A DNA stretch of 64,000 nt from a virus, in IMG/VR virus record IMGVR_UViG_3300020383_000006, positions 1 through 64,000 of that record; one strand, given 5' to 3'. A program made the position numbers and the translations under genes. Of the stretch, positions 1-64,000 are shown one piece after another (position 1 is the stretch's first letter; every line of letters starts with the position of its first letter). The notes beneath the pieces are model-generated. The model searched no databases. It saw only the letters and a program-made list of their open reading frames with translations, and was not told the origin of the DNA.

Positions 1-215
1 TAAAGCCACCCCAAGCCAGCCTAGCCGAAGTGAAGGCGAAGGCAGCAAAAGAAGGTATTATCGCAGCCGCATTATCGCTGAATGCAGTAAAGCCAGAGCG
101 GCATCATTCTTATGCGGACGGACATGAATACGGTTATTACGTAGCCTATCAATTAGTTTTTGCATTCGCAGAAAAACACGCCCAACAAATCCGCAACGGT
201 AAGGATGGTGAGTGA
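1..215 (+). CDS. C-terminal part of an unknown small protein (cut by window edge)
   Basis: The reading frame is open from the first bases of the window to the TGA at 213-215, so the gene starts upstream and only about 70 residues are visible. An internal GTG at 30 could also be a start, but no good ribosome-binding site precedes it. The visible part is rich in Ala, Lys and Glu, then Tyr and His, with no recognisable motif. Its local base composition looks more GC-rich than the genes that follow. Function unknown. Confidence 0.5.
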   Translation, partial: KPPQASLAEVKAKAAKEGIIAAALSLNAVKPERHHSYADGHEYGYYVAYQLVFAFAEKHAQQIRNGKDGE

Positions 216-238
216 TAAATGAACGTTTCGGTTATATG

Positions 239-284
239 CTTATAACTAATCGTTATTATACTTTTTTCTTTATTCCGGTACAAT
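239..284 (+). promoter_or_regulatory. Early-type promoter, upstream-block class (copy 1)
   Basis: The block TAACTAATCGTTATTATAC ends at 261; its last six bases (256-261, TTATAC) sit at the -35 position, 17 nt before TACAAT at 279-284. Near-identical blocks lie at 50544-50566 and 55872-55894, each before a short gene run. The leader continues with GTTGTTGAG, also seen after the 2823 and 50584 promoters. Probably read by host sigma-70 RNA polymerase. Confidence 0.7.
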
Positions 285-331
285 AGGTGTTGTTGAGTTA
301 AACGAAATCACTTTTGAGAGGAATCTATATT

Positions 332-772
332 ATGGCATTTATGAATCAAGAAAAGAAAAAAGAACTTGCACCAGGAATCAAAGCTGTTCTTAAAAAGTAT
401 GGTATGAAAGGTTCAATTTCAGTTCGCCACCATTCTACTCTTATTGTTAAAATCAAATCAGGTAAATTGGATATTATCGAAAATTCAATTGAAAATACTG
501 ATGTTGATAATAACCCGTTCTACTCACCGGAAGACATGCAACAAATCGTTGAACGTAAACGTAAAGAAGGTTTTATCGGAGTAAATTATTTTCATATTGA
601 TACCCACTACTCAGGGGAAGTTGCGGGATTTCTTAAAGAGCTTAAATCCGCTATGATGAAAGGTAATCATGACAATTCAGATATTATGACTGACTATCAC
701 GATGTCGGTTGGTATATTGAAATTGAAGTGGGTTCATACAATAAACCTTATCAGTTGTTAGAGGTAGCTTAA
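332..772 (+). CDS. Conserved hypothetical protein, LPD29-like fold suspected
   Basis: 146 residues. The ATG at 332 is chosen because GAGAGGAAT lies about 9 nt upstream; a longer frame from 314 has no such signal. The N-terminal half (about residues 10-45: a helix, then an SVRHHSTLIVKI-like strand) recalls the LPD29-type domain found in large polyvalent phage and plasmid proteins. That is an impression from the pattern, not a search result. No catalytic residues are evident. It is the first gene behind the 239-284 promoter and is followed after 1 nt by the next gene, so it opens a tightly coupled early operon. Function unknown. Confidence 0.7.
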   Translation: MAFMNQEKKKELAPGIKAVLKKYGMKGSISVRHHSTLIVKIKSGKLDIIENSIENTDVDNNPFYSPEDMQQIVERKRKEGFIGVNYFHIDTHYSGEVAGFLKELKSAMMKGNHDNSDIMTDYHDVGWYIEIEVGSYNKPYQLLEVA

Positions 773-773
773 T

Positions 774-968
774 ATGAAAATCACTCGCAAATCAATGTTT
801 ACAGGTAAAGTCCGAACAAAGGACTTGCCTGTATCCGAAAAACAAATTAAGCAATGGGAATCTGGTAACTATCACGTTCAAGAAGTCTTTAAGAACCTTA
901 GTCCGGATGACCGTGAATTCATTCTTACTGGCGTAACTCCAGAAGAATGGGAAAATGCTTTTAGTTAA
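774..968 (+). CDS. Small hypothetical protein
   Basis: 64 residues, starting 1 nt after the previous stop, so probably translationally coupled to it. Charged and helical at the C-terminus (TPEEWENAF); no Cys, no membrane segment. The small size and operon position fit a host-takeover or accessory early protein, but nothing in the sequence reveals a function. Confidence 0.6.
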   Translation: MKITRKSMFTGKVRTKDLPVSEKQIKQWESGNYHVQEVFKNLSPDDREFILTGVTPEEWENAFS

Positions 969-978
969 AGGAATTGTT

Positions 979-1392
979 ATGAAAATATCTAAAGAAACTT
1001 GGCACTACAAACTGAACGCTTCAATGTCAAGCCATAACGAAACTATGAATAAAAGAAGCCTTTGTACTTACTTTTGGTTTACAGTTTTGAGTTGTATGAA
1101 AGTTGCTTTAATAATTCTTTTGGTTTTTACTAGTATTATAATGTTGGCTTCCCCTTATTTTGCACTTTTTATTGATTCTTTTGAAACAAATTTACCAATT
1201 CCGTTAATAGGGTTGGTATTTAATTACTTTGTTTTTGGGATGATTTGTTATGAACTTATTAAGATGCAATACAGCCAATATAAAGAGAAATATGGTTGGG
1301 GTGAAGGCGCTAACCACCAAAAACAAAATATCGCCTTAGATTATGTTAAAGCAAAGAAACAGAAAATTTGTCCAACCATTGAATTTGAATAG
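979..1392 (+). CDS. Membrane protein with two transmembrane segments
   Basis: 137 residues from the ATG at 979, preceded by AAAGGAATTGTT; the longer frame from 955 overlaps the upstream gene and lacks a ribosome-binding site. Two hydrophobic stretches are visible, at about residues 32-60 and 75-95, separated by a short polar loop. The N-terminus (WHYKLNASMSS) and the C-terminal tail are polar and probably cytoplasmic. Likely an inner-membrane protein. No family recognised. Confidence 0.7.
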   Translation: MKISKETWHYKLNASMSSHNETMNKRSLCTYFWFTVLSCMKVALIILLVFTSIIMLASPYFALFIDSFETNLPIPLIGLVFNYFVFGMICYELIKMQYSQYKEKYGWGEGANHQKQNIALDYVKAKKQKICPTIEFE

Positions 1393-1404
1393 GTGGTAAA
1401 GAAT

Positions 1405-1770
1405 ATGAAATGTTATATCTATGTATCTGGAAACCCTGATATTTGCATTGAAGATGAAAATGATTCAAATGTCATACGGGAATTTGAAGGGCAAATCATT
1501 GATGGGAATAGAATTGAGTCTGAAGCCCTTGATTTTGGTATTAACTTTTTTGACGGTTTAGAATTTAATAGAGTATTACCGCTTGATGAAACTCGAACAT
1601 TTATTGCTTCTAAATCTAGGTTGAATTCAGTAAAAGTAAATTCTGAATTTAAGCAATACTATTCAGCCAAGGCTTGTCGGTATCTAGAGGGAATAGAAAG
1701 AAAACTGGCTATTGCTGAAATGATGGCGGGCGAGGAATTTCCTCTACGATTTTATTCTTTAGATGATTAA
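1405..1770 (+). CDS. Hypothetical protein
   Basis: 121 residues from the ATG at 1405, with AGGTGG about 9 nt upstream; an in-frame GTG at 1393 is less likely. The protein is acidic, with a beta-rich N-terminus (MKCYIYVSGNPDI) and a helical middle. It lies in the same operon as its neighbours and overlaps the ribosome-binding region of the next gene. No motif recognised. Confidence 0.6.
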   Translation: MKCYIYVSGNPDICIEDENDSNVIREFEGQIIDGNRIESEALDFGINFFDGLEFNRVLPLDETRTFIASKSRLNSVKVNSEFKQYYSAKACRYLEGIERKLAIAEMMAGEEFPLRFYSLDD

Positions 1771-1783
1771 AGGAGAAATTATT

Positions 1784-2092
1784 ATGATTAGAGATGAACT
1801 AGAAAATCTAAGAAAAGAAAACGAATTACTCCGAGCCAAAATGCGCAAAATAAATGAAATCCTCATGTATTCTGATATTGATGAATTGCGTGATAACATT
1901 TATTCAGAGGTTCTTGAAATCAGTGACCCAAAATGTAAGTCTTTGTTGTCGATTAACTTACTTAATCAACTAGAACAATTCATATTAAGTAGTGACTCTT
2001 GGGAATTTGATGATGAAGGTAAAGTCAAGTTCACTAATATTGCAAAAGTTGTTCGTCAATTCAAACTGGAGAAAATTAATGAATCTGAGTGA
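1784..2092 (+). CDS. Small coiled-coil hypothetical protein
   Basis: 102 residues. The ATG at 1784 follows AAAGGAG; the in-frame ATG at 1763 lies inside the upstream gene. The first 35 residues (ELENLRKENELLRAKM) form a leucine-heptad coiled coil, suggesting oligomerisation. The rest is acidic and helical. Its stop codon overlaps the start of the next gene by 14 nt. Function unknown. Confidence 0.65.
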   Translation: MIRDELENLRKENELLRAKMRKINEILMYSDIDELRDNIYSEVLEISDPKCKSLLSINLLNQLEQFILSSDSWEFDDEGKVKFTNIAKVVRQFKLEKINESE

Positions 2093-2567
2093 AATTGCTA
2101 AAAAAATAAATGTAGAAACACCGTATGAACTTCAAGAAAGTTTTGATGGATATTGGTTTCGCTACGACGTAATTCCAGAAGGAACCACTACAGACCAATT
2201 TGCTAATTATATAGAAGTTAAAGACGTTCTAGAAAGTTATGGCGTTTACCTTGAAAACGTTCAAATAGAACATGATTGCATTACTGGGGATCTACTTAAA
2301 ATAGAAAAAGAAACTGATCGTATGGTCTCAACAACCGCTTGTGATTATTCTGTTACAGGTGAACATCTACAAGGATTCACTATTTCCCCAATAGAAGTTA
2401 AGGATTCAGTTCCTTCTCGTTATAGAGTAGCTGTATATCCTTCAGGCGAAAAAGTATTGCAGGCAGGTAAAGCAATTCGCAAAGGTTTTGATGTAAGTTG
2501 GGATTGGGAAGAGATCGAAACCGTCCACGTTGATGAAAATGGAGAAGAAATCAATGGAAATGATTAG
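2079..2567 (+). CDS. Hypothetical protein
   Basis: 162 residues from the ATG at 2079, which lies inside the end of the previous gene with GGAGAAAATTA just upstream; the longer frame from 1992 is a shadow of the upstream gene. The sequence is mixed alpha/beta and acidic, with a WDWEE cluster near the C-terminus. No recognised domain. It overlaps the next gene by 14 nt, continuing the coupled operon. Confidence 0.6.
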   Translation: MNLSEIAKKINVETPYELQESFDGYWFRYDVIPEGTTTDQFANYIEVKDVLESYGVYLENVQIEHDCITGDLLKIEKETDRMVSTTACDYSVTGEHLQGFTISPIEVKDSVPSRYRVAVYPSGEKVLQAGKAIRKGFDVSWDWEEIETVHVDENGEEINGND

Positions 2568-2862
2568 TCGAGTCGTTCAATTCAAAAGCAAAAATCCCGA
2601 AGTCAATTACTTAAAAGCGGAAGCTATTGAAACATTCACTTCTCATGGATATATTGTAGTAGAAAGAAATTGCGATAATGGACATATTCTTGTTTTAGGT
2701 GGAGTTCGAAGAGTTAATTATTATCCAACGACGGGAACGGTCTTTGTTGATAAAGAAGTTGGTAAACCCTCTATTAAAACAAAAGGAATTGAACAAGCAA
2801 TAAGTATTTTAGATAGAGGGACTTTACTTTTTCGTAAAAAACAGTATAATAAGGGTTGTTGA
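2554..2862 (+). CDS. Small basic hypothetical protein
   Basis: 102 residues from the ATG at 2554, after GGAGAAGAAATCA; the upstream in-frame ATGs lie in the preceding gene. The pattern in residues 30-75 (hydrophobic strands, a GGVRRVNYYPTTGTVFV hairpin, then a short helix) suggests a compact alpha/beta fold. The last codons contain the promoter of the next gene (2823-2850), so transcription restarts inside this gene. Confidence 0.6.
   Translation: MEMISRVVQFKSKNPEVNYLKAEAIETFTSHGYIVVERNCDNGHILVLGGVRRVNYYPTTGTVFVDKEVGKPSIKTKGIEQAISILDRGTLLFRKKQYNKGC
2823..2850 (+). promoter_or_regulatory. Sigma-70-type phage promoter TTTACT-16-TATAAT
   Basis: TTTACT at 2823-2828 and TATAAT at 2845-2850, spacer 16, at the 3' end of the upstream gene. 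The -35 lies in a small dyad (TTTAC...GTAAA). The transcript would begin near GGGTTGTTGAG, and GAGTT-GGTT-AACTC just downstream can form a hairpin in the leader of the gene at 2906. Confidence 0.7.
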
Positions 2863-2905
2863 GTTGGTTAACTCCCTTTTATTATGAATCCAGTGAGGTA
2901 TTTTT

Positions 2906-3157
2906 ATGAAACACTATCGTTATCTTGTCGAAGCCGTTGATCTTTTCCCAAAAGACGCTCCCCACTATACTGAAAAAGTTAAACACGGTATTAATCCTGA
3001 TGAAGATTGGCGTTTAATTTTCTCTTTCACTAACCCTATTGATGCCGAAGAATGCGCTAAAGGTGAAGCGGATAGCTTCTCATTCCGTAAATACCGCGTT
3101 CGTGATTCAGAATCAGATGATATCCTTTTTCAAATCGGTGATCGCGAAAGTGAGTAA
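2906..3157 (+). CDS. Small hypothetical protein
   Basis: 83 residues, first gene after the 2823-2850 promoter, with GTGAGGTATTT before the ATG. Acidic, aromatic-rich (HYRYLVEAVDLF at the N-terminus, SFRKYRVRDS near the C-terminus). No recognised family. Its last codons overlap the GTG start of the next gene. Confidence 0.6.
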   Translation: MKHYRYLVEAVDLFPKDAPHYTEKVKHGINPDEDWRLIFSFTNPIDAEECAKGEADSFSFRKYRVRDSESDDILFQIGDRESE

Positions 3158-3578
3158 TCTTACCTATCAAATATACAAGAACCTGACCACAGGTTCTTTG
3201 TCTATTCGTGAAAAGAATTCAGGTTTGGTTGTTGGTTATGCTGTATCGGTTATGATGACCAACGTAACAACAACCGTAAATCAAAAAGTAAGAGAACAAA
3301 TTCTACGCGAGAAAAAGAAATATGTTCACGCTTTCGTTGAAGGTCAAATCGTTGACGTATTCGGTTTTATTTCCCGCGAAGGTAGAAGCGTTATATTGGT
3401 TAATAACGAAAAAGACCTTCATGAACTTGGAATTTTTAAGAAAGGTGTTCAAGCAACTTATAATCCGTACAAACATGATTCTTTTGTTATTAGAGGCACC
3501 TTTCCTACCCAACCTGTAAAAAAGAATTATCCTTTAGCGGTTATTGATTATATTAATGGAGTTAGATTGTATGAGTGA
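3150..3578 (+). CDS. Conserved phage protein of unknown function (SIREK family)
   Basis: 142 residues. The GTG at 3150, overlapping the upstream stop, is proposed as the start because homologous phage proteins begin near the segment reading NLTTGSLSIREK; residues coded upstream of 3150 are a shadow of the previous gene. The pattern (SIREKNSGLVVGYA, then VREQILREKKKYVHAFVEG) matches a protein commonly seen in large phages and never, to my knowledge, assigned a function. The ribosome-binding site is weak, so expression is probably by translational coupling. Confidence 0.65.
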   Translation: MSNLTYQIYKNLTTGSLSIREKNSGLVVGYAVSVMMTNVTTTVNQKVREQILREKKKYVHAFVEGQIVDVFGFISREGRSVILVNNEKDLHELGIFKKGVQATYNPYKHDSFVIRGTFPTQPVKKNYPLAVIDYINGVRLYE

Positions 3579-3921
3579 TATTGTTGAAGAAATAGAAAAT
3601 GCAAGAAACACTTATAAAGATAAGTTGGTAGGGTTAATCGCTGGTTCAATTAAGCATGCCGTAGAAACTTGTAAATATCCTGGTGGTGAGGTTTACGCCG
3701 AAGATATAATTCAATACGCCAACAAAATTGAATCAACCGTCGATATACCGAAAGTTCATAGTTGTAAAGAAATAGAGTTACTGGAACAATTAAAAAAGGT
3801 GATGGATATATTCGGGGAATTTGAACCTGATGAAAATGATATAAGGATAACTTGGACTAATGAGACCCTAATTGTTCTCAGGGATACTAAGAAAATATTA
3901 AGGGAGTATGGGTATGGTTAA
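3571..3921 (+). CDS. Hypothetical protein
   Basis: 116 residues from the ATG at 3571, which overlaps the previous stop; the in-frame ATG at 3544 lies inside the upstream gene. Helical and acidic; a single Cys pair (about residues 31 and 66) is not arranged as a metal site. It overlaps the next small gene by 8 nt. Function unknown. Confidence 0.6.
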   Translation: MSDIVEEIENARNTYKDKLVGLIAGSIKHAVETCKYPGGEVYAEDIIQYANKIESTVDIPKVHSCKEIELLEQLKKVMDIFGEFEPDENDIRITWTNETLIVLRDTKKILREYGYG

Positions 3922-4048
3922 AAGAATTATATTTTATGTTCTTGTACACTATGCTGTTGTGTGTGCCTATGGTTTAGGTTCAAGAATGTTGCACTACCCC
4001 AACTTAGACGTAGGTTGGATATTAACTGGAAAAAGGAGTCGTTCGTAA
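3914..4048 (+). CDS. Tiny hypothetical protein, one hydrophobic segment
   Basis: 44 residues, ATG at 3914 overlapping the previous stop (TAA 3919-3921), and TAA at 4046-4048 directly abutting the next ATG at 4049. A hydrophobic stretch covers about residues 5-22 (IIFYVLVHYAVVCAYGLG) and the C-terminus is basic. Precise fit between neighbours supports a real gene. Probably a small membrane peptide. Confidence 0.55.
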   Translation: MVKRIIFYVLVHYAVVCAYGLGSRMLHYPNLDVGWILTGKRSRS

Positions 4049-4462
4049 ATGAAAAAACGTTATTATTTTTATATTGTAATAGGTTTAATCGCCTTAACTG
4101 CTTTTGGGTATGGTTACCGATACTTTATGGCACCAATCAAAGGTAAAGTTGCTGCTGAAGAACAACTTGAGTCCGCTTCTAATAGAATCCAGCGGTATAA
4201 TCACTTCTTTGATTTATGTGCAAGTGTGCAAAGACAAAAGGCTCAACTTGTCGCTCAAAAGGAACGGTTACAATCCGAACCCGAAGGAAAATTTAAATCA
4301 AGGGTTCGTGCAAATATTGCAGGTATTCAATCACAAATCGCTGGAAGCGTGGCTCAGTATAATGCTGATTCTACCAAATCGTATACAGCAGCAAGATTTA
4401 AAGATTCTAACTTGCCTTATCGTTTAACTATTGAAGGAAAAACAACATGCGTTTCGTACTAA
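4049..4462 (+). CDS. Inner-membrane anchored protein
   Basis: 137 residues. An N-terminal KKR followed by a hydrophobic segment at about residues 5-27 looks like a signal anchor; the rest (about 30-120) is polar, helical and probably periplasmic, with a Gln/Arg/Lys-rich coiled-coil stretch. It overlaps the downstream lipoprotein gene by 16 nt, a pair often found together in phage early regions. The pair may act at the envelope, for example in superinfection exclusion; that is inference from location only. Confidence 0.65.
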   Translation: MKKRYYFYIVIGLIALTAFGYGYRYFMAPIKGKVAAEEQLESASNRIQRYNHFFDLCASVQRQKAQLVAQKERLQSEPEGKFKSRVRANIAGIQSQIAGSVAQYNADSTKSYTAARFKDSNLPYRLTIEGKTTCVSY

Positions 4463-4962
4463 TTATTATTTTATCATTATTCGCGGTCACAGCTTGTAAA
4501 GGTGGTCAATCAACTAGCCAAAAACAAGAACAAACCCGTACTGAAGTTTTGAATCGAGCTGATGCCGCTGTTCCTACACCAGTGATCAGTAACTTTATCG
4601 CCCGTAAAACAGTCGCAGAATATATGCGTCGTATGGATCAACCGAACAAATTGTTTTATATCTATATTGTGGCTGATACAGGTAATATTATTGGTTATTA
4701 TGTAAGTCGAGGCAAGCCTGTTAGTTCTTGTTTAAATATGACGCCACCCGACCGTGGTGATTATTACCGGAATGGCGGTGTTATTAATCGAGTCGCCCCT
4801 AGTTTAAACGGTCTTTATAATGCTGGCGGTGGCGCTTGTAATAGCACGTATTTCTTTGACGCAGAAACTGATGCATTAGTTGAAATCTCAGGATTGAATT
4901 TATTTACAGCTGATCAACCGTTAAATCTTGACGCTGAACCAATTACCGTAGTTTCTGAATAA
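4447..4962 (+). CDS. Conserved phage lipoprotein
   Basis: 171 residues with a typical lipoprotein signal: short basic start, hydrophobic stretch (residues 4-14) and a lipobox ending VTAC, Cys at about residue 17. The mature part contains the conserved core of a lipoprotein found in many proteobacterial phages: KLFYIYIVADTGNIIGYYV, PVSSC, and GGGACNSTYFFDAETDALVEI. I know the family as common but functionally unassigned. Two conserved Cys in the mature part may form a disulfide in the periplasm. It overlaps the upstream membrane-protein gene by 16 nt and is followed by a stable hairpin. Confidence 0.8.
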   Translation: MRFVLIIILSLFAVTACKGGQSTSQKQEQTRTEVLNRADAAVPTPVISNFIARKTVAEYMRRMDQPNKLFYIYIVADTGNIIGYYVSRGKPVSSCLNMTPPDRGDYYRNGGVINRVAPSLNGLYNAGGGACNSTYFFDAETDALVEISGLNLFTADQPLNLDAEPITVVSE

Positions 4963-4968
4963 CTTATA

Positions 4969-4990
4969 TTGGGGTCGTTCGCGACCCCAA
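4969..4990 (+). terminator. Stable GC hairpin, possible terminator or RNA stabiliser
   Basis: GGGGTCG (4971-4977) pairs perfectly with CGACCCC (4982-4988) around a TTCG tetraloop, extended by TT/AA. No U-run follows, so it may protect or pause the message rather than terminate it strongly. Confidence 0.6.
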
Positions 4991-5014
4991 CTCCACTTCA
5001 AAAAGGAAATTAAA

Positions 5015-5257
5015 ATGAAACCTTTAGAAACCTTAGAAACCTTAGATAAAATTGCTGATTGCATTATTTGGTTTTCTTTAGGCGCTCTAGTCGTCTTATC
5101 CCTCTTTATGTGTTTAAATAATGATTACTATGAAACAAAGAAAACCTTAACTAAAATTGAAAAAACTTGTGAACAAGTTGGTTCCGAACCGAAAGAATTT
5201 GACTGGAATCAAGAAGCTGTTTGTAAAAACGGATTTACTTTTATCTATGAAGAATAG
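5015..5257 (+). CDS. Small membrane protein
   Basis: 80 residues, AAAAAGGAAATTAAA before the ATG. A hydrophobic segment spans about residues 18-36 (IIWFSLGALVVLSLFMCL) and the C-terminal 40 residues are charged with two Cys. The first codons contain a short repeat (LETLETLD). Probably an inner-membrane protein with a small soluble tail; function unknown. Confidence 0.6.
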   Translation: MKPLETLETLDKIADCIIWFSLGALVVLSLFMCLNNDYYETKKTLTKIEKTCEQVGSEPKEFDWNQEAVCKNGFTFIYEE

Positions 5258-5265
5258 GATTTATT

Positions 5266-5589
5266 ATGGATTATTCTGGTTTATCTGATGAAGAATTAAA
5301 CAATGTATTGAATCAAGCCAAAAATGAATATGATGCTAGGTTAAAGTCTAAACGAGAAAAAGAGAAAATTCAAAGGGTTGGTTTTGCTAAGTTTGTAATG
5401 GAAAATCGTGAAAAGTTTTTAGAAGTTATGAACCATTCACGAACGAGTTGTAGTGACGAAAATCCTTGTAACCCAGGACGTTGCCGTAAATGCGATTTTA
5501 TGGAACTAGACCCTCAAGGTTGGGAATGGGGAGAATACGGGTTTTATTTTGATTCTTGCCTTGAGCTTGTTATTGTAAAATACATTTAA
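5266..5589 (+). CDS. Hypothetical protein with Cys-rich patch
   Basis: 107 residues, starting 8 nt after the previous stop with TAGGATT upstream. The N-terminal 40 residues are a charged helix (LNQAKNEYDARLKSKREKEK). Residues about 63-77 contain four Cys (SCSDENPCNPGRCRKC), spaced so that they could bind a metal ion. Function unknown. Confidence 0.6.
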   Translation: MDYSGLSDEELNNVLNQAKNEYDARLKSKREKEKIQRVGFAKFVMENREKFLEVMNHSRTSCSDENPCNPGRCRKCDFMELDPQGWEWGEYGFYFDSCLELVIVKYI

Positions 5590-5601
5590 AAGAGGGATAT
5601 T

Positions 5602-5868
5602 ATGAATAAAGATGATTACAACAAGTATCTTGTTCAAATCAATTATAAGAACGGTGTTTCTATGGTGGCTTGGTTTTACAAGTTACATTTTAAGGGTAGT
5701 TATGAAGGTGATAAATCCATTGAATGGGAAATTACTGATGCCCCTAAGAAAACCAAATATGATACTGCGATTAAAGCCGTTTTTATTAACGTTGATTCTA
5801 TTGATAGTATCTGGCAACTAGATGAAGTGGCAGGCTCACTCGGAGACAAACAATCTAAAGGAAAATAA
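5602..5868 (+). CDS. Hypothetical protein
   Basis: 88 residues, with AGAGGGATATT before the ATG. Mixed beta strands with several Trp and Tyr (YLVQINYKNG, MVAWFYKLHF), no Cys. It looks like a small compact domain; no family recognised. Same direction and spacing as its neighbours. Confidence 0.6.
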   Translation: MNKDDYNKYLVQINYKNGVSMVAWFYKLHFKGSYEGDKSIEWEITDAPKKTKYDTAIKAVFINVDSIDSIWQLDEVAGSLGDKQSKGK

Positions 5869-5870
5869 TT

Positions 5871-6059
5871 ATGGTTTATATGATACCCCGACAATATAAA
5901 TGCCCAGATTGTGGAACTACTACAAAATGGGCAGATAACGGTGGAGTTGCATCAGTACCAATTATTGAAGGCGCACCCGTTTGTCCTGTTTGTTGGGAAA
6001 AATTCGTAAAAACTAACGTTCCTGTTATGCAATTGGATAATGAAAATGAGTGTTCCTAA
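5871..6059 (+). CDS. Small zinc-ribbon protein
   Basis: 62 residues, AAAGGAAAATAATT before the ATG at 5871. Two CxxC knuckles, CPDC at about residues 11-14 and CPVC at about 37-40, form a classical four-Cys zinc ribbon. Such mini proteins in phage early operons often bind host RNA polymerase or nucleic acid, but nothing here identifies the partner. Its stop lies inside the start of the next gene. Confidence 0.7.
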   Translation: MVYMIPRQYKCPDCGTTTKWADNGGVASVPIIEGAPVCPVCWEKFVKTNVPVMQLDNENECS

Positions 6060-6339
6060 TTATACTGAATTAACGAAAAGAGTTTGGGATCTATGGGATT
6101 TATTTGACTTTGGTTCACTGAGGCGTTCTGACTGTGATAACTTCAAACATAATAAATTTGAAGGTTGGGTTGGCTTTACTTTAAAAGAAGATTTTATTAA
6201 GGTTAAATACAATTCTGTTGATGATACGGACTGTGAAATTATTGTAAACGATGATGTTGTATTAGAAAGCGTCAGTTTTGATAATATTCAAGAAGAATTA
6301 GAAAATCGGTTCGATATCATGGTTACTTCATTTCTATAA
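6046..6339 (+). CDS. Hypothetical acidic protein
   Basis: 97 residues from the ATG at 6046 inside the end of the zinc-ribbon gene. Acidic, with Trp-rich WDLWDLFDF near the N-terminus. No recognised domain. It ends 21 nt before the topoisomerase gene, which has no separate strong promoter, so this may be the last of the small early genes on that transcript. Confidence 0.55.
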   Translation: MSVPNYTELTKRVWDLWDLFDFGSLRRSDCDNFKHNKFEGWVGFTLKEDFIKVKYNSVDDTDCEIIVNDDVVLESVSFDNIQEELENRFDIMVTSFL

Positions 6340-6360
6340 AATAAATCATGGATAAAAAGA

Positions 6361-8211
6361 ATGAGTGAAAACCTTTCTAAGTACAAAAAATTATCTTCAT
6401 TAGAACATGTACTCCAACGTTCTGGTATGTATCTAGGGTCTACTGCTATTCAGGAACAAAACGTATTTGTTCCTGGTAAAAAAGGTAGAATGACCGAACA
6501 CAAATTGTCATTTTCTCCAGCATTATTAAAGATGTTTGATGAGATTATCAGTAACAGCGTTGATGAACACATTCGTTCAGGATCAGTTTCAAAAATTGAT
6601 GTTACTATTAACCAAATGGGTGGTGAAATATCAATTTCGGATAACGGTGGAATACCTGTTCAAAAACATCCAGAATATAAACAATGGATACCGGAAATGA
6701 TTTTCGGTGAAATGCGTACTGGTTCAAATTTTGGTGATGAAGAAAGAACCACCGCTGGATTAAATGGTCTGGGTTCAAAGCTAACATCAATCTTTTCAAA
6801 GGAATTTACCGTAACAACTTCTGACGGTAAGAAGCGGTTTACCCAAACCTTCAAAAATAACCTCTCAGAACGCTCTGAACCGAAAATTGTGCAATCTAAT
6901 TCCAAAGGTACTACGATTACCTTTACTCCAGATTACGAACGCTTAGGATGCGAATTAGACACTGATACAGTTCAGCGTATTCAAAAACGGGTTTATGATG
7001 TTGCTGGTTGTAATCCATTAATTCAGGTGACGTTAAATAAAATTCCTATCCGTATAGCTTCATTTGAATCATACGCTCGATTATTTTCTGACGAACTTGT
7101 TTCTGATAAAAATAAAGATTGGGAAATTGTGGTTTGTCCTTCGGAAGATGAATTTAAACAAATTTCCTTTGTTAATGGTGTTGATACCTATAATGGTGGA
7201 ACACATGTTGATTATATCGTAAACCAAATAACAAACAAACTACGTGAATACATTAAAAAGAAACATAAAGTTGACGTAAAACCTTCAAATATTAAACAAC
7301 ACCTGTTTGTATTCATTAATTGTCGAATTAATGCACCTACATTTACTTCCCAAACCAAAGAAAATATGTCATCTGATGTTAAAGACTTTGGTACTTCTTT
7401 TGAGGTTAGTGATAAATTCATTAGGGCATTAACTCGCTCAGAGGTTGTACAAAAGGTTCTTGATTGGGCTGAAGCGCAACAACGCCAAAAAGAATTGGCT
7501 GAAATGCGTAAAGTGAATAAGCAAGCGCAAAAGAAAAACCATCTTAAAAAGATTGTTAAGTTTGACGATGCTACGGGCAAAAAGCGTGAAGAATGCTCCC
7601 TGTTATTAGCTGAGGGTGATTCAGCGGCAAAAACGTTATTATCAGCCCGTGAACCAAAAACAATTGGTGTGTACCCATTAAAAGGAAAACCGCTAAATGT
7701 TCGTGATATTAAACTCAAGCGATTAACATCGAATGAAGAATTTGCGAACATTATGTCAATCTTAGGTCTAAAATTAGGTCATGAAGCTGACCCTAGTCAA
7801 ATGAGGTTTGGTAAGGTTATAATTGCAGCGGATTTTGACCCTGATGGTTCGCATATTTGTGGTCTTATCGTTAATATGTTTCAACAATTTTGGCCAAACC
7901 TATTGAAAGAAGGAATGGTGTACCGTTTAAGAACTCCGTTGATTGTAGCGACTAAGAATAAAAAAGAATATGAATTCTTTAGTCGTGAAGAATTTCAAAA
8001 ATGGGCTTCTAAAAACCCAAATCATTCTTATAAGTATTACAAAGGACTTGGTTCTTGGACTACAAAGGCATTTAAGAAATTTTTAAATGATGAAAATTAC
8101 CATGAACAACTAACCTATGATTCTGAAGATGATTTCAAATCAGTTGACTTAGCGTTTGATAAATCTAAATCAAATGCACGTAAAGATTGGTTGCTTGGTA
8201 CTCAATACTAA
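6361..8211 (+). CDS. 39: DNA topoisomerase II large subunit (gp39/gp60 type, unsplit)
   Basis: 616 residues. N-terminal GHKL ATPase domain: EIISNSVDEH at about 60-69 (Mg-binding Asn), DNGG at about 97-100, and the glycine lid GLNGLGSKL at about 134-142. The C-terminal half has the TOPRIM domain, LLAEGDSA at about 415-422 and DFDPDGSH at about 491-498, the acidic residues that bind Mg for DNA cleavage. T4 splits this subunit between genes 39 and 60; here ATPase and TOPRIM parts are in one frame, as in most T4 relatives. With gp52 it relaxes DNA ahead of the fork and supports origin initiation. The gp52 gene follows after 12 nt. Confidence 0.97.
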   Translation: MSENLSKYKKLSSLEHVLQRSGMYLGSTAIQEQNVFVPGKKGRMTEHKLSFSPALLKMFDEIISNSVDEHIRSGSVSKIDVTINQMGGEISISDNGGIPVQKHPEYKQWIPEMIFGEMRTGSNFGDEERTTAGLNGLGSKLTSIFSKEFTVTTSDGKKRFTQTFKNNLSERSEPKIVQSNSKGTTITFTPDYERLGCELDTDTVQRIQKRVYDVAGCNPLIQVTLNKIPIRIASFESYARLFSDELVSDKNKDWEIVVCPSEDEFKQISFVNGVDTYNGGTHVDYIVNQITNKLREYIKKKHKVDVKPSNIKQHLFVFINCRINAPTFTSQTKENMSSDVKDFGTSFEVSDKFIRALTRSEVVQKVLDWAEAQQRQKELAEMRKVNKQAQKKNHLKKIVKFDDATGKKREECSLLLAEGDSAAKTLLSAREPKTIGVYPLKGKPLNVRDIKLKRLTSNEEFANIMSILGLKLGHEADPSQMRFGKVIIAADFDPDGSHICGLIVNMFQQFWPNLLKEGMVYRLRTPLIVATKNKKEYEFFSREEFQKWASKNPNHSYKYYKGLGSWTTKAFKKFLNDENYHEQLTYDSEDDFKSVDLAFDKSKSNARKDWLLGTQY

Positions 8212-8223
8212 AGGATTGAAAAA

Positions 8224-9528
8224 GTGAAAATAGCTGATTTTTTTGATACCGAATTTAAAGAATTTTCAAATTTAGATAATGTTCGTTCTATCCCATCACT
8301 AATTGATGGGTTTAAGGATTCACAAAGAAAGGCGATTTATGGTATGATGAGTCGCCCGTTAAAAGAAGTTAAAATTGCTCAAGCTGCTGGTGAAGTTGCA
8401 CTAAACACGCACTACAATCATGGTGAAAATTCCATGGGTAATACGTTAGTCGGTTTGGCACAAAACTATCCTGGGTCAAATAACGTTAATTTATTAGAAC
8501 CGATTGGCCAATTTGGTTCTATACTAACAAACGAATCATCTTCTCATCGTTATATTTTTACGAAAGTGTCTGAAAACCTTAGAAAGTACATTCGTAAAGA
8601 AGATGATATCGTACTTGAACATAAAACTGAAGACGGTGATAAAGTAGAACCGAAGGTTTTTTACCCAGTTATTCCATTATGGATAGTTAATGGTTCAAAT
8701 GGTATTGGAACAGGACATTCTTGTAAAATACTACCAAGAAACCCGGAATCAATTAAAAGAATACTTTCAAATTGGGCTAAGGGTTCTGAACCAAAATCAC
8801 TAAAAAAACTTTTAATGCCTTATTATGAAGGATGGAAAGGTAGCGTCATTAAAGTTGATGAAAACAGTTTTATATTAGAAGGTGTTATTGAAAAGATTAA
8901 TACTTCTACTGTTAAGATTACCGAAGTTCCACCGAATATGGGTATTGATAAGGTTAAAGCAAACCTTGTAAAACTTCTAGAAGAAAACAAAATTCGGGAC
9001 TTTGATAATAATTCTTCTGAGGAAGGGTTTGAAATTATTGTAAAAATGCCTAGGGACGTTGCTAAAAAGACAACTAAGCAACTTTTAAACCTTTTCAAGC
9101 TAACTACCCGCGTTACCGAAAATGTGACAATGTGGAGCAGTACAGGAGAGTTAACGAAATATGAAAACGTTGAAGAAGCTCTACGGGAATTTTTACAATT
9201 CAAATTATCCAAGGTTGAAGAACGTCGAATTAAACAAATTGAACTACTGGAAGAACAATCTGATTTTTTAAATCAAAAGAAAGACTTTATTTTCAAATGG
9301 AATATGCTTAATAATCCAGGAAAAATGGAAAGAACTGAAATTCGCAAAAAGATTCAAAGTTGTTCTGATGAAAATTTTGAACGGTTTATGAATATGCGCA
9401 TTTCCTCACTAACGTTAGAAAAAGTTGATGAACTGCAAAAAGAAATGGTTCAAATAGAAAAAGAGGTTGAATCTTTAAAAGAAACAACCCCTAGTAAATT
9501 ATATTCTAGTGATTTAAAATTAATCTGA
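8224..9528 (+). CDS. 52: DNA topoisomerase II medium subunit (gp52)
   Basis: 434 residues from a GTG at 8224, with AAGGATT 8-10 nt upstream. This is the DNA-cleaving subunit of the T4-type topoisomerase: residue Tyr110 in SSSHRYIF is the candidate active-site tyrosine, N-terminal winged helix (RSIPSLIDGFKDSQRKAIYG) at about 23-42, and a charged coiled coil in the last 120 residues as in gyrase A-like proteins. Forms the holoenzyme with the product of the upstream gene. Its 3' end overlaps by 9 nt a convergent minus-strand gene. Confidence 0.95.
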   Translation: MKIADFFDTEFKEFSNLDNVRSIPSLIDGFKDSQRKAIYGMMSRPLKEVKIAQAAGEVALNTHYNHGENSMGNTLVGLAQNYPGSNNVNLLEPIGQFGSILTNESSSHRYIFTKVSENLRKYIRKEDDIVLEHKTEDGDKVEPKVFYPVIPLWIVNGSNGIGTGHSCKILPRNPESIKRILSNWAKGSEPKSLKKLLMPYYEGWKGSVIKVDENSFILEGVIEKINTSTVKITEVPPNMGIDKVKANLVKLLEENKIRDFDNNSSEEGFEIIVKMPRDVAKKTTKQLLNLFKLTTRVTENVTMWSSTGELTKYENVEEALREFLQFKLSKVEERRIKQIELLEEQSDFLNQKKDFIFKWNMLNNPGKMERTEIRKKIQSCSDENFERFMNMRISSLTLEKVDELQKEMVQIEKEVESLKETTPSKLYSSDLKLI

Positions 9529-9954
9529 TTTTTGGTATTGCTCAGAAACAAGCAACTTGAAATTTAAAAGATCTTCATTAACTTTAGTGACTTTTTCTCC
9601 AATGTTGGAAATCTTGTCATCTTGTTCTTGGTCTTTTATTTTAAGAGTTGCTGTTTCTCTATATAATAAATCTTTAAGTTCTGAACTAGAAGTTTCAAGT
9701 CTTTTACTGAAATCATCGAACCTTGAGTCAAATCGAAGTTGGAGTTTATCCAGTTCTTCTTTTTGCTCAAGACGGTTTCTATCTAAAGACTTATTCATTT
9801 CAGAAACTATTGACCCTGAAGATTCTTTAAAGTCTTTGGCAACAAGTTCCATTTTTTTGGACTGATTCTTCAAGAACCACATTGGAATACCAACCAAAGC
9901 AATCATTACTGACACTAGAATTGACAGTATTGTAAGTATCGTTGAAATTTGCAT
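9520..9954 (-). CDS. Membrane-anchored coiled-coil protein
   Basis: 144 residues, convergent with and overlapping gp52. Residues about 5-28 are hydrophobic (an N-terminal anchor: ILTILSILVSVMIALVGIP), and residues 35-140 are charged, almost Gly-free and heptad-like, indicating a long coiled coil. It is the only minus-strand gene between 1 and 13.8 kb. Topology resembles an inner spanin or an envelope-tethered effector, but a separate spanin-like pair exists at 31658-32415. Divergently transcribed from the primase gene. Confidence 0.65.
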   Translation of the reverse strand: MQISTILTILSILVSVMIALVGIPMWFLKNQSKKMELVAKDFKESSGSIVSEMNKSLDRNRLEQKEELDKLQLRFDSRFDDFSKRLETSSSELKDLLYRETATLKIKDQEQDDKISNIGEKVTKVNEDLLNFKLLVSEQYQKSD

Positions 9955-10030
9955 TATTTTATTTTTCTTATTATGAGTTTTATAATGAGAGAATTCATTT
10001 ATATTTAGCTAAATCTGGTATCTAAAAATT

Positions 10031-11083
10031 ATGTTTAAACCTGATTTTTTTATTGATAATCAATGGCTCCATAGAATAGGACATCGCTTAGAAGGGTTTA
10101 AGAAAGCAGGCGGTAATGCGTTCCAAGCCAGATGCCCTTATTGCGGTGATTCAAAAAAAGATAAGCGCAAAAAACGTTTCTATTTCTATACCAAAAAACA
10201 ATCATTAAATTTTGATTGTAAAAACTGTGACGCAAGTGGTTCTTTTTGGACGTTCATGCAAGAACAGGTCCCTGACTTGTTTGATGAATATAAAAAAGAA
10301 CAAATGTTTAAACACTTTAAACGTTATGAACCCAATAATAATTCTTCAAACAATTTTAAACGGGAAGATGAAGAACAATATCAGATTGAAGAAGAAAATT
10401 ATGAACCCGTATGTTTATCTAAGTTGATAGGGTTAATGGAACCTATTTCTGAATTACCTGAAAGTCATGAAGCAGTTCAATATCTTGTTAAAAGAGGTTT
10501 TTCTAAAAAAGAATACGGTAGATTATTTTATGCTCAAGACTTTAAGAAGTTATCTGAGGTTGTATCATATAAAGAATTATCTGAACGTTTCCCCAATGAA
10601 CCTCGCATAGTCATACCGTTTTTTAATAAAGATTTAAATGTGACTATGATGCAAGGACGTTCTCTTGATCCAAAATCTTCACTGAAATACATCACAATCA
10701 AAACTGATCCAGAATTAGAAAAAATATACGGGTTGGAGAACGTAAAAAGAAATAAAACAGTTTACTGTGTAGAAGGACCTCTAGATAGCCTTTTTGTTGA
10801 TAATTGTCTAGCTTCTTGTGATTCCTCATTAACCAAAGTTCCTGCTGACGTTTATATTTTTGACAATCAACCAAGAAATAAAGAAATTGTTGAACTAATG
10901 GAAGATTGTATTGAAAAAGGCAATCAGTTAGTTGTTTGGCCAAACAGCCCAAACGGAAAAGAAGATATTAATGACATGATTAAAAATGGTACACCACAAA
11001 AAGACCTAATGAAAATAATTAAAGAAAGAACGTTCAAAGGTCTAAAAGCTAGAATAGAGTTGACTAATTGGAGAAGAGTATAA
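10031..11083 (+). CDS. 61: DNA primase (gp61)
   Basis: 350 residues. N-terminal zinc ribbon CPYC (about 35-38) and CKNC (about 63-66), then a TOPRIM-like catalytic core with VEGPLDSLFVD (about 253-263) and YIFDNQPRN (about 279-287), the acidic residues for RNA primer synthesis. Length matches the T4 primase (342 residues). It would act with a DnaB-like helicase gp41, not seen in this window. Start ATG at 10031 has no strong Shine-Dalgarno; the upstream 76 nt are AT-rich and contain possible promoters in both directions. Confidence 0.92.
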   Translation: MFKPDFFIDNQWLHRIGHRLEGFKKAGGNAFQARCPYCGDSKKDKRKKRFYFYTKKQSLNFDCKNCDASGSFWTFMQEQVPDLFDEYKKEQMFKHFKRYEPNNNSSNNFKREDEEQYQIEEENYEPVCLSKLIGLMEPISELPESHEAVQYLVKRGFSKKEYGRLFYAQDFKKLSEVVSYKELSERFPNEPRIVIPFFNKDLNVTMMQGRSLDPKSSLKYITIKTDPELEKIYGLENVKRNKTVYCVEGPLDSLFVDNCLASCDSSLTKVPADVYIFDNQPRNKEIVELMEDCIEKGNQLVVWPNSPNGKEDINDMIKNGTPQKDLMKIIKERTFKGLKARIELTNWRRV

Positions 11084-11120
11084 TAAATAGTCAGCGTTAC
11101 CATAACAAAGGTTGTACAAT

Positions 11121-12788
11121 ATGTCTAAGAATTTTAAAATGGATGACAACGTAAAATTAGAAATCCTTCGACTTGATAATGAAGGAATTTCAATGAACAA
11201 AATTTCTGAATTAGTTGGAATCAATAAATCTACTGTTTCTAGATTTTTGCGTAAATTGACTCATAAAGAATGGTGGGAAAGGAATGATAATAAACCCATA
11301 GCTTCTGGTAATTATAAAGATCATCACGCAAAAATAGAAAAACTTCCAGGAAACCGATTTATATTAACTTCTGCACAAAATAATACCTATGTTCACCCCA
11401 AATTTTTAAAATCCCTTGAAAATGCCGCTGAATATATGGGGGCTCAAATTTTAGTTGGAACGTTCTCATACAATATTGCTGAATATCGTGCACATAACAA
11501 CCAACTATCAGAAAAATATAAAAACAGGGAAACTAATCAAAACCTTGAGAAAGGGGATAATTTATTTTTTGACCCAATGATCAAAGAATATATTGTTGAT
11601 GAACCTAAAATGTTAACAAAGGACTTAATGTGGAACGGTGAATTAAATATTTCACCTACGGCTGTTAATCCATTTAGCGGTATGGAAGGATATACGAAAG
11701 GTATCAGCGGTATATTTCCTCACGTTAAAGTTGGTATGAAGCCACTAGCAAGACATAAAATGGAAGACCCGAGGTATTTGTTTTCTACTGGTTCAATAAC
11801 GAAGAAAAATTATATTCAAAAGAAAGCTGGTCAAAAAGGTGCGTTGCACCATACCTTTGCTGCTTTATTAATTGAAGTAGATGAAGAAGGTGATTGGTTC
11901 CCTAGACAATTAGTTGCTGATTCAGGTACGGGCGAATTTTACGATTTAGACGTCCTGTACACTCCTGAGGGCGTTTTTCCTGGTCAATCAGCAGAAGCTA
12001 TACAGTGGGGGGATTTACACTCCGAAAAGGCAGATGAGGAAGTTTATAAGGTATCATTCGGTAACCATCCTGATAGTTTATTAAATAGATTGAACCCGAC
12101 TTACCAATTTGTTAACGATGTTCTTGATTTTACTAGCAGAAACCATCATAACATAAAAGACCCTTATTTTAGGTTTAAACGCTATATTGAAGGTAAAGAA
12201 AGTGTTCTTGATGATATAAAACAAGTAGCTGATACCTTAGAAATGATGAAGCGTGATTCTACTATCACGGTTATCGTAGAATCAAATCATGATTTAGCGT
12301 TACAACGTTGGTTAAAAGAATCTGATTATAAATCAGATCCAGCAAATTCTATTCCTTTTCTTGAATTACAATTAGCGACCTATAAAGCATTAGAATCAGG
12401 TGATGATGATTTTTCTATCTTTGAATATGCTATGAACAAGTACCATGGTATAGGAGAGGGAAGTGATTACACTATATTTCTGAGGGAAGATGAATCATTT
12501 AAAATATGTGGTTCAATAGAATCAGGTTGTCATGGTCATTTAGGTAATAATGGTGGACGTGGGTCAGTTAGCGCATTTAAGAAAAGAGGGATTAGATATA
12601 ATGTAGGTCATAGTCATTCACCTTGCATTGATGAAGGAGTATATTATGCTGGAGTAAGCGGTAAACTCAGTGAATTCACTTATGCGAAAGGTGGGACGAC
12701 GTGGGATCATGGCCATATCGTGACATACCCCAACGGTAAAAGAGCAATTTATTTAATTAGAAATGGGAAATATTATGCAAAATCTTAA
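11121..12788 (+). CDS. HTH-metallophosphoesterase protein (T5 A1-like suspected)
   Basis: 555 residues from the ATG at 11121. Residues 1-50 are a helix-turn-helix (DNEGISMNKISELVGINKS, then TVSRFLRKL), expected to bind DNA. The rest carries calcineurin-type metallophosphoesterase motifs in order: GDLHS at about 296-300, SNHD at about 387-390 (GNHD variant) and GHSHS at about 496-500. A DNA-binding module joined to such a nuclease core resembles phage T5 protein A1, needed for host DNA degradation; that match is from memory. Likely role: DNase acting on host DNA or on specific sites. TATAATAAATA just upstream may be its promoter. Confidence 0.7.
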   Translation: MSKNFKMDDNVKLEILRLDNEGISMNKISELVGINKSTVSRFLRKLTHKEWWERNDNKPIASGNYKDHHAKIEKLPGNRFILTSAQNNTYVHPKFLKSLENAAEYMGAQILVGTFSYNIAEYRAHNNQLSEKYKNRETNQNLEKGDNLFFDPMIKEYIVDEPKMLTKDLMWNGELNISPTAVNPFSGMEGYTKGISGIFPHVKVGMKPLARHKMEDPRYLFSTGSITKKNYIQKKAGQKGALHHTFAALLIEVDEEGDWFPRQLVADSGTGEFYDLDVLYTPEGVFPGQSAEAIQWGDLHSEKADEEVYKVSFGNHPDSLLNRLNPTYQFVNDVLDFTSRNHHNIKDPYFRFKRYIEGKESVLDDIKQVADTLEMMKRDSTITVIVESNHDLALQRWLKESDYKSDPANSIPFLELQLATYKALESGDDDFSIFEYAMNKYHGIGEGSDYTIFLREDESFKICGSIESGCHGHLGNNGGRGSVSAFKKRGIRYNVGHSHSPCIDEGVYYAGVSGKLSEFTYAKGGTTWDHGHIVTYPNGKRAIYLIRNGKYYAKS

Positions 12789-12810
12789 AAACAAAGAATA
12801 AAGGATTCTA

Positions 12811-12900
12811 TATTCCAGAATGCCGTTAAATTGGTGAGTTCTTATTTGGAATAATAATTTAACACCTATATAAACGTAGAGTTTCAATAATAATAAGGTG
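12811..12900 (+). promoter_or_regulatory. Structured leader with pseudoknot-type pairing
   Basis: In the 117-nt gap before the gene at 12907, TATTCCA (12811-12817) pairs with TGGAATA (12847-12853), and GTTAAATT (12825-12832) with AATTTAAC (12856-12863). The helices interleave as in an H-type pseudoknot. Then CACCT (12863-12867) pairs with AGGTG (12896-12900), enclosing AAAC/GTTT (12872-12875, 12881-12884), which would cover the AAGG ribosome-binding site of the next gene. Candidate RNA regulatory element. Confidence 0.5.
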
Positions 12901-12906
12901 CGTTTT

Positions 12907-13050
12907 ATGGTTAAAACTGAAATTGATTGTGATAATTGTAGCGAAAGTATTATCTTAGTTACTCGCGAAGAAACAATGGTAAATTTTTGTCCTAATTGCG
13001 GTACAAGCCAAGATTTATCAGACAGTATCTATTCTAGCGACGACGAGTAA
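12907..13050 (+). CDS. Mini zinc-ribbon protein
   Basis: 47 residues, ATG at 12907 after AAGGTGCGTTTT. Two CxxC pairs, CDNC at residues 8-11 and CPNC at about 28-31, form a zinc ribbon; the C-terminus is acidic (DSIYSSDDE). It ends 6 nt before the RuvC-like gene and may be cotranscribed with it. It lies behind the unusual structured leader at 12811-12900. Partner unknown; RNA polymerase or nucleic-acid binding is typical for this kind of protein. Confidence 0.7.
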   Translation: MVKTEIDCDNCSESIILVTREETMVNFCPNCGTSQDLSDSIYSSDDE

Positions 13051-13056
13051 TTTATC

Positions 13057-13602
13057 ATGAATTTTGCTGGAATAGATTATTCTATGAGTTGTCCTGCTAT
13101 AACAGTGGGACCGTCTGATGATTTTAGTAAATGTCATTCTTTCTTTTATTCAGGTGTTAAAAAGCACCAACGGAAATTTAAGCATGATATTTATGGTTTA
13201 GTCACTATCCCTTACTCAAGTGAATTGGAGCGCTTTGACAATGTTTCAGAGTGGGCTATGGCTATTTTGAAACGATACAAAGTTCAAAAAGTTTGTATCG
13301 AGGGATATGCTATGGGTGCAAAGGGTAAAGTTTTCAATATTGCTGAGAACACTGGAATATTGAAATACAAAATGTGGAAAGCAGGAATTGGTTTTATTAC
13401 CCCTTCACCAATGACAGTTAAAAAAGCGTTTTCCGGTAAAGGAAACGCAGGTAAAGAATTAATGTATGAGTCTTTCAAACAGAAAACAGGGTTAGATTTA
13501 TCAGAAGTCATTGATTGTAAAATTGATGCTAATCCTATTTCAGATATTGTTGATTCATATGCTATGTTAGAATATGGTTTTGAACAGGAGTTTTTTCAAT
13601 GA
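13057..13602 (+). CDS. RuvC-like RNase H-fold nuclease (Holliday-junction resolvase type)
   Basis: 181 residues. N-terminal strand with the first catalytic Asp (FAGIDYS, D7), a second acidic residue in VCIEGYA at about 78, and a C-terminal DIVDSYAM (about 167-174) supplying the last carboxylates: the DEDD arrangement of RuvC and other RNase H-fold enzymes. A long basic middle section binds DNA. Likely resolves branched DNA before packaging or supports recombination, complementing endonuclease VII if present elsewhere. Its last 4 nt (ATGA) overlap the glutaredoxin gene. Confidence 0.75.
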   Translation: MNFAGIDYSMSCPAITVGPSDDFSKCHSFFYSGVKKHQRKFKHDIYGLVTIPYSSELERFDNVSEWAMAILKRYKVQKVCIEGYAMGAKGKVFNIAENTGILKYKMWKAGIGFITPSPMTVKKAFSGKGNAGKELMYESFKQKTGLDLSEVIDCKIDANPISDIVDSYAMLEYGFEQEFFQ

Positions 13603-13838
13603 TTACAATTTATGGTAAAAATAAATGCCCTTTTTGCGTCAAAGCAAAAAATTTATGCCAAGAAAAAGGTATTGAGTTTAAATACAAAGAAGTCGGTGTA
13701 GACTTAACTAAAGAGCAATTGTTTGGTATTTTAGGTGAAGAAGTAAGAACCGTCCCACAAATTGTTTCCAATGAAGGGGACGGTTTCATGACTAAGATTG
13801 GTGGATATAATCAGTTAGTTGAATATTTAAATCAATAA
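13599..13838 (+). CDS. Glutaredoxin (NrdC-type)
   Basis: 79 residues. Redox motif CPFC at residues 10-13, cis-proline segment TVPQI at about 49-53 and the C-terminal GGY (about 66-68) define a glutaredoxin fold. It probably reduces the phage ribonucleotide reductase (NrdA/NrdB at 25446-28888), supplying deoxynucleotides. The start overlaps the RuvC-like gene stop (ATGA), and its end overlaps by 7 nt the convergent tail gene. Confidence 0.9.
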   Translation: MITIYGKNKCPFCVKAKNLCQEKGIEFKYKEVGVDLTKEQLFGILGEEVRTVPQIVSNEGDGFMTKIGGYNQLVEYLNQ

Positions 13839-15673
13839 CTGAAATTATATAAACCGTTTAGTTGATTAAATCTTCTATGCGTAGGGTCTTGGTTTTCCGA
13901 AACTTTAGACCCTTCAAACTTATTGTTATTGATATTCGTTTGATTAGAAGATGGAGCAATAACAGCATTACCACCTGAGCTTGTATTGTTATTATTAGTC
14001 AATTCTTTATTCTTTTTCTCAATAGAATTAGTTACTCTCTCATTAACTACATTTCCATCACCATAATAACGTTCCCTTGATTGTTCAGCTCTTCTTCTCA
14101 CCTTTTCAACTTTGGCGTCTAAATTAGGATTGTTCGTTCTACCGCCTTCTATATTTAAATTAGAACTTTCATCTTCATCACCAGAAAAGAACCCAGTAGC
14201 AGTATCCCAAAAGCTATTAGCTGTATCTTTAGCGCCATCAATAAGATCACCACCAAAATTGGTTATTCCATCAATCTTTTCAGTTATCCATTCTAAAATA
14301 GGTGACAATTTGCTTTCAACCCATTCATAAATGGATTCAAAGAAGTTGGTCATAGAGTTTATAGTATCCGATGCAAAAGATAACCCTTTATTAGTTAGTT
14401 CTTTTACGTAATCAAGTCCTTGTAAAAACCAATCATCTAAGCTAGTAAACCAACCAAATATTTTTTTAGTTAATTCTTCTTGTTTAACACCGAATATTTC
14501 ATCTACACCAAATAATCCAGCCACCCAATCAACAATACCTGTTAACGTGGAAACCAACCCAGAAACAACATTAGAAATACCAACCAATATTCTATCAGTT
14601 ATGTTTAAGTCACCTCTTCCCAATATTTCCTCGGCATTGAATATACCCTCAACAAAATCATAAATTCCTTGAACAATGGCAAGAATTCCGGTAAATTTAC
14701 CGAATTTCATAAACATTTTTCCGCCTTTCTTAAGGAATTCAAATACTTTCAAAAAAGGACCTATAAGAGCAGAAAAACCGGCAGTTATACCACCAAACAA
14801 ACCACCACCTTCATCACCAAAAAGGTCTTTCCCTTCATTTTGGTTTTTGTTTAAGTCAAGTTCAGGGGAAGTGTTATCACTTGACTCAAACTGGGTTTCA
14901 AGTGCGTCTGATTTTTGTTGCTCAATGGATTCCCTTTGGAGTTTATTCTGTTCATCAATACCATCTTTAATCTCAGATAGCGTTTCTTCATCATCAGGGT
15001 TCTCAATACCAAAAGCTTCATTGAATCGTTCTATTGCTAACTCAATTCTTTCAAGATAAGGAATGTAAATATCATTTGTTTCTGGGTTTTTTAATTGATC
15101 TAAATCACGTTCCAGAACTTCAGATTGCATTTCTTCATTTTTAAGTTGTTCTTCTTGGATATTTTGTTCTTCAAGAAGTGATTGTAATCTACGTTTTCTT
15201 TCTTCCTCAAATTGACGCTTCTGTTGTTTTTTAGAAGTCATCAAATCTTTAACCATATTCCCAGCATATCCCAAAACTGGGTTTGCTGTCATCACGGCTG
15301 AAGTTAATGTATCAAAAGAAGGTAGCGAGTCTTTTAAACTAGATAACCCACTACCAATAGTTTTCTTATTTTCAGATTTAATTTCGCTATCAATGTTATC
15401 AATATTGTCAAGAATTGAAGAAAATTTTCCTATGTAAGCGGCTTGTTGAGTACCAGCATCTATTTGTCCTGCGACTAAATCTTTTCTGATTTGTCGCATT
15501 TCTTTCAAAGCTGATTTAGAAAACGTGTTTGTTCCACTTTCTTGAAGGACAATGGCTTCTTGCATTATCCTTTCAAGTGTATTAGCAACAACGTCTTCGT
15601 CGTTACCTCTTAATTTTGTGGCTCTTCTAGCTTTTCTAATATCTAACAAAGCCTTTTTAGGATTTAATGCCAT
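13832..15673 (-). CDS. Large tail/baseplate-hub protein, gp29-like tape measure suspected
   Basis: 613 residues. About 80-260 is charged and helical, with a coiled coil at about 145-200 (EEERKRRLQSLLEEQNIQEE); about 295-420 has long apolar, Gly-rich helices (SALIGPFLKVFEFLKKG, IVDWVAGLFGVDEIFG), and the C-terminus is Asn/Ser-rich. Length is close to T4 gp29 (590 residues), the tape measure and hub subunit, and the gene is last in a minus-strand run after gp26-like and tail-tube-like genes, a T4 hub context. The assignment is by size, composition and position. A different hub protein is the alternative. Confidence 0.55.
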   Translation of the reverse strand: MALNPKKALLDIRKARRATKLRGNDEDVVANTLERIMQEAIVLQESGTNTFSKSALKEMRQIRKDLVAGQIDAGTQQAAYIGKFSSILDNIDNIDSEIKSENKKTIGSGLSSLKDSLPSFDTLTSAVMTANPVLGYAGNMVKDLMTSKKQQKRQFEEERKRRLQSLLEEQNIQEEQLKNEEMQSEVLERDLDQLKNPETNDIYIPYLERIELAIERFNEAFGIENPDDEETLSEIKDGIDEQNKLQRESIEQQKSDALETQFESSDNTSPELDLNKNQNEGKDLFGDEGGGLFGGITAGFSALIGPFLKVFEFLKKGGKMFMKFGKFTGILAIVQGIYDFVEGIFNAEEILGRGDLNITDRILVGISNVVSGLVSTLTGIVDWVAGLFGVDEIFGVKQEELTKKIFGWFTSLDDWFLQGLDYVKELTNKGLSFASDTINSMTNFFESIYEWVESKLSPILEWITEKIDGITNFGGDLIDGAKDTANSFWDTATGFFSGDEDESSNLNIEGGRTNNPNLDAKVEKVRRRAEQSRERYYGDGNVVNERVTNSIEKKNKELTNNNNTSSGGNAVIAPSSNQTNINNNKFEGSKVSENQDPTHRRFNQLNGLYNFSY

Positions 15674-15858
15674 TATTTTTTACCTTTATTTGCATTCTTT
15701 TCTTTTAATCTTTTATCGATCGCTTGTTCTATTAACATCAAATAAGAAGTTCTTTCAAAAGGCATCATTTCTTCAATATCAACTAACGTAAAATGTTGTT
15801 CAAACTCACTTTTCAGTTTGAACAACAAACGGGTGTTATCCGTATAATACGAAGTCAA
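15673..15858 (-). CDS. Small baseplate-hub assembly protein, gp51-like position
   Basis: 61 residues, between the gp26-like gene and the large hub gene, overlapping the latter by 1 nt (TAATG). Helical and charged (LKSEFEQHFTLVDIEEMMPF), with a Lys/Asn C-terminus. In T4 the hub chaperones gp26 and gp51 are neighbours, and in relatives the second is very short; identification here is by position only. Possibly a chaperone with no place in the finished virion. Confidence 0.5.
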   Translation of the reverse strand: MTSYYTDNTRLLFKLKSEFEQHFTLVDIEEMMPFERTSYLMLIEQAIDKRLKEKNANKGKK

Positions 15859-15869
15859 TGTTTCATGAT

Positions 15870-16607
15870 TTAGACATACGTAAAAAAATCATTTAACCCT
15901 GATAATACAATAGGTAATTTCTTAATTTCTTGGTTGCCTTGTTCATCAGGATCATCTTTCATCGTAACTTCTGTTTTGAAGTACAACTTAGGCATGGTTT
16001 CAAAGAAACTTGATACTTTTCTAAGCATTTGTAAATCAAATGATTCTACAAAATCTTGACGCTCTTCATGCGTTGAATCTTTAAAGTAGTAGATATCATT
16101 TTCATCAAATACGTAATCAATACAAGCTTCAATTGAACTCAGTGATTCTAAATTTTCCTCATACATTTTAATGGTAGGATATTTCATCACCACACCAATT
16201 TTTGTATCTTCATCGAGAACAATTTTATTTGTATGTTCTTCGTATTCTTTTAACTGAATATCAGAAACACTAATATTCAATTTTGTTCTTTTTTCATTAC
16301 CACTGTCGAATTTGTATTTTACTGGAATAGTGATTACATCAGATACTGCCTTTGCTCTGATATGTAAAAATAACCATTCTATATCAAATAAAGGTAAATC
16401 ATCGACAGAAACACCCAAATCAAACGTACATAATTCAATAATTTGTTTGATTGCTTCTATAATTCTATTTTTGTCTTCTTTTGCTTCTTCTTTTGCTAAC
16501 AAAAGTATCTTTTGTTCTTTAACCGTAAACGGTCTAAATTTAATTTGTTTATCAATCCCTTTCAAATATAAAGAATAACGTGGGGAGTCAATTTTAGGTA
16601 AACTCAT
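15870..16607 (-). CDS. 26: Baseplate hub assembly protein (gp26-like, T4 baseplate family)
   Basis: 245 residues. The N-terminal part (FRPFTVKEQKILLLAKE at about 22-38, then an acidic helix, ELCTF and LPLFDIEWLFLHIRAKAVS at about 77-95) is the signature of the T4 baseplate assembly family (gp26). The remainder is beta-rich and acidic. In T4 gp26 acts as a hub-assembly catalyst. It starts 6 nt after the tail-tube-like gene and is followed by a gp51-sized gene, as in the T4 hub operon. Confidence 0.75.
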   Translation of the reverse strand: MSLPKIDSPRYSLYLKGIDKQIKFRPFTVKEQKILLLAKEEAKEDKNRIIEAIKQIIELCTFDLGVSVDDLPLFDIEWLFLHIRAKAVSDVITIPVKYKFDSGNEKRTKLNISVSDIQLKEYEEHTNKIVLDEDTKIGVVMKYPTIKMYEENLESLSSIEACIDYVFDENDIYYFKDSTHEERQDFVESFDLQMLRKVSSFFETMPKLYFKTEVTMKDDPDEQGNQEIKKLPIVLSGLNDFFTYV

Positions 16608-16613
16608 TTTTTA

Positions 16614-17573
16614 TCACCCTTTCAATTTATCTATTGCATTATCAACTAATTTAATTAAATTCCCTTGATCTTGGGAACTTAATTTTCCATTTTGATTTAT
16701 ATCAAATTTAAAACTATTTAGTAAAGAAGCTAATTTATTTGTCGATGTTCCTGTTGCACCTTTAATAACATCATCAATCATATTGTATATATTAGCGGCT
16801 TCACCGTCTAAATCTATTCCAGTTGTATCTTCAAATACGCTTAATGCTTCTTGTACAGCTGGGTTAGCGAGTATTGGTGTCACTAGAGGTCCTAACGGAG
16901 TCTGTGACAAGGAATTAACACCATCATCAATAGTTATATTATTGTTTGCATTTTCCCAACGCTTAAAGGCAAATGCTGTAGAAACATTAGCAAATTCATC
17001 CCTTGTTTGATTAGACAAAGGAATAGAATTACATGTTATAGGGAAGGCGTCCCTGAATACAACTGAATACGTAACGTTATCTTGTTCGTCTAAAAGGTTT
17101 AGTGTGATATCAGTAGAATATTCATCCATATATGATATTTCATGTTTAATTGGATCAAAAATGAAATCCATCCACATATCAATGATCATTTTCTCAAACA
17201 TATCACGGGAACATAAGAAACTGAATTCTTGTTCTTCATATAGTGTAGCATAAGGGATTTTATAAAAATCACCGTTATATCTTATTTCAGTCGTTGCTAA
17301 ATTTTTACTTGGTAGTGGAGTTTCATCAATCATCAAGTCTAATGCCTTCGCCATATTCTTTTGACTTTTATCCTCAGGCACAAAAAACGTTTTGACTGCA
17401 TCAATTGGTGATGATGGTGATGGTGAACCGCTATCACGTCGCTCTGGAATATTTTCCAGTTCATTGATTCGACTAATGATTGATTGAGGTATTGGTATAA
17501 TAACCTGAAAGCGGTTATTGGTCGCAACCCCTTTCTTCATTATATGTTCAATACGTTCTCTGAAATCTGGCAT
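16614..17573 (-). CDS. Tail tube-like baseplate protein (gp48/gp54 type)
   Basis: 319 residues from the ATG at 17573 (GAAGAAAC upstream); the longer frame to 17633 lacks a ribosome-binding site and runs into the divergent gene. The core at about 100-215 reads as a tail-tube fold: IDMWMDFIFDP..HEISYMDEY, then YSVVFRDAFPITCNSIPLS and VSTAFAFKRWE, typical of tail-tube initiator/cap proteins. C-terminal about 100 residues are Ser/Asn-rich and helical. In T4, gp48 and gp54 (364, 320 residues) polymerise on the hub to start the tube; size favours gp54. A late promoter lies at 17620-17627. Confidence 0.7.
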   Translation of the reverse strand: MPDFRERIEHIMKKGVATNNRFQVIIPIPQSIISRINELENIPERRDSGSPSPSSPIDAVKTFFVPEDKSQKNMAKALDLMIDETPLPSKNLATTEIRYNGDFYKIPYATLYEEQEFSFLCSRDMFEKMIIDMWMDFIFDPIKHEISYMDEYSTDITLNLLDEQDNVTYSVVFRDAFPITCNSIPLSNQTRDEFANVSTAFAFKRWENANNNITIDDGVNSLSQTPLGPLVTPILANPAVQEALSVFEDTTGIDLDGEAANIYNMIDDVIKGATGTSTNKLASLLNSFKFDINQNGKLSSQDQGNLIKLVDNAIDKLKG

Positions 17574-17619
17574 AAGTTTCTTCTTTAATAAATAGTATGG
17601 TAAACTAAATCCTATAAGG

Positions 17620-17627
17620 TATTTATA
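17620..17627 (-). promoter_or_regulatory. T4-type late promoter TATAAATA (minus strand)
   Basis: TATTTATA on the plus strand reads TATAAATA on the minus strand, 47 nt before the tail-tube-like gene start at 17573. It matches the T4 late consensus used by gp55 with the gp45 clamp. A weaker AATAAATA at 17587-17594 on the plus strand may serve the divergent gene at 17633. Confidence 0.65.
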
Positions 17628-17632
17628 TAACA

Positions 17633-18259
17633 ATGGCCGAAGAGATAGAAAACGATACTAATACAGAACTAAAGATTCTAAAAAATATAGAAAAGGCGTT
17701 CTATAGAAATAATGAATCAGCCAAGAAAAGAAATACCCAAAAATCATTAAAATGGTTTTCTAAATATGTTCCGCGTTCATATAATAAAGCTAGAACGGCT
17801 CAAATGTTTAGGGATAGGGATCTATTTTCTAAACGTATTAAAGTTGGTCAAATGCACTTCTTTCAATATGACGCAAAACATAAAGACAAACTTCCTGTTT
17901 GGGATATGTACCCGTTGGTGTTCTTTTTTGACTCTTATAGAGCCAAGGACGGTGCAGAAATCTTATTGGGTATTAACCTTCATTACCTTAAACCATCGTT
18001 GCGTTTCGAAGCTATGAGGACGTTATTGAAGTATAGAAATGAAAAGCGTTATCGCCCATCTACAAGATTGAAGATTTCTTGGCAAGTACTGAAATCACTA
18101 GGTAATTCAAAGTTATTTGAACATTCCATTAAAGCGTATAGAATGGATCACGTTAGAAGCCAATTCGTTCAAGTTCCACCTAGAAGTTGGGAATTAGTGA
18201 TATTCTTACCACTTGCTCGTTGGCAAAAAGGATCTAAGTCAACTGCTTGGAAAATTTAA
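17633..18259 (+). CDS. Conserved T4-like virion protein, possibly DNA-end protector gp2 type
   Basis: 208 residues. Central pattern KVGQMHFFQYDAKHKDKLPVWD-MYPLVFFFD, then GINLHYLKPSLRFEAMRTLL, is one I associate with a conserved protein of marine T4-like phages annotated as the DNA-end protector (gp2). The N-terminal 60 residues and the whole protein are strongly basic, fitting contact with DNA. The annotation of the family itself is weak, so treat the name as provisional. Divergent from the baseplate-hub operon and ended by a bidirectional terminator. Confidence 0.5.
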   Translation: MAEEIENDTNTELKILKNIEKAFYRNNESAKKRNTQKSLKWFSKYVPRSYNKARTAQMFRDRDLFSKRIKVGQMHFFQYDAKHKDKLPVWDMYPLVFFFDSYRAKDGAEILLGINLHYLKPSLRFEAMRTLLKYRNEKRYRPSTRLKISWQVLKSLGNSKLFEHSIKAYRMDHVRSQFVQVPPRSWELVIFLPLARWQKGSKSTAWKI

Positions 18260-18281
18260 AAAAGGGGCTATGCCCCTTTTC
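18259..18281. terminator. Bidirectional intrinsic terminator
   Basis: AAAAGGGGC-TAT-GCCCCTTTT is a near-perfect inverted repeat with A-run and T-run, between the convergent genes ending at 18259 (plus) and 18268 (minus). The last codons of the small minus-strand gene lie in its stem. Confidence 0.85.
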
Positions 18282-18405
18282 TATTTGTCACAACAATCCT
18301 TTTAACGGGAGTTCCATCAGGCGTAGTCATATAATAAACAAAATTATAAAAAATTCCGTATGAAGGAGCAGTTGGTGTACTTGAACTTTCTTCAGTGAAT
18401 CCCAT
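18268..18405 (-). CDS. Small hypothetical protein
   Basis: 45 residues, ATG at 18405 with GAGGAAAACTAAATT upstream (a strong ribosome-binding site), TAG at 18268-18270 inside the terminator stem. Ser/Thr/Pro-rich start, then GIFYNFVYYMTTPDGTPVKRIVV, likely a short beta hairpin. It follows the HAD-family gene by 3 nt and belongs to the same minus-strand transcript. The excellent start signal supports it as real. Function unknown. Confidence 0.65.
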   Translation of the reverse strand: MGFTEESSSTPTAPSYGIFYNFVYYMTTPDGTPVKRIVVTNRKGA

Positions 18406-18408
18406 AAT

Positions 18409-19062
18409 TTAGTTTTCCTCAATTAATGGAAATGAATTAATAGGAAAAGCTTCCCAAGAATCAAACCTCAAATATTCTGTTAGAGGGTCTTCGCCTTGAG
18501 TATAATTTGACTCTTTAAGGATACCTTTAATTCCATGTTGATGACAAATATTTAAAGGGAGTAACCTGTCCTCAATAATGTAATCAACGTTGGCTCGGAA
18601 TTTTTCTTTTGAATGTGTTGTAATTGAATGAAAATTAATCCCACCAACTTGACCAAACCAACGCTCAAGGAAATTGTATTTAGATTTTGAATGATTGCCT
18701 TTATTATGGCTAATAAAAACAATTTCATAACCACGCATTTCTAACATCTTTAATGTCTTAATACAACCTTTGTACGGGGAAGCAAGGTCATAAATTCCTT
18801 CTCTTCGAAAGAAGTCAAAAGGATCAACGTTGCTGTTAATTGGTTTCGGGAAATATTTTGTTAAGTTGTAATTAACTTTCTCTCCTTTGCTTGTGTGTAA
18901 TGAATGTAGTTCAGGGAGTGTTAAACACTTATATTCTACTTCATCAAATTCACAAATTGCGGGTGATTGGGTCATACTAATTAACCATTCAAACCACATT
19001 TCATCAGTAGGGCAAACAGTCAAATCAATATCAACACCAATCACATTTCCTTTAGTACTCAT
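18409..19062 (-). CDS. HAD-superfamily phosphatase-like protein
   Basis: 217 residues. HAD motif I is GVDIDLT (Asp11 and Asp13), with the motif II Ser in VFISHNKG at about 117-124 and acidic motif IV in DYIIEDRLLPL at about 162-172. The combination suggests a small-molecule phosphatase such as a 5'(3')-deoxyribonucleotidase, or a polynucleotide phosphatase like the T4 Pnkp C-terminal domain; there is no kinase domain. It lies beside DNA metabolism genes, which fits nucleotide salvage. Substrate unknown. Confidence 0.7.
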   Translation of the reverse strand: MSTKGNVIGVDIDLTVCPTDEMWFEWLISMTQSPAICEFDEVEYKCLTLPELHSLHTSKGEKVNYNLTKYFPKPINSNVDPFDFFRREGIYDLASPYKGCIKTLKMLEMRGYEIVFISHNKGNHSKSKYNFLERWFGQVGGINFHSITTHSKEKFRANVDYIIEDRLLPLNICHQHGIKGILKESNYTQGEDPLTEYLRFDSWEAFPINSFPLIEEN

Positions 19063-19075
19063 TAATAAACTCCGA

Positions 19076-19411
19076 TCATATATTAAATGTAAAAATCTTT
19101 TTCCACCAAGGAAGTTTGTTGTAGTTAGAAACTTTCTTCCTCATGTAATGGTACTCATTTTCCTTTCCCATTCTATAATTAACTGCTTTCTCTAATTCGG
19201 GCATAACAATAGAATCAATAACTTGTTGCAATTCTTCGTCAAATGCAAACTTCACTCCGTCAATTTTCAAAACCCTAGAACGACTCTTCTTTTGTTCTAG
19301 CAAACCAAATTTAGAACCTGAAGTAAAATGGTGGCAAATAACGTGAGTGGAACCATTGTCAGGAATTAACCGTTTTTTAGTTTCATAAAATGTTATGCCT
19401 TCATTATTCAT
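19076..19411 (-). CDS. Hypothetical protein
   Basis: 111 residues between the leader-bearing gene (ends 19413) and the HAD gene. Basic, with Trp-rich C-terminus (LPWWKKIFTFNI). No recognised domain. It begins 1 nt after the upstream stop, so it is translationally coupled to the proposed packaged protein and shares its late promoter. Confidence 0.55.
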   Translation of the reverse strand: MNNEGITFYETKKRLIPDNGSTHVICHHFTSGSKFGLLEQKKSRSRVLKIDGVKFAFDEELQQVIDSIVMPELEKAVNYRMGKENEYHYMRKKVSNYNKLPWWKKIFTFNI

Positions 19412-19412
19412 A

Positions 19413-19736
19413 TTAAAATCCCATTAATGTATCAATTTGCCTTCTTTTTGAATCTTGACTAAAGACGTTATTTCCATATTCAAACAATTCAAAAAGTTCA
19501 TCTGGAACACCACCATAAATACCGTCCAAATCAACGCTTCTTACAAAAGAATTAAATGCGTCCTCATAAGAATACCCTGAACCTATATTGATAGAACCTT
19601 TGCCCCAACTAATAAGATAGTTTAAGCCGCGTTTTTCTATTGTGTATCGATTTGTATCTAATAAACTTTTTAACTTGTCTAAAACTTTGTTTTGTGTAAG
19701 TAATCTTTCATTGATAAATTCTTTAAAACTTAGCAT
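19413..19736 (-). CDS. Putative capsid-targeted internal protein (leader MLSFKEFINE)
   Basis: 107 residues. The N-terminus MLSFKEFINE matches the leader shared by ten genes in this window and resembles the T4 capsid-targeting sequence; INE/R would be the prohead-protease cut (consensus [LI]-x-E). The mature part is a small alpha/beta domain with SWGKGSINIGSGYSYEDAFNSF and an acidic C-terminus; no known family. A TATAAATA late promoter lies 34 nt upstream, which fits a protein made when heads assemble. Predicted to be packed in the capsid and injected; effect in the host unknown. Confidence 0.65.
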   Translation of the reverse strand: MLSFKEFINERLLTQNKVLDKLKSLLDTNRYTIEKRGLNYLISWGKGSINIGSGYSYEDAFNSFVRSVDLDGIYGGVPDELFELFEYGNNVFSQDSKRRQIDTLMGF

Positions 19737-19737
19737 A

Positions 19738-19791
19738 ATGGTTTACCCGTATTTGTTCGTATATAGAACTATTTATACGAGTAAACCAATT
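19738..19791. repeat. Inverted repeat surrounding a late promoter
   Basis: TGGTTTAC-c-CGTAT on the left pairs with ATACG-a-GTAAACCA on the right (13 pairs, one mismatch), enclosing the TATAAATA element at 19770-19777. It may be a terminator for the gene at 19796 on the minus strand or a regulatory dyad around the promoter. Confidence 0.55.
19770..19777 (-). promoter_or_regulatory. T4-type late promoter TATAAATA (minus strand)
   Basis: TATTTATA on the plus strand, 34 nt upstream of the leader-bearing gene at 19413-19736. Exact match to the T4 late consensus. Confidence 0.75.
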
Positions 19792-19795
19792 AAAG

Positions 19796-20107
19796 TTATT
19801 CTTCTAAATCGTCACCATCTTCGTCAACGTTATCTTCACTTGATTTCATAACTGATTCATAAAGGTCAGTGTATTCTTCAAAGCGTTGTACGCGACTGTC
19901 AAACTCTTGTTTATGGAAATCATTGAGCATCGTAGTGATTTCCTTCATAGGCAAGTTAAAGTCGTCTTTTAACGCCTTTTTTGCTTCTTTAATATATTCA
20001 CGTTCACCTTCAATGCGGGTCATTGCGTTACTCATTGCCTCAATAACGCCTTTGATTTTCTTGCGATCTTCAGGTGAAGATGGAGTAATAATTAATTGTT
20101 CAGTCAT
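19796..20107 (-). CDS. dsbA: DsbA-like double-strand DNA-binding late transcription factor
   Basis: 103 residues. The core FNLPMKEITTMLNDFHKQEF-x-x-R..RFEEYTDLYESV aligns by eye with T4 DsbA (LGVDGKMFNRLLALYHKDNR, then VVELYDAV), a small helical protein that binds DNA near late promoters and modulates them. The C-terminal 15 residues are highly acidic. T4 keeps dsbA next to 33, 59 and 32; here it is about 9 kb away from them. The gene overlaps the next one (ends 20107) by one base. Confidence 0.75.
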   Translation of the reverse strand: MTEQLIITPSSPEDRKKIKGVIEAMSNAMTRIEGEREYIKEAKKALKDDFNLPMKEITTMLNDFHKQEFDSRVQRFEEYTDLYESVMKSSEDNVDEDGDDLEE

Positions 20108-20448
20108 TATTCAATACCTTTAGATAATGTTTTGATGATTAAGAAATCCCGAACCTTCGGATCAGGAATGGATAGTAAAACCGAATTAAAATCAATATTA
20201 ATTTGGATTGTGAGTGGATCTTTATGTACTATTGCTTCATGTTTAGAAAAAACACCCCGTTCAAAATGAATATCATATTGTTTCATCATAAAAGCAAATT
20301 CATCTCTATCACATTCAGCTAAACACCGAACCCAGTAAACTGATTTTTCATTGAAGTTAGCTATTCGGATTCCAGCATCATCATCATAAAATTTAAAATG
20401 TTTTTCAATAGCTCTCACTAATTGGCGAGCAACGTAAATTTTATCCAT
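20107..20448 (-). CDS. Hypothetical protein
   Basis: 113 residues from the ATG at 20448; a longer frame to 20517 has no ribosome-binding site and runs into the macro-domain gene. Mixed alpha/beta, rich in Asp and aromatic residues (VYWVRCLAECDRDEFAFMMK). No family recognised. Coupled to the dsbA-like gene by a one-base overlap, so possibly related to transcription control; that is inference. Confidence 0.55.
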   Translation of the reverse strand: MDKIYVARQLVRAIEKHFKFYDDDAGIRIANFNEKSVYWVRCLAECDRDEFAFMMKQYDIHFERGVFSKHEAIVHKDPLTIQINIDFNSVLLSIPDPKVRDFLIIKTLSKGIE

Positions 20449-20458
20449 AATAAAACCC

Positions 20459-20944
20459 TTATAGTTCATGTACAATAATGGGTAACGTGGGGCAAGCTTC
20501 GTTAATAGCCCATTCAACTTCCTGTTCCCAATTTAAACCACCTATACCGCAACTAATTTTAGGTATATGCAATTCAATAGGACGTTCTTCCGTATTTACT
20601 TGGGTATATAGAAATTCAAGTCTAGAAAATACTTGGTATATAGCAGAAATTTCTGCATTCGGTCCTGGTTCAACTTGAGTGTATAAGTTGAACAAATCAA
20701 TACCATTACCCATCAAAAACGAAAAATTTCCTAATCTGCCTTTCCCTTTCGGTAAGGGGGAACGTTCATCTTTCATAGGTAATTCAGGGAACGCTTTTGC
20801 AAATTGTGCCGCAACACCAGCACCCATAACACAATGACAATTGCAACCATGGGCAAACCAAAAGTGTTTATTTTCTTCAGGGTACGATTTAACGTTTAAC
20901 GCGGATACTACGATATCGGAAGGTTTTCTATGTTCAATAATCAT
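20459..20944 (-). CDS. Macro-domain protein (ADP-ribose phosphatase/hydrolase type)
   Basis: 161 residues, one macro domain. Diagnostic elements: FAHGCNCHCVMGAGVAAQF at about 29-47 (the ADP-ribose-binding loop with GAGVA), GRLGNF at about 69-74 and ISCGIGGLNWEQ at about 129-140 (second phosphate loop). Proteins of this type act on ADP-ribose-1''-phosphate or remove ADP-ribose from macromolecules. In a phage this could reverse ADP-ribosyl toxin defences or process products of tRNA splicing, notable given the RtcB ligase at 57472. Own promoter at 20982-21010. Confidence 0.85.
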   Translation of the reverse strand: MIIEHRKPSDIVVSALNVKSYPEENKHFWFAHGCNCHCVMGAGVAAQFAKAFPELPMKDERSPLPKGKGRLGNFSFLMGNGIDLFNLYTQVEPGPNAEISAIYQVFSRLEFLYTQVNTEERPIELHIPKISCGIGGLNWEQEVEWAINEACPTLPIIVHEL

Positions 20945-20981
20945 AATTTAATCTCACTGGCTACATAACGAATAATTTAAA

Positions 20982-21010
20982 ATGATAATATAACCCCACT
21001 TAAAAGTAAA
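20982..21010 (-). promoter_or_regulatory. Phage promoter TTTACT-17-TATCAT fused to a terminator hairpin
   Basis: Minus strand: -35 TTTACT at 21010-21005, -10 TATCAT at 20987-20982, spacer 17, upstream of the macro-domain gene. The -35 sits in the loop of AACTCCACTT / AAGTGGGGTT (21017-20993), a hairpin that would end transcription of the gene at 21025. Confidence 0.75.
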
Positions 21011-21024
21011 GTGGAGTTAATTTA

Positions 21025-21363
21025 TTAGACGTAAAATTCGTATGGGTTATCTTTTGTACTGTCTGCCATATCTTGAAAAGTAAGTAAAGCTTCACGTTTT
21101 CTATTAAAAGGGTAAGGATCACTCTCCGTATAAATTTTATTACCGGATTTGTCATGGACTTCTAAAGACCAAACCCACATACCAAGTGATTCATTTCTAC
21201 TTAAAGTAACTTTAGCGTCGCCATTTATTGGTTTTGATGGTTTAGCGCCAGCAACAGACATTTTTGTAGTAAAAACAATTGGGAATTTTGATTCGTAGTG
21301 ACCTTTAAGTAACTTTTTCATTCTCACCTTACTTTCATTAATAAATTCAGAAAAACTTTTCAT
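21025..21363 (-). CDS. Putative capsid-targeted internal protein (leader MKSFSEFINE)
   Basis: 112 residues with the shared leader MKSFSEFINE, predicted cut after INE. The mature part is basic at first (SKVRMKKLLKGHYE) and then beta-rich, with repeated strand-turn patterns (VFTTKMSVAGAKPSKP, MWVWSLEVHDKSGNKIY) of a small beta sandwich. The same strand pattern can be seen in the 35775 and 60516 leader proteins, so some may be paralogues. Predicted to be packaged and injected. Function unknown. Confidence 0.65.
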   Translation of the reverse strand: MKSFSEFINESKVRMKKLLKGHYESKFPIVFTTKMSVAGAKPSKPINGDAKVTLSRNESLGMWVWSLEVHDKSGNKIYTESDPYPFNRKREALLTFQDMADSTKDNPYEFYV

Positions 21364-21421
21364 AACTTTCTAACCCTTATTATACTCTTATATTTCTAAA
21401 CGTATAATAATATTTAGTTAT

Positions 21422-21449
21422 AAAAAAGACGGTTTTTATAACCGCCTTT
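21422..21449 (-). terminator. Intrinsic terminator after thyX
   Basis: Minus strand: GGCGGTT (21446-21440) pairs with AACCGTC (21434-21428), one G-U pair, followed by TTTTTT. It lies just after the thyX stop codon. Confidence 0.8.
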
Positions 21450-21457
21450 GGAATTTA

Positions 21458-22378
21458 TTAACCACGAACAACATGACCTTCTATTGTTTGTCTATATTGA
21501 CCCCAACGATGGAAATTTCCGCTCCATGGTTCACCTGATACATCAATATGAGTTACGAATTCTTTATATTCTTCCTCATCTACAATAGGTGTAGCCTGAT
21601 GTTCCGTGGGAGAAGCATGAACAGGTTTTGATTCTACCAATTTACCGTAAATCATTTCGGCTTTATCTAACGAACCGTCTAAAATTCGGTAGCTGGTTTG
21701 GGCTGCACAAGATGATGAAATTTTCAACGCTTGATCTAAGGTAAAATTAACGTTAGCAGGTGTCCAGTAACCATCACCAAAAAACGGTGTATGCCATTCA
21801 CCTTTATTTAGAACAATCGGTTTACTTTGAGCCATTCCCTCACGCATCGCTTTAGCGAGTACTTGAATTTCCGGTTGAGCATCTTCGTGATTTCGTAAAG
21901 CAAACCAATTATTAAATTCAGTTGCAGTAACAAGAACTTTGTATCGTTCAAACGGTTCAAGGATACGGCAAGCAATTTGTTTATGTAGATTAAGTTTCAT
22001 AAAGCCCCAAGCGAACACACAAGCAACTTTAGAAGCAAACCTCCATAAACCCCTTAGTAACTTTCTTTTAAATCCGCTGTGTTCTTTTGCGGCTTGCATA
22101 CCTGACTTATTGACACCCCAATGAACAGGCATTGCTGGGTTATTCCAAATCATAGACAATTTCTTTTTAACTGGGATAGCCCTTGATGATGCCGCATTTC
22201 TTGAAAAAAGGCGATGTGTCATTAATTCTGCATGGATAAATCTAGGGTATTCTAACAAGTACGTTGTAATTCGCTTTTCTTTACCTGTATTTTCAGTTTC
22301 ATAACTGAAAACAGAATCAGCAACAACCTCAGCACTAATCCCTTCATCTAATACAATTTTAATGTTGTTTTTATGCAT
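21458..22378 (-). CDS. thyX: FAD-dependent thymidylate synthase ThyX
   Basis: 306 residues. Contains the ThyX signature THRLFSRNAASSRA (about 55-68), FALRNHEDAQPEIQVLAKAM (FAD/dUMP binding, about 165-184) and a C-terminal GNFHRWGQYRQ. It converts dUMP to dTMP with methylene-tetrahydrofolate, NADPH and FAD, replacing the ThyA-type gene td of T4. It is about 50 residues longer than typical bacterial ThyX, mainly through a hydrophobic insert at about 103-130. Its start overlaps the dNMP kinase stop (TAATG), so the two dTTP-synthesis steps are coupled. A terminator follows. Confidence 0.93.
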   Translation of the reverse strand: MHKNNIKIVLDEGISAEVVADSVFSYETENTGKEKRITTYLLEYPRFIHAELMTHRLFSRNAASSRAIPVKKKLSMIWNNPAMPVHWGVNKSGMQAAKEHSGFKRKLLRGLWRFASKVACVFAWGFMKLNLHKQIACRILEPFERYKVLVTATEFNNWFALRNHEDAQPEIQVLAKAMREGMAQSKPIVLNKGEWHTPFFGDGYWTPANVNFTLDQALKISSSCAAQTSYRILDGSLDKAEMIYGKLVESKPVHASPTEHQATPIVDEEEYKEFVTHIDVSGEPWSGNFHRWGQYRQTIEGHVVRG

Positions 22379-23325
22379 TATAATTCTTCCCCAAATTCGT
22401 AGTAAAACAAAGCACGTACTGTAGCACGTAACCCATAATTTCTAGTTAAATTCTTAAATAATTGTTGAGGGTTATAGATAGTTCTATCTTTAATTGTTTT
22501 AACATATTCAGCTAATTTGCCTGAAGAATATATTTTACCTCGAGAACCAAGTAAATGATACCCATTATTTTCAGCTAATTTTAATAACATAATAACGTCA
22601 TCTAGACTAGTTGCATAACGAATGTCACGAAGGTAAGGGCAACAATTATCCTTTAATCTAATGTATTCATCATCACGAAGGTCAATGGTTGTTTTTCCTT
22701 CTTTTAAACTGTAAACATTATTTTTAAGTTTGATCGCCCTTTTTGTTTCATCTATGAGTTTTATTTCAGATCCCCTGTTATCAATAACGTCCTTTAATCG
22801 TTCATCAACGATTTTAAAAATATAATCAAGATCCATACTGTTACGCATGTTTAGGTATATAGCGCCTTTATAGTGATTAACATAGTTTCTAGAATCACCG
22901 TCAAACGTAGTTCCTGGGCGTGAACACTGAACAATAATCATTTTACCATCAGTTGCTTCATAAACTGGACCAAATTCTTCACGGAAACCACCATCAGAAA
23001 CAACATTAACGCCTTCTTTTAATGAACTGGCTAACATTTGGCCGAAATGAGCCTTCCCAAGTTTCGGTTTAATTTTGTTTTCAGAAGTATCAATCAGTGC
23101 TTGGCGCTTAGAGAAACCGTCTAACGCTTCTTGCGGTTCTTCTTTGTTATCATTATAACCGTTCATAAACCATTCTAATGAAACACCGAATCGTTCACAA
23201 GTTGCTATAAACAATTGTTCTTTGAATTCTAAGTGATTCCACCCGTACCTTTCAGACAAATAATTACAACAAGCATCTTTACCTGATTTCGGTGGACTAT
23301 TAAAAATAACAGCTACTTTACTCAT
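22378..23325 (-). CDS. 1: Deoxynucleoside monophosphate kinase (gp1-like)
   Basis: 315 residues from the ATG at 23325 (GAGGG upstream). P-loop FNSPPKSGKDA at about 8-18, and VVSDGGFREEF at about 107-117 as the NMP-binding region, resemble T4 gp1, which phosphorylates dTMP, dGMP and hydroxymethyl-dCMP. T4 gp1 has 241 residues; the extra C-terminal 75 residues here (from about 240) look like a separate helical domain with no clear family. Coupled to thyX, so it probably takes dTMP to dTDP. Confidence 0.8.
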   Translation of the reverse strand: MSKVAVIFNSPPKSGKDACCNYLSERYGWNHLEFKEQLFIATCERFGVSLEWFMNGYNDNKEEPQEALDGFSKRQALIDTSENKIKPKLGKAHFGQMLASSLKEGVNVVSDGGFREEFGPVYEATDGKMIIVQCSRPGTTFDGDSRNYVNHYKGAIYLNMRNSMDLDYIFKIVDERLKDVIDNRGSEIKLIDETKRAIKLKNNVYSLKEGKTTIDLRDDEYIRLKDNCCPYLRDIRYATSLDDVIMLLKLAENNGYHLLGSRGKIYSSGKLAEYVKTIKDRTIYNPQQLFKNLTRNYGLRATVRALFYYEFGEEL

Positions 23326-23551
23326 TATACAAACCCTCAATTATTTTATCAAGTTCCCTTCTTCGCATAGAATTAAAACTTTTTTGGTTTTCCCTTTTAT
23401 ATTCTATTTCAATATAATCGGTTTCAATATAAGGTTTAGAAAGAACTTGTTTAATAACAAATTGTCTTATATCTTCATCATTAGGAAATCCATGAGGGAA
23501 CCGTAGTTCCCCCTCTTCGATATTTTTATGATACAACTTAACTATGTTCAT
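23318..23551 (-). CDS. Small hypothetical protein
   Basis: 77 residues, ending 8 nt inside the start of the dNMP kinase gene. Highly charged, with a KRENQKSFNSMRRRELDKII helix at the C-terminus. No motif recognised. Its position between ligase and kinase genes in a tight operon suggests a DNA-metabolism accessory role, which is only inference. Confidence 0.55.
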   Translation of the reverse strand: MNIVKLYHKNIEEGELRFPHGFPNDEDIRQFVIKQVLSKPYIETDYIEIEYKRENQKSFNSMRRRELDKIIEGLYNE

Positions 23552-23554
23552 ATA

Positions 23555-24952
23555 TTAATTCTTAATCATGTCTAATGCTTCAACACACGATCCCAGAATT
23601 TCATAACAACGTTCACGTGAATCAGCTTCATTTTTATCATCACGCCATTCGACAAATCGAGGCAAAAATAATGATAACCCGTTTTCAGTTTGGGTTATAT
23701 CATTTGCTCGAATGGTTGCTACTTTACCGGAATCAACCCAATCTTGAACGTATTTAACCCATTCTTTTCTTTCGTCTTCTTTGTAACCACCACCAACAGA
23801 AACTTCAATATCACCTTCTGAAGACTGGAAAGTAATTGCACCGAGACAATCTTTAAATTGACCTTTACCATATTTCCATGCAACAGCCTTCATTTCAATA
23901 TCAAAAACAACCTTAACTTTAACTTGTTCTTTAGAAGTACCGTCTTTCCATTGCATTGAAAAATTCTTAATGACAGTTCCTTCCTCACCAACTTCACGCA
24001 TTTTCTTGAAGTGTTCAAGAATTTCTTGAGTATCATTACAAACTTCGGTGTCAACAATATATAAGTTGTTTACGTTATAGTCATTGGATAATGATTCTAA
24101 CGTTTCTTCTAATTGCAGAAATCGTTCCTGATAAGTATAGTCAAACTTTTTCTTTAGGAAATGTTTATAAGGAATAATATCCCAACAAAAGAATGCTACG
24201 TCATCAAAATTAACTGAATCTGAATTTAAAAACCCGTTTGATTCTTGACGATTCATTAATAACGTTTCTGGGTTTTCTTCTTGTGAATACGCTACTGCTT
24301 CACCACTTAAAACAAATTCCATTTCATTGTCTTTAGCGTAGTTCATTAATAATTTTTCTTTTTCAGGGTTTCTCATATCTAAAAAAGAACCGCTACGACT
24401 ACGGAATTCAACTTTATTCGGAGTAACAACAATGTCAATATAAAGCCCATCCATTTTAGTTTGCGAATAACAAGGGACTTTAATGTTTTCTAAGTTCTTT
24501 TTAGAGAAAGAGGAACAACGCATATAAGGATGGATATAGATAAGGTCGGTGAATACCTTATTAATCGTTTTTGCGGAGATACCAGCTCTTAGGTCGCGTT
24601 TAATGACACGTTTAAATACTTCCGCATTATCGTCACTCAATAATTGGTAATTTTGTTCAACCCATTGTTTTGCTGCATTACCCGTAATCATACGTTTACC
24701 TATGATATTCATTAAATCATAGATAGATTGAAACAAAGGAATTGTGCCTGTTTCATTGGGTTCACGATTTTCATCAAATTCTCTGATATAATAATCGTAT
24801 GAAGAATCATATGTAGCAATAAACAACATTTCGTAAAATGAACGAATATTTTTATCAGTGTTTTTTATTTCTTCAAGGAGGGATATTTTTTCATTCCGTT
24901 TTGAGGTAGAAGCAATTTCCTCAATAACGGATAAAGGTTTCATAAGATCCAT
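23555..24952 (-). CDS. 30: ATP-dependent DNA ligase (gp30-like)
   Basis: 465 residues. Adenylation motif I is KMDGLY (nucleophilic Lys, about 165-170), followed by SRSGS (motif Ia, about 185-189), SGEAVAY (motif III, about 217-223) and EGTVIKN (motif IV, about 340-346); VKVKVVFDIEM is motif V. The N-terminal helical region (about 1-130, with RRVIKRDLRAG-like FKRVIKRDLRAGIS) resembles the T4 ligase DNA-binding domain. T4 gp30 has 487 residues. It seals Okazaki fragments and recombination nicks. First gene of a run with kinase and thyX. Confidence 0.93.
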   Translation of the reverse strand: MDLMKPLSVIEEIASTSKRNEKISLLEEIKNTDKNIRSFYEMLFIATYDSSYDYYIREFDENREPNETGTIPLFQSIYDLMNIIGKRMITGNAAKQWVEQNYQLLSDDNAEVFKRVIKRDLRAGISAKTINKVFTDLIYIHPYMRCSSFSKKNLENIKVPCYSQTKMDGLYIDIVVTPNKVEFRSRSGSFLDMRNPEKEKLLMNYAKDNEMEFVLSGEAVAYSQEENPETLLMNRQESNGFLNSDSVNFDDVAFFCWDIIPYKHFLKKKFDYTYQERFLQLEETLESLSNDYNVNNLYIVDTEVCNDTQEILEHFKKMREVGEEGTVIKNFSMQWKDGTSKEQVKVKVVFDIEMKAVAWKYGKGQFKDCLGAITFQSSEGDIEVSVGGGYKEDERKEWVKYVQDWVDSGKVATIRANDITQTENGLSLFLPRFVEWRDDKNEADSRERCYEILGSCVEALDMIKN

Positions 24953-24964
24953 AGCAATCCTTAA

Positions 24965-25237
24965 TCAATATAATTTAGAACAATTAGTAAATGATAATTT
25001 ACAGTCAGGAATAAACCGTTGGCTGTAAGATACGCTTACAGGATATATACCTGAAGTATATCTTTGGTTGGTTAAAGGGTCTTTTGAAGATATTTTAATT
25101 TTACCTTCATGTATATCAGTTAATATAACTTCAAAATCAGCGTTTTTCATATAGTAATGTTCAACAAAAATAAAAGTTGAAACAGAACCAATGAAAAACG
25201 ATGAAATGAATAATAAAATAACTTTGTAGAATTTCAT
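24965..25237 (-). CDS. Membrane-anchored small protein
   Basis: 90 residues. An N-terminal hydrophobic segment at about residues 4-26 (VILLFISSFFIGSVSTFIF) is a signal anchor or signal peptide; the mature part is beta-rich with two Cys near the C-terminus (CKLSFTNCSKLY) that may form a disulfide in the periplasm. Located between a tiny membrane gene and ligase. Function unknown. Confidence 0.6.
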   Translation of the reverse strand: MKFYKVILLFISSFFIGSVSTFIFVEHYYMKNADFEVILTDIHEGKIKISSKDPLTNQRYTSGIYPVSVSYSQRFIPDCKLSFTNCSKLY

Positions 25238-25241
25238 GTTC

Positions 25242-25352
25242 TTATTGGATTCCTGGGGCAGGATAGATAGCGTATAAGAACATCAATAAACCAATAAATC
25301 CGAAAACAATAATTGCAACGAATTTAACTATTTTTTTAAAAATACTCCACAT
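25242..25352 (-). CDS. Tiny single-pass membrane protein
   Basis: 36 residues, ATG at 25352 preceded by TGAGGATTATATT. Nearly the whole chain is one transmembrane helix (FVAIIVFGFIGLLMFLYAI) after a basic start (FKKIVK), ending PAPGIQ. It is the first gene behind its own promoter (25407-25435) and 4 nt before the next membrane gene. Good start signal and promoter support it. Confidence 0.65.
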   Translation of the reverse strand: MWSIFKKIVKFVAIIVFGFIGLLMFLYAIYPAPGIQ

Positions 25353-25406
25353 AATATAATCCTCATTCAATGGTTACATAATTAAACTTAACAACAAAGT
25401 GAGTTC

Positions 25407-25435
25407 ATTATATACCGATTGAATGAGGAAGTAAA
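25407..25435 (-). promoter_or_regulatory. Phage promoter TTTACT-17-TATAAT
   Basis: Minus strand: TTTACT at 25435-25430 and TATAAT at 25412-25407, spacer 17. It starts just after the nrdB stop codon and drives the small membrane genes and ligase operon. Confidence 0.8.
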
Positions 25436-25445
25436 GTTATTGAGT

Positions 25446-26594
25446 TTAAATCATCTTTAACTCATCTAAGAAACTACGACTAACGTCTTGGTCAATTTGG
25501 TTTGTTAAATATGAAGTCAGTTCAGTTTCTTGTGGAGCAACCTGAACTTCATTGTTATTCAACCATTTACGCATCCATGGTAATGGGTTTTCTTTAACTT
25601 GTTTAAATGGAGAGTCTAATCCAACTGCACGCATTCTTTGGTCAGCAATATATTCGATGTACTGACAAAGAATTTTCTCATTTAATCCTCCACGAACATT
25701 ACCCTTGCTAAACAAGTATCTAGCCCAAATCTTTTCTTGTTCAACTGCATCAAGGAATAACTTAATTGCTTCATGGCGCAAATCCTCAGCAATTTCTTGC
25801 ATTTCAGGGTCATCTTTACCACGATGCCAAAGTTGAATAATGAATTGCGTGCCTTTAAGGTGCAAGGCTTCGTCACGGGCAATCAACTTAATGATTTTCG
25901 CGTTACCTTCCATTAATTTGTTTTCAGCAAAATTAAACGAACACGCAAATGAAACGTAAAAGCGAATAGCTTCAAGGATGTTCACTGACATCATGGTCAA
26001 ATAAAGTTTTTCTTTAACTTTACGACGCAAAACTTCTTCAACTTCAACTAGCGTATCATCTAAATGCCAATTAGGGTTTTCATGTAGCGTTTGCCATTTT
26101 CTAGCGACGCTCATCAAATCATCATATAATTTAGATACCGAATCAGCCCGTTCCATAATTTCATCAATTAATACGATTCCATCAAATTCTTTTGCTGGAT
26201 CGTTATAAACGTTACGCATAATATGCGTATATGAACGGCTATGAATAGTTTCGCTCCAAGACCAAGTTTCAATCCACGTTTCAAGCGTTTGGTCACTAAC
26301 AATAGGCAAAAATGCCATGTTGGGTGCACGACCCTGAATACTATCCAACAACGTTTGATATTTCAAATTAGAAGTGAAAACGTGCTTTTCAGCTTCGGTC
26401 AATTTACTAAAATCAATTGAGTCACGTGTTAAATCAACTTCTTCAGGTCGCCAAAAGAACGATAATTGTTTTTCAATTAAGTTTTCAATTTGGGAATATT
26501 TTTGTGACTCATAACGAGCAATTCCTAAATCTTCCCCTAAAAATAGAGGTTGACTGAGATGGTCAACCTTGTTTTTATTAAAAATGCTTGTCAT
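25446..26594 (-). CDS. nrdB: Ribonucleoside-diphosphate reductase small subunit NrdB
   Basis: 382 residues from the ATG at 26594 (GAGGGTTG upstream). Class Ia radical subunit: di-iron ligands can be placed in SFFWRPEEVDL, SETIHSRSYTH (about 115-125), FAENKLMEGN and ARDEALHLKGT (about 222-240), with the radical tyrosine in HSRSYTHI. C-terminal peptide needed to bind NrdA ends DELKMI. Overlaps nrdA by 4 nt (ATGA), so subunits are made in equal amounts. Makes dNTP precursors for phage replication. Confidence 0.96.
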   Translation of the reverse strand: MTSIFNKNKVDHLSQPLFLGEDLGIARYESQKYSQIENLIEKQLSFFWRPEEVDLTRDSIDFSKLTEAEKHVFTSNLKYQTLLDSIQGRAPNMAFLPIVSDQTLETWIETWSWSETIHSRSYTHIMRNVYNDPAKEFDGIVLIDEIMERADSVSKLYDDLMSVARKWQTLHENPNWHLDDTLVEVEEVLRRKVKEKLYLTMMSVNILEAIRFYVSFACSFNFAENKLMEGNAKIIKLIARDEALHLKGTQFIIQLWHRGKDDPEMQEIAEDLRHEAIKLFLDAVEQEKIWARYLFSKGNVRGGLNEKILCQYIEYIADQRMRAVGLDSPFKQVKENPLPWMRKWLNNNEVQVAPQETELTSYLTNQIDQDVSRSFLDELKMI

Positions 26595-28888
26595 ATTGTA
26601 CAACCCTCGCAATCATCTTCGACAATAGAATCTTGAATAGACGGTAATGGTTTATCTTGAACTTCTTCAGTTGCATCAGAACCATCTTTAGTGTTGTTGT
26701 AATAAAGTGTTTTTAAACCAATCCTATTGGCATAGTATAAGTTTTTTATCAACACTGTTAAAGGTATTTTACCTTTTGGGTAGATTTCTGGAACATGATA
26801 CTCATTTGCAGAAATACTTTGGTCACCCCATTTTTGAATAACTGCACATAAGTCAAAATACCCTTTATTTCCACGCTCAGCCATCTCCCAAGCATATTCA
26901 TACAAATTACCAAGTGATTCAACTTCAGGAACAACTTGGTTAAATACACCGTCTTTCGAGCCTTTAGTTGAAACAGGTCCTCTTGGTGGTTCTATTCCGT
27001 TAGTAGCGTTCAAGACTTGTGAACTTGATTCACTAGGCATAAACGCAGTCAAAGTAGAATTTCTTAAACCAAATTTAACAATTTTATCACGCAAACCATC
27101 CCAATTTTCTCTCAAATCATAATTTAGATGAGGGAAATCATGCGCTTTTTGTTTTCTATCCTGAGGCAAATAACCTAAAGCATAACTTGTTTGATCATAA
27201 TACTTACAAGCCCCACGTTCAGCAGCCAAATCAGAACTAGCGTTTAATAACCAATATTGCATTGATTCAAAGAATTCATGGGTAGCTTTAAGACCTGAGC
27301 CATCAGAATAGCGCATACCTTGTTTAGCCAACCAATAAGCATAATTTACAACACCAATACCCAAACTTCTGCGATATTTTGCTTTTAATGCTTCATTTAC
27401 TGGATAATCTTGGTAATCTAAAAGGTTATCTAATGCACGAACAATAATTTTTGAAAGTTCAGGTAGTTCAGCAGTAGTAACGTTACCCATATTAAATGCC
27501 GCTAAAGTACAAAGCGCAATTTCACCTGCATCCCGGTCTTCATCATCAACTGGTTCAGTCGGTAAAGTAATTTCAGCACATAGGTTACTCATTTTAACAG
27601 GAGCAACTTTAGAATTAAACGCACTATTTTCATTTGCGTTATCAACAAACATAGGATAAACCCTACCAGTAGAACAGCGCTCAATTGCAAACTGGTGAAT
27701 TATATCAGAAGCTTTAATTCTCTTTTGAACGATTAATGGGTTATTTTCAAGTTCTTCATACAAGCGTTTAAATTTTTCTTTGTCAGAATAAAATGCATCA
27801 TACAATTCACCACCCATAACATTAGGACTGAACAGCGTAATATATTCATCTTCTAAATACCGTTCAAATAAGAAATCATTTAATTGAACACCATAATCTA
27901 ATTCACGGATACGATTCTCTTCCACGCCACGGTTATTTTTAAGGACTAATAGTTTTTCAACTTCTAAGTGCCAAAAAGGATAATAAAGCGTGGCTGAACC
28001 ACCTCTAATTCCGCCCTGTGAGCAAGATTTAACAGACGATTTGAACCCTTTCCAGAACGGTATCACCCCAGTATGTTTAACCTCGCCAGATCGGATTTTA
28101 GAGCCTTCTGCACGTATTCCTCCACCCAAAATACCAATACCAGCTCTACGTGAAATATATTTTACAATACATGAGTTTGTTCTGTTGATTGAATCTAGTG
28201 TGTCACCTGATTCAATCAAAACACAAGAACTGAATTGTCTAGTTGGGGTACGAACACCACCCATAATTGGCGTTGGTAAACTGAATTTGCGTTTGGCGGC
28301 AGACGAATAAAATTTTATTGTATGAAGCGTTCTATCATACTTTTCATTTTGGTGTAAACACATAGCAATAAGCATGTAAGCATATTGCGGTGTTTCAAAA
28401 ATTTGACCAGTTGAACGATCTTTAACCAAATACTTTTCAATTAATTGCATTGCACCAGCGTATGAAAAAGTCATATCTAGGTTATGGTTAATATGCGTTT
28501 CTAAATAATCAATTTCTTCTTTAGACCATTTTTCTAATATTTCTTTATCGTAAACACCACGCTCAACGTTTCGTTTAATTAAAGAATAGAAGCTGATTGG
28601 TCTAAAACCACCGTACACTTGTTTGCGCAAACCGAACATTCTAAGTCTTGCTGCAACGTATTGGTATTCAGGTTCTTGTTCAGAAATTCTATCTGCTGCT
28701 AATTTAACTAAGTTATTTTGAATTTCTTCAGTTGTAATACCATCATACAAATGGGTTCGAATAGAATTCATTAGGGTTCTAATGATATATTCTTGATTAT
28801 TTAGATTTTGTGTAGACCAGGAAATAACCCTTTCTATTTTTGAACCTTCAAACGTTTCGGTTACACCTGAACTTTTAGTTACTTGCAT
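26591..28888 (-). CDS. nrdA: Ribonucleoside-diphosphate reductase large subunit NrdA
   Basis: 765 residues. N-terminal ATP-cone (TKSSGVTETFEGSKIERVI, residues 3-21 region), active-site region with FSSCVLIESGD (substrate Cys, about 217), NLCAEITLPTE (about 440, the radical Cys and Glu pair) and the C-terminal CEGC redox pair at about 760-763 that accepts electrons from glutaredoxin (candidate donor at 13599). Length is normal for class Ia. No intron or inserted endonuclease is seen, unlike in several T4 relatives. Upstream promoter not obvious; the SSB terminator lies between it and gene 32. Confidence 0.97.
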   Translation of the reverse strand: MQVTKSSGVTETFEGSKIERVISWSTQNLNNQEYIIRTLMNSIRTHLYDGITTEEIQNNLVKLAADRISEQEPEYQYVAARLRMFGLRKQVYGGFRPISFYSLIKRNVERGVYDKEILEKWSKEEIDYLETHINHNLDMTFSYAGAMQLIEKYLVKDRSTGQIFETPQYAYMLIAMCLHQNEKYDRTLHTIKFYSSAAKRKFSLPTPIMGGVRTPTRQFSSCVLIESGDTLDSINRTNSCIVKYISRRAGIGILGGGIRAEGSKIRSGEVKHTGVIPFWKGFKSSVKSCSQGGIRGGSATLYYPFWHLEVEKLLVLKNNRGVEENRIRELDYGVQLNDFLFERYLEDEYITLFSPNVMGGELYDAFYSDKEKFKRLYEELENNPLIVQKRIKASDIIHQFAIERCSTGRVYPMFVDNANENSAFNSKVAPVKMSNLCAEITLPTEPVDDEDRDAGEIALCTLAAFNMGNVTTAELPELSKIIVRALDNLLDYQDYPVNEALKAKYRRSLGIGVVNYAYWLAKQGMRYSDGSGLKATHEFFESMQYWLLNASSDLAAERGACKYYDQTSYALGYLPQDRKQKAHDFPHLNYDLRENWDGLRDKIVKFGLRNSTLTAFMPSESSSQVLNATNGIEPPRGPVSTKGSKDGVFNQVVPEVESLGNLYEYAWEMAERGNKGYFDLCAVIQKWGDQSISANEYHVPEIYPKGKIPLTVLIKNLYYANRIGLKTLYYNNTKDGSDATEEVQDKPLPSIQDSIVEDDCEGCTI

Positions 28889-28913
28889 CTACATATTCCT
28901 CTAAAAGTTAGAC

Positions 28914-28941
28914 AAAAAAGGGGTAGTTTCCTACCCCTTTT
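28914..28941 (-). terminator. Strong intrinsic terminator after gene 32
   Basis: GGGGTAG (28920-28926) and CTACCCC (28931-28937) around a four-base loop, with an A-run on the left and T-run on the right, so it can work in both directions. On the minus strand it ends the gene 32 message before nrdA. Confidence 0.9.
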
Positions 28942-28965
28942 GGAAATTTTTATTTATTTTTAGAA

Positions 28966-29964
28966 TTAACTTTGACCAGCTAAACGCTTAAATTTAGCTA
29001 CGGGATCTTCCTCATCCTCATCATCATCTTCTTCATCATTTTCATCTGATTCAGATTCGTTATCAGGTTCAAAAGGCGGTTTATCATTTTCGTCTTTATC
29101 ACCGTGATCAACGTTTTCTTCTAATTCTTTTTCTTTACGGTCATCTTCCATTGATTCCTCAACGCCTTCTTCAGACAACCAATTATAAGGCTTTTTCATA
29201 ACGTCTTTAAAGCGTTTTGCAACCTTTTCAAAAGAATCGAATTTCTCAGGGTCAACAAACTCTGATAATTCGTAAGTTTGTTCTACGATTTCTTCAAGTT
29301 TTTCTTCGTCACCATCCATAAATTCAGAAGGATCTGCAAAACTTGCTTTATCATAATTTGGAACAGTAACTTTTTTGCCAGTACGTGAATCAGGAATTTC
29401 AGTTCCTACCATACGAACTATAAAATCAGAGCCTTCCCAAAGGTCAAACGGATCCATAGGTTCTTGGTCGTCAAACTCAGGTTGGATAGCTTCTTTAATT
29501 TTCTTGTAGATAGCTGGACCAAATTGCCAGATGAAAACTTTACCTTCGTTATCAGGAACTTCATCATCCTTAACAATATAAACATTAGCAAAATATTTAC
29601 GTTTCGGTAAGAACTTCAAACATTGTTTTTTGAGGTTCTCATTTTGTTCAGCTTTAGCTTTACGGAAACCGTTGATTGCTGCAATTTGAACAGGGTCATC
29701 TTCATTGAGTGTTTGACGAGCAAGCCCGTAGAAATTACCGCCAGGACCTTGGAAACTATAACTTAATTGTTCCACGAACGGTTCACCATCGGCAGGAGGA
29801 AGTAAACGCACGATACAAGTACCTTTACCCTTATCAGCATTAAATTTCGGTTTCCAGATTCGTTCGTCGCGTTTACCGCCACCGCCTGATTGCTGTTCAA
29901 CCTTTTCTTGCAATTCTTTAAGGTTTTTACCGCGTTTCTTTTTCAGTTGTGCTAATCTTGACAT
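28966..29964 (-). CDS. 32: Single-stranded DNA-binding protein (gp32), without the zinc site
   Basis: 332 residues from the ATG at 29964 (GAAGG upstream; a TTG 6 nt earlier is in frame). The basic N-terminus (LKKKRGKNLKEL) corresponds to the cooperativity domain, then WKPKFNADKGKGTCIVRLLPP, KYFANVYIVKDDEVPDNEGKVFIWQFG and DLWEGSDFIVRMV of the OB-fold core. The C-terminal 80 residues are extremely acidic, for contacts with polymerase, loader and recombinase, but end in a basic KFKRLAGQS. The C-x3-H-x5-C-x2-C cluster of T4 gp32 is absent: that stretch reads GLARQTLNEDDPVQI. Organises single strands for replication and recombination. Confidence 0.93.
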   Translation of the reverse strand: MSRLAQLKKKRGKNLKELQEKVEQQSGGGGKRDERIWKPKFNADKGKGTCIVRLLPPADGEPFVEQLSYSFQGPGGNFYGLARQTLNEDDPVQIAAINGFRKAKAEQNENLKKQCLKFLPKRKYFANVYIVKDDEVPDNEGKVFIWQFGPAIYKKIKEAIQPEFDDQEPMDPFDLWEGSDFIVRMVGTEIPDSRTGKKVTVPNYDKASFADPSEFMDGDEEKLEEIVEQTYELSEFVDPEKFDSFEKVAKRFKDVMKKPYNWLSEEGVEESMEDDRKEKELEENVDHGDKDENDKPPFEPDNESESDENDEEDDDEDEEDPVAKFKRLAGQS

Positions 29965-30015
29965 AGTCAATTTACCTTCTATTTTACTTTTATATTACCA
30001 GTCTAGACGTATGTG

Positions 30016-30687
30016 TTACTGAGTTTCTTTAAATAAAGAACGAAAGATTTCGTAAATACGAGTTTCATCAAGAGCAACATATAAAACTTGTTTTACTAGA
30101 TCTGACCTTTCCACAAACTCATCCCACATAATTATGTCTTTACTGCGCTCTTTGTTTATAACCCCATTCATATTTGGCGTCATATACAAATCTATTAGCA
30201 ACAAAGTATAGTATGAAATGATACCGTCTTTGTGTGCTTCGTAAAGTAATGGATAATTTACCCCATCAGCTTCTACGTATGAATCAATTCTATATTGATT
30301 TTTTACATTAGTAAAGGTTGTTTGCGTCAAATTATGTAAATCTTTTTCTAACTCAATATAGAATTTATCTAATAATTCTTGGAGTGTATCGGTGTCGTAC
30401 ATTGCACCGAGTTCTTTATGGATTTTGTTAAATAATGCTTTTTCATTGAACGGTTTTAAATCACCATCAACGAATAACTTAGAGAATAAGAATATTAATT
30501 GCGTTGGTGTGGAGTTCTTTTCTAATTTAGAATATTTCCATCGAAATTTTGATTGAAGGAACGTATCTTCTTTCATAGATACTTTAAAGTGGTATGCTAT
30601 TGCATTATAATCGGTTTTCTGATTAAAGTGCAACTGAAATGATTTAAATAGGCACGCGGCTTTAAAGCCTACAGGTTGATTATTCAT
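30016..30687 (-). CDS. 59: Helicase loader (gp59)
   Basis: 223 residues, all helical. By eye it follows T4 gp59: FKAACLFKSFQLHFNQKTDY, FHFKVSMKEDTFLQSKFRWK-like region (KVSMKEDTFLQSKF), and STPTQLIFLFSKLFVDGDL. gp59 binds forks and gp32 and loads the gp41 helicase. Adjacent to gene 33 (4-nt overlap) and upstream of gene 32, exactly the T4 33-59-32 order, which supports the call. Confidence 0.85.
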   Translation of the reverse strand: MNNQPVGFKAACLFKSFQLHFNQKTDYNAIAYHFKVSMKEDTFLQSKFRWKYSKLEKNSTPTQLIFLFSKLFVDGDLKPFNEKALFNKIHKELGAMYDTDTLQELLDKFYIELEKDLHNLTQTTFTNVKNQYRIDSYVEADGVNYPLLYEAHKDGIISYYTLLLIDLYMTPNMNGVINKERSKDIIMWDEFVERSDLVKQVLYVALDETRIYEIFRSLFKETQ

Positions 30688-30908
30688 ATAAGTTTCACCG
30701 TTTCTTCAGGGTTCCTGAACATCCCAACTTCAGATGCTTCTTGTTCAAGGTTTTCAATGATTTTCTTATTTAGCAACTTGGCTATCTGTTCAGGTTCATG
30801 GTCAGATTCATATTCAATAAAATGGGAAATGGTTTCAAGGTAAGTATCAAAACCCTTTTCCTTCTTTAATTCCTCTAACCTTAAATTAAAATCAGTATTA
30901 TTTTTCAT
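30684..30908 (-). CDS. 33: Late transcription co-activator (gp33)
   Basis: 74 residues from the ATG at 30908. The segment DTYLETISHFIEYESDHEPEQI then KLLNKKIIENLEQEA follows T4 gp33 (SYLEATTAFLEEN..PETQF then IIEKIQSEA). gp33 bridges RNA polymerase and the gp45 clamp so that gp55 can use late promoters. It is shorter than T4 gp33 (112) and may be a reduced version. Overlaps gene 59 by 4 nt and the upstream small membrane gene by 4 nt. Confidence 0.75.
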   Translation of the reverse strand: MKNNTDFNLRLEELKKEKGFDTYLETISHFIEYESDHEPEQIAKLLNKKIIENLEQEASEVGMFRNPEETVKLI

Positions 30909-31084
30909 CTCATACCATTCATAATTTTTACATAAAATAAAAGAAACAAACATACCATTAAAAGGCAAATAACTAAACCTGTTATTGGCAAGTAAATAGA
31001 AAAATCAAAAATAAATGAAGCAGGAATACCTAAGATGCTTAGTATCAAAAGTATTGCCCAACCCCAAATAATAAAATTAATCAC
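30905..31084 (-). CDS. Small membrane protein, two transmembrane helices
   Basis: 59 residues from a GTG at 31084, just after the stop of the 31087 gene, ending TGA within the ATG of gene 33. Two hydrophobic helices: about residues 2-24 (NFIIWGWAILLILSILGIPA) and 31-50 (LPITGLVICLLMVCLFLLF). The exact fit between two genes and clear membrane pattern support it; the ribosome-binding site is weak, so it may be translated by coupling. Confidence 0.55.
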   Translation of the reverse strand: MINFIIWGWAILLILSILGIPASFIFDFSIYLPITGLVICLLMVCLFLLFYVKIMNGMR

Positions 31085-31086
31085 AA

Positions 31087-31314
31087 TTAGATACCCATAT
31101 CTTCTAGGTCAGTTTGATCCCAACCATTATCTAATAGGTATTTTTTAAGGTTGTCATATGCTTTCTTATCAGAAGCATCAACAACTAACCCTTCTAAATC
31201 AGCCTTTTGAACTTTAACACCCATTTTCTTTAAAGCAGATGCATGTTCTTTAGCTTTATTTGTAGGAATTTCAATATTTTTACGCGCTTCAGTGAACTGT
31301 TGAAATGATTTCAT
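31087..31314 (-). CDS. Putative capsid-targeted internal protein (leader MKSFQQFTE)
   Basis: 75 residues with the shared leader MKSFQQFTE, predicted cut FTE/A. The mature part is small and alpha/beta: AKEHASALKKMGVKVQKADL, VVDASDKKAYDNLKKYLLD, ending with acidic DLEDMGI; the pattern helix-strand-strand-helix suggests a ferredoxin-like or KOW-sized domain. Directly downstream of another leader gene (31327). Both are behind the strong promoter at 31647. Predicted to be packaged and injected; function unknown. Confidence 0.65.
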   Translation of the reverse strand: MKSFQQFTEARKNIEIPTNKAKEHASALKKMGVKVQKADLEGLVVDASDKKAYDNLKKYLLDNGWDQTDLEDMGI

Positions 31315-31326
31315 TTGTTTTAATCC

Positions 31327-31617
31327 TTATGAAATATAAAAATTTAATTCGAATGGGTTACTATTACCGCCACGGTTATAAACTTGTATGTTTAGTGACG
31401 TTTTAGACCAACTACCAGCTCTATACAAAGGAATTTGTAATCTAGTAGTATCGCCTTCTTTCGGTCTGTTTGAATTTAAACCGACAATTTGAGCAACTTC
31501 CCCTTCATCAACTTGATATTTCTTTTTTGCATCATTTAAAGCGTATTCAACCGCTTCAGTATAAGAAGGAAAGTAAAGTTGTTTTTTAGATTCAGTGAAT
31601 TGTTTGAAAGTTTTCAT
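31327..31617 (-). CDS. Putative capsid-targeted internal protein (leader MKTFKQFTE)
   Basis: 96 residues with leader MKTFKQFTE, predicted cut FTE/S. The mature chain has a helix (YTEAVEYALNDAKKKYQV) followed by beta strands (TTRLQIPLYRAGSWSKTSL, LNIQVYNRGG). No known family. It is first behind a TTTACT-17-TATAAT promoter, so it may be made early as well as late, unlike the classical T4 internal proteins. Predicted to enter the host with the DNA. Confidence 0.65.
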   Translation of the reverse strand: MKTFKQFTESKKQLYFPSYTEAVEYALNDAKKKYQVDEGEVAQIVGLNSNRPKEGDTTRLQIPLYRAGSWSKTSLNIQVYNRGGNSNPFELNFYIS

Positions 31618-31646
31618 AAATTAACATTCCTTTTGATTATGATTTC

Positions 31647-31675
31647 ATTATACTCGTTTATTCACTGTAAGTAAA
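31647..31675 (-). promoter_or_regulatory. Phage promoter TTTACT-17-TATAAT within a dyad
   Basis: Minus strand: TTTACT at 31675-31670, TATAAT at 31652-31647, spacer 17. The -35 is part of the palindrome GTAAAG-G-CTTTAC (31683-31671) near the end of the upstream lipoprotein gene. Confidence 0.8.
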
Positions 31676-32014
31676 GCCTTTACAATAAGGATCGTTTTCT
31701 ATATCCACCCTATACGAACAAAATTTTTCCTTCAATTCTAAGTAGTTAGCTTTCCATTTTTCAAGTTGAATCCTTAACCGTTGACCATCATCCCACTCAA
31801 AACACTGAAATACTACGTTATCAGGTTCTTTATTGATCGTTTCTTTTGTTATAACGTGAGGTTCTTGGTATTCAAATATAAATGGTTCAGGTGGCTCAGG
31901 ATGAATAACAGGCTTATTGACCTCAACGGGTTCTCGAATAACTTCCGGTTCACCGAAAATTGAACACCCTGATAAAAGTAAACCAACTAAAATTACTGTT
32001 GTTCTTTTGAACAT
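31658..32014 (-). CDS. Outer-membrane lipoprotein, probable o-spanin
   Basis: 118 residues with a lipoprotein signal (VILVGLLLSGC, Cys at about 17). The mature part starts with a Pro/Glu-rich stretch (about 24-52), then a globular segment NVVFQCFEWDDGQRLRIQL and a helical C-terminus with more Cys. It overlaps by 22 nt the gene for a membrane-anchored coiled-coil protein, the standard arrangement of inner and outer spanin genes. The pair would fuse the membranes in the last step of lysis. Identification is by topology and gene order. Confidence 0.65.
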   Translation of the reverse strand: MFKRTTVILVGLLLSGCSIFGEPEVIREPVEVNKPVIHPEPPEPFIFEYQEPHVITKETINKEPDNVVFQCFEWDDGQRLRIQLEKWKANYLELKEKFCSYRVDIENDPYCKGFTYSE

Positions 32015-32415
32015 AATTCAACCTCACCGGAAGCACATGAAACTTCCTCATTAAACTTTTTCCATGAACGCCTTAATAGTCTTTCAACCAATTCAGGTTT
32101 AGCAAAAACGGTTTCTTGGCGACCAATCGCTAAATTCAAATCGTATTGTGTTTGTCTAAGATTTGAACGCAATTCAGAAATTGAACGGTTTAGTTCACGT
32201 TGTTTCTTAACTTCTTCTTCTAATTCTAGTTGGTATTGTTCAATAGAATCAGAAAGATTCTTGTTAACTAAATTCAGTTCTTCAATTTTATCTTCTTTTT
32301 GTTGAATCGTTTGTTCCAGTGAATCTACTTTTTCGAACGTGTACCAAACATAACCAACAATCAATAAGATGGATATACCACCAAGAATTTTAGGATTTAG
32401 AAATAGATTCCACAT
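31993..32415 (-). CDS. Inner-membrane coiled-coil protein, probable i-spanin
   Basis: 140 residues. N-terminal transmembrane segment at about residues 10-27 (LGGISILLIVGYVWYTF), then a long heptad coiled coil at about 30-110 (EQTIQQKEDKIEELNLVNKN), and a C-terminal part with two Cys (SCASGEVELCS). This is the layout of Rz-type i-spanins, and the next gene, overlapping its end, encodes a lipoprotein. No holin or endolysin is seen nearby. Confidence 0.65.
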   Translation of the reverse strand: MWNLFLNPKILGGISILLIVGYVWYTFEKVDSLEQTIQQKEDKIEELNLVNKNLSDSIEQYQLELEEEVKKQRELNRSISELRSNLRQTQYDLNLAIGRQETVFAKPELVERLLRRSWKKFNEEVSCASGEVELCSKEQQ

Positions 32416-32419
32416 AATT

Positions 32420-32578
32420 TTAATACCCGATTTTTTGGGGGGATATTTCTAATTCTTTAACTTCCCATCCATCTTCTTCGTATTCTTTTTTATATTTCTT
32501 GTCAATGTAAACTTTTTGACCGTCATTAGAGATGGCCAATAATTTATTTTCGTTTAAGTATTCTTTAAAACTTTTCAT
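32420..32578 (-). CDS. Putative capsid-targeted internal protein (leader MKSFKEYLNE)
   Basis: 52 residues, ATG at 32578, TAA at 32420-32422. Leader MKSFKEYLNE with predicted cut LNE/N. The mature part is only about 42 residues: LLAISNDGQKVYIDKKYKKE, then WEVKELEIS, a short beta hairpin plus basic patch. It lies between another leader gene (32594) and the i-spanin gene. Supported mainly by the leader and by fitting exactly between neighbours. Confidence 0.6.
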   Translation of the reverse strand: MKSFKEYLNENKLLAISNDGQKVYIDKKYKKEYEEDGWEVKELEISPQKIGY

Positions 32579-32593
32579 TTTTCATTTTTTCCT

Positions 32594-33019
32594 TTATGGC
32601 TTAACGTATGACATAGCGCCAGTTTTTGAATTCTTCATCAAAAACTTGTTATTTTTATGATACATTTTGCGCATTTCATCACGCAAAGATTCATTTTCAA
32701 CGTATTTGGCCCAACGCTTGAATGGAACTTTACCTTTAATACAATTACAATAGGTGTCATCATCAACTTCAATTACTGGATTTCCTGCGAACGTTGATTT
32801 ATTGAAAACAGGTTTAGCGTCAGGCATATCTACACCACCAGTACCTGTAGACGCCACTGCGGAGTCCTCAAACAAACCAAGAGGATCTTTTTTATCTTTA
32901 TTAACCGAGTCGTAAACCGCCCCAAATATATCCTCTATATTTAGCTCACCGGAGCTTTCTAATTGAATTTCTTCAATTTCATTTTCTGATTCTGAAATAT
33001 ATTCTCTTAGAGTTTTCAT
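32594..33019 (-). CDS. Putative capsid-targeted protein (leader MKTLREYISE), possibly core protein
   Basis: 141 residues with leader MKTLREYISE (cut ISE/S). The following stretch is very acidic (ENEIEEIQLE) with further possible cleavage sites, and the C-terminus is basic (FKRWAKYVENESLRDEMRKM). Such charge asymmetry is also seen in prohead core proteins, so this could be a scaffold component and not an injected effector. The middle has GTGGVDMP and CNCIKG. Overlaps the upstream gene by 4 nt. Confidence 0.6.
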   Translation of the reverse strand: MKTLREYISESENEIEEIQLESSGELNIEDIFGAVYDSVNKDKKDPLGLFEDSAVASTGTGGVDMPDAKPVFNKSTFAGNPVIEVDDDTYCNCIKGKVPFKRWAKYVENESLRDEMRKMYHKNNKFLMKNSKTGAMSYVKP

Positions 33020-33375
33020 GACAACTCCCTATTAATCAGTTCGTAAAATTCCTTATCGTAATTTTCTGGTGGTATCATCATAGGAAATGACAAATATTTT
33101 AGTACCGCGTTAAAATAAGGAACATGTTCTTCTTCAATTTTGTACTGTAACATTTTAGTTGCAGCATGAAAATTAAAGCAATTATAAAAAATCAAGACGT
33201 TGTTAACAAATAATCTAACGTTTATTTCACCGTATTCTAAATATTTGCTCATCATTCTCATGACTGTTGATAACTGCCTTAAATCTGAATAAAACTCGTC
33301 CTCTGTAAGGCAAGTTGTATTCGTATAAAAATGTGCGGCAAACCGTTCAAAATTATTTTCGTTTAATTCAATCAT
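33016..33375 (-). CDS. Hypothetical protein
   Basis: 119 residues. Helical, with regularly spaced aromatic residues (NCFNFHAATKMLQYKIEEEH) and no recognised family. Its ATGA overlap with the leader gene downstream couples the two. Preceded by a terminator of the 33444 gene. In T4-like phages similar small helical proteins can be tail or head assembly factors, but there is no direct evidence here. Confidence 0.55.
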   Translation of the reverse strand: MIELNENNFERFAAHFYTNTTCLTEDEFYSDLRQLSTVMRMMSKYLEYGEINVRLFVNNVLIFYNCFNFHAATKMLQYKIEEEHVPYFNAVLKYLSFPMMIPPENYDKEFYELINRELS

Positions 33376-33403
33376 TTGTTCTTATAATTGTTTAGAAAAA
33401 GAA

Positions 33404-33426
33404 GCGGACTTTTAAATGAAGTCCGC
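33404..33426 (-). terminator. Intrinsic terminator
   Basis: GCGGACTT (33404-33411) pairs with AAGTCCGC (33419-33426), 8 bp, loop of 7. On the minus strand it is followed by TTCTTTTTC and ends the message of the acidic protein gene 33444-33977. Confidence 0.8.
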
Positions 33427-33443
33427 TATTATTTAGGTTTGCA

Positions 33444-33977
33444 TTATTCAGTTAAACTTTCAACTGTAATTTCTTCAGCCAGTTCTTCTCGTAAAGAATC
33501 AGCTTTCTTCATATGGTGAGGTTTTTTACCAAATGTTTCTTGGTAAAGTTCTTTCAGTTCATCTTCTGATTTAGATTCAAGAAATGATTCAACTGTTAAC
33601 GGGTCAGTAGAATCTTGTTCGTCTGGCTCATTTTCATTATCTTCAGGATCTTGGTGCTCACCTGAACCATCGTCTTGGGTTTCAATTTGTTCTGATTCAC
33701 TTTCATCATCTTCAGAACCTTGCTCACCCGAATCTTCTTCTTGACCCAACTCATTTTCAATATCATTAAGGTCTTCTTCAGAAACTTTAACGGGTTCACC
33801 TGTTGAAGCCTGTAAAGAAACGTCAACATCTTCTTTTAGTTGTTCAAGTCGCAAAGGCAAATTCGTAACTGAACGTAGTAATTCACCCGTTTCTTTGACA
33901 ACCCAACCTTTCTCGGTAGCAACAACTTCTTTTTTGTGTTTTGGTACTCTTGCCCAAATAGGTAATGTATTTTGCAT
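33444..33977 (-). CDS. Acidic three-part protein of unknown function
   Basis: 177 residues. N-terminal about 45 residues (WARVPKHKKEVVATEKGWVV then LLRSVTNLPLRLEQLKE) form a basic beta motif; residues about 70-130 are a low-complexity acidic linker of Glu, Asp, Ser and Gln; the C-terminal 45 residues (SEDELKELYQETFGKKPHHM then LREELAEE) look like a SAP/HeH-type helix-turn-helix. A similar layout occurs in other T4-like phages. The acidic linker and DNA-binding-type end suggest a nucleic-acid-associated or virion protein. Function unknown. Confidence 0.65.
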   Translation of the reverse strand: MQNTLPIWARVPKHKKEVVATEKGWVVKETGELLRSVTNLPLRLEQLKEDVDVSLQASTGEPVKVSEEDLNDIENELGQEEDSGEQGSEDDESESEQIETQDDGSGEHQDPEDNENEPDEQDSTDPLTVESFLESKSEDELKELYQETFGKKPHHMKKADSLREELAEEITVESLTE

Positions 33978-34030
33978 AATTAAATTCCTATAATGTTTAA
34001 GTTAATGAACCTATCCGTTCATTTACCTAT

Positions 34031-34687
34031 TTAGGCGGCTTGTTTCTTATGGGATTCGTTTAAATGGAAATATATATCTTTTAGATCATGGCTAAACCAT
34101 TCCGGTTCGCCCTCAGGAAAACAATATTTCTTACCTTTATTAACCTCCCACTCGCGTAATTTAATATTCATATAAACTTGGTACGCGACCAAAGGTTCAT
34201 CTTTATGAAATAAATGAACAAAAGGGTAATTTTCTTCACTTATAGCCAAATAATTACTCAGCAACCCCTTATCTTCCATAGCTTCAAAGGGTGGTATAAA
34301 AATGTATTCAAACATACCTAATGATTTATGATATTTTCCTCTACGGTCATGGAATAATTGATGTAATTCTTGTAAACATTCAACTAACCATTCATAATTA
34401 CTAATAGATTCCATAACCCATAAAACAGAAGGATGATTTTCATGTGTATGAATATAAACCTTATTATCAACCAACACTTCATCAACGATAGTGTCACTAG
34501 GTAGAACATAAGTTAATTTTTTCTTTTTTGCTTCTGGTTTACGGTAAATTTCCATAGGAATGCCGGACTTCAGACGCAAAACAGTAGAAAGTAATTGGGA
34601 ATATTCTAGAATCATTTTGGTAACATGAACGTCACAGTGTTCACGGGCTGACTGGATAGGGCAATCATTAGTACGGAAAATGTTCAT
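34031..34687 (-). CDS. Conserved phage protein of unknown function
   Basis: 218 residues from the ATG at 34687. The N-terminal pattern NDCPIQSAREHCDVHVTKMI followed by LEYSQLLSTVL is a motif I know from many large phages, in a family sometimes loosely annotated as pyrimidine-dimer glycosylase-like; I cannot confirm any enzyme activity. Central HTHENHPSVLWVMES and C-terminal YQVYMNIKLREWEV also belong to the family core. Driven by the promoter at 34729-34757, directly after the tRNA-Met gene. Confidence 0.7.
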   Translation of the reverse strand: MNIFRTNDCPIQSAREHCDVHVTKMILEYSQLLSTVLRLKSGIPMEIYRKPEAKKKKLTYVLPSDTIVDEVLVDNKVYIHTHENHPSVLWVMESISNYEWLVECLQELHQLFHDRRGKYHKSLGMFEYIFIPPFEAMEDKGLLSNYLAISEENYPFVHLFHKDEPLVAYQVYMNIKLREWEVNKGKKYCFPEGEPEWFSHDLKDIYFHLNESHKKQAA

Positions 34688-34728
34688 AATATAGTAAAAC
34701 CTCATCAATAAATTAACTCAACAAGGTA

Positions 34729-34757
34729 ATTATACTAAGAAATGGATTGGAAGTAAA
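34729..34757 (-). promoter_or_regulatory. Phage promoter TTTACT-17-TATAAT
   Basis: Minus strand: TTTACT at 34757-34752 and TATAAT at 34734-34729, spacer 17; the -35 begins 1 nt after the CCA of the tRNA-Met gene. Confidence 0.8.
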
Positions 34758-34758
34758 G

Positions 34759-34835
34759 TGGTGCCCCACGACTGGGTTCGAACCAGCAACCCTCCGATTA
34801 TGAGTCGGACGCTCTACCGTTGAGCTACGGGGGCA
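34759..34835 (-). tRNA. tRNA with CAU anticodon (Met or Ile2)
   Basis: 77 nt with encoded CCA. Cloverleaf visible: anticodon stem TCCGA / TCGGA around CTCATAA (anticodon complement at 34800-34802), T-arm CTGG-TTCGAAC-CCAG. The pair at the base of the acceptor stem is C-T. CAU tRNAs can be elongator Met or a lysidine-modified Ile2; sequence alone does not decide. Confidence 0.9.
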
Positions 34836-34841
34836 TTAAGT

Positions 34842-34877
34842 GGTGGTTCCCTAGTCAAGGAGATACTATGAACCACC
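34842..34877 (-). ncRNA. Hairpin beside tRNA-Met (structured RNA candidate)
   Basis: GGTGGTTC (34842-34849) pairs perfectly with GAACCACC (34870-34877). First of a series of strong inverted repeats filling the gene-free stretch 34836-35643. Confidence 0.4.
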
Positions 34878-35117
34878 TGCTAACGTTATTATCAGTTTTC
34901 CACGAGACCATGTACAGCCTATCTGATTTCCTTAATAAAAATTCTATTCAGGCAGGGATTACCACTAATTAGCTTGGACACCCTCTTTTTCTTCTCAACT
35001 ACCAAACAACAAGGAGGTAATTAAGCGAGATATAACTCTCACAAGTGACAAATTGCTTTAGAATTGAATCTAGCCACAGTTAACTCAACTCCAGAGCCGC
35101 TATATTTCAGTTTTATG

Positions 35118-35145
35118 ATGAGTGCCCTTAGCGGTAAGGACTCAT
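35118..35145 (-). ncRNA. Stable hairpin (structured RNA candidate)
   Basis: ATGAG (35118-35122) pairs with CTCAT (35141-35145) and CCTTA (35126-35130) with TAAGG (35135-35139) around GCGG. A single long hairpin with a small internal loop. Confidence 0.4.
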
Positions 35146-35159
35146 TCTTTTAGGGCGAA

Positions 35160-35230
35160 CCCATTTTACTGATTACTATGCACCTAACGTCCATGACCGC
35201 TTGCGACTTACTAATAACCAGTAAAATGGG
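35160..35230 (-). ncRNA. Structured RNA candidate with 12-bp closing stem
   Basis: CCCATTTTACTG (35160-35171) is perfectly complementary to CAGTAAAATGGG (35219-35230), enclosing 47 nt. No frame or tRNA feature explains it. Size (about 71 nt) and position between tRNAs suggest a processed stable RNA. Confidence 0.5.
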
Positions 35231-35249
35231 TGGTACACTACGCAGTACC

Positions 35250-35349
35250 CAGCGGAATATTTGGTGACAAGGCTAATTATTCGGGCGAAAAGCTCCACCA
35301 CAGAGCTTTTCTAAGCCTTGATGGCTAGTAGCTTATTAGGCTACCGCTG
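35250..35349 (-). ncRNA. Multi-helix structured RNA candidate, about 100 nt
   Basis: Nested pairing: CAGCGG (35250-35255) with CCGCTG (35344-35349) as closing stem; CAAGGCT (35268-35274) with AGCCTTG (35314-35320); AAAAGCTC (35288-35295) with GAGCTTTT (35303-35310); and a GTAGC/GCTAC hairpin near 35326-35342. The result is a branched, tRNA-sized fold without an anticodon arm or T-loop, so not a tRNA. Confidence 0.5.
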
Positions 35350-35364
35350 CCATATTAAAGTGTG

Positions 35365-35387
35365 AATCGTTTGCAGTTATAACGATT
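35365..35387 (-). ncRNA. Hairpin (structured RNA candidate)
   Basis: AATCGTT (35365-35371) pairs perfectly with AACGATT (35381-35387) around a nine-base loop. Lies between the 100-nt structure and the terminator-like hairpin. Confidence 0.35.
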
Positions 35388-35445
35388 AATTACAGTTGCA
35401 AATAAGGCGACGACTCCCTACCTGACTCGGTGCGGTTAACACCTG

Positions 35446-35471
35446 AAAACCTAAACTTGATTTAGGCTTTT
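35446..35471 (-). terminator. Terminator-like hairpin
   Basis: CCTAAA (35450-35455) with TTTAGG (35461-35466), flanked by an A-run and a T-run, usable on both strands. On the minus strand it lies just after the promoter at 35490-35518, so it would act within 30 nt of that start and may be an attenuator. Confidence 0.55.
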
Positions 35472-35489
35472 AGCTATTAACTACAATTA

Positions 35490-35518
35490 ATGATAATCAA
35501 TTATTTTTTAAAAGTAAA
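35490..35518 (-). promoter_or_regulatory. Phage promoter TTTACT-17-TATCAT inside the non-coding region
   Basis: Minus strand: TTTACT at 35518-35513, TATCAT at 35495-35490, spacer 17. Nothing but structured non-coding DNA and a tRNA lies downstream for 800 nt, supporting expression of RNAs. Confidence 0.75.
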
Positions 35519-35532
35519 CCTTTATAAGAAAT

Positions 35533-35639
35533 TTCCCTAGAGACTTGCTCGGCAAACAAGATTTTTGGGTCTGATTTTGTCATGACGAACATAAAGTTTA
35601 GCGGTTGATTAATCCACAGACAGCCTAAACTCTAGGGAA
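35533..35639 (-). ncRNA. Structured RNA candidate next to tRNA-Arg, about 107 nt
   Basis: Closing stem TTCCCTAGAG (35533-35542) with CTCTAGGGAA (35630-35639), 10 bp. Inside, CTTG (35544-35547) pairs with CAAG (35557-35560), and TTTAG (35597-35601) with CTAAA (35625-35629). It follows the tRNA-Arg gene by 4 nt on the minus strand and shares its promoter at 35742-35770, so it is probably cut from the same precursor. Confidence 0.5.
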
Positions 35640-35643
35640 TAAA

Positions 35644-35720
35644 TGGCACGGACGGTAGGACTCGAACCTACGACCAAGAGCTTAGAAGGCTCCTGCTCTA
35701 TCCAACTGAGCTACGCCCGC
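35644..35720 (-). tRNA. tRNA-Arg (UCU)
   Basis: 77 nt with encoded CCA. Acceptor GCGGGCG/CGTCCGT with two G-U pairs, anticodon loop CTTCTAA (TCT), T-arm TAGG-TTCGAGT-CCTA. Reads AGA/AGG, codons that are rare in many hosts but common in AT-rich phages. Confidence 0.93.
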
Positions 35721-35741
35721 ATTTAAACTTTCAATGTAATT

Positions 35742-35770
35742 ATGGTAATATATTTAATTTAAAAAGTAAA
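35742..35770 (-). promoter_or_regulatory. Phage promoter TTTACT-17-TACCAT for tRNA-Arg and RNA
   Basis: Minus strand: TTTACT at 35770-35765, TACCAT at 35747-35742, spacer 17, 22 nt before the tRNA-Arg 5' end, directly after the stop of the leader gene 35775-36068. Confidence 0.7.
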
Positions 35771-35774
35771 CCTT

Positions 35775-36068
35775 TTATTTAAGAAGACGGTTCAAAACTT
35801 TATTCATTGTATTAAAGTCAATTTCTTTGTATTTTTTGAAGTCAGAATCTTTGCCGTTTTCGTCAAAAACCCTAACGACTAAATCAATAGAAACATCAAC
35901 TAAATTAGATTTGGTTCTAATTAATTCATAAGAAGTAATTTTAAATTGTAGTTTACCGTCTTTGGTTTTATACCAAACACCGTTTTGAATTTTATCGCTA
36001 TCATAATTACCCCACGTCAAAAACGTGGGGCGAACAGCTTCATTCAAAAAATCTTTAGCTGTTTTCAT
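35775..36068 (-). CDS. Putative capsid-targeted internal protein (leader MKTAKDFLNE)
   Basis: 97 residues with leader MKTAKDFLNE, predicted cut LNE/A. The mature part is beta-rich (FLTWGNYDSDKIQNGVWYKT, KLQFKITSYELIRT, VSIDLVVRVFDENG) and resembles in strand layout the 21025 leader protein, so they may share a fold. Its start overlaps by 14 nt the end of the coiled-coil gene upstream. Predicted to be packaged and injected; function unknown. Confidence 0.65.
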   Translation of the reverse strand: MKTAKDFLNEAVRPTFLTWGNYDSDKIQNGVWYKTKDGKLQFKITSYELIRTKSNLVDVSIDLVVRVFDENGKDSDFKKYKEIDFNTMNKVLNRLLK

Positions 36069-36306
36069 TTTTACCTTTTGCCTTTTCTTTATTGTTAGAA
36101 TCAGTCAATCTAGAATCAGCTTCCTTTAAAAATTCATTAATATCGCTGATTTCGGTGATACCCAGCTTAGAACCAATTAAATTAATTAAAGCGTTATTCA
36201 TTTCAGCTAGATTTTTGTTATTTTTCTGTAACCGAACGATGTCACGAGATAACTCTTTTGTTTCATTTTCAAGCTGATTCAACTGGTCTTGTACATTATT
36301 GTCCAT
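36055..36306 (-). CDS. Small coiled-coil protein
   Basis: 83 residues from the ATG at 36306, which lies inside the end of the upstream gene; the longer frame to 36396 is a shadow. Residues 5-50 are a heptad coiled coil (QLNQLENETKELSRDIVRLQ), and the C-terminus is basic (NKEKAKGKNENS). It sits between two leader-bearing genes with overlaps on both sides, so it may be a partner or chaperone of the packaged proteins. That is inference from position. Confidence 0.6.
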   Translation of the reverse strand: MDNNVQDQLNQLENETKELSRDIVRLQKNNKNLAEMNNALINLIGSKLGITEISDINEFLKEADSRLTDSNNKEKAKGKNENS

Positions 36307-36775
36307 TATATGGCTCCTGTATTTTAGTTTCAAATAGTTCAATTTGTTCAACGGAATTATCGTTGATATAAGGTTTAACGAATTCAAAAATATCACCGAA
36401 GTTATCCGGTAAGATATTTATATTAAAATATTTTTTAGCAAAAGTATATAAAAGTGTTACTGTAGTTCCTCCACCAGGAACTAAAAACAAAGGTGCTATA
36501 ACCGAAAACTTACCAACGTCTTTTAACTGCTTAAATGCTTCTAGAACATCTTCTTCAGATATATCAGACTTATTGGTAGCTATTTTATTTTTAAGTTGCT
36601 TAAAAAACGTCTCAAGCATCCTATTGGTTTCTTGGGCTTCGACTTTAGAAGCAATAAGAGCCATTTCAGCTTTCTTTTTTATTTTCGGCAACAAACTTTT
36701 AACTTTACTAATCATCGAGAAAAAATCTTCGTTTAATTTTTTCTCTTCTAAGGCAAATTGTTGAAATGTTTTCAT
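36296..36775 (-). CDS. Putative capsid-targeted internal protein (leader MKTFQQFALEE)
   Basis: 159 residues with leader MKTFQQFALEE, predicted cut LEE/K. Mature part: helical and basic at about 12-70 (SMISKVKSLLPKIKKKAEMA), then VLEAFKQLKD and an apolar segment VIAPLFLVPGGGTTVTLLYTFA at about 96-117 that could enter or cross a membrane, and an acidic end. A hydrophobic segment in a packaged protein would fit action at the inner membrane during DNA entry. Overlaps its neighbours on both sides. Confidence 0.65.
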   Translation of the reverse strand: MKTFQQFALEEKKLNEDFFSMISKVKSLLPKIKKKAEMALIASKVEAQETNRMLETFFKQLKNKIATNKSDISEEDVLEAFKQLKDVGKFSVIAPLFLVPGGGTTVTLLYTFAKKYFNINILPDNFGDIFEFVKPYINDNSVEQIELFETKIQEPYNGQ

Positions 36776-37443
36776 TTTAATACATTATCCACTCTATTAA
36801 TTGCTGTATTAAATTCAGCAAATTCAAAACATTTTACTTCTGAATCAGAGTTACAATTATACACCTTGATTCTTTTTTCTTTTAAATTAGGTAAAGCGGT
36901 AGAAAATAAATTATCTAGGTGCCTTAAAGTGCCTCTACAGACCTTCCCATCAAACTTGTTTCTATAAATTTCGCCATCTAAACCTATAATCAAAATATAT
37001 TTAGGGTTCATATGGTAAGCTAGATTTAATGCACCATACAATGAATTCCCCGTACTTATTTTGTTCGGTTCTGTTTGAAGTCCATACGTTTGACTAAAAC
37101 AGTTTTGTTTTGAACTTATTCTTTCTAAGAAATTACAACCGCGATAGATAAATTTTTCTATCGTTTTAGTCCTTAACCTTGGTTCTTGTTTTATATTTCC
37201 TGGTATAGCGACGTATTTTTTATAATCGCTTCTTTTTTGTGCTATTTTTTGATTATCTAAACTTAAATCTAGCGTAAACCAATAATCCGCACTAACGTTA
37301 GGATGGTTCACGGAATTATTTACCGAAATAACTTTCCATGAATCATCAGGTTGGAAAAAATTATTGATAGAAAGACCGGAACCTGTTATAATTATTTTAT
37401 CGTGCTGTTCAGTTACTTCACCAAAATTCACTTCGTTGACCAC
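36772..37443 (-). CDS. MAF/DUF115-like glycan-associated protein
   Basis: 223 residues. IIITGSGLSINN (about 17-28), VISVNNSVNHPNVSADYWFTLD (about 38-59) and GNSLYGALNLAYHM followed by YILIIGLDGE (about 132-156) match the nucleotide-sugar-binding Rossmann pattern of DUF115/MAF proteins, seen in flagellin glycosylation and in phages. The 38642 gene has the same layout, so the two are probably paralogues. In this cluster it may modify phage DNA, a phage protein or a host glycan. Exact substrate unknown. Overlaps the leader gene (36775) by 4 nt. Confidence 0.6.
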   Translation of the reverse strand: MVNEVNFGEVTEQHDKIIITGSGLSINNFFQPDDSWKVISVNNSVNHPNVSADYWFTLDLSLDNQKIAQKRSDYKKYVAIPGNIKQEPRLRTKTIEKFIYRGCNFLERISSKQNCFSQTYGLQTEPNKISTGNSLYGALNLAYHMNPKYILIIGLDGEIYRNKFDGKVCRGTLRHLDNLFSTALPNLKEKRIKVYNCNSDSEVKCFEFAEFNTAINRVDNVLK

Positions 37444-38084
37444 CCTGTTTCTCTAGGTCGAGGTCGACCATGATAACACAATATTCTTTCGTCGCCGTTA
37501 TTTAGTCCCTTTTTAACATGAGCTTTATAAGAAATGAACCATTCTTCAGGGAATATATTTTGGAACATAAGTGGTTTTCTTTCAGTGTTTAAACTTAGTT
37601 GATCACCAATAAATTTTTGATCCCCATAAGTGCCGCAATCTTCAGCAATTTGTCTAGGATTAGCAACCCATTTTTCCCAAATAGAACCTCTACAACTAGC
37701 AGGTAGATACATTACACCTGAAGCCAACCTGTGTCTAAAATAAAAATCTTTAAGCATCACAGGATTAGGTATTTCCGAACATTTTTTAATTATTTGGGAA
37801 ATGTCTCCAGTAATAATTGTATCTAAATCAACGTAAAATATATCATGAGTAATTGTATCAAAAAGGTCTGGTCTAAATAATTCCATTTTAGACCACCAAC
37901 CTTCCCATTCATTAGGGTATCTAAGGGGGATCCAGTTAGGAACGTTTTGTACGTTAGAAAGACAATGGAAATTGTCTTCAGGTAGACCGGAATATTTTTT
38001 AAACCCTTCAAAAAGACGTTGAACATAGTCAACGTCATAATGACTTCCTGGTTTTTTATGTAAAACGCAAATAAATTTAACCAT
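37428..38084 (-). CDS. Glycosyltransferase, GT-A fold (GT8-like)
   Basis: 218 residues from the ATG at 38084. The sugar-nucleotide metal motif is DIFYVDLDTIITGDI (DLD, about 86-100); SGVMYLPASCRGSIWEKWV (about 127-145), QKFIGDQLSLN (about 158-168) and CYHGRPRPRETGW at the end complete a GT-A enzyme of the GT8/glycogenin-like type. T4 relatives carry glucosyltransferases for modified cytosine, but those are GT-B enzymes, so this is a different activity. Part of a four-gene cluster with two DUF115-like proteins. Confidence 0.75.
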   Translation of the reverse strand: MVKFICVLHKKPGSHYDVDYVQRLFEGFKKYSGLPEDNFHCLSNVQNVPNWIPLRYPNEWEGWWSKMELFRPDLFDTITHDIFYVDLDTIITGDISQIIKKCSEIPNPVMLKDFYFRHRLASGVMYLPASCRGSIWEKWVANPRQIAEDCGTYGDQKFIGDQLSLNTERKPLMFQNIFPEEWFISYKAHVKKGLNNGDERILCYHGRPRPRETGWSTK

Positions 38085-38640
38085 TGTAACTACCATCTAC
38101 AATAAAAAAGTGTTCATGAAAACAGTTCTTAAATTCCTTAACAAATTTTTCAGAATCTTTTCTTTGTACACTATTATCTATAAAAAGGTATCTTACATGA
38201 TTAGGTAACCCAAAGTACATTTCTTTAAATCTTGTATACGGAGTTAAAAAATTAATTTTGTTTAATTGGTTTTCAGTTAATATTAATTTGCTATCTTTAG
38301 CAAATTCTTTTAAAGACCTGCCAGTTTCTTTTCTATTAACCACAAAATAAACTGAATCATTTGCTAAATTTTCACCAATAAATTTAAGTAACATTGAACT
38401 TAGACCAGTCATTCGACCTAAGTTAATTGAAAAGTTGAAAAATTCATTCATTATACTAAAATTAATGCCACCTTGCGAACATATCATTTCAACTAACTTA
38501 GATGTCATCGGGTCTTTAAATTCTATAAATTCTGATTTTAAAAGGTTTTTAATTGTTTTTAAATCGTTTTGCGTGAACAAATCTAAAACAAATTTTCTTT
38601 GACGAAGTAATTCTTCAAATCCTTCATAATAATTATTCAT
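38077..38640 (-). CDS. Unknown protein of the glycosyltransferase cluster
   Basis: 187 residues from the ATG at 38640. Residues 55-100 (KLVEMICSQGGINFSIMNEF then SSMLLKFIGENLANDSVYFVV) and 150-187 (VRYLFIDNSVQRKDS, HEHFFIVDGSYNG) look like a small Rossmann-type alpha/beta fold, possibly methyltransferase or nucleotidyl-sugar related. Overlaps the glycosyltransferase gene by 8 nt and is preceded after 1 nt by the DUF115-like gene, so these four act together. Confidence 0.5.
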   Translation of the reverse strand: MNNYYEGFEELLRQRKFVLDLFTQNDLKTIKNLLKSEFIEFKDPMTSKLVEMICSQGGINFSIMNEFFNFSINLGRMTGLSSMLLKFIGENLANDSVYFVVNRKETGRSLKEFAKDSKLILTENQLNKINFLTPYTRFKEMYFGLPNHVRYLFIDNSVQRKDSEKFVKEFKNCFHEHFFIVDGSYNG

Positions 38641-38641
38641 A

Positions 38642-39334
38642 CTATAAGAGCTCCTCAAGTGTTATATGCGGACACAAATTATTGTTAGGTATAGCGGTAT
38701 GAAGGGTTGCGTTTTTTACGGTCACACCGGATGCTAACAAATCCTCACAAACATAACGAAAAGAACGTACCCATGTTTCAGGGTTATCTGCGTTCCTTCT
38801 AAACTTTTTCTTATCGTGATCACCAAACCAATGGCGTTTACCAAAAGTGTGACCAAAATCATACCCAACTAAAATTATTTCTTTTGCACCAAAAAGATAA
38901 GCAAGATTAACAGCCATACAACCAGAATTCCCGTTGTGGTGAACCGTATCCACTCTACCGATACCTTTTCCATGTGTAAGTTTAACACCGTTAAATGGTT
39001 TAGAAAGTTTGAATCCCCAACGTTTCCAACTTTCTTTAGCAGATTTTACCACCCGTTCTTGAGTCCATAATTCAGTATGTTCATAAACTAAATCCCTGAC
39101 GCTAGGGTAATAGTGGTGCCACCAAGAATGGTCAGCTGAATATACTGCGTCAACCCAAGGCGCAAGTTGGTAATTATTAGAAACGGCTATAACTTTATAA
39201 CCGTTCTTATTTCTAAGTTCCTCAACTATACCAATTTGTTCTTTAGTTAAAGAAGGACCGGAAGCAATACAAATTACTTTTTCCCATCCTTCTTTTTCTA
39301 GAGGTTTAGAAAAGTGAGATTCCTCTACAACCAT
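38642..39334 (-). CDS. MAF/DUF115-like glycan-associated protein
   Basis: 230 residues from the ATG at 39334 (AAGGA upstream), inside the end of the helicase gene. VICIASGPSLTKEQ (about 20-33), KVIAVSNNYQLAPWVDAVYSAD (about 45-66), and NSGCMAVNLAYLFGAKEIILVGYD (about 133-156) are the DUF115-type nucleotide-sugar pocket; FGKRHWFGDH follows. Probably a paralogue of the 36772 gene. Role likely in making or attaching a sugar; substrate unknown. Confidence 0.65.
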   Translation of the reverse strand: MVVEESHFSKPLEKEGWEKVICIASGPSLTKEQIGIVEELRNKNGYKVIAVSNNYQLAPWVDAVYSADHSWWHHYYPSVRDLVYEHTELWTQERVVKSAKESWKRWGFKLSKPFNGVKLTHGKGIGRVDTVHHNGNSGCMAVNLAYLFGAKEIILVGYDFGHTFGKRHWFGDHDKKKFRRNADNPETWVRSFRYVCEDLLASGVTVKNATLHTAIPNNNLCPHITLEELL

Positions 39335-40589
39335 TTTCGTAAAATTCCTTAACTGCTTCGTCAACTATAATGTCTGACCTATTTATCGGGTTAATTAAAC
39401 CGAACCCTTCAATAGATTTGATACGGGATAAGGCAACATAAGTTTGACCATGGCAAAACGCCCCAGAAGAAATATCAACGACTGCATTTGGTATTGTTTG
39501 ACCTTGTGCTTTGTGGATAGTAATAGCCCAAGCAAGTTTCAGTGGATATTGTTTGAAAGTTCCTGCAATATTTGTACCCAGTTTGCCGTCTTTGATTTCA
39601 TAATCAATTTGTTCCCAAATATATTTTTCAACAAATACAGTTTCTTCAGTTTCTTCTAAAAGAACTTCAATTCGGTCATTTACGAAGCCTGTAACATAAC
39701 CAATTTGCCCGTTTTTATAATCAGAGGTATTAGCCGTGATAATAACTTTAGCACCGTATTTAAGACGAAGTTCTTCTTCTACGGGAGTTTGACCTTTGAA
39801 CCCGTATGATTTTTCACCATAGAAAACTTTTTCTTTCCCTTCAAGTTCAGAATAGTTTTGAGTATTGATACCGTTAGCTGTTTTATTAGTTGCACATAAG
39901 AAAACAGGATCAGTATCCAAAACATCAACCAAGTTTTTGTTGCCATGATAGTTAAAGTAATTGACTGATTCCTCATACCCTTCAGAAGCATTCCTGATTT
40001 TTAATAAATTAGAAATCATTTCTTGATCTGATTGGCGCATAATTTCATTTAATTCAATATAATTAAATCCTGCATCAGCCCAAGCTTCCCCACCAAAAGA
40101 ATAAGGGGAATCATACAATGAAAAATAAGTTGATTCTTCATTTCTTACTACAACTGGTGGTAATTGGTAAAAATCTCCTACAGTAATAACTTGTAACCCA
40201 CCAAAAGGTAGTTTATTTCCTCTAACTTTTTTAAGAATCCTGTCTATTGTAAATAGAACGTCATAACGAACCATTGAAATTTCATCAATAAGAATTCGTT
40301 TAACAGGGGAATGTTTACCAAAAAGCTGTACAACCTTTTTGTGTGGATTGTAAGCGTCTTTTGCTTGTAAAATGTGAAAAGGTAATTTGAAGGCAGAATG
40401 TATTGTCATTCCACCTACATTTAAAGCGGCAATCCCAGTTGGTGCAAGCACAACCGTTTCATCTGAAAAAAGACTAACTATTTTTCTCGAAACGACTGAT
40501 TTACCTACACCCCCAGGACCAGAAATGAACGTATTTTTTCCAAGGGAAACGTTCTGTATTGCTTTATTTTGGTTTTGATTTAAAATCAT
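39306..40589 (-). CDS. dda: Dda-like SF1B DNA helicase
   Basis: 427 residues from the ATG at 40589. Walker A GPGGVGKSVVS (about 24-34), motif Ib LAPTGIAALNVGGMTIHS (about 49-66), Walker B ILIDEISM (about 99-106), motif III VGDFYQLPPV (about 136-145) and motif V/VI TIHKAQGQT and YVALSR (about 370-405). This is the RecD2/Pif1-type helicase of T4 Dda, which starts origin melting and removes proteins from DNA. T4 Dda has 439 residues. Overlaps the DUF115-like gene by 29 nt. Confidence 0.92.
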   Translation of the reverse strand: MILNQNQNKAIQNVSLGKNTFISGPGGVGKSVVSRKIVSLFSDETVVLAPTGIAALNVGGMTIHSAFKLPFHILQAKDAYNPHKKVVQLFGKHSPVKRILIDEISMVRYDVLFTIDRILKKVRGNKLPFGGLQVITVGDFYQLPPVVVRNEESTYFSLYDSPYSFGGEAWADAGFNYIELNEIMRQSDQEMISNLLKIRNASEGYEESVNYFNYHGNKNLVDVLDTDPVFLCATNKTANGINTQNYSELEGKEKVFYGEKSYGFKGQTPVEEELRLKYGAKVIITANTSDYKNGQIGYVTGFVNDRIEVLLEETEETVFVEKYIWEQIDYEIKDGKLGTNIAGTFKQYPLKLAWAITIHKAQGQTIPNAVVDISSGAFCHGQTYVALSRIKSIEGFGLINPINRSDIIVDEAVKEFYENGCRGISLF

Positions 40590-40632
40590 AATATAACACA
40601 CCTATAACGAAGAATTCAATTTTAGTTCAGTA

Positions 40633-41055
40633 TTAACTACTACCAATAGAATATTTTGAATTTAATTTCCATTGGTCTTTTTCATGGTACTTAATAATTT
40701 TTAAACTACGTGCTGATGACATAGGCATTTCCCAATTATTACTAACTGGTTCAATTAAGCCCCAATCCATTAAACATTTTACGATTAAGTTTCTTCGACC
40801 AAGGTCACCTTCACTTAATTCAGCTTCCCTTCCATCTAAGGCAAAAAGCTCAAGGAAATGACAAATATAGTAACGGTCTTTTTTATGTAAAATGTGACAA
40901 GATTGTGTTAAAACCGTTTTATCACGATTAGGAATACCCATTCTTTGTAACGTTTCTTTAACTTTACGGAAACCATCATCAACACCGTCTACAAACTTGA
41001 CCTCAACCATGTTTGAGACGACGATTTGTTGATCGGTTCCTCTCGTATATTTCAT
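40633..41055 (-). CDS. regA: RegA translational repressor
   Basis: 140 residues. From residue 16 (MVEVKFVDGVDDGFRKVKET) it follows T4 RegA closely: QSCHILHKKDRYYICHFLEL, LDWGLIE-like LMDWGLIEP, and WKLNSKYSIG at the end. A strong GAGAGGTAAAAA precedes the ATG at 41055, giving a 15-residue extension relative to T4; the internal ATG at 41010 lacks a ribosome-binding site. RegA binds the start sites of early messages. Last gene of the T4-like 45-44-62-regA order; overlaps gene 62 by 4 nt. Confidence 0.92.
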   Translation of the reverse strand: MKYTRGTDQQIVVSNMVEVKFVDGVDDGFRKVKETLQRMGIPNRDKTVLTQSCHILHKKDRYYICHFLELFALDGREAELSEGDLGRRNLIVKCLMDWGLIEPVSNNWEMPMSSARSLKIIKYHEKDQWKLNSKYSIGSS

Positions 41056-41522
41056 TTTTTACCTCTCAAAGTTTTCAATTTGTTTCTAATTATTTTAATT
41101 TGTTCATCGGGTAAAAGATCATAATATTCTAATGCTCTCTCATTTCCCAGTTTATATTTATCCTTTAAATATCCGATAATTTCTTTATCGACTGGTTCTT
41201 GTTTAGCCCATTTACCGAAACGATTAGACGGGGAAATAGAATAAAACAAAAAATCATGTTGCATTTCTTTACTAATAAAAGGCGATTTGTTCATTTCATT
41301 AGCAAACATAATCGTGTCAACATGTTGTGAAAGAGCCTTATTAATCATAAAAGGGATGTATTCTTTAGCGGTATCATCCCCATAAAGGTAATTCTTTTCA
41401 GAACTAATACTTTTAACGAAGTCAAATAAACCAATCTTTTTACGAGTGATTTCTTCAACTTCTTCGGGTGGCTTTTCAACCATCCCGAATAATCCAATAT
41501 CTTTAGTTTCTTCATCACTCAT
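41052..41522 (-). CDS. 62: Clamp loader small subunit (gp62)
   Basis: 156 residues. LFDFVKSISSEKNYLY (about 31-46), EYIPFMINKALSQHVDTIMFANEMN (about 53-77) and LPDEQIKIIRNKLKT near the end are typical of gp62, which forms the clamp-loader complex with four gp44 subunits. Slightly shorter than T4 gp62 (187). The repeated start LFGMVEKP / GLFDFVKS is unremarkable. Lies between 44 and regA, as expected. Confidence 0.88.
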   Translation of the reverse strand: MSDEETKDIGLFGMVEKPPEEVEEITRKKIGLFDFVKSISSEKNYLYGDDTAKEYIPFMINKALSQHVDTIMFANEMNKSPFISKEMQHDFLFYSISPSNRFGKWAKQEPVDKEIIGYLKDKYKLGNERALEYYDLLPDEQIKIIRNKLKTLRGKK

Positions 41523-41528
41523 AATAAA

Positions 41529-42482
41529 TCACTTAAATTCGATTGAATTCATTAGTTCAGTACATAAAGCACTAAGGTGTAGTTCACGTGAAGGAACAAC
41601 TGCATCATACCGTTGTGCATCTTCAAGAATTAAAATCATATCAGGAATTGACTTTTTGTCAATCGTTTCTTTTAATTCTTTGTACAAGCGCTCATACATA
41701 CGTGACAAATCATTGTCTTTGTTTTGTTCACACCATTGTAAAACTGATTTAAATTTACGTTCACGCAGGTAATCAATAAGGTTACTAATTTCAACGTCAG
41801 CATATTTCATTAAAATGCCTTCGTCTATTTTACCTTGATCAGCGTATGATTGTAAAGCACCCAAAATTTTACGGTTATCAGGAAATAATTTCGTAACCAA
41901 CGTAGCGACTACTGTTTCATCGTATTCTACGCCTTCGTTATTTAAAATATCCAGAACACGCATATAAAATTTTGCTTGCATTCCATCAGATTCTTTAGGC
42001 GTTGGAGCAAAATCAACAGAAGTGAATCGTGAGTGCAACGCTGGAATGATTTTATTCGGGTAATTAGCCGTCATAATAAATGAACAAGACTTAGAATATG
42101 CTTCAGAAGCGTTACGAAGTGCCGCTTGCGTGGCTGGCATCAAATGATCAGCCTCATCAAGAATAAAGCATTTACCATTACCCGACATTGAAATAGTTGA
42201 TGCAAAAGACGCAACTTTGTCACGAATAACGTCAAGACCACGTTCTTCCGAAGCATTGACAATAACGTAATCCATTCCAATTTCATTACACATTGCACGA
42301 GCAACGGTAGTTTTACCTGTTCCTGGAGGTCCAGATAAAAGCATATTAGGAACTTTACCCGTTTTTACGATTTGGGAAAATTGTTTTTTAGTGCCGGAAT
42401 CTAGAATACAATCTTCAATTTTTTGTGGGCGATATTTTTCTACCCATAAAAATTCTTCACTATTAAATTGAATATCTGACAT
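41529..42482 (-). CDS. 44: Clamp loader AAA+ subunit (gp44)
   Basis: 317 residues from the ATG at 42482 (GGAG upstream); the longer frame to 42536 crosses a hairpin and is rejected. WVEKYRPQKIEDCIL (about 12-26), Walker A GPPGTGKTT (about 51-59), Walker B CFILDEADHL (about 107-116), sensor FIMTANY and arginine-finger region LHSRF (about 148-154) define the RFC-type loader. T4 gp44 has 319 residues. Loads the gp45 clamp at primer ends and for late transcription. Confidence 0.95.
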   Translation of the reverse strand: MSDIQFNSEEFLWVEKYRPQKIEDCILDSGTKKQFSQIVKTGKVPNMLLSGPPGTGKTTVARAMCNEIGMDYVIVNASEERGLDVIRDKVASFASTISMSGNGKCFILDEADHLMPATQAALRNASEAYSKSCSFIMTANYPNKIIPALHSRFTSVDFAPTPKESDGMQAKFYMRVLDILNNEGVEYDETVVATLVTKLFPDNRKILGALQSYADQGKIDEGILMKYADVEISNLIDYLRERKFKSVLQWCEQNKDNDLSRMYERLYKELKETIDKKSIPDMILILEDAQRYDAVVPSRELHLSALCTELMNSIEFK

Positions 42483-42509
42483 AAATGAACTCCACATGAT
42501 AAAGTAATT

Positions 42510-42534
42510 GGGGTATAAATCAAAATTATACCCC
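42510..42534 (-). terminator. Hairpin between genes 45 and 44
   Basis: GGGGTATAA (42510-42518) pairs perfectly with TTATACCCC (42526-42534) around a seven-base loop. No long U-run; probably a partial terminator or processing site that sets the ratio of clamp to loader. Confidence 0.65.
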
Positions 42535-42556
42535 ACATAAATTTAGTTTATATTGG

Positions 42557-43273
42557 TTAGCCTTCCCACTTAGAACCAATATTCATAGCAACCCAGAATG
42601 TTTTACCTGAACCGCTTTCTACTTTTGAAATTTTCTTAGAAACAATAGAAAAGTTTAAATCGCCTTCGCCTTCTAAAACACTAACGTTTTGGCTATCCAA
42701 TTTGTAGAACATTTGGAACGTTAAATCAGTTTCCATTAATTCAATAGAAAATTTATTTGTTTCGTTTTCATCGCCGCTATTTTTGTTAAACGCAGTGATT
42801 GAAACAGTTTCACCGTCAGCAATAAAACCAACGTATTCCAGCTTCATTGTTTTTGCTGCGTCCATAATAGAAGCAAATTGTGATTGAGTTACCTCTAATT
42901 CAATATCAGGATCACTTAAATCAGGCGTTTTTTCGGTATAAGAGCCTTTAACGAAATCAGGATCACTTTCCATATAACGGATTTTTTGTTTACCGTCATC
43001 AGATTTAATTAAAAGGTATTTGTCATTGGAAAAATCTAACGTAGGATCTTCAATGATAGAAGTCACTCGCAAAAACTCACCCAAGTCATAAATGTTAAAA
43101 TCACGAGGGAACTGATCTTCAAGTGGAGCATGAAGAAGTAAATTTGCAGAGTTAGTGCAAACTTTTAGTGTATCGCTATCAGCTTTCAAACGAACGCTTT
43201 GATTGACATCATAAGCACTTTTCAATGTCTCAATAGTAGGTTTGCTGATTTTCATAGTCATATCATCAGACAT
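42557..43273 (-). CDS. 45: Sliding clamp (gp45)
   Basis: 238 residues with the repeated beta-alpha pattern of the clamp: MKISKPTIETLKSAYDVNQS, LLIKSDDGKQKIRYM, VTQSQFASIMDAAKTMKLEY and FWVAMNIGSKWEG at the end. T4 gp45 has 228 residues. A trimer that tethers the polymerase and, with gp33 and gp55, activates late promoters. Separated from gene 44 by a hairpin that could lower expression downstream. Confidence 0.92.
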   Translation of the reverse strand: MSDDMTMKISKPTIETLKSAYDVNQSVRLKADSDTLKVCTNSANLLLHAPLEDQFPRDFNIYDLGEFLRVTSIIEDPTLDFSNDKYLLIKSDDGKQKIRYMESDPDFVKGSYTEKTPDLSDPDIELEVTQSQFASIMDAAKTMKLEYVGFIADGETVSITAFNKNSGDENETNKFSIELMETDLTFQMFYKLDSQNVSVLEGEGDLNFSIVSKKISKVESGSGKTFWVAMNIGSKWEG

Positions 43274-43335
43274 AATAAAAACTCCTGTAATAATAAAGAA
43301 ATGATATTATAGTGTATAATTGTTTAAATTAAAAC

Positions 43336-45045
43336 TCATTCTTCTTCAAACTCAGTAAATCCTTCTTCAAGTTTGAACCGAATTGAGCTATGGAAATAAT
43401 CCATGAATTCATCATAACGTTGCGTGATAATAAAAACGTTCTTATCAGTTAACATTTCTTTACATAAATTCATGAAATCTTTAACGCCATCTTGGTCAAG
43501 ATTTTCTAAAATTTCATCGAGTAACAAAACATTAGAAACAACGCTATTTTTAATGGAAGCAACTTCCAATAAAGCTAACCAGATAGCCAAATTAACTCGA
43601 GACTTTTGCCCTGTCGAAAGGTTCGACATAGTAAAGTTCTCTTTATTTAGTGCAGCAAAAGATTCCTTAAAGTTTTCATCAAGCGTCATGTTGATGTAGA
43701 AATTCATTGCTTGCAAATATTCGTTCAACTTTTTATTGATTAAATCAATATATTCTTTAATGATTACCGCTTTAACGCCATCATCTTTTAAAACGTTCCT
43801 TAAACGTTCTAGGAGATCACTTTTATCAATGAGTGAAGCAAGTACCTCACGTTGTTCAGATAATTGCTCTTCGAGCGTTTCATACTTACTTACTGCTTCG
43901 TTTAGTTTAGCGTTATCATCAGATTTTTCATTTAGTTTAGAAACTAGCTTTGAACGGTTTCTTTCAATGATACTTAACTCATTTTCAAGTGTTCTTCGTT
44001 CCGAACGAAGTTCATTATAACGTTCTTTTGCGCTTTTTAGTTTATTTTCTTTTGAAACAATTTCTTCTATGGTACCAAGCAATTCAGAAATATGGTTTTT
44101 ATTTTCTTGAATAACACGTTCAGAAGAATCAATTTTGTTTGCCTTTAACCCTTCATCAATATCTTGTTCACAAGTAGGACAAACATCATTTTCATTAAAA
44201 AACTTTAATATGCGTTCTTGTGCATTAATATTGTGTTCAAAATTAGTACCTAAATCTTGAAGTTCACGTTTTTGTTTTTTGACTTTATCCAATTTTGAAA
44301 AATCAAGAAGTTCATCAATCTTACTATCAATTTCCTTAATTTCAGATTCTACCCTTTCAGAATCTTCGTCCAAAGAATCAATTTCTTCTTGTGTTTCTTT
44401 TTCCAAAGATTCTTGGGAATCCTTTATCGTACTAATGACTTCTTTTTGACTTGAAATTTTGTTACGGGTAATTTCTATTGCATTTTCTTGGTTGGTTACA
44501 TCATTATTGTTTTGTTTGATTTTCTCTTTACAAATTTTATTCATAACGGAGAAAATACTAATACCAAGGATATCCTCAACAACCTTTCTACGTTCAGCGG
44601 TACTTAATGACATAAATGGTTTATATTGTTCTTTATTCAACATAACCACTTGAGTGAACATCATATAGTCCATACCCAAAATACCGTCAAGTTTTTTCTG
44701 GTAATCAGAAGCTCTTGCATCTTGTTCAATGAGTTCATCATTTTTATATATTTCAAACTTCTTAGGTTTTTCACCTCGGACAATTTTATAATCATCACCA
44801 CGAGTTGAAAATTCAATCTCAACTAATAAATTTTTCTTATTAGTTGAGTTAATTGCATCAGCAAGTTTAGCGCCATTAGGAAATTTACCAAATAACCCAT
44901 AGGTAAACGCAAACAACATTGTTGATTTACCTGAACCATTATTCCCGCCAATCAACGTGTTTTGGTTTCGGTCTAACTGAATAGTTATTGGGTGATTCCC
45001 AACAGATTGAACGTTCTTGTATTTTAGTGTAGTAAAGTGAGCCAT
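43336..45045 (-). CDS. 46: Recombination endonuclease ATPase subunit (gp46, Rad50-like)
   Basis: 569 residues. Walker A GGNNGSGKST (about 34-43), long coiled-coil arms (about 170-280 and 310-410) separated by the zinc-hook motif CPTCEQD (about 291-297), the ABC signature LSTGQKSRVN (about 478-487) and Walker B NVLLLDEIL (about 505-513). With gp47 it forms the T4 Mre11/Rad50 complex that resects DNA ends for recombination-dependent replication and host DNA breakdown. T4 gp46 has 560 residues. Confidence 0.96.
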   Translation of the reverse strand: MAHFTTLKYKNVQSVGNHPITIQLDRNQNTLIGGNNGSGKSTMLFAFTYGLFGKFPNGAKLADAINSTNKKNLLVEIEFSTRGDDYKIVRGEKPKKFEIYKNDELIEQDARASDYQKKLDGILGMDYMMFTQVVMLNKEQYKPFMSLSTAERRKVVEDILGISIFSVMNKICKEKIKQNNNDVTNQENAIEITRNKISSQKEVISTIKDSQESLEKETQEEIDSLDEDSERVESEIKEIDSKIDELLDFSKLDKVKKQKRELQDLGTNFEHNINAQERILKFFNENDVCPTCEQDIDEGLKANKIDSSERVIQENKNHISELLGTIEEIVSKENKLKSAKERYNELRSERRTLENELSIIERNRSKLVSKLNEKSDDNAKLNEAVSKYETLEEQLSEQREVLASLIDKSDLLERLRNVLKDDGVKAVIIKEYIDLINKKLNEYLQAMNFYINMTLDENFKESFAALNKENFTMSNLSTGQKSRVNLAIWLALLEVASIKNSVVSNVLLLDEILENLDQDGVKDFMNLCKEMLTDKNVFIITQRYDEFMDYFHSSIRFKLEEGFTEFEEE

Positions 45046-45060
45046 TACAAATTCCTTTCA

Positions 45061-46131
45061 TTAACCAAATTCTTTCAATTCAAGTTCAGCTTCCGATTTA
45101 ACTTCAGAAAACAATTCTAAAATAGATTCATCTTCATTAACGTAGTCAGAAACATAATCCTCAATTTCTTTTGTATCAGAAACTTCAATTTCATTAGTAT
45201 TAACTTCATTCGGTATGACCGTATTGTCAATTACATCAACCGAGATAGGGTTAAATTTTTCAATTTTACTGACAACTTCCTTCAAATCAACTTTGTTGTA
45301 TTCATCATTAATGACTATACGAACAAATTGGTTTTCACAAAGGTCTTTTAAATCTTCTTTAGACATTTCACAAACTTCGTCAACATGAAAATCTAATTTA
45401 GTAAACAAACAATATTCATTTTCATGAAGTTCAAAATAGTTTGTATCTGGGTCGTAAACCTGGAAACCACGCCAGTCATTATGGTCTTGCCAATTATAAT
45501 GGAACAACGCCCCAATATATTCAATATTCCCAAGAATATTTCTATGATGAAAATGCCCAGAAAGGACTTTGTGGAAATTTTTTAGTTGACTAGGCTTTAA
45601 CCCTGACTCAGCGATTTTAGAACTCTTGTACATCTTAGCGCCTTCAATTTCAAAGTGCCCAACTAAGATATGGTCATCATCAGCGTAATATTTTAAATCT
45701 TCTAGCAGTAAATCTGAATTTTCTCGATTTAACCAAGGACATAATACAAATTTCTTTCCTTCAGTTTCCACCACTTCAATACCGTTATCAATAACTCGGA
45801 TATTATCGGAAGTCTTAAGGATAGAAAGGGAATTGATTTTGTTTGTATTTTTATAGGCAATGTCATGATTACCCGCAATAACGTGCATGGTTGCACCGGA
45901 ATCTTCGAGTAAAGGAATAAATTCATTAATTACAAAATCAATATCATTAAGGGAAAGGGAATTTCTATTATCAAAAAAATCACCTGCGTGAATGATCGTT
46001 TTGATATTATTTTCTTTAATAAAAGGGAATAATTCTTCTTTGTAGTATAACCGAAATAGTTCCCTAAAAACTTTTGAACCACCTCTTGCACCAAGATGAG
46101 TGTCAGTGATAAACAAAACCTTATCGCTCAT
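45061..46131 (-). CDS. 47: Recombination endonuclease nuclease subunit (gp47, Mre11-like)
   Basis: 356 residues. All metallophosphoesterase motifs are present: FITDTHLG (Asp8, His10 region), HAGDFFDNR (about 47-55), VIAGNHD (about 84-90), VGHFEIEG (about 154-161) and SGHFHHR (about 187-193). The C-terminal 60 residues are acidic (IEVSDTKEIEDYVSDYV). T4 gp47 has 339 residues. Forms the nuclease complex with gp46, whose gene follows after 15 nt. Confidence 0.95.
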   Translation of the reverse strand: MSDKVLFITDTHLGARGGSKVFRELFRLYYKEELFPFIKENNIKTIIHAGDFFDNRNSLSLNDIDFVINEFIPLLEDSGATMHVIAGNHDIAYKNTNKINSLSILKTSDNIRVIDNGIEVVETEGKKFVLCPWLNRENSDLLLEDLKYYADDDHILVGHFEIEGAKMYKSSKIAESGLKPSQLKNFHKVLSGHFHHRNILGNIEYIGALFHYNWQDHNDWRGFQVYDPDTNYFELHENEYCLFTKLDFHVDEVCEMSKEDLKDLCENQFVRIVINDEYNKVDLKEVVSKIEKFNPISVDVIDNTVIPNEVNTNEIEVSDTKEIEDYVSDYVNEDESILELFSEVKSEAELELKEFG

Positions 46132-46190
46132 ATATAAATTCCTTCATAATTTAATCATATAACAAAATTGTGTTCAAATATTAGCTTTTT

Positions 46191-46832
46191 TTAATTAAAT
46201 AGTAAAGCTGAATCAGTTTCTTCTTGTTCCTCAGAAACACCTTTTTTATTAAAATTGTTTTCTTCGTAAGTTTTTATGAATTGTTTCCTTGACGCAGTAA
46301 CCTCATTATTAAGGTCTTGTTGTTGGAGGTCACTTTCTATAACGTTGTCATCAGTCAGTGCCATGAATTCTTGAGCTTCATCAATTTTTTTGTATTTTAT
46401 ATAAAGTTGTTTACGTTCTTTTCTTAGTTGTTCAAGGAGAGCGTTGTTGATGATTGAAGTTAGGTATGCAAACGGATTATTGGATTTTTCTGGGTCAAAA
46501 CCATTACCGCGAATTGCTGCAGTCATTACTGCATTGGATATAAATTCTTCCTTCCACGATTCACTTGCCATTCGAGTAACTCTCCAAGAATTGCAACGAC
46601 GTTTTGCTATTTGTAAAATAGCCCTACCAATAACTTCAGGAAGAGGTGGTGCAGGTAGATCACGTTCATCATGCAGTAACTTTATTTTCCTATATTTTTT
46701 GTATGCTTCAAGGCATTGTTTGTTATCTACATAGTGAGCATTCTTTTGTTTTGTTTCTTTAAGTTTACCTTCTGAAACTAATAGTTCTTCTATTTCTTCT
46801 TCTGAATATATTCTTGATTGATTTTTAATCAT
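46191..46832 (-). CDS. 55: Late-promoter sigma factor (gp55)
   Basis: 213 residues. The region FDPEKSNNPFAYLTSIINNALLEQLRKERKQ (positions about 104-134) is the conserved sigma-2-like core of gp55 that recognises TATAAATA; RRCNSWRVTRMASESWKEEF precedes it and an acidic, Gln-rich C-terminus would hold the clamp-binding end (SALLFN). Longer than T4 gp55 (185). A TTTACT-type promoter lies 230 nt upstream, giving a long leader. Confidence 0.92.
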   Translation of the reverse strand: MIKNQSRIYSEEEIEELLVSEGKLKETKQKNAHYVDNKQCLEAYKKYRKIKLLHDERDLPAPPLPEVIGRAILQIAKRRCNSWRVTRMASESWKEEFISNAVMTAAIRGNGFDPEKSNNPFAYLTSIINNALLEQLRKERKQLYIKYKKIDEAQEFMALTDDNVIESDLQQQDLNNEVTASRKQFIKTYEENNFNKKGVSEEQEETDSALLFN

Positions 46833-47062
46833 AACGTAAAACTTCCTCGCGCGCGGAATATTTGTTTAAAGTATGATTCAATTATAATTCAATTATTGAA
46901 TAATTTAAATTGTTTAACAATTATATTCATACTTTAATTATACTTTATATATGAATGATTGTATAAAACCTATAAGTGTTAATTCTGAGAAGTTCATCTT
47001 CGAGGAATTTATCCACTTAGTTTTATTTTCTTTTGGAGTTGAACTGACTTGAAAGTCAAGTT
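46833..47062. other. Long AT-rich leader of gene 55 with palindromes
   Basis: About 230 nt without a gene. It holds several palindromes (TTCAAT/ATTGAA near 46878, AATTGTT/AACAATT near 46910, TGACTT/AAGTCA near 47046) and a short GC-rich CGCGCGCGG at about 46849. Probably the untranslated leader of gp55, open to post-transcriptional control; no specific element recognised. Confidence 0.35.
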
Positions 47063-47091
47063 AGTCTATATTAAAAATTGAAGGAAGTAAA
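47063..47091 (-). promoter_or_regulatory. Phage promoter TTTACT-17-TAGACT fused to uvsW terminator
   Basis: Minus strand: TTTACT at 47091-47086, TAGACT at 47068-47063, spacer 17. It directly follows a hairpin (CCGTG/CACGG, about 47094-47119) at the end of uvsW, so the hairpin T-run becomes the -35. Confidence 0.65.
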
Positions 47092-47100
47092 CCCCGTGAA

Positions 47101-48681
47101 CTAAAATAAATCCACGGAGGTTGTATCAGGTAGTTCATACTTGTCAAAATTTACCTCATGCTCTTCATCTGTATAATATTCAATCCTTTTTATAGCATGC
47201 TTGTAACACGAGTTCTTTTGTCCATCTAAACTAAGGTCATCGACAATATCAATGATATTACCTGACTCTTTAGTTTTATGGTTACGCATAAGACGCCCAA
47301 CGGTTTGTAAGACCTTTATTTTAGCTTTGCCTGAAGATACAAAAAATGCCCAATGCAACTTTTTGATGGAAACGCCTTGTTTCATTGTACCAAAGGAAGC
47401 GAATATAACTGCATCATCATAATTTTCCATAGATTTACGGATTTCTTCGCGTTCATCACCTTTGACACCACCAACTATAAGGAAAACAGGTTTATTTGGA
47501 TGAGATTCTTTGTATTGTTCATACATTTCTTTACCATAACCCTCAACGCGGTCGAACAATACAATTTTATTTCCCTCGAAAAAGTCGATCATAGAAAAAA
47601 CGAAATCCGTTCTTTCCTTTAGGGAATTAATAAAATCAACCTCATAGTTCCACGTTTTCGCACCGCCACCGATTGCTTTATCTTTCGCGGCAAATTCTTT
47701 TCTTGCTTCCCAAAACTTTTTGCGTAAATGTAGTGGGTAATTTAAGATAGACATGTAAATCTTTATTTTGCTTGCGTTACCCATGTCAATGATTTGTTTA
47801 GCGGTTGTGAACCGTTTAATTGGACCAAGTAAAGCATGGATTTGCATTTCATCGCATTCCATACCGTTTAGAGTACCTGTTACACCGTGTTTAATCGGTG
47901 CTTTGTTACAAGATTCAAGAATTCTACCCAATTCTTTAGCGGAAGCGGAATGTGTTTCATCCACAAGTACTGCTTTAATGTCCTCATAAACCCATAGGGG
48001 CATGTTTGACATTGATTGCCACGTAGTTACTATGATTTGACAATTTAGCTCTTTAGGATACTTTGCAGACACTTTTTGGACGTGTTTACTGACTGACCAA
48101 TCACGATTAGGTTTATTGGAATAATTTTCAAAATCTGAATATATTTGTTCAACCAACGCTACTGAGGGAACACAAATTACAATATGTTTGCCCTGGAATT
48201 CATCCATCAATTGATAAGCTCTAGCGACTGCGTATATGATAAGTGATTTACCCGATGAAGTGGCTAGTAATGATGTTGTTCTATCCATGTTCATCATGTA
48301 TTTGAACGCATCTTTTTGGTAATCATACGGTGTTAGCGGTTCACCTTCGTCGTGGATATCCAAAAAATTGAAAAATTCATTAACATCTTCATCATCAAGT
48401 TGTTCACCGGAAGGTAACAAGTCAGGGTCAACGTTATATTCCCAACCTTTTTTATTTAATAATTCAAGCAACGGCAATAGAAGCCCGACATGCATTCTTT
48501 TGGTTCTTCTATTATAGAGTTTTTTAATTCCGTCCCAGTGACCTTTTTTAACTCTAGGGTCAAATTCATTACCTGCCTTAAATGAGAACCTATCCTGTAT
48601 GTCCAGTTCTTGGTATACCTCAGAACAAAGAACCTTCATCCAAGTTTCATCTAATTTAGTAATGTTAACCAGTTCACTCAT
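47101..48681 (-). CDS. uvsW: UvsW-type SF2 helicase
   Basis: 526 residues. N-terminal domain (residues 1-90; GHWDGIKKLYNRRTKRMHVG) as in UvsW, then the Q-motif-like PLTPYDYQKDAF (about 114-125), Walker A ATSSGKS (about 138-144), DETH box VLVDETHSA (about 238-246), and motifs V/VI ASFGTMKQGVSIKKL and VGRLMRNHK (about 430-475). T4 UvsW (587 residues) unwinds R-loops and branches forks, switching from origin to recombination-dependent replication. About 60 residues shorter, mainly at the C-terminus. Confidence 0.93.
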   Translation of the reverse strand: MSELVNITKLDETWMKVLCSEVYQELDIQDRFSFKAGNEFDPRVKKGHWDGIKKLYNRRTKRMHVGLLLPLLELLNKKGWEYNVDPDLLPSGEQLDDEDVNEFFNFLDIHDEGEPLTPYDYQKDAFKYMMNMDRTTSLLATSSGKSLIIYAVARAYQLMDEFQGKHIVICVPSVALVEQIYSDFENYSNKPNRDWSVSKHVQKVSAKYPKELNCQIIVTTWQSMSNMPLWVYEDIKAVLVDETHSASAKELGRILESCNKAPIKHGVTGTLNGMECDEMQIHALLGPIKRFTTAKQIIDMGNASKIKIYMSILNYPLHLRKKFWEARKEFAAKDKAIGGGAKTWNYEVDFINSLKERTDFVFSMIDFFEGNKIVLFDRVEGYGKEMYEQYKESHPNKPVFLIVGGVKGDEREEIRKSMENYDDAVIFASFGTMKQGVSIKKLHWAFFVSSGKAKIKVLQTVGRLMRNHKTKESGNIIDIVDDLSLDGQKNSCYKHAIKRIEYYTDEEHEVNFDKYELPDTTSVDLF

Positions 48682-48690
48682 AATAATCCT

Positions 48691-49092
48691 TTAGGAATTT
48701 TCATACTCTATAAAATCATACGCAAGTTTCATAAGTTTATTTATAGGCAAATTTATTTCCATAATTGGCCAAGGTAAACTCCCTTGTTTTGCCGCGTAGT
48801 ATCTATGGTGACCGTCTAAAACAAATCTATCTTCGGATATTAAAATAGGTGTTTTATCATCAGATTCATTATATGAGTTGATAATTTTATCAACTTTGTT
48901 TTGGTCAAAATCGGTTTGTGTCGGCTGAATATCATCCCAATTAGATTCTAATGATTCTGAAAACCCTATTTCTAACCGTTCTACAAATTTTTTGAAACTT
49001 GGGTAATGTAATTGTGGCATATTGCTCCTACTCACACAAAAAGCTGGCCAAGAAGGTTTCTTGGATAATAAATATTCTTTAAGTAACTTCAT
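48691..49092 (-). CDS. ParB/sulfiredoxin-like protein with leader-like start
   Basis: 133 residues. The C-terminal half has the ParB-like signature: TPILISEDRFVLDGHHRYYAAK (about 88-109, split here only for reference), with the GHHR motif, preceded by QPTQTDFDQNKVDKI. The N-terminus MKLLKEYLLSK resembles the capsid leader in hydrophobic pattern but lacks the E at the cleavage site, so packaging is doubtful. A TATAAATA late promoter is 52 nt upstream. ParB-like domains can be nucleases, CTPases or DNA-methylation-linked; activity unknown. Confidence 0.65.
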   Translation of the reverse strand: MKLLKEYLLSKKPSWPAFCVSRSNMPQLHYPSFKKFVERLEIGFSESLESNWDDIQPTQTDFDQNKVDKIINSYNESDDKTPILISEDRFVLDGHHRYYAAKQGSLPWPIMEINLPINKLMKLAYDFIEYENS

Positions 49093-49110
49093 AATTAATC
49101 TTCTTATTAG

Positions 49111-49118
49111 TATAAATA
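49111..49118 (+). promoter_or_regulatory. T4-type late promoter TATAAATA (plus strand)
   Basis: Exact consensus, 47 nt before the tail-tube-like gene at 49165. It is paired with a minus-strand copy at 49144-49151 in a compact divergent arrangement. Confidence 0.8.
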
Positions 49119-49143
49119 ATAATCAATTATAATCAATTATAGT

Positions 49144-49151
49144 TATTTATA
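49144..49151 (-). promoter_or_regulatory. T4-type late promoter TATAAATA (minus strand)
   Basis: TATTTATA on the plus strand, 52 nt upstream of the ParB-like gene (start 49092). Between the two late promoters lies a tandem AATCAATTAT repeat. Confidence 0.75.
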
Positions 49152-49164
49152 CCAAGGAAATAAA

Positions 49165-49671
49165 ATGGTTGAACAAAAGAATAACGCAAGATCTAATAAT
49201 TACCAATTCGTTGTAGGTGACAACCAAGAGGTTTCGTTTAACGTACAATCTACGAACGTTGCGGACATAATGTTAGGTACTACGACCCTTTCATCTAGAA
49301 ACAAAGACGTTTATGTCCCTTCTAATAAAATGGATAAAGAAACAGTAAACATACAAGTCTTATGTAGTGAAGATTTAGGGGAATGGATTTGGTTCTATAA
49401 ATGGATCCTTAAATGCAAGAATTCTATTAACTTTGAAGAAAAAACTAGAGCTTCGGAAATAATGGCTTTAGATTCAGGGAACGCGGTCACAGCAAGGTTC
49501 AGGTACTTGGATTCATTTCCAACTTCATTAACAGGTTTACAATACACCACAATTGGGAATTCAGAATACCTAGTTTTTGATGTAGTTTTGCGTTATAATG
49601 ACTTTTCTATAACCGATAAAGACGGTAATGAAATTGATGAACTTTGGAATGGTGAATTAGATGAAAGATAA
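49165..49671 (+). CDS. Tail-tube-like structural protein
   Basis: 168 residues, with CCAAGGAAATAAA before the ATG and its own late promoter. The pattern NYQFVVGDNQEVSFNVQSTN followed by IQVLCSEDLGEWIWFYKWI (about 60-78) and FRYLDSFPTSLTGLQYTT then LVFDVVLRYNDFSI is the layout of tail-tube-fold proteins, which include the tube, tube caps and the proximal connector. Size fits the T4 tube (163 residues) or gp3 connector (176). A tail-tube block is not otherwise near, so the connector or a baseplate variant is possible. Overlaps uvsY by 11 nt. Confidence 0.55.
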   Translation: MVEQKNNARSNNYQFVVGDNQEVSFNVQSTNVADIMLGTTTLSSRNKDVYVPSNKMDKETVNIQVLCSEDLGEWIWFYKWILKCKNSINFEEKTRASEIMALDSGNAVTARFRYLDSFPTSLTGLQYTTIGNSEYLVFDVVLRYNDFSITDKDGNEIDELWNGELDER

Positions 49672-50143
49672 GGCGGCTGAAGAAAGTTTAACCGAAATTA
49701 TTGATGGTCTAAAAGAAAAATTAGACCAATATAAAAAGCAAGCAAGTAAAGATTTAGAAATTGATGATATTGACCTAGATAGTTCTGTTTTGGTTACGCC
49801 CAAACTGATGGTAAAATATAATGACGCATTTACTGATGAGTCGTTAGCACTAAAAGATTTTTATGGTTTTAGAAGAAAAGTTGAGCTTGAACGTTGGAAA
49901 TATTGGTCCGGAAAACAAACGGATAAATATTATGCAAAGAATGGTATCGTTCACGAAAAAATTCTCAAAGGTGACATTGAAAAGTACCTAAAAGCTGATG
50001 AAAAAATGGCTTTAGTGGATGAACTTATTTCAATACAAAAAGCGATAGCTGAATACTTAGAACGTTGTATAAAAGAACTACAGTCCAGGAATTTTCATTG
50101 CAAAGTAGCTGCGGACTGGAGGAAATTTACTTCAGGGGGATAA
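49661..50143 (+). CDS. uvsY: Recombination mediator UvsY
   Basis: 160 residues. The segment DLDSSVLVTPKLMVKYNDAF (about 38-57), YGFRRKVELERWKYWSGKQT (about 65-85) and the C-terminal LERCIKELQSRNFHCKVAADWRKF (about 132-155) correspond to T4 UvsY (137 residues), which loads UvsX on gp32-coated DNA. The N-terminal 30 residues are an extra helical extension. Placed next to uvsW as in T4, but on the opposite strand from it. Confidence 0.88.
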   Translation: MKDKAAEESLTEIIDGLKEKLDQYKKQASKDLEIDDIDLDSSVLVTPKLMVKYNDAFTDESLALKDFYGFRRKVELERWKYWSGKQTDKYYAKNGIVHEKILKGDIEKYLKADEKMALVDELISIQKAIAEYLERCIKELQSRNFHCKVAADWRKFTSGG

Positions 50144-50144
50144 A

Positions 50145-50537
50145 ATGTTCAATAAAATAACAAAAATAAAATTTGAATATGAAGATTTAAAAGCAATAAC
50201 GTTTTTATTTTTTATTGTTGTAATTGCTACTGTGGTTTCATGTAACCAAAAACAAGAACCGTTAAAAGGTACTGAAAATTGGGTCGGGGAGCGCGTGGAA
50301 GTAACTACATATTTTTATGTCAACCAACAAAGACTTGATATGGCGTATAAGAAATTAGTTGATCCTGATGACAAATTGTCTAAGAAAGGGTTTGCTATTT
50401 GGCACCAAGGAATTCCTGAATGCGAGATACATATGAAAAGAATAGAATACAAAAATGATAAAGATGCTATACAAACGCTTGGCCATGAAATGTTGCATTG
50501 CTTAAAAGGTACTTGGCACGCTGAAATAACGTTTTAA
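50145..50537 (+). CDS. Lipoprotein with zincin-like HEMLH motif
   Basis: 130 residues. A membrane segment at about residues 15-34 (AITFLFFIVVIATV) ends in VVSC, a possible lipobox, though the 14-residue basic N-region is long. Near the C-terminus TLGHEMLHCLKGTWHAE (about 110-126) contains HExxH with a further Gly and His spaced as in zinc metallopeptidases (HExxHxxxGxxH, one residue longer than the metzincin motif). Likely a periplasmic, membrane-attached protease that might cut host envelope proteins. Starts 2 nt after uvsY stop. Confidence 0.6.
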   Translation: MFNKITKIKFEYEDLKAITFLFFIVVIATVVSCNQKQEPLKGTENWVGERVEVTTYFYVNQQRLDMAYKKLVDPDDKLSKKGFAIWHQGIPECEIHMKRIEYKNDKDAIQTLGHEMLHCLKGTWHAEITF

Positions 50538-50543
50538 TATATC

Positions 50544-50589
50544 CTTATAACTAATCGTTATTATACTTATTGAAATATATGAGTATAAT
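50544..50589 (+). promoter_or_regulatory. Early-type promoter, upstream-block class (copy 2)
   Basis: Block TAACTAATCGTTATTATAC ending 50566, TTATAC at 50561-50566, spacer 17, TATAAT at 50584-50589, then GGGGTTGTTGA as at the other copies. Drives the two small genes at 50631 and 50801. Confidence 0.75.
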
Positions 50590-50630
50590 AGGGGTTGTTG
50601 AATACGTTGTTTACCTAAAAGGAACTCATT

Positions 50631-50801
50631 ATGACTAAAGTGAAATGTAAACACGTTGTACGAGTAGTAGAAGATGCAACAGCAAAAATTATTAAAAAAA
50701 TTGTTGTCGATAACTATATGCAAGCTTGTCGATTAGAAAACCGTTTCAATGACGCAATCGACTGTTGCAAGTATTCAGTAGAAATGGAAGCAATAAAATA
50801 A
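50631..50801 (+). CDS. Tiny hypothetical protein
   Basis: 56 residues, AAAAGGAACTCATT before the ATG at 50631, directly behind an early-type promoter. Basic and helical (VVRVVEDATAKIIKKIVVDN), with four Cys not in a clear metal site. Its TAA overlaps the next ATG (TAATG). First gene after a strong promoter, so likely an early host-takeover factor. Confidence 0.6.
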   Translation: MTKVKCKHVVRVVEDATAKIIKKIVVDNYMQACRLENRFNDAIDCCKYSVEMEAIK

Positions 50802-50971
50802 TGAAACAATTAACAATATTAGAATTAATATTTTCTTTGTACGTTTTGACTGTTGTTTCTGCTTTAATGATTTCCATTTCTATGCAAATGAAACTACTTC
50901 CAGCGGTAATAAAATCTTTGGTTTGGTTCCTTTATGTACCATATGTCATATTCTTTAAAAAAGGGGGTTGA
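50801..50971 (+). CDS. Tiny membrane protein
   Basis: 56 residues from the ATG at 50801, overlapping the previous stop. Two hydrophobic stretches: about residues 3-25 (LTILELIFSLYVLTVVSALM) and 34-50 (VIKSLVWFLYVPYVIFF), ending KKGG. Early-expressed inner-membrane protein; could be involved in superinfection immunity, but this is a guess from class. Confidence 0.6.
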   Translation: MKQLTILELIFSLYVLTVVSALMISISMQMKLLPAVIKSLVWFLYVPYVIFFKKGG

Positions 50972-50973
50972 AC

Positions 50974-51002
50974 TTTACTCTCCTTTGAAATTTTAGTATC
51001 AT
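50974..51002 (+). promoter_or_regulatory. Phage promoter TTTACT-17-TATCAT for rIIA
   Basis: TTTACT at 50974-50979, TATCAT at 50997-51002, spacer 17, 46 nt before the rIIA start. Confidence 0.8.
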
Positions 51003-51047
51003 TACCTTGTTGAATTAAATTTTTATTGATGAAAAGGTGTTTATATA

Positions 51048-53390
51048 ATGAAACTTTTTGACGAAAAAAGAACCCTTCTTTCCAACGTAGAAAATAAAAG
51101 TAAAATGCGGATTGAAGCATCATCCAAGATGTTTGAAATCCTCAGTTCTAAAATCTACAAATATAAACCAGCTGCCATAGTACGTGAACTTTCTTCAAAC
51201 TGTTATGATTCGCATGTTGAAGCTGGTATTCCAGAAAAACCTTTCACTGTAGTATTACCAAGTAAAATGCACAGTTACGTAGAATTTATTGACTATGGTA
51301 CTGGTATGTCACATGAAGATGTTGTAAACATTTTCACGGTTTATGGTGTTTCCACTAAGAATAATTCAAACAGTGCAATTGGTGCATTTGGTATGGGCGC
51401 TAAAACGCCTTTTGCATACGCCAAATCATTTATTGTTGAAACCGTTAAAGATGGTATCAAACGTTTCTATAATCTATATCTTGATGAATCAAGTGAGCCT
51501 TCTTACTCATTACAAGCCGAAGTAGAAACTGATGAAGGGAATGGAACAAAAATTAAAATTCCAGTTCGCGAAGAACATTACCACAAATTTGTTTCTGAAG
51601 CCGAATTTATTCTTTCATTTTTTGAAGTTCGTCCTGAAATAAACTATGCAGGGAATTTTGAATTTGTGGTTTCTGAAGAAAAAGTTAAAGAATTTTACGA
51701 ACAAGGGTTCATGCGGTTAAATATTGAACGAAGTGAATCTGAATTGTATAACTCATACCGTGATATCTACGCAGTTATGGGACCAGTTTGCTACCCCATT
51801 GATTTTTCTGATATCGGTATTAGTTCATACGAAATTTCTAGAAAACTTCCTGGACTTAAAAATGATTTGTTTAGCGGTAATGATACCATTTTTATTCAGT
51901 TTGAAATAGGTGAATTAGAAGTTAATGCTTCACGTGAAGCACTTTCTATTGACCAAGATTCAAATTCCAAAACTGTAGAAAATATCAGTAATAAAGTGAA
52001 AGAAATTAATGATCGGTTATTAAAAGAATTTGAAGATCATATTTCAAATGCTTCTAACCGAGTAGAAATGTTATCTAACCTTTATGAATATAATAAGTCA
52101 ATTTTTGAATACCGTGGAAATTGGAAATTTGAAATTGCTTTACAAAGTGTTTATTATAAGGAAAAAACGCTTCAGTCCCATTTAAAAGGAACGCTTTTGG
52201 GTCGCAATATCAATGTATATTCTTGTGAAGTACCTAAATCAAGAAAACGCTTTAATTCTAGAAATAACTTGTTACCAAGGTTTTTGTTTGATAATTACGG
52301 TAACAAAAGAAACTTTTTCGTTATTTTTGAAGATGCAGAAACTCATTTAACGACTGAATCATGGATGGGTTTTTATGCTAACGAAATTGAATATAACCTA
52401 AGAAACCAAGATTTATTGGTAAAGTTTAAAGGTAAAAAATCTGATTTAAAACTAGAGCGTTTGGCTAAATTGTTACCAGTTTTTGAACCCGAAGATTTTA
52501 ACGTTATTACTTTGTCAGAAATCCTTTCTGAACGGAAACGTATCATGCGGGAACGTCGGGTTTCTAGCGATGTAGATTCTATTACAAATAGACCCAAAAC
52601 TGAATTTAAGGCAAAAGGGTTAATTGCTAGAAATGAACCTTATACTAATTATTACCATAAAGGCAAGAAAGATATTAAAATAAAAATTCGTGAATCTAGA
52701 AATCAGGTTCGTAAGCCAGAATCAGAAAAAAGTATTTTGTATTTTTATCTGGAAAATGACTCTGGTGTATTACCTAAAAACCTTGGTATCAAATTGATTT
52801 CATTTTACCACAAATTCTTCACAAACACTTCTTACAAAGAATTTGTGTTAGTTTATAAAAACAAAATGAACGCAAAGCGAATTGAAGCTTCAGGTATCCA
52901 AAGTTTTAATGGTTTAATTAAAAAGATTGTTTCTGATAGAAAATTTTTAAGGTTCTTAAAAATATATGATATTTTAAGGAATTCAGAAAATTATAAAATA
53001 GATATTTTTGAATATAAAATTGGAACTCATCGAGAAAATGAATTAAAAGAATTCATTAAGAAAGAAGTTCTTGAGGAAGGCTTGGTTAGAATCTATTACA
53101 AATATGATTTTTTAGAAAATGAACTTGTTAATAAACTGGGTGAAAATGTTGTTGAACTGTTGTTCCAATTAAGGGAAAACTTCTATGATATTTCTACAAT
53201 TCTTGCTGTTTCACCTTTATTTAATACCGTTTACTTTGATAACCTTTTAGGCGAAATTAGTGACCCTAAAACTGAAAATAATAATAACATCGAGGATGAT
53301 TTTCCTATGTTAAAATATGTTCCTCAACACAATTTAACCTTTCAAGACAAGGTTGATGTTTCGAAATATATTCATTCGTACTTTGAATAG
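51048..53390 (+). CDS. rIIA: rIIA-like GHKL ATPase
   Basis: 780 residues. An N-terminal GHKL ATPase: VRELSSNCYDSH (about 44-55, Asn of the N box), IDYGTGMS (about 83-90), and GAFGMGAKTPFAYAKSF (about 108-124). The remainder is helical and charged, with a Arg/Lys-rich region at about 480-540. rIIA and rIIB in T4 block the RexAB-type exclusion by a resident lambda prophage and influence rapid lysis; the molecular action is unknown. T4 rIIA has 725 residues. Followed by a terminator and a new promoter for rIIB, so the two are separate transcripts here. Confidence 0.85.
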   Translation: MKLFDEKRTLLSNVENKSKMRIEASSKMFEILSSKIYKYKPAAIVRELSSNCYDSHVEAGIPEKPFTVVLPSKMHSYVEFIDYGTGMSHEDVVNIFTVYGVSTKNNSNSAIGAFGMGAKTPFAYAKSFIVETVKDGIKRFYNLYLDESSEPSYSLQAEVETDEGNGTKIKIPVREEHYHKFVSEAEFILSFFEVRPEINYAGNFEFVVSEEKVKEFYEQGFMRLNIERSESELYNSYRDIYAVMGPVCYPIDFSDIGISSYEISRKLPGLKNDLFSGNDTIFIQFEIGELEVNASREALSIDQDSNSKTVENISNKVKEINDRLLKEFEDHISNASNRVEMLSNLYEYNKSIFEYRGNWKFEIALQSVYYKEKTLQSHLKGTLLGRNINVYSCEVPKSRKRFNSRNNLLPRFLFDNYGNKRNFFVIFEDAETHLTTESWMGFYANEIEYNLRNQDLLVKFKGKKSDLKLERLAKLLPVFEPEDFNVITLSEILSERKRIMRERRVSSDVDSITNRPKTEFKAKGLIARNEPYTNYYHKGKKDIKIKIRESRNQVRKPESEKSILYFYLENDSGVLPKNLGIKLISFYHKFFTNTSYKEFVLVYKNKMNAKRIEASGIQSFNGLIKKIVSDRKFLRFLKIYDILRNSENYKIDIFEYKIGTHRENELKEFIKKEVLEEGLVRIYYKYDFLENELVNKLGENVVELLFQLRENFYDISTILAVSPLFNTVYFDNLLGEISDPKTENNNNIEDDFPMLKYVPQHNLTFQDKVDVSKYIHSYFE

Positions 53391-53405
53391 GTTAAAATTT
53401 AACCT
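53389..53405 (+). terminator. Palindromic terminator after rIIA
   Basis: AGGTTAAA (53389-53396) and TTTAACCT (53398-53405) pair across one base at the rIIA stop codon; the following TTTACTT gives both the U-rich tail and the -35 of the next promoter. Confidence 0.6.
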
Positions 53406-53433
53406 TTACTTATAACCAATATTTTATTATCAT
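53405..53433 (+). promoter_or_regulatory. Phage promoter TTTACT-17-TATCAT for rIIB
   Basis: TTTACT at 53405-53410, TATCAT at 53428-53433, spacer 17. A clear terminator-promoter fusion with 53389-53405. The start would fall near the GGCGTGAGTTAATCACGCC hairpin (53435-53457). Confidence 0.8.
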
Positions 53434-53481
53434 AATGGCGTGAGTTAATCACGCCAACCTTTAAAATCAGGAGATTATATT

Positions 53482-54468
53482 ATGGCAGTTCAGTGTTTGA
53501 ACCAAATTGAAAAACGTGCAATTTACGATTCATTTAAAGATGGTGCTTCTAAGCGTTCACTCGCTAAAAAGTATGAAGTATCTGATAAAACGATCAAACG
53601 CGTGATTGATGAAATTGAATCTGAAAGTGAAACTACGGTTGTAGGTACAAATGAACCTGAACCACAAGAACAAACTGAAACGGTCGAAGAAAAAACCGTT
53701 GATTCAAGTTTAGAAGGCGTTCATTTCAACTTTACTTTGTGTTCTGATTCAATTTCAATTACTCATATGCTAAACGGTGAAATGGTCTCTCATAACATCG
53801 ATGAGAACCATGAAAAGTTTGAATGGGCATACGGGTTGATTATGGAATCTCGCGGCTCCCAGGAGTCTTTGCGGGAGGTTGTGGAGGAAGTTTCTACTAA
53901 AGTTAAACTGGAAACATTGACATTCGGGCGTTTAAAAGTAGAACCTGAAATTGGGGAAATGACTTATACCTTTGATGACGGGTATGTTCACCAATTCCAC
54001 GGTCGTTTATTGGAACGGGTTGTAGATTCAGTTGTAAGCGGTAATGAATCCAAACTTAACAGCCTTGTAAACTTTAGTAAACTGTTGATGGAAAACCCAT
54101 CTAATCGATCGGTTAATGAACTTTATAACTTCCTTGACCATAACTGTATTCAAATTGATGAAGAAGGTATGGTTATTGCATTTAAGAAAGTCCGTGAAAA
54201 CTTTACTGACGTTCACAGCGGAAAATTTGATAACTCTATCGGTAGTAAACCGCGAGTTAACCGAAACCAAGTAGATGAAGACTCACAAGTAACTTGTTCA
54301 TACGGGTTACATGTTTGCGCCAGTTCATACCTTAGTTCATTCGGTGGCACTAAAACAGTTAAAGTTAAAGTTCATCCGAAAGACTTTGTTGCTATCCCAA
54401 GGGATTATAAAAACGCAAAGGCTCGTGTTTGTGGTTATGAAGTTATTGATGAAGTTACTAACTGGTAA
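53482..54468 (+). CDS. rIIB: rIIB-like protein
   Basis: 328 residues with CAGGAGATTATATT before the ATG. N-terminal helix-turn-helix (residues about 10-43: RAIYDSFKDGASKRSLAKKY then VSDKTIKRVI), an acidic linker, then a domain with FHGRLLERVVDSV, NELYNFLDHNCIQIDEEGMV, AFKKVRENFTDVHSGKFDNS and TCSYGLHVCASSY, the T4 rIIB pattern. T4 rIIB has 312 residues. The hairpin at 53435-53457 precedes the ribosome-binding site and may control translation. Confidence 0.9.
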   Translation: MAVQCLNQIEKRAIYDSFKDGASKRSLAKKYEVSDKTIKRVIDEIESESETTVVGTNEPEPQEQTETVEEKTVDSSLEGVHFNFTLCSDSISITHMLNGEMVSHNIDENHEKFEWAYGLIMESRGSQESLREVVEEVSTKVKLETLTFGRLKVEPEIGEMTYTFDDGYVHQFHGRLLERVVDSVVSGNESKLNSLVNFSKLLMENPSNRSVNELYNFLDHNCIQIDEEGMVIAFKKVRENFTDVHSGKFDNSIGSKPRVNRNQVDEDSQVTCSYGLHVCASSYLSSFGGTKTVKVKVHPKDFVAIPRDYKNAKARVCGYEVIDEVTNW

Positions 54469-54527
54469 CCCAAGACAAATGGGGTGGGTAATTTAACTCA
54501 CCTCAAATTCACCTGAGGTAAGAAATA

Positions 54528-54755
54528 ATGAAACAAGAAAGAGATATTTTAAGTGAAATTGATAATATTATTGAGACCGAACGGAAACAAGGTAATATTG
54601 TAGACCAAACTGAAGTTGGTGATATTATCAAACAATTAGAAAAATTAAGTTATAACGAATTAAAGTTAATTGAAGTTCGTTTAATTAACCTTAAAAACAG
54701 TAAGAAGCCTGACGTTAAAAAAGGTCAAGATGAACCACCAACGTTTAGTTTATAA
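54528..54755 (+). CDS. Small charged hypothetical protein
   Basis: 75 residues, CACCTGAGGTAAGAAAT before the ATG. Nearly all helical and charged (ILSEIDNIIETERKQGNIV, QLEKLSYNELKLIEVRL), no Cys, no hydrophobic core of note. Follows rIIB by 59 nt, possibly on the same transcript. Function unknown. Confidence 0.55.
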   Translation: MKQERDILSEIDNIIETERKQGNIVDQTEVGDIIKQLEKLSYNELKLIEVRLINLKNSKKPDVKKGQDEPPTFSL

Positions 54756-54783
54756 TTATTTTTAAATTATTTTCAAAAAAAGG

Positions 54784-54812
54784 TTTACTTTTATTTTTAA
54801 CTGATTTAATAT
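54784..54812 (+). promoter_or_regulatory. Phage promoter TTTACT-17-TAATAT
   Basis: TTTACT at 54784-54789, TAATAT at 54807-54812, spacer 17. It precedes the short gene at 54898 and the tRNA array. Confidence 0.65.
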
Positions 54813-54897
54813 GATCTTCACGGTTTAGGGAATTTTAAATTTCAAATTACCTAAATAATAATAGATTCAAAATTTTTAGGATTAACGGAATTCAATT

Positions 54898-55035
54898 ATG
54901 TTATCATTACGATTAGAAAAAGCGACAAAAGGGTATCAGCATAAATCTGCTGAGACGGGTTCGTTTTATTCTAAATCTGATAGTAATAATATTGAACCGA
55001 AAAACGGGCTTTTTGAAGTAGGGGTTTGGGATTAA
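54898..55035 (+). CDS. Short protein or leader peptide before the tRNA array
   Basis: 45 residues, ATG at 54898 after TTAACGGAATTCAATT. Polar and basic, no motif. Its last ten codons overlap the left arm of a 15-bp RNA stem (55006-55020), so a translating ribosome would interfere with that structure. It may be a genuine small protein, a leader peptide, or chance; the frame has a weak start signal. Confidence 0.4.
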   Translation: MLSLRLEKATKGYQHKSAETGSFYSKSDSNNIEPKNGLFEVGVWD

Positions 55036-55070
55036 ACTCCAAAAGATAAAAATCTTACTTCAAAAAGCCC
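55006..55070 (+). ncRNA. Large structured RNA, 15-bp closing stem, overlapping a terminator
   Basis: GGGCTTTTTGAAGTA (55006-55020) is perfectly complementary to TACTTCAAAAAGCCC (55056-55070). Inside are GGGGTTT/AAACTCC (55021-55040) and AGAT/ATCT (55044-55055). The right arm ends CCC, which also starts the terminator stem CCCAGC/GCTGGG (55068-55086), so the long stem and the terminator exclude each other. Possible attenuator or a stable RNA. Confidence 0.55.
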
Positions 55071-55092
55071 AGCCTAAAAAGCTGGGTTTTTT
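55062..55092 (+). terminator. Intrinsic terminator before tRNA array
   Basis: CCCAGC (55068-55073) with GCTGGG (55081-55086), followed by TTTTTT. Confidence 0.85.
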
Positions 55093-55132
55093 ATTACATA
55101 TAGAAAATTTGAATTACAATAAAGAAATTTAA

Positions 55133-55160
55133 TTTACGAATCAAGTTTCCTTATTATAGT
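55133..55160 (+). promoter_or_regulatory. Likely promoter of the tRNA array
   Basis: TTTACG at 55133-55138, TATAGT at 55155-55160, spacer 16, 38 nt before tRNA-His. Confidence 0.5.
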
Positions 55161-55197
55161 TTAAAAATGTTCTTTAACAAATTGGGTTCTAGACAGT

Positions 55198-55273
55198 GGT
55201 GGTAGTGGCAGAGTGGTTATGCCCTCGGTTGTGATCCGAGATCACGTGGGTTCAAATCCCATCTACCACCCCA
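55198..55273 (+). tRNA. tRNA-His (GUG)
   Basis: 76 nt including the extra G(-1), opposite C73, the histidine identity pair. Anticodon loop TTGTGAT; acceptor GTGGTAG/CTACCAC; CCA encoded. Confidence 0.95.
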
Positions 55274-55284
55274 AAGTCTTACTT

Positions 55285-55361
55285 GTACTCCCATCGTCTA
55301 GTGGTCTAGGACACTTGCCTTTCACGCAGGGAACAGGGGTTCAAATCCCCTTGGGAGTACA
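55285..55361 (+). tRNA. tRNA-Glu (UUC)
   Basis: 77 nt to the discriminator A; CCA is not encoded. Acceptor GTACTCC/GGAGTAC, anticodon stem CTTGC/GCAGG with loop CTTTCAC. Confidence 0.93.
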
Positions 55362-55375
55362 AGTAAGATTTAAAA

Positions 55376-55453
55376 GGCGGAGTGGACTGGAGTTGGTTCC
55401 AGCTCAGGCTCATAACCTGAATGACGTAGGTTCGAATCCTACCTCCGCAACCA
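55376..55453 (+). tRNA. tRNA with CAU anticodon (Met)
   Basis: 78 nt with CCA. Anticodon loop CTCATAA. The first acceptor pair is G1-A72, a mismatch normally seen only at position 1-72 of initiator tRNAs; but the G-C run of initiator anticodon stems is absent, so an elongator is more likely. Confidence 0.9.
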
Positions 55454-55459
55454 GTTTGT

Positions 55460-55534
55460 AGTGGTATAGCTCAGCGGTAGAGCAAACTCTTGATAAGGGT
55501 TAGGTCGCTGGTTCAAATCCAGCTACCACTACCA
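55460..55534 (+). tRNA. tRNA-Ile (GAU)
   Basis: 75 nt with CCA. Acceptor AGTGGTA/TACCACT, anticodon loop TTGATAA, T-arm GCTGG-TTCAAAT-CCAGC. Confidence 0.95.
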
Positions 55535-55543
55535 AATTTAAAA

Positions 55544-55629
55544 GGACGTGCGGCAAAGTTGGTGAGTTGCGGCAGACTGTAAATCTGTTACCTCAGGTTA
55601 AGAAGGTTCGAATCCTTCCACGTCCACCA
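55544..55629 (+). tRNA. tRNA-Tyr (GUA)
   Basis: 86 nt with CCA and a long variable arm, as in bacterial tRNA-Tyr. Acceptor GGACGTG/CACGTCC, anticodon loop CTGTAAA. Confidence 0.95.
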
Positions 55630-55639
55630 GTTTCGAAAG

Positions 55640-55760
55640 CGCCACACTAGCGTGATTAGACTTCATCATCTACGTGATGTATGGTGCATACCAAGATAAA
55701 GTAACCTGAAGTAGTGTTCCGGTGAAATTGAAAGGAAGATAAGGTTCAAGTCCTTAACTG
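55640..55760 (+). ncRNA. Structured segment with a tRNA-like T-arm
   Basis: Between tRNA-Tyr and tRNA-Pro. ACTTCA (55660-55665) pairs with TGAAGT (55707-55712), extended by ACACT/AGTGT; CATC/GATG and TATG/CATA hairpins lie inside. TAAGG-TTCAAGT-CCTTA (55740-55756) is a perfect T-arm, but no matching acceptor or anticodon arm can be drawn. Either a tRNA-derived stable RNA or a decayed tRNA gene. Confidence 0.45.
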
Positions 55761-55778
55761 ATGCTGAAGAATTTTAAA

Positions 55779-55857
55779 CTCCGTGTAATATCAGTCTGGT
55801 CAGATGGCTCGATTTGGAATCGAGAGGTCGTAGGTTCAAATCCTACCACGGAGACCA
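55779..55857 (+). tRNA. tRNA-Pro (UGG)
   Basis: 79 nt with CCA. Acceptor CTCCGTG/CACGGAG, anticodon stem CTCGA/TCGAG around TTTGGAA. Confidence 0.95.
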
Positions 55858-55871
55858 ATTTTGGTTATATG

Positions 55872-55918
55872 CTTATAACTAATAGTTATTATACGCAAGC
55901 CATAATTTTTAGTATAAT
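55872..55918 (+). promoter_or_regulatory. Early-type promoter, upstream-block class (copy 3)
   Basis: TAACTAATAGTTATTATAC ends at 55894 (one change from copies 1 and 2), then an 18-nt spacer and TATAAT at 55913-55918. Lies inside the tRNA array and drives the small gene at 55977. Confidence 0.7.
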
Positions 55919-55976
55919 ATTTGCGTTGGTTGGGAAGATCAACGTTAATTAACTAAAATTGAAGGAAATCTATATT

Positions 55977-56204
55977 ATGGCTATTAAACCATTATCTGAA
56001 AAACCAGTTGCTTCAAAACAAGAAATTGATTTATCTGGTCCAGATGGAAACGCTTTTGTTTTGTTTGGTTATGCTAAAAATTATGCAAAACAATTAGGTT
56101 TAGACGGTAATAAAATCGTTGAAGAAATGAAAAGCGGTGACTACGAAAATTTGTTAAATGTTTTTGATAGTTATTTCGGTGAGTTTGTAACTCTTTATCG
56201 CTAA
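55977..56204 (+). CDS. Small hypothetical protein
   Basis: 75 residues from the ATG at 55977; the translation start region AGGAAATCTATATTATGGC is almost identical to that of the gene at 332, and both lie behind the same promoter class. Helical, acidic, ending in FDSYFGEFVTLYR. Single-gene unit closed by a strong terminator. Function unknown. Confidence 0.65.
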   Translation: MAIKPLSEKPVASKQEIDLSGPDGNAFVLFGYAKNYAKQLGLDGNKIVEEMKSGDYENLLNVFDSYFGEFVTLYR

Positions 56205-56213
56205 TAGAATTTT

Positions 56214-56241
56214 GTGAGCCGAATATTCGGCTCACTTTTTT
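56214..56241 (+). terminator. Strong intrinsic terminator
   Basis: GTGAGCCGAA pairs with TTCGGCTCAC (56214-56235), followed by TTTTTT; ends the 55977 gene message 4 nt before tRNA-Asp. Confidence 0.9.
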
Positions 56242-56244
56242 ACT

Positions 56245-56324
56245 GGAGTATGGGACTGCTAGGTGTGGTCGCTGGCCTGTCACGTCAGATGTTCAGAGGG
56301 GTTCGAATCCCCTATACTCCGCCA
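56245..56324 (+). tRNA. tRNA-Asp (GUC)
   Basis: 80 nt with CCA. Acceptor GGAGTAT/ATACTCC, anticodon stem CTGGC/GTCAG around CTGTCAC, discriminator G. Confidence 0.93.
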
Positions 56325-56329
56325 TTTTT

Positions 56330-56404
56330 GGGGAATTAGCTCAGCGGTAGAGCGACTGCCTGTTAAGCAGTTGGCCATTGGTTCGAATCCAATATTCCCC
56401 GCCA
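56330..56404 (+). tRNA. tRNA-Asn (GUU)
   Basis: 75 nt with CCA. Acceptor GGGGAAT/ATTCCCC, anticodon stem ACTGC/GCAGT around CTGTTAA, discriminator G. Confidence 0.95.
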
Positions 56405-56409
56405 ATTTT

Positions 56410-56487
56410 GGGTCGGTAGCCAAGTCAGGTGAAGGCAATGCACTTTTAATGCATGGATCGAAGGTTCAAATCCTTCTCGACCCACCA
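56410..56487 (+). tRNA. tRNA-Lys (UUU)
   Basis: 78 nt with CCA. Acceptor GGGTCGG/TCGACCC, anticodon stem ATGCA/TGCAT around CTTTTAA. Confidence 0.95.
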
Positions 56488-56492
56488 ATTTT

Positions 56493-56564
56493 GGGGCTGG
56501 TTCTTGGTGACGGAAGATGGTTTGCAACCATTTGAGGAGGGTTCGATTCCCTCTAGCTCCACCA
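56493..56564 (+). tRNA. tRNA-Ala (UGC)
   Basis: 72 nt with CCA. Acceptor GGGGCTG/TAGCTCC gives the G3-U70 pair, the alanine identity element. Anticodon loop TTTGCAA. The D-arm is short and poorly paired. Confidence 0.88.
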
Positions 56565-56571
56565 AATACAG

Positions 56572-56677
56572 ATTATTTTGTACTGGCGCAATACATGAGT
56601 TCTTTCCTAGGTTTTTTAAAAAGGCTCCGGCTTCCGCTGGCTAATAGGTTGAATGCGGGGCGTCAGTACAAAATAAT
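56572..56677 (+). ncRNA. Structured RNA candidate with 17-bp closing stem
   Basis: ATTATTTTGTACTG (56572-56585) is perfectly complementary to CAGTACAAAATAAT (56664-56677); GCG/CGT extends it to 17 pairs. Inside, CCGGC-TTCC-GCTGG (56627-56640) forms a stable hairpin. Sits between tRNA-Ala and tRNA-Thr with 7 nt on either side and has no coding frame. Best candidate for a phage stable RNA of the T4 band C/D type. Confidence 0.65.
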
Positions 56678-56684
56678 TTTAATT

Positions 56685-56760
56685 GCCGACATAGCTCAAC
56701 TGGGAGAGCAGCGCCTTTGTAACGCGCATGTTGGGAGTTCGAATCTCTCTGTCGGTACCA
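56685..56760 (+). tRNA. tRNA-Thr (UGU)
   Basis: 76 nt with CCA. Acceptor GCCGACA/TGTCGGT, anticodon loop TTTGTAA with a C-C mismatch closing the anticodon stem. Confidence 0.92.
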
Positions 56761-56802
56761 ATTTATTGTTAGGTATTTAATTATGTTTGGTGGTAAGAAT
56801 AT

Positions 56803-56879
56803 AGGGGATTAGCCAAGCGGTCGAAGGCAACGGACTTTGATTCCGTTATTCAAGGGTTCGAATCCCTTATCCCCTCCCA
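56803..56879 (+). tRNA. tRNA-Gln (UUG)
   Basis: 77 nt with CCA. Acceptor AGGGGAT/ATCCCCT, anticodon stem ACGGA/TCCGT around CTTTGAT. Confidence 0.94.
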
Positions 56880-56899
56880 ATTTTGAAAGGAGATATATT

Positions 56900-57163
56900 A
56901 TGGTTCGGTTTTATCCAAGGGAACTAGAAGTTTGGAAATCTAAGTTTGATTTTTCTGGAGATACAACCTTAGTTAATAGAACACTAAAACCATATAAAGA
57001 ATTTTATGATAGAGCTGAATTGATAAAATTTTTGAGGGAGAATGGTCCCAAATTAGATAATTCTAAATACCCTTTAGAGTTTAATTCAATAAATCACCAT
57101 TACTATGGTTATTGCCATGTCGTAAAACAAATCGGTGTTCTCGGTTGGATGATTGAGAAATAG
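56900..57163 (+). CDS. Small hypothetical protein inside the tRNA array
   Basis: 87 residues from the ATG at 56900 (AAAGGAGATATATT upstream). Basic and aromatic-rich (MVRFYPRELEVWKSKFDFSG at the start, HHYYGYCHVVKQIGVLGWMI near the end). Strong start signal, no recognised domain. Cotranscribed with tRNAs, so its message would be produced by tRNA processing. Confidence 0.6.
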   Translation: MVRFYPRELEVWKSKFDFSGDTTLVNRTLKPYKEFYDRAELIKFLRENGPKLDNSKYPLEFNSINHHYYGYCHVVKQIGVLGWMIEK

Positions 57164-57181
57164 GGTAAAGTTTTAATTAAT

Positions 57182-57255
57182 GCGTGTGTAAACTCAGTTG
57201 GTAGAGTTCCGTCCTTCCAAGTCGGTGGTCGCAGGTTCGAATCCTGTCACACGCT
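57182..57255 (+). tRNA. tRNA-Gly (UCC)
   Basis: 74 nt to the discriminator U73 (a glycine identity base); CCA incomplete in the gene. Acceptor GCGTGTG/CACACGC, anticodon loop CTTCCAA. Confidence 0.92.
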
Positions 57256-57263
57256 CAATTTAA

Positions 57264-57350
57264 GGAAAGTTGGCAGAGCGGTCTATTGCACTCGACTGCT
57301 AATCGAGAGTCCTTCGGGGCACGTGGGTTCGAATCCCACACTTTCCGCCA
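57264..57350 (+). tRNA. tRNA-Ser (GCU)
   Basis: 87 nt with CCA and a long variable arm. Acceptor GGAAAGT/ACTTTCC, anticodon stem CTCGA/TCGAG around CTGCTAA, discriminator G. Confidence 0.95.
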
Positions 57351-57354
57351 ATTC

Positions 57355-57449
57355 GGAAGGTCGCAAGGCTGGCGTGCTTATCGGTCTTGAAAACCGTGAT
57401 GCTGAGTGAGTAGCTCGGCGTATGGGTTCGATCCCCATACCTTCCTCCA
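57355..57449 (+). tRNA. tRNA-Ser (UGA)
   Basis: 95 nt with CCA. Long variable arm GCTGAG/CTCGGC, anticodon loop CTTGAAA, acceptor GGAAGGT/ACCTTCC. Discriminator is U where Ser tRNAs normally have G. Confidence 0.92.
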
Positions 57450-57471
57450 ATTTTATTAGTAAGGGTTTGTT

Positions 57472-58698
57472 ATGTATAATTTGATTAAAGGTGAAAATTT
57501 TGATATTAAAGTTTGGAACAAAGATGTTCCAATGGAATCAGGTGTATTTGACCAAGTAAGAAACCTTGCTAAATTACAAGGCGTTCAGGCTGTCTCATTA
57601 ATGCCAGATGCTCATGTTGGCAAAGGGTCAACCGTAGGGTCAGTCATCGTAACTAAAAACGTTATAATTCCTGCTACAGTAGGTGTTGACATCGGTTGCG
57701 GTATGAATGCAATCCGGTTATCTTTAAAAGCTTCTGATTTACCTGAATCACTTACTCAAGTAAGGAACGAAGTAGAAAAAATGGTTCCAGTTGGTTTTGA
57801 CCAACATTCTGACCAACGTACTGGAATTAGTGCTCACAGAAATACTCGTTCAATGCTTAATCGTTATATGAGCAAATTAGAACTTGGGTTTAATGAAATT
57901 ACTAACAAACACGAAGATATTAGCAAAATGTCTAAAAACTTACCACAAAAAGTTCTTCAACAAATCGGGACTTTGGGTGGTGGTAACCATTTCATTGAAT
58001 TATGTATTGATGAAAACCAAGATGTTTGGGTAATGCTTCATTCAGGTTCTCGTGGTGTAGGTAACGCAATTGGTCGTTACTTTATTGAAAAAGCTAAAGA
58101 AGAAATTTTAAAATCAGGGTTACAAGTACCAGAAAAAGATTTATCTTATTTATCCCATGGTACAGATTTGTATCGTGATTATATTGATTCTGTTGGTTGG
58201 GCGCAAGAGTACGCTAAAACTAACCGCAAAGCAATGATGGAATTGGTTCTTACTGCTTTGAAAAGATATTTACCGAATTTCATTGTTACGAAAGAAGCGA
58301 TTAATTGTCACCACAACTATATTTCTAAAGAAGTTCATATGTCTGAAGAAGTATATGTTACCCGTAAAGGTGCAGTTTCAGCGCAAGCTGGTGAATTAGG
58401 AATTATTCCTGGTTCTATGGGTGCTAAATCGTATATCGTTCGTGGTAAAGGTAACGTTGATTCATTTTGTTCTTGTTCACATGGCGCTGGTCGTGTAATG
58501 TCAAGAAGTAAAGCTAAGAAAATGATTTCTATTGAGGATCATTTAAAAGCAACTGATGGCGTTGATTGTCGTAAAGATAAAGGTGTATTAGATGAATCAC
58601 CTTTAGCGTATAAAGATATTGACGCAGTAATGAGTTCACAAGATGACTTGGTTGAGGTAGTTCATACTCTTAAACAAGTTATGTGTGTAAAAGGTTAA
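57472..58698 (+). CDS. rtcB: RtcB-type RNA ligase
   Basis: 408 residues. All RtcB signatures are present: MPDAHVGKG (about 44-52), VGVDIGCGMN (metal Asp and Cys, about 70-79), GGGNHFIEL (about 160-168), HSGSRGVGN (about 181-189) and the guanylated His in CSCSHGAGRVMSRSKAK (about 328-344). RtcB joins 2',3'-cyclic phosphate and 5'-OH RNA ends with GTP and Mn, the break left by anticodon nucleases. Placed between tRNA-Ser and tRNA-Cys, and only 2 nt from the latter, it looks designed to repair the tRNAs around it. T4 uses Pnkp and Rnl1 for the same problem. Confidence 0.97.
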   Translation: MYNLIKGENFDIKVWNKDVPMESGVFDQVRNLAKLQGVQAVSLMPDAHVGKGSTVGSVIVTKNVIIPATVGVDIGCGMNAIRLSLKASDLPESLTQVRNEVEKMVPVGFDQHSDQRTGISAHRNTRSMLNRYMSKLELGFNEITNKHEDISKMSKNLPQKVLQQIGTLGGGNHFIELCIDENQDVWVMLHSGSRGVGNAIGRYFIEKAKEEILKSGLQVPEKDLSYLSHGTDLYRDYIDSVGWAQEYAKTNRKAMMELVLTALKRYLPNFIVTKEAINCHHNYISKEVHMSEEVYVTRKGAVSAQAGELGIIPGSMGAKSYIVRGKGNVDSFCSCSHGAGRVMSRSKAKKMISIEDHLKATDGVDCRKDKGVLDESPLAYKDIDAVMSSQDDLVEVVHTLKQVMCVKG

Positions 58699-58700
58699 TT

Positions 58701-58776
58701 GCATGGTTGGCTGAGCGTTTTAGGCGTCGGATTGCAAATCCGAATTACGGGGGTTAGAATCCCTCACCATGTTCCA
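58701..58776 (+). tRNA. tRNA-Cys (GCA)
   Basis: 76 nt with CCA. Acceptor GCATGGT/ACCATGT, U73 as required for Cys, anticodon stem TCGGA/TCCGA around TTGCAAA. The T-loop reads TTAGAAT, with A at position 56 where C is almost universal. Confidence 0.9.
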
Positions 58777-58796
58777 ACTAATTAAGGTTGTTTGTT

Positions 58797-59075
58797 ATGA
58801 GTGAATTTAAAGTTGAAGAAATGGTTTGTGGTTGTGGTCGGCAAGGTAGATATATTGACCCGTCCAATGGAAAGTCTTCTTGTAATAAAAATAAACGTTG
58901 CCCAACGTACGAGCAACTAGAAAAAACAAACAAGGAACTGTACCATGACATCCTTATGTTGTTGGAAGCTTCAAATGATGTAACAACATTCAGAGAATCT
59001 ACTAAACCTTACAACAAAGCTAATTTTGTGATTGAAGAATTAACTTCAAAATATGATTTTAATAAAAGGTTTTAA
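58797..59075 (+). CDS. Small Cys-containing protein inside the tRNA array
   Basis: 92 residues from the ATG at 58797. CGCGRQGRYIDPSNGKSSC then NKNKRCP (about 10-35) places Cys residues as in an irregular zinc finger; the C-terminal half is helical. Its stop codon ends 1 nt before tRNA-Phe. Function unknown; a nucleic-acid-binding role would fit. Confidence 0.6.
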   Translation: MSEFKVEEMVCGCGRQGRYIDPSNGKSSCNKNKRCPTYEQLEKTNKELYHDILMLLEASNDVTTFRESTKPYNKANFVIEELTSKYDFNKRF

Positions 59076-59076
59076 T

Positions 59077-59152
59077 GGGGACTTAGCTCAGCAGGTAGAG
59101 CACTAGATTGAAGATCTGGGTGTCACTGGTTCAATTCCAGTAGTCCTCACCA
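59077..59152 (+). tRNA. tRNA-Phe (GAA)
   Basis: 76 nt with CCA. Acceptor GGGGACT/AGTCCTC, anticodon stem CTAGA/TCTGG around TTGAAGA. Confidence 0.94.
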
Positions 59153-59158
59153 AATAAT

Positions 59159-59242
59159 GCGGGTATGATGGAATGGAAGACATAGGAGACTTAAAATTTC
59201 TGGGCGAAAGCCGTGTGGGTTCGAATCCCACTACCCGTACCA
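59159..59242 (+). tRNA. tRNA-Leu (UAA)
   Basis: 84 nt with CCA, medium variable arm GGGCGAAAGCC. Acceptor GCGGGTA/TACCCGT, anticodon loop CTTAAAA. Confidence 0.93.
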
Positions 59243-59258
59243 TTTAGAGGTTTATATT

Positions 59259-59462
59259 ATGATTAAACATTTTGAAAGTAAAACAAGCCATCATAATGAC
59301 TTTACTTACCCTGAAATCGGTAGTAAAGTAATTCACAAAGTTTACGGTAAAGTTCAAATTTTGTCAGTAGATAAACAAGAACTTGAAGCTACTGTTAGAC
59401 AAATTGATGGCGACCCAACGCTATTTTTTAGAATTGGGTTGGAAGATTTAGAAAGTTTTTAA
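59259..59462 (+). CDS. Small hypothetical protein inside the tRNA array
   Basis: 67 residues, AGAGGTTTATATT before the ATG. Beta-rich with GSKVIHKVYGKVQILSVDKQ, like a small SH3/KOW-type barrel, ending FFRIGLEDLESF. Ends 2 nt before the tRNA-like gene at 59464. Such barrels often bind nucleic acid; no direct evidence. Confidence 0.6.
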   Translation: MIKHFESKTSHHNDFTYPEIGSKVIHKVYGKVQILSVDKQELEATVRQIDGDPTLFFRIGLEDLESF

Positions 59463-59463
59463 T

Positions 59464-59546
59464 ACTGACGTAGTCGTGCTAAGCTACGAACTTAGTAAGC
59501 GTAAATGGATCTGAAAATGTAGGTTCGAATCCTACCGTCAGTGCCA
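59464..59546 (+). tRNA. Atypical tRNA-like gene, possibly Arg (ACG)
   Basis: 83 nt with CCA. The acceptor ACTGACG/CGTCAGT and T-arm GTAGG-TTCGAAT-CCTAC are perfect. An ideal anticodon arm CTAAG-CTACGAA-CTTAG (59479-59495) would give ACG, but only 8 nt remain before it (no D-arm) and 23 nt follow. An alternative uses GTAG/CTAC as a D-arm and leaves no anticodon stem. Either a D-armless tRNA or a non-tRNA mimic. Confidence 0.55.
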
Positions 59547-59564
59547 CATTTTAAGGTATTATTC

Positions 59565-60005
59565 ATGTTTCGTAAAATTATTGATAAAGTATTTGCTAAA
59601 TTAGGTTATGTTAGAAATAGAAAACTTAGTGCCAAATTTTCTTTAGAGTCGGAAGAAGATCTTAAAAACCTACATAATATTGGTTGTGAATCCGAATTAG
59701 TTAATGCTATTTCTGAAGAAATTAAGGGTGACCAAACAATTTTAATGAGCCGTGATAACCCTTATGGTTGGAAACTTGAAGAACTATTAGAAAAGGTAAG
59801 AAATGAACTTATCAAGAAAAATAGACTTTTGGAAGGTGATACTTGTAAAGTTTCTGACCGTATAGTTAGAAATAACGATTTCATCATTTCTAACCTAAAA
59901 GAATGTGTTATCATCCAAAAAGAAACGATGGAAGTTTTAGATACTTTAGGTGAAAACCAAGGTCCTCTGGGTAAACCAAGAGTAGGTAATAGAAATGAAA
60001 AATAA
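59565..60005 (+). CDS. Hypothetical protein
   Basis: 146 residues from the ATG at 59565. Basic N-terminus (FRKIIDKVFAKLGYVRNRKL) followed by a long helical segment (about 50-130: LEELLEKVRNELIKKNRLLE). No recognised family. Overlaps the tiny gene at 59995. Confidence 0.55.
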   Translation: MFRKIIDKVFAKLGYVRNRKLSAKFSLESEEDLKNLHNIGCESELVNAISEEIKGDQTILMSRDNPYGWKLEELLEKVRNELIKKNRLLEGDTCKVSDRIVRNNDFIISNLKECVIIQKETMEVLDTLGENQGPLGKPRVGNRNEK

Positions 60006-60114
60006 AGAACTTTCAGATAAACAAAAACGCCTTTTAAAAGAAGGTTATGAAAAATTGGGTTTAATATCCAAGTTACTTGATAAAGCATTCTTTAATGCTA
60101 TGTTGAAATCTTAA
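59995..60114 (+). CDS. Tiny basic helical protein
   Basis: 39 residues, ATG at 59995 overlapping the upstream gene, TAA at 60112-60114. Entirely helical and basic (KQKRLLKEGYEKLGLI then LDKAFFNAMLKS). The start has AGGTAATAGAA upstream. Plausible small gene; function unknown. Confidence 0.45.
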   Translation: MKNKELSDKQKRLLKEGYEKLGLISKLLDKAFFNAMLKS

Positions 60115-60132
60115 CTTTAGGATTTTTATATT

Positions 60133-60486
60133 ATGGAATTAGTGAAACAAGACTTTTTTAAAATAGATGAAAACGGTAATGAACATGAACTAACTTATTA
60201 TTTTGGTTTAAAGCAGTGGCAAAGTATTATGGATAAAAATAATATGTACCAAGTTATGCTCTTTGCTGAATATATCTATGATAATACCGTTGAACGGTTT
60301 ACAAAAAATAGGTTCATTGGTTGTGGTTTAGCGAATGAAGTTATTAAGTTAACAGGCGTTAAAATTTTTAACTATGGTTCTGTTAAGTTAGCTTTATCTA
60401 AGTTACTCCTTCAAGAAGAAGATTCTTTTGTAGGAGAAATCCATTTTCAACTTTCAGAAATAATGAAAATGAATAACAATAAATAA
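60133..60486 (+). CDS. Hypothetical protein
   Basis: 117 residues, TAGGATTTTTATATT before the ATG. Helical with aromatic clusters (LTYYFGLKQWQSIMDKNNMY), possibly a small DNA- or protein-binding helical bundle. Ends 29 nt before the leader-bearing gene 60516. Function unknown. Confidence 0.55.
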   Translation: MELVKQDFFKIDENGNEHELTYYFGLKQWQSIMDKNNMYQVMLFAEYIYDNTVERFTKNRFIGCGLANEVIKLTGVKIFNYGSVKLALSKLLLQEEDSFVGEIHFQLSEIMKMNNNK

Positions 60487-60515
60487 TTGTAACTTCACGA
60501 TATAAAGGTTAGAAA

Positions 60516-60896
60516 ATGAAAACATTTAAAGAATTTTTGGTTGAGGGTTCTACTTGGGATTCAATATCTTCAGAACTTAGAAAACATAAAGTTTTTAAAA
60601 ACGGTATGTTGAGGACACCAAGAACTGATGGGACGTATGGTGTTTTTTACTATCATAAAAAATCAGGACTTTATGGTTTGGTTATTGATGCGGATGATAA
60701 AGGCTTTTACTACACTATTTCTAGTGGCAAGTATTATTTACCATACGCTGCTGAATTAGTTTCTTCCAAAGAATTATATATATTTAAAACGAGAAACGCT
60801 CCAAAACACGCTGAAAAATACATTTTAGAAAAAATCGGTGGTGAGAACCCAACTTTGAATAGTGATACTGTGTTAGAAAATTCATTTAAAGAATAA
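60516..60896 (+). CDS. Putative capsid-targeted internal protein (leader MKTFKEFLVE)
   Basis: 126 residues with leader MKTFKEFLVE, predicted cut LVE/G. The mature part begins STWDSISSELRKHKVFKNG and continues beta-rich (TYGVFYYHKKSGLYGLVIDA, YYTISSGKYYLPY), then a helical end. No known family. The only leader gene placed among the tRNAs besides 62666. AAAGGTTAGAAA precedes the ATG. Predicted to be packaged and injected. Confidence 0.65.
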   Translation: MKTFKEFLVEGSTWDSISSELRKHKVFKNGMLRTPRTDGTYGVFYYHKKSGLYGLVIDADDKGFYYTISSGKYYLPYAAELVSSKELYIFKTRNAPKHAEKYILEKIGGENPTLNSDTVLENSFKE

Positions 60897-60906
60897 TAAT
60901 TTCTAT

Positions 60907-60991
60907 ACCTCAGTGGCGGAATTGGTAGACGCGCTAGATTTAGGTTCTAGTCCCGAAAGGGGTGGGAGTTCGATTCTCCCCTGAGGTACCA
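60907..60991 (+). tRNA. tRNA-Leu (UAG)
   Basis: 85 nt with CCA and variable arm TCCCGAAAGGGG. Acceptor ACCTCAG/CTGAGGT, anticodon stem CTAGA/TCTAG around TTTAGGT. Confidence 0.95.
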
Positions 60992-61013
60992 AATTGAATA
61001 GGCGGATAAGAAA

Positions 61014-61562
61014 ATGAGGGTTTTAAAATTAGACAAGGCAGGTACTCCAGAAAAATGGATATCTAGAGAAGATGCGGCTGTTGCGTATGCTAAAGACCAA
61101 GTCCTTTGGGAACTTGGTAATTCTGAAGCTATGTTCGGCGGTATGAATAGAAACCTTGGAATTCAAAGCCACATTGATATCGCGCCTATTATTGCATGCG
61201 ATTCACTAAGTAAATTAAGAGATAAAACAACATTTAGACTTTCTAATGCCGCTTTATTCAAAAGAGACAATTTCCAATGTATGTACTGTGGAAGGCATTT
61301 TAATAGAGGTAATTTGACTCGAGACCATATAACTCCAAGAGTACAAGGTGGTCCGGATATTTGGGAAAACGTTATTACTGCTTGTGTGCGTTGTAATACA
61401 CATAAAGGTGGTAGAACGCCTGAAGAAGCTAATATGGAATTATTAGCTATTCCTTTTGCACCGAACTTATTTGAATTTATGTACCTTAAAAGTCATAAAA
61501 TATTAGCGGATCAAATGGAATTTCTATCTAGTAAATTTAGTGGTCAGAGGGTTTGGCAGTGA
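61014..61562 (+). CDS. HNH endonuclease
   Basis: 182 residues. HNH/zinc motif: FQCMYCGRHF (about 88-97), LTRDHITPRVQGGPD (about 103-117; the DH pair is catalytic), WENVITACVRCNTHKGG (about 119-135). This is a bacterial/phage HNH nuclease with a structural four-Cys zinc site. The N-terminal 80 residues are extra. It may be a free-standing homing-type nuclease or cut host DNA. Overlaps the DUF1353-like gene (GTGA). Confidence 0.88.
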   Translation: MRVLKLDKAGTPEKWISREDAAVAYAKDQVLWELGNSEAMFGGMNRNLGIQSHIDIAPIIACDSLSKLRDKTTFRLSNAALFKRDNFQCMYCGRHFNRGNLTRDHITPRVQGGPDIWENVITACVRCNTHKGGRTPEEANMELLAIPFAPNLFEFMYLKSHKILADQMEFLSSKFSGQRVWQ

Positions 61563-61930
61563 AAAGGGTTAGTTTAGAACTTTTTATTCCAGAAAATTCT
61601 AAAGAAAAAGTTATATACAGGACAATGGAAGAAACTGAGTACCCTGAGTTGGGTATTGTGGTTCCAAAAGGGTTTTACACTGATGGAGCTTCAGTACCTA
61701 AATTATTCAGGGGAATATTTCCTGATATACACCAATATTTCCCTGCTACTTTATTGCATGATTACCTGATATTTGAGCGCAGAAAGGTCGGTAAAATGAC
61801 TTCAAAAATCAGGAAAGAAATTGATAAAAAGTTTTACAACCAACTTTTAAAAATTGGTGTTTCTAAAACCCGATCTAAAATAATGTATTTGGGTGTTAGA
61901 ATATACGCTTTTTTCAATTATAGAAAATAA
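61559..61930 (+). CDS. DUF1353-like protein
   Basis: 123 residues from the GTG at 61559 (GAGGG 8 nt upstream), overlapping the HNH stop. VVPKGFYTDGASVPKLFRGI (about 34-53) and ATLLHDYLIFERRKVGK (about 64-80) are the DUF1353 signature, a family common in phages and Rhizobiales with no known function; the His-Asp pair suggests a metal site. Only 4 nt separate its stop from tRNA-Val. Confidence 0.8.
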   Translation: MKRVSLELFIPENSKEKVIYRTMEETEYPELGIVVPKGFYTDGASVPKLFRGIFPDIHQYFPATLLHDYLIFERRKVGKMTSKIRKEIDKKFYNQLLKIGVSKTRSKIMYLGVRIYAFFNYRK

Positions 61931-61934
61931 TTTT

Positions 61935-62011
61935 AGTCCCTTAGCTCAGTTGGTTAGAGCGCAGTCCTTACAAGACTGATGTCTTCCGTTCGAATCGGAA
62001 AGGGACTACCA
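61935..62011 (+). tRNA. tRNA-Val (UAC)
   Basis: 77 nt with CCA. Acceptor AGTCCCT/AGGGACT, anticodon stem CAGTC/GACTG around CTTACAA. Confidence 0.95.
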
Positions 62012-62018
62012 ATTTGTG

Positions 62019-62112
62019 GTAAAGGCTGGTAATACCGCCAGTTCATCCACAGCAGCCGTTCTTAGGACGCTAGGAACCGCTCCACAGCGAAAAGTGGCGT
62101 AAAGACCTTTAC
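62019..62112 (+). ncRNA. Structured RNA candidate after tRNA-Val
   Basis: Closing stem GTAAAGG (62019-62025) with CCTTTAC (62106-62112), 7 bp. Inside: CTGG/CCAG near 62026-62041, GTTC/GAAC at 62058-62077, and CGC-CCAC with GTGG-CG (62078-62099, loop AGCGAAAA). A branched, roughly 94-nt fold with no reading frame. Its last bases also form the -35 of the promoter at 62108. Confidence 0.55.
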
Positions 62113-62136
62113 TTTTATTCAATAAAGTAGTAAGAT
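62108..62136 (+). promoter_or_regulatory. Phage promoter TTTACT-17-TAAGAT
   Basis: TTTACT at 62108-62113, TAAGAT at 62131-62136, spacer 17, 34 nt before the gene at 62170. Overlaps the closing stem of the RNA candidate at 62019-62112. Confidence 0.65.
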
Positions 62137-62169
62137 ACTTTTATTGTTTTTAGTAGAGGTCTTTTTGTT

Positions 62170-62673
62170 ATGAGAGTATTATTTTTGCACGGTTATGGGT
62201 CAAGTTCAGAAACTGACAAGTTTAAGGCAATCACTTCTAATAAAGTTACCCATAAGTTTTGTCCTTATATTGAGTACAACAAAACCGATTTCCTTTCTTT
62301 GTTTACGAAATTATCCCATATTGTTGAAAAATTCAGACCTGATTTAATTATTGGTCATTCTCTAGGTGGGTATTGGGCTAAAGTGATGAGCAACGCTTAT
62401 CATATTCCATGTATTCTATTGAACCCACAGTTATTTCCAAAGAAAAAGTATGGGTTTCCTAATTTGGATAAATCTGATTTTGAAACTGGGGTTTGGACTT
62501 ATAGTTACCTTGAATCAGGCGACGACATTATTGATTATGAAAAAACTAAATTAATATTAGAAAATTATACTGACTTAGAAATCTACGAAGGCGGTCACCA
62601 TAGAATTAAAAACCTAGATTCAATAAATAGTATTATTGAAAAACATTCTAGAATAGACGGGATTTATGATTAA
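62170..62673 (+). CDS. Alpha/beta hydrolase, YqiA-like esterase
   Basis: 167 residues. HGYGSSSETDKF (oxyanion region, about 6-17), nucleophile elbow GHSLGG (Ser at about 63), acidic residue in YLESGDDIIDY (about 117-127) and catalytic His in EGGHHRIKN (about 139-147). The small size and pattern match the YqiA/UPF0227 esterase family. Possible role: cutting an acyl or acetyl group from host surface material or a signal molecule; not known. Overlaps the leader-bearing gene by 8 nt. Confidence 0.8.
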   Translation: MRVLFLHGYGSSSETDKFKAITSNKVTHKFCPYIEYNKTDFLSLFTKLSHIVEKFRPDLIIGHSLGGYWAKVMSNAYHIPCILLNPQLFPKKKYGFPNLDKSDFETGVWTYSYLESGDDIIDYEKTKLILENYTDLEIYEGGHHRIKNLDSINSIIEKHSRIDGIYD

Positions 62674-63259
62674 ATTTCAAGACTTCATCAACGAAAGATT
62701 TGTTAACCTTTTTGGTGATGTAGAAGGAAAAGAAAAATACGTTGACCAAGTTTGGGATATGTTACAATCATCTTATAAACGTTCAGGCGGTATTAAAGGC
62801 TCTGGTTTCGGTTCTAAGCAAGAAATGATAGACAAGCTACCGTTATGGAAGCTAGTCCGTAAAGACGGCAAGATTGTTGCTGGTGGACTCTATAAAGACA
62901 AACGGGGTCGTAAGCGCGTAGCTTCATTTACTGATGGAACTGAACAAGGCAAAAAATGGTTAGGTAAAGTCGTAGAAGAAGATTTTGAACGTGCTTTCTT
63001 TGAAATGTCTAAAGCGGCATTTGGTTCAGCCGTTAAAAATTTGGGTATTGACTTCATGAAGCGTTGGGCTAAAACGCCACAAGAAGTAGAAAAAATTCTT
63101 AAAGGAAAGGAAATAGTTTATCCAGTACCGGAAAATGACCCGCATGTTATAAAAGTCCCAGAATTGAAGGAATTTTATTACCAACGTGAACTAGGTGGGA
63201 AATTAGAAACCAAAATTATGTTGGGTACAACTGGGAATAAAATAGTTGTAGAACAGTAA
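62666..63259 (+). CDS. Putative capsid-targeted protein, possible GNAT-like (leader MIKFQDFINE)
   Basis: 197 residues with leader MIKFQDFINE, predicted cut INE/R. The mature part reads YVDQVWDMLQSSYKRSGGIK, LWKLVRKDGKIVAGGLYKDK and VASFTDGTEQGKKWLGKVVEED, then FEMSKAAFGSAVKNLG: the layout of an N-acetyltransferase-like (GNAT) phage protein, though I cannot confirm the acetyl-CoA loop. Largest of the leader-bearing set. An injected acetyltransferase could modify host proteins before transcription starts, as T4 Alt does by ADP-ribosylation. Overlaps the esterase gene. Confidence 0.6.
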   Translation: MIKFQDFINERFVNLFGDVEGKEKYVDQVWDMLQSSYKRSGGIKGSGFGSKQEMIDKLPLWKLVRKDGKIVAGGLYKDKRGRKRVASFTDGTEQGKKWLGKVVEEDFERAFFEMSKAAFGSAVKNLGIDFMKRWAKTPQEVEKILKGKEIVYPVPENDPHVIKVPELKEFYYQRELGGKLETKIMLGTTGNKIVVEQ

Positions 63260-63262
63260 ATT

Positions 63263-63339
63263 GGAGATGTAGCTCAGTCGGTCAGAGCACGAAACTCATA
63301 ATTTCGGGGTCGGTGGTTCAATTCCACTCATCTCCACCA
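63263..63339 (+). tRNA. tRNA with CAU anticodon (Met or Ile2)
   Basis: 77 nt with CCA. Acceptor GGAGATG/CATCTCC, anticodon stem CGAAA/TTTCG around CTCATAA. Third CAU tRNA of the window; one of the three probably decodes AUA as Ile2. Confidence 0.93.
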
Positions 63340-63347
63340 ATTTAAGA

Positions 63348-63355
63348 TATAAATA
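63348..63355 (+). promoter_or_regulatory. TATAAATA late-type element
   Basis: Exact TATAAATA between two tRNA genes, 9 nt before the next tRNA. Could make the last tRNA and the gene at 63472 late, or be chance in AT-rich DNA. Confidence 0.4.
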
Positions 63356-63363
63356 TAGTTTAT

Positions 63364-63449
63364 AAGGGTGCTGATATTGGTGTGTCGAGCGGTCTCCAAA
63401 ACCGTGATCTTAACCGATCTTGGGGGTTCGAATCCCTCCACCTTTGCCA
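63364..63449 (+). tRNA. tRNA with CCA anticodon (Trp), unusual variable arm
   Basis: 86 nt with CCA. Acceptor AAGGGTG/CACCTTT, anticodon stem GCGGT/ACCGT around CTCCAAA, T-arm GGGGG-TTCGAAT-CCCTC. The variable region is 16 nt (GATC...GATC), long for a Trp tRNA, and position 8 is C where U is nearly universal. Discriminator G. Confidence 0.8.
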
Positions 63450-63471
63450 ATTTTAAATAGAAGAGGTTTTT

Positions 63472-63588
63472 ATGAAAAAGAATACATTTGTTGGTGGCGG
63501 CAATTACAACGAAAAATCATCGATTGGTTTTGATGAATACTGTAGCCGAGTTAAAGGTATGATTGATGGTGGTTTTACTGGCGCTTAA
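63472..63588 (+). CDS. Tiny hypothetical protein
   Basis: 38 residues, AGAAGAGGTTTTT before the ATG at 63472. Gly-rich, polar (VGGGNYNEKSSIGFDEYCSR then VKGMIDGGFTGA). Good start signal; no motif. Between the last tRNA and the promoter at 63598. Confidence 0.5.
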   Translation: MKKNTFVGGGNYNEKSSIGFDEYCSRVKGMIDGGFTGA

Positions 63589-63597
63589 TAAAATCAC

Positions 63598-63626
63598 TTT
63601 ACTTTTAAAAACAATAAGCCTATAAT
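63598..63626 (+). promoter_or_regulatory. Phage promoter TTTACT-17-TATAAT followed by a dyad
   Basis: TTTACT at 63598-63603, TATAAT at 63621-63626, spacer 17. GACCTCATA (63627-63635) and TATGAGGTC (63645-63653), then TTTT, form a 9-bp dyad right at the expected start: a terminator for upstream transcripts, or an operator overlapping +1. Confidence 0.8.
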
Positions 63627-63660
63627 GACCTCATACTAATTTGTTATGAGGTCTTTTGTT

Positions 63661-63864
63661 ATGTTAAACCCTTTCTCTTCAATTATTCTAATAATTATTG
63701 GTTTAATCATGATTGCTTTAGGCATGATTTATAGTGAACCAACACCTACTGTCAAAATTTCTCACTCTTCTGGTGAATGTGTCGAAGTTATCAATTATAC
63801 TAAAGAAACTCGATTTAGTTGTGATAATCTGCCGGAAAAATATGACCACGTTTGGGTCAAGTAA
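63661..63864 (+). CDS. Small membrane protein
   Basis: 67 residues from the ATG at 63661 (GAGGT 9 nt upstream). One hydrophobic segment at about residues 6-24 (SIILIIIGLIMIALGMIYS), then a polar, Cys-containing tail (SSGECVEVINYTKETRFSCD) that may form a periplasmic disulfide. Early-expressed from the promoter at 63598. Function unknown. Confidence 0.65.
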   Translation: MLNPFSSIILIIIGLIMIALGMIYSEPTPTVKISHSSGECVEVINYTKETRFSCDNLPEKYDHVWVK

Positions 63865-63866
63865 TA

Positions 63867-64000
63867 ATGGCTTCCTACCGTATAAAATGTTATTGTGGTT
63901 TTGATAAAGAAGTATCAGAAAGGGATTGTTTATTTGATTCCTTAAAAGAAACTCTTACTTGCCCACAATGCATGTACCGTCTTTCAAAATCAGTAGTCAA
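63867..64000 (+). CDS. Zinc-ribbon-like protein, cut by window end
   Basis: At least 44 residues from the ATG at 63867, 2 nt after the previous stop; the gene runs off the window. CYCG (about 8-11) and CPQC (about 32-35) form a CxC...CxxC pattern, a possible zinc ribbon. Same operon as the membrane protein. Confidence 0.5.
   Translation, partial: MASYRIKCYCGFDKEVSERDCLFDSLKETLTCPQCMYRLSKSVV

What the first reader, a model, noticed from the sequence alone, without database searches (positions are those of the whole stretch)
57472..58776. RtcB RNA ligase embedded in the tRNA array
A complete RtcB lies between tRNA-Ser and tRNA-Cys, 2 nt from the latter, so message and tRNAs come from one precursor. 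RtcB seals 2',3'-cyclic phosphate and 5'-OH ends, exactly what anticodon nucleases leave. T4 solves this with Pnkp and Rnl1; here a one-enzyme solution is physically linked to the tRNAs. Together with the complete tRNA set this looks like a replace-and-repair module.
Basis: partly seen in the sequence, partly recalled or inferred. Interest (0 to 1): 0.75.

Follow-up and report, generated by a model that had tools for sequence, protein, structure and literature searches.

The report
RNA-repair ligase inside phage tRNA array
A T4-like bacterial virus carries the RNA-repair enzyme RtcB in the middle of its own tRNA genes, and a survey of other viruses shows this gene sits beside tRNA genes, above all the proline tRNA, far more often than chance, which supports the old but untested idea that it mends tRNAs cut by the host's defences.

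Summary
Observation confirmed. A complete 408-aa RtcB (57472-58698, +; Pfam RtcB 415 bits; 54% identical to E. coli RtcB; active-site residues kept) lies 22 nt after tRNA-Ser(UGA) and 2 nt before tRNA-Cys(GCA), inside a 23-tRNA array (55199-63449) covering all 20 amino acids. The 145.5-kb T4-like record has no detectable Rnl1, Pnkp or archease. "One precursor" is only partly right: a strong terminator-like hairpin splits the array at 56214-56235, and about ten other ORFs are interleaved, so being embedded is not by itself special.
What I add: in dereplicated phage rtcB loci, tRNAs pile up beside rtcB (roughly 10-fold, almost always same strand), beyond what other genes of the same contigs show. 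The excess is mostly tRNA-Pro(UGG) (15/43 near versus 14/309 far tRNAs). It is scattered over the RtcB tree, in otherwise unrelated gene neighbourhoods. Some bacterial chromosomes show rtcB in tRNA arrays with a slipin-like gene. T4-type Rnl1 shows no such linkage. The window is a clear case of the general linkage but not of the Pro pairing, which I found described nowhere.

The parts
57472..58698 (+). rtcB: RNA-2',3'-cyclic phosphate/3'-phosphate : RNA-5'-OH ligase, 408 aa, E. coli-type length
   Evidence: ORF; Pfam RtcB 414.9 bits over full profile; PDB RtcB homologues E 1e-29; active-site residues invariant with E. coli RtcB
57458..57465 (+). Shine-Dalgarno-like AGTAAGGG, 6 nt before the ATG of rtcB
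   Evidence: sequence
57355..57449 (+). tRNA-Ser(UGA), 22 nt upstream of rtcB
   Evidence: ARAGORN
57264..57350 (+). tRNA-Ser(GCU)
   Evidence: ARAGORN and Rfam
58701..58776 (+). tRNA-Cys(GCA), 2 nt downstream of the rtcB stop codon
   Evidence: ARAGORN and Rfam
55199..63449 (+). tRNA array: 22 ARAGORN tRNAs plus one further Rfam tRNA, all 20 amino acids, interleaved with about ten ORFs besides rtcB
59464..59543 (+). tRNA missed by ARAGORN; anticodon loop CTACGAA read by eye as Arg(ACG)
   Evidence: Rfam tRNA 37.8 bits; sequence; fold
56214..56235 (+). strong intrinsic-terminator-like hairpin (9 pairs, 6 GC, then T6) that divides the array into 55199-56204 and 56245-63449; rtcB lies in the second part
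   Evidence: sequence
55779..55857 (+). tRNA-Pro(UGG) of this phage, with A at position 37; in the first half of the array, not next to rtcB
61014..61562 (+). HNH endonuclease gene interleaved in the array (shows that non-repair genes are embedded too)
   Evidence: Pfam HNH 4e-15

Best explanation
The gene makes an active E. coli-type RtcB ligase that is transcribed together with the phage tRNAs around it. During infection the phage both adds its own tRNAs (replacement) and reseals tRNAs, its own and probably the host's, that metal-independent host ribonucleases have cut, leaving 2',3'-cyclic phosphate and 5'-OH ends (repair). RtcB does this as one GTP- and Mn-dependent enzyme, with no need for the Pnkp + Rnl1 pair of T4. 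Shown: gene intact with its catalytic residues; position; no Rnl1, Pnkp or archease detected in the record; recurrent, same-strand, isotype-biased linkage of rtcB and tRNAs in unrelated phages. Inferred: enzymatic activity, co-transcription, tRNA as the substrate, and the defence setting.
For: Intact RtcB with all active-site residues. Only 22 and 2 nt to the flanking tRNAs on the same strand, with no + strand terminator-like site between 56245 and 58776 except two weak ones inside the rtcB frame. No Rnl1 (positive control T4), no archease, no Pnkp (the only AAA_33 hit is in the clamp-loader ATPase ORF; tblastn of T4 PseT and RnlA gives nothing significant). Linkage: tRNA density about 1/kb within 100 nt of phage rtcB against about 0.1/kb at 2-10 kb; 36 of 37 tRNAs within 100 nt on the same strand; 10 of 31 clusters observed against 1.4 expected from other ORFs of the same loci. 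Other phages embed rtcB between tRNAs on both sides, e.g. L271, 29 tRNAs, 1 nt from tRNA-Pro. T4-type Rnl1 loci: 0 of 33 next to a tRNA; in T4 itself pseT and rnlA lie about 61-66 kb from the tRNA cluster. Salmonella rtcBA is switched on by anticodon-loop tRNA halves ending in cyclic phosphate (PMC7790460). In Anabaena a spare 26-tRNA operon and rtcB share one repressor (PMC10272220).
Against: The closest relatives do not keep the arrangement: pf16, the nearest named relative by portal protein, has rtcB about 14 kb from its 8 tRNAs, and the closest rtcB kin (L002-L010) have no tRNA nearby. So embedding is not essential to function. Most phage rtcB loci have no adjacent tRNA. About ten other ORFs, including an HNH gene, are interleaved in the same array. 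RtcB also mends 16S rRNA and tmRNA in bacteria (work cited in PMC10272220 and PMC11090510), so tRNA need not be the target.
Confidence: 0.6

Rival explanations
1. Accessory-gene hotspot: tRNA genes, rtcB, an HNH gene and small ORFs collect in the same tolerant region. The closeness is hitch-hiking with no functional coupling.
For: About ten unrelated ORFs are interleaved in the same array; relatives have rtcB elsewhere; the array is 5.7% of the record.
Against: Across phages rtcB is next to tRNAs far more often than other ORFs of the same contigs (10 vs 1.4 expected, 0 of 20000 simulations; 31 vs 5.5), nearly always same strand, and with a strong isotype bias. Hitch-hiking does not predict one isotype.
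Confidence: 0.2
2. RtcB serves other RNA: it reseals 16S rRNA, tmRNA or mRNA cut by MazF-type toxins; tRNA linkage only gives it strong co-expression.
For: RtcB repairs MazF-cut 16S rRNA in E. coli (cited in PMC10272220) and tmRNA is reported as its commonest bacterial target (cited in PMC11090510).
Against: Does not explain linkage to tRNA genes or to tRNA-Pro.
Confidence: 0.1
3. tRNA punctuation: the flanking tRNAs act as RNase P/Z/E processing signals that cut rtcB mRNA out of a long transcript and stabilise its ends; the ligase itself has nothing to do with those tRNAs.
For: 2-nt and 22-nt spacing, same strand, many other ORFs also separated by tRNAs.
Against: Any isotype would serve, yet Pro(UGG) dominates next to rtcB in other phages; does not explain why rtcB in particular is enriched.
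Confidence: 0.07

Closest known systems
Phage-encoded RtcB proposed as counter to host tRNA cleavage (Cluster K1 mycobacteriophages, Pope 2011, PMC3203893; jumbo phages, Iyer 2021, PMC7824862)
   Same: Same enzyme family, same proposed role together with phage tRNAs
   Different: In Adephagia there is no tRNA within 3 kb of rtcB, and the paper puts the single tRNA-Trp at the other (left) end of the genome; here rtcB is inside a 23-tRNA array
Sphingobium phage Lacusarx tRNA region (PMC5648845)
   Same: 24-tRNA array, rtcB in the same region and strand
   Different: rtcB is 8.4 kb from the nearest tRNA, beside tadA
Proteus phage Privateer (PMC7881722)
   Same: rtcB about 1 kb downstream of three tRNAs
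   Different: Small tRNA set; not embedded
Pseudomonas phage pf16 (Chakrabartyvirus), nearest named relative of this phage
   Same: T4-like, RtcB 58% identical, 8 tRNAs
   Different: rtcB (12.1-13.3 kb) and tRNAs (27.1-30.0 kb) are 14 kb apart
T4 Pnkp (PseT) + Rnl1 (RnlA) tRNA-Lys repair against PrrC
   Same: Purpose: resealing of anticodon-loop cuts
   Different: Two other enzymes with different chemistry, more than 60 kb from the T4 tRNA cluster; neither found here
Anabaena trn operon and rtcB under TrcR (PMC10272220)
   Same: Spare tRNA array and rtcB switched on together
   Different: Cellular; the two loci are co-regulated but on different replicons

Membership tests
RtcB RNA ligase (Pfam PF01139) | Full-length match to the family profile | tested here: met
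   414.9 bits (cut-off 27), profile 1-426 of 426
RtcB RNA ligase (Pfam PF01139) | Metal-binding and guanylylated residues (D, C, N/H, H, H and nucleophilic H337 in E. coli numbering) | tested here: met
   D73, C76, N172, H173, H190, H281, H337 invariant with E. coli RtcB
RtcB RNA ligase (Pfam PF01139) | Ligation of 2',3'-cyclic phosphate or 3'-phosphate to 5'-OH RNA ends | not testable with these tools
   needs enzyme assay
Bacterial rtcBA operon | rtcA next to rtcB and an RtcR regulator | tested here: not met
   neighbours are tRNAs and short ORFs; the E. coli operon has rtcA 3 nt away and rtcR divergent
Archease-dependent RtcB | Archease partner encoded | tested here: not met
   no PF01951 match in the 145.5-kb record; record may be incomplete
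T4-type tRNA repair (Pnkp + Rnl1) | Rnl1 and Pnkp encoded | tested here: not met
   no PF09511 match in the record (T4 control rings); no Pnkp; record may be incomplete
Phage tRNA-repair counter-defence | Loss of rtcB makes the phage sensitive to an anticodon-nuclease defence | not testable with these tools
   needs genetics

The most novel reading that the evidence does not exclude
rtcB and tRNA genes form a recurrently assembled repair-and-replace module in phages, and in some bacterial chromosomes with a slipin-like gene. Its preferred tRNA is Pro(UGG), often with A37 in place of the G37 of E. coli. This points to a widespread, undescribed host attack on tRNA-Pro(UGG) that leaves ends RtcB can seal. 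The window is the all-isotype version of this module.
Probability: 0.25. Interest if true: 0.8.

Novelty: new variant of a known kind. Interest (0 to 1): 0.55.

Why it matters
Phage RtcB has been said to mend tRNAs cut by host defences since 2011 with little more than co-occurrence as evidence. The linkage shown here (close, same-strand, repeated in unrelated neighbourhoods, biased to one isotype) is independent evidence that phage RtcB acts on tRNA, and the bias to tRNA-Pro(UGG) names a substrate that can be tested directly. If right, it predicts a class of host nucleases aimed at tRNA-Pro(UGG), and shows how a T4-like phage can do without T4's kinase-ligase pair.

Tried and rejected
(1) Control gene nrdA of this phage for the tRNA-distance test: only one relative found, so I used other ORFs of the same loci as controls. 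(2) AAA_33 hit as a Pnkp: it lies in the clamp-loader ATPase ORF at 41529-42536, rejected. (3) Named phages with RtcB (D6, FLC9, BcepSaruman, Gurke, Kabachok, XM05, L02, Cp1R7A-A1): no tRNA within 2.5 kb, so the linkage is not universal. (4) One inherited rtcB-tRNA-Pro cassette: rejected, since the pairing needs 13 changes on the RtcB tree (8 forced by well-supported branches), the tRNA is upstream in some and downstream in others with divergent sequences, and other neighbours mostly share no homologues. (5) Literature for RtcB with tRNA-Pro or tRNA arrays: nothing on the pairing; AriB cuts tRNA-Pro(UGG) only as a possible minor target (PMC12409363). (6) Prophage attachment site in tRNA-Pro: not tested directly; the same-strand preference and the tRNA's position on either side of rtcB argue against it. 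(8) The scans used queries already known to be Pro-adjacent, so the isotype test was repeated without them.

Full report
What is there. The ORF at 57472-58698 (+) encodes a 408-aa RtcB. It matches Pfam RtcB over the whole profile at 415 bits, solved RtcB structures at E 1e-29, and is 54% identical to E. coli RtcB with all catalytic residues conserved. tRNA-Ser(UGA) ends 22 nt upstream and tRNA-Cys(GCA) begins 2 nt downstream, same strand. The surrounding array runs from 55199 to 63449: 22 ARAGORN tRNAs plus a further Rfam tRNA at 59464-59543 that I read as Arg(ACG), together covering all 20 amino acids. About ten other protein ORFs are interleaved, e.g. an HNH nuclease; the Pfam scan of the surrounding ORFs also shows DUF1353 and UPF0227 families. 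The finding's end coordinate, 58776, is the end of tRNA-Cys.

The phage. The window is the first 64 kb of a 145,504-bp IMG/VR virus record. Pfam scans show a distant T4-like phage (gp20, gp23, gp32, UvsX, UvsY, RegA-type translational regulator, clamp loader, T4-type terminase). By portal protein the nearest named phage is Pseudomonas phage pf16 (50% identity).

Other RNA-repair genes. No Rnl1 (PF09511; the same search finds T4's at 90.6 bits), no archease, and no Pnkp: the one weak AAA_33 hit lies in the clamp-loader ATPase ORF, and tblastn with T4 PseT and RnlA gives nothing significant. The record may be incomplete, so absence is provisional.

One precursor? A strong terminator-like hairpin at 56214-56235 separates the first six tRNAs and a small ORF from the rest. 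From 56245 through tRNA-Cys no comparable + strand site is seen, and the 2-nt and 22-nt gaps leave no room for promoters between tRNA-Ser, rtcB and tRNA-Cys. Co-transcription of rtcB with its neighbours is therefore likely; a single transcript for the whole array is not shown. These are consensus scans only.

Is the linkage more than chance? One gene in an array covering 5.7% of a genome proves little, so I collected phage rtcB loci from IMG/VR. In the first 229 loci (68 RtcB clusters at 70% identity), tRNA density is 1.04/kb within 100 nt of rtcB against 0.05-0.15/kb at 2-10 kb; of 31 clusters with any tRNA, 10 have one within 250 nt against 1.4 expected if rtcB behaved like other ORFs of 200 aa or more in the same loci (0 of 20,000 simulations). 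In 352 loci (206 clusters at 95%) it is 31 against 5.5, and 36 of 37 tRNAs within 100 nt are on the same strand. rtcB is flanked by tRNAs on both sides within 250 nt in L271, L315, L287 and L288; L271 has 29 tRNAs with rtcB 26 nt from Asp and 1 nt from Pro. T4-type Rnl1 shows no such pattern: 2 of 33 loci have any tRNA within 10 kb and none is adjacent, though these 33 are mostly relatives of T4.

An unexpected isotype bias. In the set not chosen with proline in mind (167 clusters at 95%), tRNA-Pro(UGG) is 15 of 43 tRNAs within 250 nt of rtcB but 14 of 309 beyond 1 kb (Fisher p 4e-8; odds ratio 11; tRNAs are not fully independent, so read this as an effect size). In loci with a single tRNA, 5 of 6 adjacent ones are Pro(UGG) against 2 of 24 distant ones. 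The pairing is scattered on the RtcB tree (at least 13 changes, 8 forced by well-supported branches), the tRNA lies upstream in some and downstream in others with diverse sequences, and the neighbouring ORFs mostly have no homologues among the other loci. Pooled ORFs from ten such contigs include phage terminases, portals and DNA polymerases. The adjacent tRNA-Pro has A37 in 17 of 21 cases against 8 of 18 distant ones (p 0.02); E. coli proM and T4 tRNA-Pro have G37. A37 is also common in other phage tRNAs that have G37 in cells, such as Leu(UAG), so this part is weak. In the window the phage's own tRNA-Pro(UGG) (55779-55857, A37) is in the array but not next to rtcB.

Relatives of the window. 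The eight-member RtcB clade holding the window has no other tRNA-adjacent member, and pf16 has rtcB 14 kb from its tRNAs. The arrangement here therefore arose on its own, which fits a repeated tendency rather than an inherited cassette.

Cellular parallels. Of 80 bacterial rtcB loci, 7 have a tRNA within 250 nt against 12 of 519 other ORFs. In L120 (Pseudomonadales MAG) rtcB is embedded in a tRNA array followed by a Band_7/SPFH gene; L112 (Lysobacterales MAG) has the same elements, both with metabolic genes around them. In Anabaena a spare tRNA operon, rtcB and a slipin-family gene are under one repressor (PMC10272220).

Mechanism. Most likely RtcB reseals tRNAs cut by metal-independent host nucleases while the phage tRNAs replace losses. 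Activity, co-transcription and substrate are inferred. It cannot help against nucleases that leave 5'-phosphate and 3'-OH ends. The hypothesis was published for cluster K1 mycobacteriophages in 2011 (PMC3203893) and for jumbo phages in 2021 (PMC7824862); rtcB near tRNAs was noted in Lacusarx (PMC5648845; 8.4 kb apart) and Privateer (PMC7881722). I found no report of rtcB inside a phage tRNA array or of the tRNA-Pro pairing in the open-access library; subscription papers were not searched.

Verdict.

Noticed in passing
L026, L061, L263, L265, L271, L283, L307, L321, L332 and others, next to rtcB: tRNA-Pro(UGG) lies within 250 nt of rtcB in many unrelated phage contigs, sometimes as the only tRNA; mostly with A37.
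   Followed up: partly
L120 (rtcB near 6001-7173), L112, L100: Bacterial MAG contigs with rtcB in or beside tRNA arrays; in L120 and L112 a Band_7/SPFH (slipin-like) gene follows close by.
   Followed up: partly
L082:2898-5113 (record 66898-69113): TET/JBP oxygenase and TET-associated glycosyltransferase genes side by side: this phage probably hypermodifies its DNA.
   Followed up: no
window 20459-20944 (-); L082:6163-6627: A macro-domain protein and a cytidylyltransferase-like (possibly NMN adenylyltransferase) protein: possible NAD/ADP-ribose counter-defence genes.
   Followed up: no
window 55630-55775: Between tRNA-Tyr and tRNA-Pro a stretch with a T-arm-like motif (AAGGTTCAAGTCCTT) that no tool calls a tRNA; perhaps a degenerate or interrupted tRNA.
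   Followed up: no
window 56214-56235: Strong terminator-like hairpin in the middle of the tRNA array, 9 nt before tRNA-Asp; read-through or an internal promoter is needed for the downstream tRNAs.
   Followed up: no
window 34763-35720 (-): Two further tRNAs (Met CAT, Arg TCT) far from the array on the opposite strand.
   Followed up: no
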